A stretch of 15,894 nucleotides of DNA, from NCBI GenBank assembly GCA_002733945.2, contig NVXO02000003.1, forward strand, positions 63,992 through 79,885. The letters run 5' to 3'. Position 1 is the stretch's first letter, and each line of letters starts with the position of its first letter. The notes under the pieces were generated by a model, which was not told the DNA's origin, did no database searches, and saw nothing but the letters and a program-made list of their open reading frames with translations. The position numbers were made by a program, and so were the translations under genes. The DNA is from Sulfurimonas sp. (lineage in GTDB: Bacteria; Campylobacterota; Campylobacteria; Campylobacterales; Sulfurimonadaceae). Shown piece after piece: positions 1 to 15,894 of the stretch.

Positions 1-171
1 TGTTTGATATGCTGCTTTTTTGGCACTCTTGCTTACAAGTTTTTCAGCCTTAAAGGTCTGAAACTTTACAGCATCTACACCAGCATTTACGGCTACATCT
101 ATGAGCTCTTTAGCTAACTCTATAGAGCCGTTATGATTAACACCCGCCTCTGCTATAATAAAAACACTCAT
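1..171 (-). CDS. N-acetylneuraminate/legionaminate synthase family protein (5' part, cut by window edge)
   Basis: Only the first 57 residues are in the window; the rest lies beyond base 1. The start MSVFIIAEAGVNHNG (1-15) and the segment DAVKFQTFKAEKLVSK (33-48) are the N-terminal strands of the NeuB TIM barrel, which condenses phosphoenolpyruvate with a 6-carbon amino sugar to make a 9-carbon nonulosonic acid. The IIAEAGVNHNG form fits sialic/legionaminic synthases (NeuB, LegI) better than pseudaminic synthase (PseI). The ATG at 171 overlaps the stop of the upstream acyltransferase in an ATGA junction (168-171), so translation is probably coupled. Family is secure; the choice between NeuAc and Leg is inferred from the LegC-type aminotransferase two genes upstream. 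Catalytic residues further along and the C-terminal antifreeze-like domain cannot be seen. Confidence 0.9.
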   Translation of the reverse strand, partial: MSVFIIAEAGVNHNGSIELAKELIDVAVNAGVDAVKFQTFKAEKLVSKSAKKAAYQT

Positions 172-743
172 TTTGCCACACTCCCTGCTTTTATAAACTG
201 CTCTATCATTATATACTCTTTAGTAGTGGCATTACTCCCAACAAAGCTATTTTTTTTGACAATAACTCCACCATTGATAATTGCCCCTGTGCTAATGTGA
301 CAATGATCTTCTATGATGCTATCATGTTCTATAAGTACCTTTGTGTTGATGATTACATTTACCCCCACTCTAGCACCTGCATTTATAAGTGCATGATGCA
401 TCACGACACTTCCCTCATCAACTTCAGAGTGTTTAGATACATAGGCTAAGGGAGAGATAATTATAGGGAGTATATAGTCAAGCTCTTTGAGTAGGCCAAA
501 AAGCTTAACTCTAAGAGTGTTGGATTTAATCTGACCTACTGTAACTATGGCATATTTATATGTGTGAGATAACTTTTCTAAATCATCATCACATCCTATA
601 GTCTCATAGCCTAATACTTTTGTACCAATAAGCTCTTTTTTGTCAATAATTCCCGCAATACTAAACTTATTCTCTTGCTCTATAATATCTATGATAGCTT
701 TACAGTGACCACCGCCACCTACTAAGAGTATTTTTTCTTTCAT
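168..743 (-). CDS. NeuD/PglD-like sugar O-/N-acyltransferase (left-handed beta-helix)
   Basis: 191 residues, the usual length of the NeuD/PglD/LegH group. The N-terminal Rossmann-like segment carries a glycine-rich loop, GGGGHCK (9-15), which binds the UDP-sugar in PglD. From about residue 105 the chain is hexapeptide-repeat-like (SEVDEGSVVM, NAGARVGVNV, DHCHISTGAIIN), forming the acetyl-CoA-binding beta-helix. His140 in IEHD aligns by eye with the catalytic base of PglD. Likely role: acetylating the 4-amino sugar made by the aminotransferase encoded just upstream, a step before nonulosonate synthase acts. The stop of the aminotransferase shares one base with this start (TAATG at 741-745), and the 3' end overlaps the synthase gene, so it sits mid-operon. 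A NeuD-like O-acetyltransferase acting on the finished sugar is the alternative. Confidence 0.86.
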   Translation of the reverse strand: MKEKILLVGGGGHCKAIIDIIEQENKFSIAGIIDKKELIGTKVLGYETIGCDDDLEKLSHTYKYAIVTVGQIKSNTLRVKLFGLLKELDYILPIIISPLAYVSKHSEVDEGSVVMHHALINAGARVGVNVIINTKVLIEHDSIIEDHCHISTGAIINGGVIVKKNSFVGSNATTKEYIMIEQFIKAGSVAK

Positions 744-1885
744 TACATTACCACACTACTTGAGATATTAACTACTCTATCTTCAAGCCATAAAGCATTA
801 TCAAGGTTAGCTGTTTGTGCATCTTTGAACATATCGAGTCTATTCATAAGTCTCCATATTGAGCGAGTCATAATGCCATTGTCATTTGTGTATTTTAAAA
901 AACTATCTCTCTCCTCTTTATTTTTGAGAATGACTGCATTTAGCCAGTAGTTTGATTTGGAGTCTTTAGGCTCTTTGATAAAATCTAAATTACTATTTTT
1001 AAAAAATGTTTCATATTTACTTGCTAACTCTCTTTGTTTATCTATAAAGAGTGGTAGATTTTCCATCTGCGCAACGCCAAGAGCTGCTGCTAAGTTTGTG
1101 AGTCTGTAGTTGTAGCCTATCTCATCATGTATATACTCGTATGGGTGTGGAACTTTTGCCGTTGTTGTGATGTGTTTTGCTCTTTTTGCGAGTGCTTCAT
1201 CATCTGTCACGAGCATACCTCCACCACCTGTTGTAATGATTTTGTTGCCATTAAAACTAAATACACCTACTTTTCCAAAAGAGCCTGTATGTTTGCCTTT
1301 GTAGTAAGAACCAAGTGACTCTGCTGCATCTTCTACTACCGAGATATTATAAGCATCACATACCTCTACTATGGCATCTATTTTACAAGGGTGTCCAAAG
1401 GTATGCATTGGAACACAAGCTTTTATAATTTTATTTGTAGTTTTGTTAATGCAGTTTCTATCTTTGTCAACAGTTGTAAACTCTTCTAAAAAGGCTTTGA
1501 GTTTGGAGGGGGAGAGTCCTAAGGTATCTCTATCAACATCTACAAATATCGGTTTAGCATTACAGTAACTAATGGCGTTTGCAGTAGCTATGAATGTCAA
1601 AGGTTGTGTTATAACCTCACAATTTTTATCTACTCCTACAAGCTTTAAAGCAATGTGAAGAGCAGAAGTTCCATTTGAAGTGGCTACTGCATATTTAGTT
1701 CCACTAAACTTAGCTACCATCTCTTCAAACTCTGTGACAAACTTGCCAACACTCGATACAAAAGTAGAGTCTATAGTTTCGTTGACATACTTCTTTTCAT
1801 TGCCTATAAAGCGGGGTTCGTGTAGAGGTAAAAACTCTTTTGTTTGATACAAGTCTTGTATAAATTTTACTGTTTCTTCATACAT
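743..1885 (-). CDS. legC: LegC-family PLP-dependent aminotransferase
   Basis: 380 residues, DegT/DnrJ/EryC1/StrS fold (aspartate aminotransferase fold type I). The opening FLPLHEPRFIGNEKKYV (18-34) followed by STFVSSVGKFV (40-50) is characteristic of the LegC/NHT branch. Visible cofactor residues: GTSALH (72-77, phosphate loop), EDAAES (185-190, Asp186 to the pyridine nitrogen) and FNGNK with Lys215 as the Schiff-base lysine before ITTGGGG. It would transfer an amino group to C4 of a 4-keto-6-deoxy-HexNAc nucleotide, the product of the dehydratase encoded 3 bases upstream. The RBS GGAAAG lies in the end of that upstream gene. Intact, with no odd features. The symbol rests on recognisable family sequence; exact substrate (GDP- or UDP-linked) cannot be told. 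Confidence 0.88.
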   Translation of the reverse strand: MYEETVKFIQDLYQTKEFLPLHEPRFIGNEKKYVNETIDSTFVSSVGKFVTEFEEMVAKFSGTKYAVATSNGTSALHIALKLVGVDKNCEVITQPLTFIATANAISYCNAKPIFVDVDRDTLGLSPSKLKAFLEEFTTVDKDRNCINKTTNKIIKACVPMHTFGHPCKIDAIVEVCDAYNISVVEDAAESLGSYYKGKHTGSFGKVGVFSFNGNKIITTGGGGMLVTDDEALAKRAKHITTTAKVPHPYEYIHDEIGYNYRLTNLAAALGVAQMENLPLFIDKQRELASKYETFFKNSNLDFIKEPKDSKSNYWLNAVILKNKEERDSFLKYTNDNGIMTRSIWRLMNRLDMFKDAQTANLDNALWLEDRVVNISSSVVM

Positions 1886-1888
1886 AGT

Positions 1889-3076
1889 TTACATCTTTCC
1901 ATCAAGATACTTACCAGTCTCTTTATGTCCAAAATCAGGAAGGAGTTTAAAGAACTCTTCTACTATTTCCTCTTTTTCCCATTCTAAATTCTCTTTCATA
2001 TTTTTTATTTTATCCTCAAAAGAGTGAAGTAACTCTTCATTAAAATGTATTTCATTTTTTATAATGCCAAGATTTTCAAATCTATCCATATCCAAAGTTT
2101 CATTTTCAGTAAAAAACTCCTCAAAATCTTTCTCGCCTGTTGTGTCACTTTGTGTAAAAAGACAAGGCCATTTTCCCTCTTTTGGAAGTGTATATACAAG
2201 TTCTCTTGCCTCATCTTCGCTCTTACATAGATAGGGTTCATACCCCTTCTCTTTGAGATACTTCACTGCTATATCAGCAAAAGAGATGAGATTAAGTTCA
2301 GCACTCAGTTTTGGAAAAAAAATATCGCGATTTTCACCAAATATACAAGACATAAGACAGAGTTCACCTGATTCTTGAGGTGTTACAAAATAGCGTTTTA
2401 TATCATTTGGAGCTACTATGGGCTGTTTTTTTTCTATGCGTTGATTAAAGCCATGTAAAAGGGAACCATCACTAAATGCTACATTAGCAAACCGAGCCAT
2501 AGAGACTTTCATATCAAGGGAATTACGATGAACAAACATCTCCATAATTCGCTTACTCGCACCCATCATATTGACAGGGTTTGCTGCCTTGTCTGTAGAG
2601 ACACAGAAATATTTTTTCACTTCATTTTTTATGGATTGTTTGATAGTTTTATCTGTATTAAAAATATTGGTATCAATCATTCTCATAAGAGTAAAAGGGT
2701 CTTTTTCACTTCGGACATGCTTCAAAGCTGAGAGATTAAGAACATAGTTATACTTTCCATCAGCTTTTATAAAAGCATCATATTCAAGCGAGCCAATATC
2801 TAAAGCAAAAGTAGCAAAATCGCCATCAATGTAGCCAAATGAACTTCTTATGTCTCGAACCAATTCAACCATATTGTTTTCAGATATATCTACTACATGT
2901 AATTTTTTAGGTTGGCGTTTAAATATCTCTTTTGTAACAGCTTGACCAATGGAACCTGCTCCACCAATTACTAAAAATGTTGAAGATGCAACTATCTCTT
3001 TTAACCTAGTATTATGATTTGAAATGTCATTTGTAAATAACTCTTTTTTTCTTCCTATTAAACTTAATATACTCAT
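1889..3076 (-). CDS. NDP-N-acetylhexosamine 4,6-dehydratase (CapD/FlaA1-like SDR)
   Basis: 395 residues, extended short-chain dehydrogenase of the polysaccharide-synthesis (CapD/FlaA1/PglF) group, soluble form with no membrane segments. NAD(P)-binding loop GGAGSIG at 38-44; LSALKHVRSEKDP at 115-127; STDKAANP at 160-167; MGASK at 171-175. The catalytic YxxxK motif reads MxxxK (Met171, Lys175), a replacement known from the PglF/FlaA1 dehydratases, so it does not suggest inactivity. It converts UDP- or GDP-GlcNAc to the 4-keto-6-deoxy sugar, the first committed step of the operon. The C-terminal stretch, about 300-395, is charged and variable. The start overlaps the isomerase stop by one base. 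The position before LegC suggests a LegB role, although this is a different SDR subfamily from the RmlB-like LegB of Campylobacter jejuni. Confidence 0.85.
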   Translation of the reverse strand: MSILSLIGRKKELFTNDISNHNTRLKEIVASSTFLVIGGAGSIGQAVTKEIFKRQPKKLHVVDISENNMVELVRDIRSSFGYIDGDFATFALDIGSLEYDAFIKADGKYNYVLNLSALKHVRSEKDPFTLMRMIDTNIFNTDKTIKQSIKNEVKKYFCVSTDKAANPVNMMGASKRIMEMFVHRNSLDMKVSMARFANVAFSDGSLLHGFNQRIEKKQPIVAPNDIKRYFVTPQESGELCLMSCIFGENRDIFFPKLSAELNLISFADIAVKYLKEKGYEPYLCKSEDEARELVYTLPKEGKWPCLFTQSDTTGEKDFEEFFTENETLDMDRFENLGIIKNEIHFNEELLHSFEDKIKNMKENLEWEKEEIVEEFFKLLPDFGHKETGKYLDGKM

Positions 3077-3636
3077 TACTGTTTTTTCTTTTTGATATAG
3101 TATGTATAGATAATGTGATCAAGAATCATATGCATATCTTCTACTAGTCCGTACTCGTCTTTGGCTGTTTGAACATGGAAATTGATATCTGATTTTTTTT
3201 TGAGTTTTCCTCCATCAAAACCACTAAGACCTATAATCTTAGCACCCTGCTTTTTTGAGTAGTTTACAGCTTTTATGATATTTGGAGAATTTCCACTGCA
3301 AGAGATTGCAATTAGTATATCATTTTTATTTATTTTATCTTTGAGCTGCATATAAAAAACATTTTTGTAGCCAATATCATTTGCGATGGCAGAACAAACA
3401 GGTGTATTGTCACTAAGGCTTTCAACATCAAAATTTCTAATACTACGGCGTTTAAGTCCAACACCTAAGTCATTAACCATATGTGAAGCAGTTGCAGCAC
3501 TTCCACCATTGCCAACAATATAAATACGACCTTGAACATTTTCAAGAGCATCTATGATTTGAGTGACTGCTGTAATGTCTATCTCTTCTAGAGTAGACAT
3601 AAGATTTTTAATATATTTTTTCACAAACTTTTTCAT
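3076..3636 (-). CDS. GmhA-like SIS-domain phosphosugar isomerase
   Basis: 186 residues, the size of sedoheptulose-7-phosphate isomerase GmhA. Conserved pieces: NGGSAATASH (43-52), AIANDIGY (83-90), SGNSPN (114-119, phosphate loop), SGFDGGKL (138-145) and EDMHMILDH (166-174). GmhA converts sedoheptulose 7-phosphate to D-glycero-D-manno-heptose 7-phosphate. Aligned by memory to E. coli GmhA, the ligand/catalytic set His61, Glu65, Gln172, His180 reads His52, Asp56, Glu166, His174 here, so two of the four differ. It may therefore use another ketose phosphate, or belong to a sister clade. It is the first gene of the minus-strand operon and faces the plus-strand operon, which holds HldE-like and HddC-like genes. 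The RBS is weak; Met13 is a possible alternative start. SIS family certain, substrate open. Confidence 0.8.
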   Translation of the reverse strand: MKKFVKKYIKNLMSTLEEIDITAVTQIIDALENVQGRIYIVGNGGSAATASHMVNDLGVGLKRRSIRNFDVESLSDNTPVCSAIANDIGYKNVFYMQLKDKINKNDILIAISCSGNSPNIIKAVNYSKKQGAKIIGLSGFDGGKLKKKSDINFHVQTAKDEYGLVEDMHMILDHIIYTYYIKKKKQ

Positions 3637-3671
3637 CTTAAATGACCTTAATCTTTTAGCTTATCTATTTT

Positions 3672-3700
3672 ATCATATTTCTTAGAAGATGCCTTTAAAA
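3672..3700 (-). promoter_or_regulatory. Possible sigma-70 promoter for the nonulosonate operon
   Basis: On the minus strand a TATGAT -10-like box (3672-3677) is preceded 17 bases upstream by TTTTAA (3695-3700), a poor -35. Transcription would begin near 3665, about 30 bases before the ATG at 3636. Campylobacterota promoters often lack a clear -35, so the -10 carries most of the weight. The spacer is AT-rich and such matches arise by chance. The assignment is supported mainly by the need for a promoter in the 165-base divergent gap. Confidence 0.3.
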
Positions 3701-3746
3701 TGTGAATAAATTTGTGCCTTGAACTTCTCTTTAGTCAAAAGTGGAC

Positions 3747-3775
3747 TTGAAAATGCTACAGTATTTTTATAAAGT
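3747..3775 (+). promoter_or_regulatory. Possible sigma-70 promoter for the rightward glycan operon
   Basis: TTGAAA (3747-3752) is a good -35 match, followed after 17 bases by TAAAGT (3770-3775, 4 of 6 to TATAAT); TATAAA (3768-3773) with a 15-base spacer is the other reading. Transcription would begin near 3782, only about 20 bases before the TTG start at 3802 and just ahead of the AGGGAGA ribosome-binding site (3787-3793). The rest of 3637-3801 shows no further gene, repeat or hairpin that I can see. Confidence 0.3.
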
Positions 3776-3801
3776 AATAATTTTTTAGGGAGAAATGAAC
3801 T

Positions 3802-5196
3802 TTGGAGTATAAAGATACATATTTTTTTAATGGACAGGTAGCACTTCAGGCAGCAAGTGAGCAAAACAGATATGGAGCACTTAAGCAGTTTTTACAAGTT
3901 TGCTACTATGATGGAGAAAAAATACAAAGTGATTTAATCAATCTCATTCATTTGCCCATAGGTAACTTAGTTGATGGTTTAGGGATGGGTACAGCTAGAC
4001 TCCCTACAGGTTTAAACTTAGGAGGACTAGAAGTATCAGAAGATGTTAGAATGAAAATTATTGAAAATTTTCGTATATCATTACGAAAGGCATATGAAAA
4101 AAGAAATGAATTTAACAGCTCTTATTATGAAGTCAGCAAAAATACGGAATTAAATTTTAATGAATCCTTAAGATTTTATTTGGTGGCAAATAAGAGTACA
4201 CAAGTTATGCAATATATTTCTTATAATGTTACCAAGGCATTAAAAGCTGCTGGATATAATGTTTTTTATGACCTGAATTATGGTATTGAAGATGAAAATT
4301 GTTTAAAAAATATGAGTCAATTTAATCCACATGTAACAATAAATATTAATCATTTAAATAATGATTTTCTCAGTCCTGATGTCTATAATTTTGTTTGGTT
4401 TCAAGATTTTATGCCTATTTTATTAGACAAGAAAAAAATGAAATTAAGAAAAAGAGATTTTATTTTTCATCTTACAGATGGGCTTGAGAAAAAACTTCAT
4501 GCAAAAAAGGTATTTTCAAGGTATCAAGGATTTTGTATTGATACAAGTACCTATAAACCAAATAAGAGTATCAAAAAGGAAAAAAAAATTGTATTTATAG
4601 GAAGTTCCTATATGAAAAATTTTCAAAATATACAAGCAGATCAAAAAGATTTTATTTGTGATTTAATATATCAGGCATATTTGAAAGATGGAATCATGCC
4701 TAGTAAAAAGAGAAGAAAAATTGCTAAGAAGTTTAAAATAGATGAGGTTTCTCTGGGGCATATATTTAATTATGTGGAACGCGATCTTGCACTATTGTAT
4801 ATTGTTCAAAATATGAAGGAGTATGAGATAGAAGTATATGGACCTGGATGGGATACTTATGAGGTAATGCATACTATTTATAAGGGGAGCCTATCGTATG
4901 GAGAAGAAATATCTAGAGTCTACAATAGTGCTATGTACTCATTAGTTTTAGGGGGATATGTGTTACAGCAAAGAACTTTAGAATCAGCAGCAAGTGGATG
5001 CATACCAATTGTTGTTGATAGTAGAATTAATGATACAATGGTACAAGAGTGCTACGAAGAGAGCTTGATATTTATTAAGACAGCGGATGACTTGCAAAAT
5101 GTACTAGATGAAGAACCAAATAGAGAATTAGAGTGTATTGTTAAATATAATAGTTATGATAAATTTGTTCAAACAATGAGAGGATTGATAAAGTAA
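3802..5196 (+). CDS. Putative GT-B glycosyltransferase (CgeB/GT1-like) with an extra N-terminal region
   Basis: 464 residues. From about 125 the chain looks like a GT-B transferase: NKSTQVMQYISYNVTKALKA (130-149), KKIVFIGSSY (261-270) starting the second Rossmann domain, then YNSAMYSLVLGGYV and RTLESAASGCIPIV (391-404), the donor-binding region of CgeB/group-1 transferases with the usual Glu. Residues 1-120 match no domain I recognise. Start: an in-frame TGA at 3796-3798 rules out anything further upstream, and TTG 3802 lies 8 bases after AGGGAGA (3787-3793); the next in-frame ATG is codon 62. The ATG at 3795 is in another frame and meets a stop after five codons. First gene of the rightward block, 2 bases before the next. 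Probably adds a sugar to a surface or flagellar glycan; donor and acceptor unknown. Confidence 0.75.
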   Translation: MEYKDTYFFNGQVALQAASEQNRYGALKQFLQVCYYDGEKIQSDLINLIHLPIGNLVDGLGMGTARLPTGLNLGGLEVSEDVRMKIIENFRISLRKAYEKRNEFNSSYYEVSKNTELNFNESLRFYLVANKSTQVMQYISYNVTKALKAAGYNVFYDLNYGIEDENCLKNMSQFNPHVTININHLNNDFLSPDVYNFVWFQDFMPILLDKKKMKLRKRDFIFHLTDGLEKKLHAKKVFSRYQGFCIDTSTYKPNKSIKKEKKIVFIGSSYMKNFQNIQADQKDFICDLIYQAYLKDGIMPSKKRRKIAKKFKIDEVSLGHIFNYVERDLALLYIVQNMKEYEIEVYGPGWDTYEVMHTIYKGSLSYGEEISRVYNSAMYSLVLGGYVLQQRTLESAASGCIPIVVDSRINDTMVQECYEESLIFIKTADDLQNVLDEEPNRELECIVKYNSYDKFVQTMRGLIK

Positions 5197-5198
5197 AT

Positions 5199-6329
5199 AT
5201 GAAAAAAATTATTTTGATTCCACCTGATGGCACATTTCAGAGGCGTGACTATTCTCTATATAGAATTGCAAAATGGTTAAAAAACAATGGTATTAATACA
5301 ACACTTCTTTACATAGAAAAAGAGTTTCTTGAAATTGACACAAGACTATTTGATTCGGTCGTGAAAAAAGAAAACTTGGAAGATATTGTGAAGCATTTAG
5401 AAATGCACTCCTATGATAAAATTTTACATAGAAGTTGGATGCACTCTTATGATTTCTCGGCACTCTTAGTTGAGAAGTTTGAAAATGTAATTATTAACAT
5501 TAAAGATTGGAATTTCGCTCCTAAGAATGTATATGAGTTTTTATTTCCAAATAGTGCAGATCATGTATCAATAGAATATATATTTCAAAATGCGGAGCTA
5601 ATACTTTCTCATTTTACGCAAGAACAGTCATTGTTGTGGGCAAAAGAGTATAAGACAGATTCTAGTAAGTTCATTACTTTTCCTGAGTATTGTAACAGTG
5701 CTTCTTTTAATGAAAAGCCTTTTCTCGCTTATGAAAACATCAAGTTAGTATATGCTGGAGTGATTTCTCCAACGGTATACAATGAAGATTATTTTCCAAA
5801 TAAAGCACATCTTCGTTCTATTAAAAAGTTGACAAAAGAGCAGATAAGTATTGATTTTGTTATGCCTGAACCTGTATATGAAAAAATGTATACATCTGAA
5901 TATTTTTTATATCATGATTTTATGTATGAGCATGAATTTAACAAGTATTTCTCTTTAGTAAAAGGAAAAATACTTGATGCAAGTATTTTAAATCAGTATC
6001 ATTTTGGTTTTTTTGAACTTGAGACGAGTGGTTTAAATCATGATTTGTATAAATATGCGATAACAAGTAAATTTGCATTTTATTTAGAAGCTGGTTTACC
6101 TATATTAATAAATAAAAAGTTTGTATCTATAGCTAGACTTGTTGAGAAGTATCAACTAGGTATTGTTTTTTCTAATGATGATTTAGACTATATGACTAAG
6201 GTATTAAGTATTTCTCAGTCTAAGTATGATTCTTTTGTAGAAAATATTGCACAATATAGAAAAAAATTTACATATTCTGCAGAGCAATTAGAAATAATTT
6301 TTGAAAAGAGATATTATGAATCAAACTAA
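5199..6329 (+). CDS. Putative glycosyltransferase (GT-B-like)
   Basis: 376 residues, soluble. It begins KKIILIPPDGTFQRRDYSLYRIAKWL, a first Rossmann strand and helix as in GT-B enzymes. The segment IKLVYAGVISP (about 181-191) looks like the start of the second Rossmann domain. TSKFAFYLEAGLPILIN (about 289-305), followed by IARLVEKYQLGIVFSNDDL, resembles the C-terminal donor-binding part of group-1 transferases. No catalytic residue can be named with confidence. It begins 2 bases after the preceding glycosyltransferase and overlaps the following radical SAM gene by 14 bases, so the three are probably one transcript. Very AT-rich: bases 5881-5940 hold 11 G/C of 60. The function is inferred from fold-like features and neighbours only. 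Confidence 0.6.
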   Translation: MKKIILIPPDGTFQRRDYSLYRIAKWLKNNGINTTLLYIEKEFLEIDTRLFDSVVKKENLEDIVKHLEMHSYDKILHRSWMHSYDFSALLVEKFENVIINIKDWNFAPKNVYEFLFPNSADHVSIEYIFQNAELILSHFTQEQSLLWAKEYKTDSSKFITFPEYCNSASFNEKPFLAYENIKLVYAGVISPTVYNEDYFPNKAHLRSIKKLTKEQISIDFVMPEPVYEKMYTSEYFLYHDFMYEHEFNKYFSLVKGKILDASILNQYHFGFFELETSGLNHDLYKYAITSKFAFYLEAGLPILINKKFVSIARLVEKYQLGIVFSNDDLDYMTKVLSISQSKYDSFVENIAQYRKKFTYSAEQLEIIFEKRYYESN

Positions 6330-7890
6330 AATTCTCTTAGTTGCACCTACTTATATAGATAAACCAAATACAATGTATTTTCCAATTGGGATGGCATATT
6401 TAGCATCGTATATGAAATCAAAAAATTATTATGTCGATGGCTTAAATTTAAGTAACTATGGTCTTGATTCTGGTTTAAAAGAGATACAAAAAAAGCTTAT
6501 GTCACAAGAGTATAATATTATAGGTATTGGTGCATTAACAGTTGCATTTTCACAAATAGAGCGCCTGGTATTAAGTATTAGAGAATTTACTGATGCTAAA
6601 ATTGTATTCGGAGGAGGTGTTACATCTTGTGAGAGTGAATTGGTATTAGAAACACTAAAAGCAGATTATATGGTGATTAGTGAAGGGGAGCTGATTTTTG
6701 AAGAGCTAGTAGCACACATTGAAGACCCTATATCCAATAAACTACCAAAAGGTGTATGGTCTAAAAAAGGTAAAAAAGTTATATCTAATAGTGAGAGCTA
6801 TGCTATAGATAATTTAGATGATTTGCCTTTTCCTGACTATGAGATAATGGGGATTAAAGAGTTTATAAATTTGCAACCAGATATTGGATGGAATTTACAT
6901 AATACAGATATGTCTATCGGCAAATATATGCCAATTTCGGCTAGCAGGTCTTGTCCATTTAAGTGTACTTTTTGTCATCATGCAGGTATGGGCGATTACA
7001 GAAAACATTCAGTATCTTATGCAATTTCTTTTATTAAAGAGATGTTAAAAAGATACAAAGTAACACATTTTTCTATTTATGATGAATTGTTTTCTATGAA
7101 TAAAAGTAGAGTAATGGAGTTTTGCGATGCTCTAAAACCTTTGAATATTACTTTCATGTGTCAACTACGTGTAGATCAAATTGACATAGAGATGTTGAAA
7201 AATATGAGGGATGCCGGGTGTGTTGAGATATCATATGGGATAGAAAGTGGTAGTCAAAAAGTAATAGATAGCATGCATAAAAAGATTACTGTAGAACAGA
7301 TTGAAAATGCAGTAAAACTGACACGTGAGGCAAAAGTTGGCATTCAAGGCAACTTTTTATTTGGAGATCCAGCTGAAACTAAAGAGACTGTTCAAGAGTC
7401 TTTAGAATTTCAGAAAAAGAATAAACTTTATTTTGCAGATTGGTCGATGGTAATTCCTTATCCAGGAACAGTACTTCATAGATTAGCACTATCTGAAAAT
7501 TTGATAAAAGATAGAGTAGAGTTTATTAAAGTTGTTGCTGACACATCAAAATATTTGTGGAATAATCCAATCAATCTAACAGTTTTTTCAGATCAAGAAT
7601 ATATAGAAGAATATACAAGACTCCGAGAACAAAACGATATAAATCATAGAAAGGTTCTCTCTGAAATTATAGAAGCAAAGAGAGTAAATTCAAAGTATTC
7701 TAATCTTAAAATCAGATGTCCAAATTGTTCAAGTTTAAGTCAGTATGAGAAATTACCATTTCCTTTAAATAGTATGAAAAATCTTACGGAGGATAGAGAA
7801 TCATTTTTTGGTTTTTTAGGTATGAATATTGTTTGTCATCACTGTCGACAGAAACATCATCTTTTACCAAAAAATAGGGTAAAGTTGTAG
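6316..7890 (+). CDS. B12-binding-domain radical SAM protein with C-terminal zinc-ribbon-like Cys4 segment
   Basis: 524 residues. The N-terminal 1-150 or so resembles a cobalamin-binding Rossmann domain as found in BchE/P-methylase-type proteins: KILLVAPTY (5-13), YFPIGMAYLASYM (21-33), IIGIGALT (68-75) and ISEGE (121-125). A DxHxxG loop for axial His ligation was not seen, which is common in this class. The radical SAM core begins with CPFKCTFC (Cys213, Cys217, Cys220) for the 4Fe-4S cluster and continues to FGDPAET. Two CxxC pairs near the C terminus (Cys468/471, Cys507/510) look like a zinc ribbon. ATG 6316 is preferred over TTG 6301 because AAAGAG (6305-6310) precedes it. Likely methylates or otherwise modifies an unactivated carbon of a sugar or lipid; substrate unknown. 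The end may be truncated: see the open stretch from 7878. Confidence 0.8.
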   Translation: MNQTKILLVAPTYIDKPNTMYFPIGMAYLASYMKSKNYYVDGLNLSNYGLDSGLKEIQKKLMSQEYNIIGIGALTVAFSQIERLVLSIREFTDAKIVFGGGVTSCESELVLETLKADYMVISEGELIFEELVAHIEDPISNKLPKGVWSKKGKKVISNSESYAIDNLDDLPFPDYEIMGIKEFINLQPDIGWNLHNTDMSIGKYMPISASRSCPFKCTFCHHAGMGDYRKHSVSYAISFIKEMLKRYKVTHFSIYDELFSMNKSRVMEFCDALKPLNITFMCQLRVDQIDIEMLKNMRDAGCVEISYGIESGSQKVIDSMHKKITVEQIENAVKLTREAKVGIQGNFLFGDPAETKETVQESLEFQKKNKLYFADWSMVIPYPGTVLHRLALSENLIKDRVEFIKVVADTSKYLWNNPINLTVFSDQEYIEEYTRLREQNDINHRKVLSEIIEAKRVNSKYSNLKIRCPNCSSLSQYEKLPFPLNSMKNLTEDRESFFGFLGMNIVCHHCRQKHHLLPKNRVKL

Positions 7891-8051
7891 AAACTTTTAA
7901 TGATTCAAACATTCAAAAATTAAAAGAGAAGAAGTTTTTGATTTTGCCTTGGGTTGAATACAAAGATGCATATGCATGCTTAGTTAAAAATGGCATTAAA
8001 GAACAAAATATTTTAAGCTGGAATTATTTCGGTGCACATAGTACTGATTAA
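7878..8051 (+). pseudogene. Stranded C-terminal coding remnant in another frame
   Basis: From the stop-free position 7878 to the TAA at 8049-8051, this frame reads 57 codons of protein-like sequence: GKVVETFNDSNIQKLKEKKF, then LILPWVEYKDAYACLVKNGI, then KEQNILSWNYFGAHSTD. It has no ATG or credible RBS at its beginning. Its pattern (hydrophobic strand, PW, helix, NGI, strand) looks like the end of a Rossmann-like domain, as at the tail of some methyltransferases. It overlaps the last 13 bases of the radical SAM gene. One extra G in the GGG run at 7877-7879 would fuse the two frames without a stop. Likely explanations are a frameshift that shortened the radical SAM protein, or an internal deletion that left its tail; a sequencing error is also possible. 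Confidence 0.5.
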
Positions 8052-8083
8052 AATATTGATATAGTCAAAAGGGATAGTCATAA

Positions 8084-9178
8084 ATGAGTGATAAATATAA
8101 TATAGATTCGCATAAACTGATCTACCATCCTGTTGAGGTTTCGAAATGGTATGAAGCAGAGGGTGATTGGGAAAAACAGAAGAAGATTTACCCCATATAT
8201 GTTGAAATAACACCTATAGGTTCGTGCAATCATCGCTGTACATTTTGCTCTGTTGATTATATAGGCTATAAAAGCATTAAGCAAGATGAGGAAGTTTTAA
8301 AAAAGACAATTCGTGAAATGGCAAAACTTGGTGTAAAAAGTATTATGTTTGCAGGAGAAGGGGAACCAACTTTATATAAACCACTTCCAGAAATTCTGAA
8401 TGTTTGTAAAGAAGTAGGTATAGATACCTCCCTTACGACAAATGCAGTAGTAATGGATGCAGAGAGTATAGATAACTATTTGAAAAACTGTAGCTGGATT
8501 AAGGTGAGTATTAATGCAGGTGATAGAGAGACATATGCTGCGGTACATCAGACAAAGGCGGCAGACTTTGACAGGGTTGTAGAGAATCTTACCTTGGCTG
8601 CAAAGATTAAAAAAGAGAAGGGGTATAGCTGTACTGTGGGCTCTCAAATGTTACTACTTCCTGAGAATGTAGATAGTGCACTTAGTTTGGCAAAAACAAT
8701 GAGAGATGCAGGTGTTGATTATCTTGTTATAAAGCCTTATACACAGAGTCTTTACGGAACATCAAGGGTATATGAGGGTCTGACTTATAAGAGTATGATG
8801 TATTTAGAGAGTGAACTCAAAAAGTTAGAGACTTCAGAGTTTAGTGTCATCTTTCGTGCAAACACTATGAAAAAATTAGAAGAGGAGCAGCAGCCTTATA
8901 ATAAGTGTTACTCTACACCATATTTTTGGTCTTATATAATGGCAGACGGCTCCGTTTATGGGTGTAGTGCCTATCTTGGTAATGAGAAGTTTGCTTACGG
9001 TAATATAAATCAACAGAGCTTCAAAGAGATTTGGGAATCACAAAAACGCCAAGAGGGTGTAGCTTTTGTTGAAAATGAACTAGATATCTCTATGTGTAGA
9101 AAAAATTGTCGTATGGATGAGGTCAATCGTTATCTTTGGAAGCTTAAAAATCCAAATCCACATGTCAATTTTATTTAA
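8084..9178 (+). CDS. Radical SAM enzyme with twitch-type (half-SPASM) auxiliary cluster domain
   Basis: 364 residues. Radical SAM cluster CNHRCTFC (Cys48, Cys52, Cys55); GEGEPT (91-96) is the SAM-binding GGE-like strand end. C-terminally a CX13GX4C pattern (Cys275 to Cys294) plus CRKNC (Cys338, Cys342) gives four cysteines, enough for one extra Fe-S cluster. This is the twitch arrangement known from sugar/aminocyclitol enzymes such as BtrN. It ends in VNFI. AAAAGGGA (8067-8074) is a good RBS for ATG 8084. First of eight closely spaced genes, 10 bases before the transketolase N subunit. It shares layout and C-terminal tail with the enzyme at 11725, so the pair is paralogous. Likely oxidises, dehydrates or rearranges a sugar or sugar phosphate in the cytoplasm; the reaction is not known. 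Confidence 0.85.
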   Translation: MSDKYNIDSHKLIYHPVEVSKWYEAEGDWEKQKKIYPIYVEITPIGSCNHRCTFCSVDYIGYKSIKQDEEVLKKTIREMAKLGVKSIMFAGEGEPTLYKPLPEILNVCKEVGIDTSLTTNAVVMDAESIDNYLKNCSWIKVSINAGDRETYAAVHQTKAADFDRVVENLTLAAKIKKEKGYSCTVGSQMLLLPENVDSALSLAKTMRDAGVDYLVIKPYTQSLYGTSRVYEGLTYKSMMYLESELKKLETSEFSVIFRANTMKKLEEEQQPYNKCYSTPYFWSYIMADGSVYGCSAYLGNEKFAYGNINQQSFKEIWESQKRQEGVAFVENELDISMCRKNCRMDEVNRYLWKLKNPNPHVNFI

Positions 9179-9188
9179 GGGAGTAGGA

Positions 9189-9986
9189 ATGCTACAGAGT
9201 GAAGATATACGAAAACAAACTATTAGACTCTCTTGCGAAACAGGAGCAGGACATTTAGCACCAGCACTCTCTACTGTTGAACTTCTCACAACTCTCTTTA
9301 ATGAGTACCTTCAGTTTAATCCTGATAATCCAAAGGATGAGAGTAGAGATAGGTTTGTGATGAGTAAGGGGCATGGTGCTTATGCTTACTATGTAATTTT
9401 AAATGAACTTGGCTTTTTACCCAAGGAAGAGTTAGAAAATTTTAACACAGAAAAAGCATCTATTATGGGATGTTTGGTACAAAATAATGATTATATGATA
9501 GAAGCTTCTACAGGCTCTTTAGGACATGGCCTTCCTTTGGCTGTAGGGATGGCACAATCTTTTAAAATTCAAAACAAAACAAACAGAGTAATCTGTATGG
9601 TTGGTGATGGTGAGATGCAGGAGGGGAGTAATTTTGAAGCAATGATGCTTGCATACCGCTTTAAACTCGACAATCTGCTAGTTATAATAGATGCAAATGA
9701 ACTACAGGCTATGGGAAGAGTAGAAGATGTTGCCCTAGATAATGACAGACTCTCAAAAGTTTTAAGTGGCTTTATAGATAAAAACTACTTTGATATAGAT
9801 GGGCATGATGAGTCTAAAATAGCTGCGGCATATAGAGCATTTTATGAGACAAAAAGTGAGCATTTTAGTATGATTTTTGCTCGTACCATTAAGGGAAAAG
9901 GAGTAGAGCTTTTAGAGGGCTCTTCTAAACACCATTTTCGCTGTCCTACACTCGATGGGTATGTACTGGAGGATGAAGATGAGTAA
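9189..9986 (+). CDS. Transketolase, N-terminal (thiamine diphosphate-binding) subunit
   Basis: 265 residues, the normal size of a split transketolase N half. GAGHLAPALS (19-28), RDRFVMSKGHG (53-63), STGSLGHGLPLAVG (107-120) and GDGEMQEGSNFEA (139-151) with Asn170 in IIDAN are the classic motifs; GDG to N is the Mg-ThDP diphosphate site. Transketolases move a two-carbon ketol unit between sugars. ATG 9189 is chosen: GGAGTAGGA lies directly upstream, and an earlier in-frame ATG at 9117 would run into the preceding gene. It overlaps the C-terminal subunit by 8 bases. Placed among radical SAM and sugar-nucleotide genes, it is more likely dedicated to building a special sugar than to the pentose-phosphate pathway; that is inference from context. 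Confidence 0.9.
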   Translation: MLQSEDIRKQTIRLSCETGAGHLAPALSTVELLTTLFNEYLQFNPDNPKDESRDRFVMSKGHGAYAYYVILNELGFLPKEELENFNTEKASIMGCLVQNNDYMIEASTGSLGHGLPLAVGMAQSFKIQNKTNRVICMVGDGEMQEGSNFEAMMLAYRFKLDNLLVIIDANELQAMGRVEDVALDNDRLSKVLSGFIDKNYFDIDGHDESKIAAAYRAFYETKSEHFSMIFARTIKGKGVELLEGSSKHHFRCPTLDGYVLEDEDE

Positions 9987-10464
9987 GCTAATTTCTAAAC
10001 AAGAGGTTATGAAATACCTCTATCCGTACTTTGAAGAGAATGAGAAGATGGTGCTTCTCGCCGGAGATATGGGCTTTGCTGTACTTGATAGCTACTTTGA
10101 ACATTCAAAGCGTGCTTTTAATACAGGAATAAATGAACAAGCAACAGTTGGAATGGCTGCAGGTATGGCACTGACAGGGATTTCTCCTATTATTTACTCA
10201 CAAGTTCCTTTTATAACTATGCGGGCATTTGAACAGCTGCGTTATGATGTAAATGAACATAATCTTAATATAAAAATAGTTGGAGTAGGGGCAGATAACT
10301 ATTTTGCTCCACTTGGTAGAAGTCACTGCATGGATAGTGATGATATAACACTCATCGGAATTCTTAAAAACTTTTTAATTCTCTCTCCGACAAGAGAGAC
10401 TATAAAAGAGGATATACAAAAGATGATTGACTATGATGGACCTGTCTATATGAGGTCTCTTTAG
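9979..10464 (+). CDS. Transketolase C-terminal subunit, short form with pyrimidine-binding domain only
   Basis: 161 residues, about half of the usual 300-320. It contains the ThDP pyrimidine-binding domain: LLAGDMGF (26-33), FNTGINEQ (47-54) with Glu53 as the glutamate that activates the cofactor, AAGMALTG, then PLGRSHCMDSDDI (111-123) and LSPTRE. After GPVYMRSL the gene stops; the third, transketolase_C domain is absent, and the next gene starts 2 bases later with an unrelated SDR. So the loss is clean rather than a visible frameshift. ATG 9979 has GGAGG (9968-9972) six bases ahead; the ATG at 9973 is too close. It should pair with the subunit encoded immediately upstream to form a two-domain ThDP enzyme. 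Donor and acceptor unknown; pyruvate-type or ketose donors are both conceivable. Confidence 0.85.
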   Translation: MSKLISKQEVMKYLYPYFEENEKMVLLAGDMGFAVLDSYFEHSKRAFNTGINEQATVGMAAGMALTGISPIIYSQVPFITMRAFEQLRYDVNEHNLNIKIVGVGADNYFAPLGRSHCMDSDDITLIGILKNFLILSPTRETIKEDIQKMIDYDGPVYMRSL

Positions 10465-10466
10465 CG

Positions 10467-11456
10467 GTGCGTTATTTAGTACTAGGTAGTAACAGCTTTT
10501 CAGGGGGATCTTTCATCGCATATCTGCTTGAGCATGAGATAGAGAGTGAAGTTTTTGCAGTGAGTCGCTCAAAAGAGTATGAAAAAGCTCTGCTTACATA
10601 TAAAAATCATCCAAAAGCTGCAAATGTTACTTTTTATCAATATGATTTAAACAGAGATTTAGAGCAGATATTATTATTAATAGAAGAGTATAAGATAGAA
10701 TATATAGTAAACTTTGCAGCTCAGGGGATGGTGGCACAGAGTTGGGAGAATCCAGCTCAATGGATAGAAACTAATACTCTATCACTCACAAAACTTTTGA
10801 GCAAAATTTATAAATTTCCTTTTATACAGAGGTTTGTACAGGCCTCAACACCGGAAGTCTATGGAGCATCTTTAGATATCAAAGAGTCAATGTGTATGGC
10901 ACCATCTTCTCCTTATGCTGCTTCAAAGGCGGCAGCAGACATGATGCTTTATAGCTACTTTAAGACACATGCTTTTCCCGTCTGTTTTACCCGTAGTGCA
11001 AATGTTTACGGTAGATACCAACAACTCTACAGAATTATTCCCAAGACTATAATGATGATACATAAATCAGAGCAGTTGGAGTTACATGGAGGAGGTCTTG
11101 CAACAAGAAGTTTTATTCATATTGATGATGTCTCACATGCAACACTAAAAATTCTCAAAGAGGGAAAAAATGGTGAAATTTACCATATTAGTAGTACGAA
11201 GAGTATAACTATTTGTAATTTGGTCGATGTGATATGTCAAGAGATGGGAGTCTCCTTTGAAAAAAGTGTCAAAGTAGGTATTCCAAGAGCTTCTGAAGAT
11301 ACGATTTACCTTATGAATGCAGATAAGTTGGAAAATGAACTCTCTGTCACTCCTCAAGTATCACTGCTTGATGGTATTAGAGATGTGATTGAGTGGATAG
11401 AAAGAGATTTTGAGATACTCAAAGAGTTTCCGGATTTTTATATACATAAACACTAA
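10467..11456 (+). CDS. NAD(P)-dependent epimerase/dehydratase, extended SDR (RmlB-like)
   Basis: 329 residues. Nucleotide-binding loop GSNSFSGGSF (7-16), NFAAQGMVAQSW (82-93), STPEVYG (127-133), catalytic PYAASK with Tyr150 and Lys154, RSANVYGRYQ (176-185), and SFIHIDDV (215-222). The layout is that of sugar-nucleotide 4,6-dehydratases and epimerases. RmlB has Asp-Glu in the STDEVYG stretch; here the Asp position is Pro129 with Glu130 kept, so an epimerase or a GDP-mannose-dehydratase-like mechanism is possible. GTG 10467 is the start, 2 bases after the transketolase stop, with TGAGG (10451-10455) as a distant RBS. Likely acts on the nucleotide sugar made by this operon, creating or using a keto group. 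Substrate unknown. Confidence 0.85.
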   Translation: MRYLVLGSNSFSGGSFIAYLLEHEIESEVFAVSRSKEYEKALLTYKNHPKAANVTFYQYDLNRDLEQILLLIEEYKIEYIVNFAAQGMVAQSWENPAQWIETNTLSLTKLLSKIYKFPFIQRFVQASTPEVYGASLDIKESMCMAPSSPYAASKAAADMMLYSYFKTHAFPVCFTRSANVYGRYQQLYRIIPKTIMMIHKSEQLELHGGGLATRSFIHIDDVSHATLKILKEGKNGEIYHISSTKSITICNLVDVICQEMGVSFEKSVKVGIPRASEDTIYLMNADKLENELSVTPQVSLLDGIRDVIEWIERDFEILKEFPDFYIHKH

Positions 11457-11468
11457 AGGATTGAGAGA

Positions 11469-11747
11469 ATGGATGAACGTTATGAGTCACAAGAGCTTCA
11501 AGAGTGGAAAAAGCTCTCACAAGAGGAACAATTTTCACAGGTGCAAGCTTTAAGTACAAAGTACATAGAACAGTTAGAACCTATATTTGTACGAGATCAG
11601 TCTATTCGAGTAGCTATGCATATACCAAAGAGTGCGTATTATGAAACACTTGTAGATTATGAAAAATATTTAAGAGAAAATTTGGGAAATATTCCACTGA
11701 TTGTTTTAGTTGAGGAGAAAGCAGATGAAAACAAACGTAGACAATAA
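11469..11747 (+). CDS. Small protein of unknown function, 92 residues
   Basis: I do not recognise this protein. It is charged and mostly helical in appearance up to about residue 40 (ELQEWKKLSQEEQFSQVQAL), has IRVAMHIPKSAYYETLVDYEKYL in the middle and a hydrophobic strand NIPLIVLVEE near the end. No cysteines, signal peptide or membrane segment. ATG 11469 has AAAGGA (11455-11460) and GAGAG upstream. Its last 23 bases overlap the radical SAM gene at 11725, whose RBS GAGGAGA (11712-11718) lies within it, so the two are probably translationally coupled. That suggests a partner or helper of the radical SAM or SDR enzyme. Its codon use and setting make a chance ORF unlikely. Confidence 0.65.
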   Translation: MDERYESQELQEWKKLSQEEQFSQVQALSTKYIEQLEPIFVRDQSIRVAMHIPKSAYYETLVDYEKYLRENLGNIPLIVLVEEKADENKRRQ

Positions 11748-12843
11748 ACTTATACTTGATGCAACAAAAATTTATTGGCACCAAGAACGTATAAAAGAGT
11801 GGGAAGAGGGGAAAAGAATAGCTCCGATTACTATAGATATGGCACTGACACGAGCCTGTAATTACGGATGTCACTTCTGTTATGCCCGTCTACAGGAGAA
11901 TGATAGATTTGATATTACCGAGGAGGTGATAGAGAACTTTTTAGTCGATTGTGCAGAGATGGGTGTCAAGGCTATTAGTCTTGTAAGTGATGGAGAGAGT
12001 ACACTCTCTCCTGTGTATGAGTACACTATCATTCGTGGTTCAGAACTTGGAATATCCATGGCAGTCGCTACCCATGGGTACAATACCCGTTATGAATCTT
12101 TAGAGAGAATTTTACCACACTTAACATACCTTAGAGTCAATATATCTGCAGGGGAACCTAAACGCTATGCAGAGATTATGGGTGTAAAAGAGAGCTATTT
12201 TCATCAGGTAGTAGAAAATATAAAAGATATGGTAGAGATAAAAAAGAAAAATAATCTTGATGTCACTATAGGCATGCAGATGGTTCTAATGCCAGAAGAC
12301 GCAGATCAGATTATTCCACTTGCTAAACTTGGAAAAGAGATACGACCTGATTATCTTGTTATTAAACACACGAGTGATAGTGAAGATGGTGCTTTGGGAG
12401 TGGACTACTCAAAATATGCAGCATTGGATTCTCTCTTACATGAGGCAGAAGCTTATAGTGATGAAGAGTACCAAGTAAGTGTCAAATGGTCTAAAATAAA
12501 CAGTGAAGGAAAACGCAGTTATCAGCAGTGTTATGCACCACCATTTCAAATTCAAATATCAGGTTCTGGTCTTATCGCACCATGTGGGATGTTTTTTAAT
12601 GAAAAATATAGTCGTTTTCATATAGGAAATATTACACAAACACGATTTAAAGACATTGTTGCAAGTGATAAGTACTGGGAAGTTATGAACCATTTAGCTT
12701 CGCCAAATTTTGATGCACAAACTATGTGTGGTTCTTTATGTCTACAGCATAAGGTGAATGAATTCCTAGATGATTATAAAAAAGGCAAACATAGTCTCTC
12801 AATACCGACAGGACCAAAACCACAGCACTTGAATTTCATATAG
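11725..12843 (+). CDS. Second radical SAM enzyme with twitch-type auxiliary cluster domain
   Basis: 372 residues from ATG 11725, which has GAGGAGA (11712-11718) ahead; the TTG at 11710 contains part of this RBS and is rejected. CNYGCHFC (Cys45, Cys49, Cys52) binds the radical SAM cluster, VSDGEST (87-93) follows as the GGE-like stretch. CX12GX4C (Cys269 to Cys287) and CGSLC (Cys335, Cys339) make a four-cysteine twitch site. The chain ends in HLNFI, nearly the HVNFI end of the enzyme at 8084; shared segments include LVIK in mid-chain and GNI before the last cysteines. The two are clear but diverged paralogues, so they probably perform two different or successive steps on the same sugar. Product unknown; dehydrogenation (as in BtrN), dehydration and epimerisation are candidates. 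Confidence 0.85.
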   Translation: MKTNVDNKLILDATKIYWHQERIKEWEEGKRIAPITIDMALTRACNYGCHFCYARLQENDRFDITEEVIENFLVDCAEMGVKAISLVSDGESTLSPVYEYTIIRGSELGISMAVATHGYNTRYESLERILPHLTYLRVNISAGEPKRYAEIMGVKESYFHQVVENIKDMVEIKKKNNLDVTIGMQMVLMPEDADQIIPLAKLGKEIRPDYLVIKHTSDSEDGALGVDYSKYAALDSLLHEAEAYSDEEYQVSVKWSKINSEGKRSYQQCYAPPFQIQISGSGLIAPCGMFFNEKYSRFHIGNITQTRFKDIVASDKYWEVMNHLASPNFDAQTMCGSLCLQHKVNEFLDDYKKGKHSLSIPTGPKPQHLNFI

Positions 12844-12853
12844 TAGTATAGAT

Positions 12854-14266
12854 ATGAAAAAAGTATTTGTGAATGGAGATTTTAATATTTTACATCCAGG
12901 ACACCTGCGTTTACTAAAATTTGCAAAAGAGAGTGGCGATTATCTTGTTGTTGGTGTTAATAGTGATAATGGTAATAATAAGAGCATAAGTCAAGAGATT
13001 CGTTTAGAGTCTATTAATGCGACCAGTTATGTAGATGAAGCTTTTATTTTAGAGACATCGGCAGTTGATTACATTAAAAAGATGAAACCAGATATTGTAG
13101 TTAAAGGAAAAGAGCATGAGAATAAAGAAAACTTAGAGTTAGAGACACTCCACTCTTATGGTGGAAAACTTCTTTTTAGCTCTGGAGAGATAGGTTTCTC
13201 TTCTATAGACTTGTTACGACAGGAATTCCTTACTTTGAGTAACAACTTAAAGCATAGTTCAGAGTACTTACAAAGACATAAGCTACAACTTAATAGTTTA
13301 AAAAAATATATGGATGCATTTTCTAGACTTAAAGTCTTGGTTATTGGTGATACAATTGTAGATGAGTACATTACTTGTGAGCCTCTTGGCATGAGTCAGG
13401 AAGATCCAACCATAGTTGTAAGTCCAATAGTTACAAATAAATTTATTGGTGGTGCCGCAATTGTTGCTGCTCATGCTAAGAGCTTAGGTGCTTCGGTGAA
13501 ATTTATTTCAGTAGTTGGTGATGATGAAAACAGAGACTATGTCCAAAAAGAATTAGAGTCTTTGAAGATAGAAAGCTCTCTCTTTTGTGACAATACACGA
13601 CCTACGACACTTAAACAACGATTCCGTGCAAGTAATAAGACACTACTTCGTGTAAATCATTTGAAGCAACATAGTATCTCTAAAGATATAGAAAATGAGA
13701 TATTAAGAAATATAAAAAACCGTATAAATGATGTCGACTTGATTCTTTTTTCAGATTTTAGTTATGGATTATTGACAGATAAGATTATACAACGTATTAC
13801 AAAAATAGGCCTAGAGAAAGGTGTTTTAATGGCAGCTGATTCACAAAGCTCTTCACAGGTTGGAGATATAGCTAAATTTAATAACATGATGTTAGTTACC
13901 CCTACTGAAAGAGAGATACGACTCTCTTTAAATGATTTTAAATCAGGTTTAGTTGTACTTTCAGAAGAACTTGTAAAGAAAACAGCTGCTAAGTATGTGT
14001 TTACAACTCTTGGAGCTGAAGGAATGATGATCTATAATACATCTAAAGATAAACTATTAACAGACAATATTAAGGCTCTTAGTTTAGGAGTAAAAGATGT
14101 AAGTGGAGCAGGGGACTCCTTGTTGACATGTAGTGCTATGGCTCTTGCTGTTGGTGCAGATATTTGGCAAAGTGCTTACTTAGGTTCTATTGCTGCTGCG
14201 ATTCAAGTGAGTCGTGTAGGGAATATTCCAATGAAGCAAGAAGAGATACTTCAAGAGTTAGAATAG
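12854..14266 (+). CDS. Fused nucleotidyltransferase-PfkB sugar kinase (HldE/RfaE-like, domains in reverse order)
   Basis: 470 residues. Residues 1-125 or so are a cytidylyltransferase-like domain (VNGDFNILHPGH, 6-17, with the HxGH motif; DIVVKG 80-85), as in the C-terminal half of HldE. A linker of about 30 residues follows, then a PfkB kinase domain from about 160: VIGDTIVDEY (163-172), MSQEDPTIVV (180-189), FIGGAAIVAAHAKSLGA (197-213), TTLKQR, and GAGDS (418-422) with the catalytic Asp. E. coli HldE has the same two activities and nearly the same length, but kinase first. It should phosphorylate a sugar (or sugar phosphate) at C1 and transfer ADP or CMP to it. ATG 12854 starts 10 bases after the previous stop with no strong RBS; it ends 1 base before the next gene. 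The heptose substrate is a guess from homology. Confidence 0.83.
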   Translation: MKKVFVNGDFNILHPGHLRLLKFAKESGDYLVVGVNSDNGNNKSISQEIRLESINATSYVDEAFILETSAVDYIKKMKPDIVVKGKEHENKENLELETLHSYGGKLLFSSGEIGFSSIDLLRQEFLTLSNNLKHSSEYLQRHKLQLNSLKKYMDAFSRLKVLVIGDTIVDEYITCEPLGMSQEDPTIVVSPIVTNKFIGGAAIVAAHAKSLGASVKFISVVGDDENRDYVQKELESLKIESSLFCDNTRPTTLKQRFRASNKTLLRVNHLKQHSISKDIENEILRNIKNRINDVDLILFSDFSYGLLTDKIIQRITKIGLEKGVLMAADSQSSSQVGDIAKFNNMMLVTPTEREIRLSLNDFKSGLVVLSEELVKKTAAKYVFTTLGAEGMMIYNTSKDKLLTDNIKALSLGVKDVSGAGDSLLTCSAMALAVGADIWQSAYLGSIAAAIQVSRVGNIPMKQEEILQELE

Positions 14267-14267
14267 G

Positions 14268-14972
14268 ATGAGAGCATTACTCTTAGCCGCAGGGCTTGGA
14301 ACTCGTTTAAGACCTATTACTGATTCAATTCCTAAGTGTTTAGTTCCACTCAATGGAAAACCTCTTTTAGAGTACTGGTTGGATAACTTAAGTAGTGTTG
14401 GAGTGACACAGTTTTTGATAAATAGCTCTTATTTACATGAGCAAGTAGAAGATTATGTTAAAAACTCTCCTTATAAAGAACAGATAAGCTTAGTGTATGA
14501 AAGCGAGCTATTAAATACAGCGGGTACTTTACTTAAAAACAGGGACTTCTTTAAAAATGAAGCTTTTATGTTAGTTCATGCAGATAATTTATGTTTTTGT
14601 GATTTTAATTCTTTTTTACAATCGCACAAGAACCGAGATACTAAATATGATATTACAATGATGATATTTCATACTGATACACCATCATCTTGCGGTATAG
14701 TAGAGGTAGATAAAAATTCTATAGTGCAGAACTTTTATGAAAAAGTACAAAACCCACCCTCAAACCTTGCAAATTGTGCTATTTATATATGTGAACCAAA
14801 CATATTTACTTTTTTAGACTCCTTAAAAAAAGAAAACATAGATTTTAGTAATGAAGTACTACCAAAGTACTTAGGAAGAATAAATACTTTTCTTAACGAT
14901 GTATATCATCGAGATATAGGTACAGTAGAAAGTTATGAAATAGCAAAATCTGATATAAAGAAATTTATTTAG
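14268..14972 (+). CDS. Sugar-1-phosphate nucleotidyltransferase (HddC/GMP-like)
   Basis: 234 residues, one NTP_transferase domain. LLAAGLGTRLRPITDSIPKC (4-23) is the GxGTRxxP...PK signature; the PK lysine binds the triphosphate. MLVHADNL (about 102-109) gives the metal-binding Asp. The length matches HddC-type D-glycero-D-manno-heptose-1-phosphate guanylyltransferases and short mannose-1-phosphate guanylyltransferases, lacking a left-handed helix or PMI domain. It starts one base after the fused kinase gene, so the two are likely partners in nucleotide activation of the operon's sugar, although having both an HldE-like transferase domain and this enzyme hints at two separately activated sugars. 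Last gene before the flagellar fliD promoter; no terminator hairpin is evident after it. Confidence 0.85.
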   Translation: MRALLLAAGLGTRLRPITDSIPKCLVPLNGKPLLEYWLDNLSSVGVTQFLINSSYLHEQVEDYVKNSPYKEQISLVYESELLNTAGTLLKNRDFFKNEAFMLVHADNLCFCDFNSFLQSHKNRDTKYDITMMIFHTDTPSSCGIVEVDKNSIVQNFYEKVQNPPSNLANCAIYICEPNIFTFLDSLKKENIDFSNEVLPKYLGRINTFLNDVYHRDIGTVESYEIAKSDIKKFI

Positions 14973-14985
14973 TACAGTGTAACGC

Positions 14986-15012
14986 TAAAGTAATTAGTGA
15001 GTTTGTCGATAT
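14986..15012 (+). promoter_or_regulatory. Sigma-28 (FliA) flagellar promoter of fliD
   Basis: TAAA at 14986-14989 is followed after 15 bases by GTCGATAT (15005-15012). The enterobacterial FliA consensus is TAAA-N15-GCCGATAA, and Campylobacter versions end in CGATAT, so both boxes and the spacing fit. Transcription would start near 15020, followed by AAAGGA (15033-15038) six bases before the fliD ATG. The position, alone in the 72-base gap before a late flagellar gene, supports it. Confidence 0.75.
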
Positions 15013-15044
15013 AACTTTAAAGATTAATTACAAAAGGATTTGTG

Positions 15045-15894
15045 ATGGGAATTAGTGCATTAGGTACAGGGTCAGGAATATTAACACAGGACTTATTAGA
15101 TAAGCTACGAGCTTCAGATGAAGCTGTACAAATAACACCGATTGATTTAAGTATAGCTTTTGAAAATGATAAGAAAAATGCTTTTGAGATATTAGATGCA
15201 AAAATAACAAACTTTAATGATTCTGTAAATGCATTAAAAACACCAGCACTTTTTGATGAGAGAACTGTTGATGTTACTGGTACTTCAGTTGGGGTTACTG
15301 CTGCTGCAAATAGTGATTTACAAGATTTTACACTTGATGTGACACAACTAGCGACTAAACAGATTGAACAATCAGGTTCTTTTGGTACTACAACTGACCT
15401 TATAGCAACTGCAGCAGGTAGTATGAACTTAAATGTTGATGGAGTTGATTTTACTATAAATTATGATGCTACAACTACACTAAGCGATTTAAAAGCCTCT
15501 ATTAACACTGTTGCAGGTGATAAGGTAAATGCCACTATAGTTCAAATTGCCACAGGAGACTATAGACTCTTTTTAAACTCTGCTGATACAGGGAGTACAC
15601 AAGATATTACAATCACTGACACCGATGGGAACTTATCAGATGATGGGGGAACAACAGCTGGAGGTACAAAACTAACAACAGGTTTAACAGCTGTACAGAC
15701 AGGTGTGGATGCAAACTTTACTTATAATGGACAGGCTATTGTCCGTAGTTCTAATAACATTACAGATTTAATTACGGGCTATGATATAACACTTCAAGAG
15801 CTGGGAGTTTCTCAAGTAAGTGTATCACAAAACACTCAAAATATACTTGATAGAGTTGATAGTTTTGTAACAAAGTACAATGATTTAATTGATG
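15045..15894 (+). CDS. fliD: Flagellar hook-associated protein 2, filament cap FliD (3' end outside window)
   Basis: The first 283 residues are present. The N terminus MGISALGTGSGILTQDLLDK is the FliD_N type, with the epsilonproteobacterial GSGILTQD form, continuing with long polar helix and DSVNALKTPALFDERTVDVTG. From about residue 75 there are Thr/Ser/Asp/Gly-rich beta segments typical of the exposed cap domains; QNTQNILDRVDSFVTKYNDL (near 265-282) begins the FliD_C coiled region. FliD forms the cap under which flagellin subunits fold at the filament tip; it is exported by the flagellar type III system, so the absence of a signal peptide is expected. AAAGGA (15033-15038) is the RBS and a sigma-28 promoter lies directly upstream, so it is transcribed apart from the glycan genes. 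The reading frame is open to the window edge. Confidence 0.93.
   Translation, partial: MGISALGTGSGILTQDLLDKLRASDEAVQITPIDLSIAFENDKKNAFEILDAKITNFNDSVNALKTPALFDERTVDVTGTSVGVTAAANSDLQDFTLDVTQLATKQIEQSGSFGTTTDLIATAAGSMNLNVDGVDFTINYDATTTLSDLKASINTVAGDKVNATIVQIATGDYRLFLNSADTGSTQDITITDTDGNLSDDGGTTAGGTKLTTGLTAVQTGVDANFTYNGQAIVRSSNNITDLITGYDITLQELGVSQVSVSQNTQNILDRVDSFVTKYNDLID

Follow-up and report, generated by a model that had tools for sequence, protein, structure and literature searches.

ThDP-dependent formation of branched sugars has been described for several pathways. According to the accessible portion of a 2025 review (PMC12247030), yersiniose is made with YerE, and aldgamycin, paulomycin and trioxacarcin with an alpha-keto acid dehydrogenase 2, while a split-gene transketolase is proposed for miharamycin and amipurimycin. 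The same portion names three ThDP superfamilies for the formation of tertiary alcohols on keto-sugars, which are YerE-like decarboxylases, alpha-keto acid dehydrogenases 2 and split-gene transketolases. Branching by the split-gene transketolases is so far a proposal there, with 13 candidates, all from Streptomycetes, and no in vitro tests. The usual ThDP acceptors are 4-keto-sugars made by an SDR (PMC12247030, PMC10338323, accessible portions). Two radical SAM enzymes also bear on the locus studied here. DesII, the TDP-4-amino-4,6-dideoxyglucose ammonia-lyase of desosamine formation, has a nucleotide-sugar substrate and dehydrogenates TDP-quinovose as well, as given in the excerpt at hand (PMC11434129), and the substrate of BtrN, the butirosin radical SAM dehydrogenase, is 2-deoxy-scyllo-inosamine (PMC3715490, excerpt).

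In this study, we analysed a 15,894-nucleotide stretch of DNA (the window) in which eight close-set genes on the + strand, at 8084-14972, lie directly before fliD, as determined from open reading frames and Pfam matches. Among the open-licence papers listed by literature searches, none was seen to describe this gene set. The genes of the cassette and those around it that enter the argument are:

8084-9178, + strand: rSAM1, radical SAM enzyme (Pfam Radical_SAM and SPASM)
9189-9986, + strand: TKN, ThDP-binding half of a split transketolase (Pfam Transketolase_N)
9979-10464, + strand: TKC, pyrimidine-domain half, 161 aa (Pfam Transket_pyr alone)
10467-11456, + strand: SDR, RmlB-like NAD sugar dehydratase/epimerase type with a GTG start (Pfam GDP_Man_Dehyd/Epimerase; motifs STPEVYG and YAASK)
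11469-11747, + strand: small protein, 92 aa (no Pfam or NCBIfam match)
11725-12843, + strand: rSAM2, radical SAM enzyme with a BtrN-like four-Cys auxiliary domain (Pfam Radical_SAM and SPASM)
12854-14266, + strand: NTK, nucleotidyltransferase fused before a PfkB sugar kinase (Pfam CTP_transf_like and PfkB)
14268-14972, + strand: NT, HddC/RmlA-like sugar-1-phosphate nucleotidyltransferase (Pfam NTP_transferase)
3076-3636, - strand: GmhA-like phosphoheptose isomerase (matches phosphoheptose isomerases)
3802-5196, + strand: GT1, glycosyltransferase (weak Glyco_trans_1_2 match)
15045-15893, + strand: fliD, truncated by the window end (FliD_N and FliD_C); context, outside the pathway

The open reading frames bear out the close packing reported in the preliminary description, with gaps of 1-12 bases or overlaps between cassette genes, and its family labels agree with Pfam and NCBIfam, though the curated cut-offs for HldE, HddC, RmlB and DesII are missed widely. 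Its limits of 8084-14972 hold for the core genes but are too narrow for the set, as GmhA and GT1 often accompany it. The start sites of TKN (9189) and rSAM2 (11725) were set by homologue starts; the rSAM2 comparisons used 11728-12843, which is one codon short, and the TKN query began at 9186, one codon off. The window also holds a B12-binding radical SAM protein upstream of the cassette (6301-7890), with similar proteins recurring in several related loci, and a second sugar module on the - strand (168-3076) consisting of a PglD-like acetyltransferase, a DegT aminotransferase and a Polysacc_synt_2 dehydratase, the last of which also adjoins the cassette in L047, L138, L139 and L150.

The best PDB match of TKN is 6yak, a split transketolase. 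Compared with the full-length transketolase that the genome also encodes, TKN keeps the GDG...N motif and several His, and TKC keeps the catalytic Glu (GINEQ); in eight aligned rows, with gaps in this region, no His of TKC lined up with the THDS-motif His. We take this Glu and the His residues to have roles in transketolase catalysis, and the THDS His to bind the sugar phosphate. Pfam found no Transketolase_C domain in the window TKC, and found one in L021 at 8159-9070. With separate Transketolase_N and Transket_pyr genes, a ThDP motif and the catalytic Glu, TKN and TKC together are assigned as a predicted split-gene transketolase. In addition, ThDP carboligase-type genes are here clustered with NDP-sugar enzymes, an arrangement shared with the ThDP branched-sugar pathways; the carboligation onto a sugar ketone that also marks those pathways is predicted here.

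A scan of a genome collection for rSAM2 returned 30 loci, from Campylobacterota, Pseudoalteromonas, Alphaproteobacteria, Elusimicrobia, Lachnospiraceae/Clostridiales, Halodesulfovibrio and two archaeal lineages, and further loci were added from whole-genome searches and plasmids. Fifty-one loci were entered, from which L056 (the same place as L021) and the short L012 and L018 were dropped, leaving 48 (47 with rSAM2); L058 was kept though its rSAM2 is below the 50% limit, and the entries did not include L082 (the same place as L013), L084 (where the rSAM2 relative is at 37%) or the window. A ThDP enzyme occurs in 45 of the 48 loci, an NT-kinase fusion in 41, a GalE-like SDR in 34, rSAM1 in 34, GmhA in 25 and GT1 in 10, and several loci have GT1 flanked by gmhA and rSAM1. 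These counts are descriptive, since the loci were picked by rSAM2 and many are related, and they are not independent because of close relatives (L030/L074, L006/L050, L047/L048, L007-L009); gene-order labels were drawn from few references and are rough. Twenty control stretches, 20 kb each and hand-picked at round positions with 19 from the window's phylum, held one ThDP gene (a lone TKN-type match), no NT-kinase fusion and no other cassette family.

Among 397 genomes of the window's phylum, taken to be Campylobacterota since the closest named rSAM2 loci come from relatives of Sulfurimonas and Arcobacter, rSAM2 was found in 13 and rSAM1 in 23 (both at an E limit of 1e-90) and NTK in 17 (1e-100). 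A ThDP gene is present in the stretch around 23 of 24 rSAM1 places and around 16 of 18 NTK places (the exceptions being L053 and an 8.5-kb contig), while GmhA is found in 13 and NT in all 18 of the NTK places. Elsewhere rSAM2 is rare, occurring in 1 of 295, 3 of 337 and 7 of 149 genomes of other groups, each figure including the query genome. The set thus stays together in several phyla, the point on which the preliminary description had let its own reading depend. Part of it nevertheless occurs apart from heptose genes: nine of the 24 rSAM1 places (one of them in Helicobacter cinaedi) lack these, NTK included, and rSAM1 and transketolase genes are thus also found without them, which suggests a use of the branch chemistry on further sugars. 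The two archaeal loci likewise have the radical SAM and transketolase genes, with NTK, NT and GmhA absent. In L053, whose cassette shows no ThDP gene, two ATPase_2 (PF01637) genes lie within the cassette (8051-9172 and 11348-12487, - strand). Genes for a PqqD-like protein, lasso peptide B2 and asparagine synthetase, found about 7 kb after rSAM2 on an Azospirillum oryzae plasmid (L083, 22337-26573), suggest a lasso peptide cluster.

rSAM1 and rSAM2 are not strictly paired: at an E limit of 1e-90, no rSAM2 was found in 11 of the 23 genomes with rSAM1. All 12 rSAM1 places of the rSAM2-less genomes have an MT1 and/or an rSAMa gene, and L140-L142 have MT1 alone (no rSAMa), at 35-36%. In L138, L139, L143-L148, L150 and L152, which are without rSAM2, the rSAM1-type and transketolase genes are joined by another radical SAM protein of ~355 aa, matching that of L084 at 52-55% and mostly accompanied by a ~220-aa methyltransferase; this represents an alternative module. 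A second rSAM1 paralogue is split into two adjacent open frames in L021 (3984-5071), L057, L143 and L144, and is a single frame in L145-L148 and L152.

The ThDP enzyme itself differs across the loci: some have a split transketolase, others an E1 alpha/beta pair, and others again one chain of the acetolactate-synthase (ALS) type. These are the same three superfamilies that the accessible text of the review names for tertiary-alcohol formation (PMC12247030). On the rSAM2 tree, a quick tree with 10 of its 47 inner branches open, the type switches at least seven times. rSAM1 was found in 34 of the 48 loci versus 11 for a DegT1 and DegT2 pair, never together, and all six combinations of rSAM1 or DegT with the three ThDP types exist, the rarest (ALS with rSAM1, and transketolase with DegT) in one locus each. 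The possibility that DegT1 and DegT2 are 3-dehydrases with His in place of Lys was discarded, as Lys is present in every aligned row. The exchange of three ThDP types beside one radical enzyme is the strongest argument that the ThDP step is a carbon branching rather than a supply of sugar phosphate.

Both radical SAM proteins, 31% identical to each other, are assigned as radical SAM enzymes with a SPASM/twitch domain, SPASM being over the Pfam cut-off in each, and an auxiliary cluster is predicted from their cysteines. At least 97% of 33 aligned rows retain the CX3CX2C cysteines of rSAM1 (48/52/55) and its C-terminal Cys 275/294/338/342; for rSAM2, at least 97% of 49 aligned rows retain the motif C44/C48/C51, and the alignments show four further conserved C-terminal Cys there as well. 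Fold comparison placed DesII and BlsE, tied with SkfB, closest to rSAM2, with SuiB also among the top folds, and a sequence profile aligned the four-Cys domain of rSAM2 with BtrN at E 0.004. Neither rSAM1 (46.7 bits) nor rSAM2 (27.6 bits) reached the DesII model TIGR04426 (curated 450 bits).

The GmhA-like isomerase at 3076-3636 belongs to the cassette set. Its paralogue (36%) is on contig C3 near an HldE that is over the curated cut-off and the sole GmhB found, and NTK is a paralogue of that HldE. As the genome has this other heptose set, the cassette represents a second isomerase and a second kinase/nucleotidyltransferase. A GmhB-like HAD phosphatase was found in six Lachnospiraceae/Clostridiales loci. 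Scores fell below the curated values for NTK with the HldE models TIGR02198/TIGR02199 (216.4/70.7 versus 345/181.5 bits), for NT with the HddC model NF049965 (91.9 versus 300 bits) and for the SDR with the RmlB model TIGR01181 (211.7 versus 365.1 bits). The RmlB-like window SDR carries a Glu in STPEVYG that we take to be a feature of dehydratases. This type is present in 5 of the 48 loci versus 34 for the GalE-like SDR (SSSCYG), and the two never occur together in the 18 NTK places of the window's phylum.

The gene that the preliminary description left as an unknown small protein does lack Pfam and NCBIfam matches, but its nature can now be assigned: judged from sequence, it consists of only the C-terminal domain of a NifU-like family whose full-length members have three parts and which lacks conserved cluster cysteines. 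That C-terminal domain is probably Nfu-like, and the middle domain of the full-length family has the IscU fold by fold match. The family is conserved and predicted to be folded, ranges from 92 to about 385 aa, and was found in 26 of the 48 loci and by the same test in none of the other 22. No conserved set of cluster Cys was detected (among 19 longer rows, Cys stands in 14 at the best column and in 4 at the second best), and the window copy contains no Cys. Since TKC is without Transketolase_C and in some loci its gene adjoins that of the small protein, we considered whether the small protein is a detached Transketolase_C; this was rejected, as the relative in L007 has no Pfam match, that in L006 no NCBIfam match, and the fold comparison pointed to Nfu-type domains.

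Considered together, these results leave about an even chance that the cassette encodes a pathway devoted to making an NDP-activated heptose that bears a two-carbon branch, with a nine-carbon skeleton and a tertiary alcohol, and that probably decorates flagellin. Its steps are all drawn from homology and gene neighbourhood. GmhA would convert sedoheptulose-7-phosphate to heptose-7-phosphate, the kinase domain of NTK would phosphorylate C1, the genome's GmhB would strip the 7-phosphate, and NT or the N-terminal domain of NTK would form the NDP-heptose, which the SDR may oxidise, dehydrate or epimerise. rSAM2 and/or rSAM1 would then abstract a hydrogen atom from a ring CH-OH, the electron passing to the BtrN-like auxiliary Fe-S cluster to give a keto-sugar. 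The split transketolase would add a hydroxyacetyl unit to the ketone so made; where other lineages have an enzyme of the E1 or the YerE/ALS type in its place, the unit added would be an acyl group. Possibly, the second radical SAM enzyme finishes the sugar, a role that two DegT aminotransferases would have in other lineages, and the small protein would be a partner of rSAM2, for docking or cluster loading, rather than an enzyme. More tentatively, and with somewhat less than an even chance, there may exist a modular branched-sugar class whose ketone is formed on an NDP-heptose by radical SAM dehydrogenases and whose branch comes from any of the three ThDP superfamilies, with a NifU-like protein that has lost its cluster cysteines as partner of the radical enzyme. 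The activated branched-sugar pathway of the preliminary description is partly supported, by the conservation of the set and the exchange of ThDP types among the three branching superfamilies; what it missed was the link to heptose, together with the occurrence of rSAM1 and transketolase away from heptose genes.

Transketolase normally yields sedoheptulose-7-phosphate, the substrate of GmhA, and GmhA and transketolase genes are together in many loci. It could therefore be that the split transketolase supplies a ketose phosphate (sedoheptulose-7-phosphate or octulose-8-phosphate) to the GmhA-like isomerase, and that the radical SAM enzymes epimerise, deoxygenate or dehydrogenate the NDP-sugar with no branch formed. 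We consider this improbable, as the same clusters are occupied by E1-type and ALS-type enzymes, from which no ketose usable by GmhA is expected by known chemistry. The full-length transketolase elsewhere in the genome, the travelling of the split transketolase without GmhA or NTK, and the missing counterpart of the presumed phosphate-binding THDS His argue in the same direction.

About as improbable is an order of steps in which the SDR makes the ketone that the ThDP enzyme uses, and the radical SAM enzymes act once the branch is in place, for example to epimerise, dehydrate or rearrange the branched NDP-sugar. That order would match the SDR-derived 4-keto-sugars that are the usual ThDP acceptors (PMC12247030, PMC10338323, accessible portions) and the deamination by DesII of its own substrate (PMC11434129, excerpt). 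It would also suit L149, which has NTK, an SDR and an E1a/E1b pair and neither rSAM1 nor rSAM2, and the presumed dehydratase Glu of the window SDR. However, most loci have the GalE-like SDR without that Glu, which may not leave a ketone, and the four auxiliary Cys resembling those of BtrN point to a net oxidation by the radical SAM enzymes. Far less probable is a peptide-modifying (RiPP-like) system in which rSAM2, through its SPASM domain, would act as a maturase on the small protein or on some other peptide. The SPASM domain, weak matches to maturases, the presence of SkfB and SuiB among the top folds and the small open reading frame immediately upstream of rSAM2 would favour it, but a conserved, predicted-folded end of a protein family is not a precursor peptide, a role that family alignment and fold match rule out for the small protein. 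In addition, sugar enzymes are the partners in nearly all loci, and the test used detected no such small protein in 22 of 48.

Returning to the branched-heptose pathway, its position beside fliD fits with flagellin glycosylation. The earlier proposal of a sugar for flagellin or another surface glycan is in keeping with this adjacency in the window, but fliD or fliS was near only nine of the 51 loci searched, so flagellin is a likely target for the window and not a general one. If the pathway is as proposed, transketolase-type branching of keto-sugars, "still pending" and limited to Streptomycetes in the accessible review text (PMC12247030), would gain natural examples that can be assayed, in Campylobacterota, Pseudoalteromonas, Lachnospiraceae and perhaps archaea. 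A single surface-sugar pathway would unite radical SAM with ThDP chemistry, an Fe-S scaffold fold would have been recruited to a role without cluster cysteines, and heptose-plus-C2 glycan residues are predicted, which could be sought by mass spectrometry.

The cassette has points of likeness to several known systems. DesII is jointly with BlsE and SkfB the top solved fold for rSAM2, but is 13-16% identical to it and has one Fe-S cluster, whereas rSAM2 carries four further conserved Cys (PMC11434129, excerpt). BtrN matches the four-Cys auxiliary domain of rSAM2, although identity is low and other radical SAM enzymes rank higher over the whole fold. Heptose activation by HldE, GmhA and HddC is similar in domain types and gene company, but the domain order of NTK is the reverse of that in HldE, and NTK and NT score below the curated cut-offs. 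The full-length small-protein family shares its middle-domain fold, and probably that of its C-terminal domain, with the IscU/NifU and Nfu scaffolds; unlike these, it is without conserved cluster cysteines, a member adjoins rSAM2 in the loci examined, and the window copy keeps only the C-terminal part. There is also a likeness to the ThDP branched-sugar pathways, whose review, in the main text as accessible, uses neither the word "radical" nor "heptose" (PMC12247030). Those pathways and this cassette both combine NDP-sugar enzymes with a ThDP carboligase from the same three superfamilies, to which two four-Cys radical SAM enzymes, a heptose-type kinase/nucleotidyltransferase and a NifU-like protein are added here.
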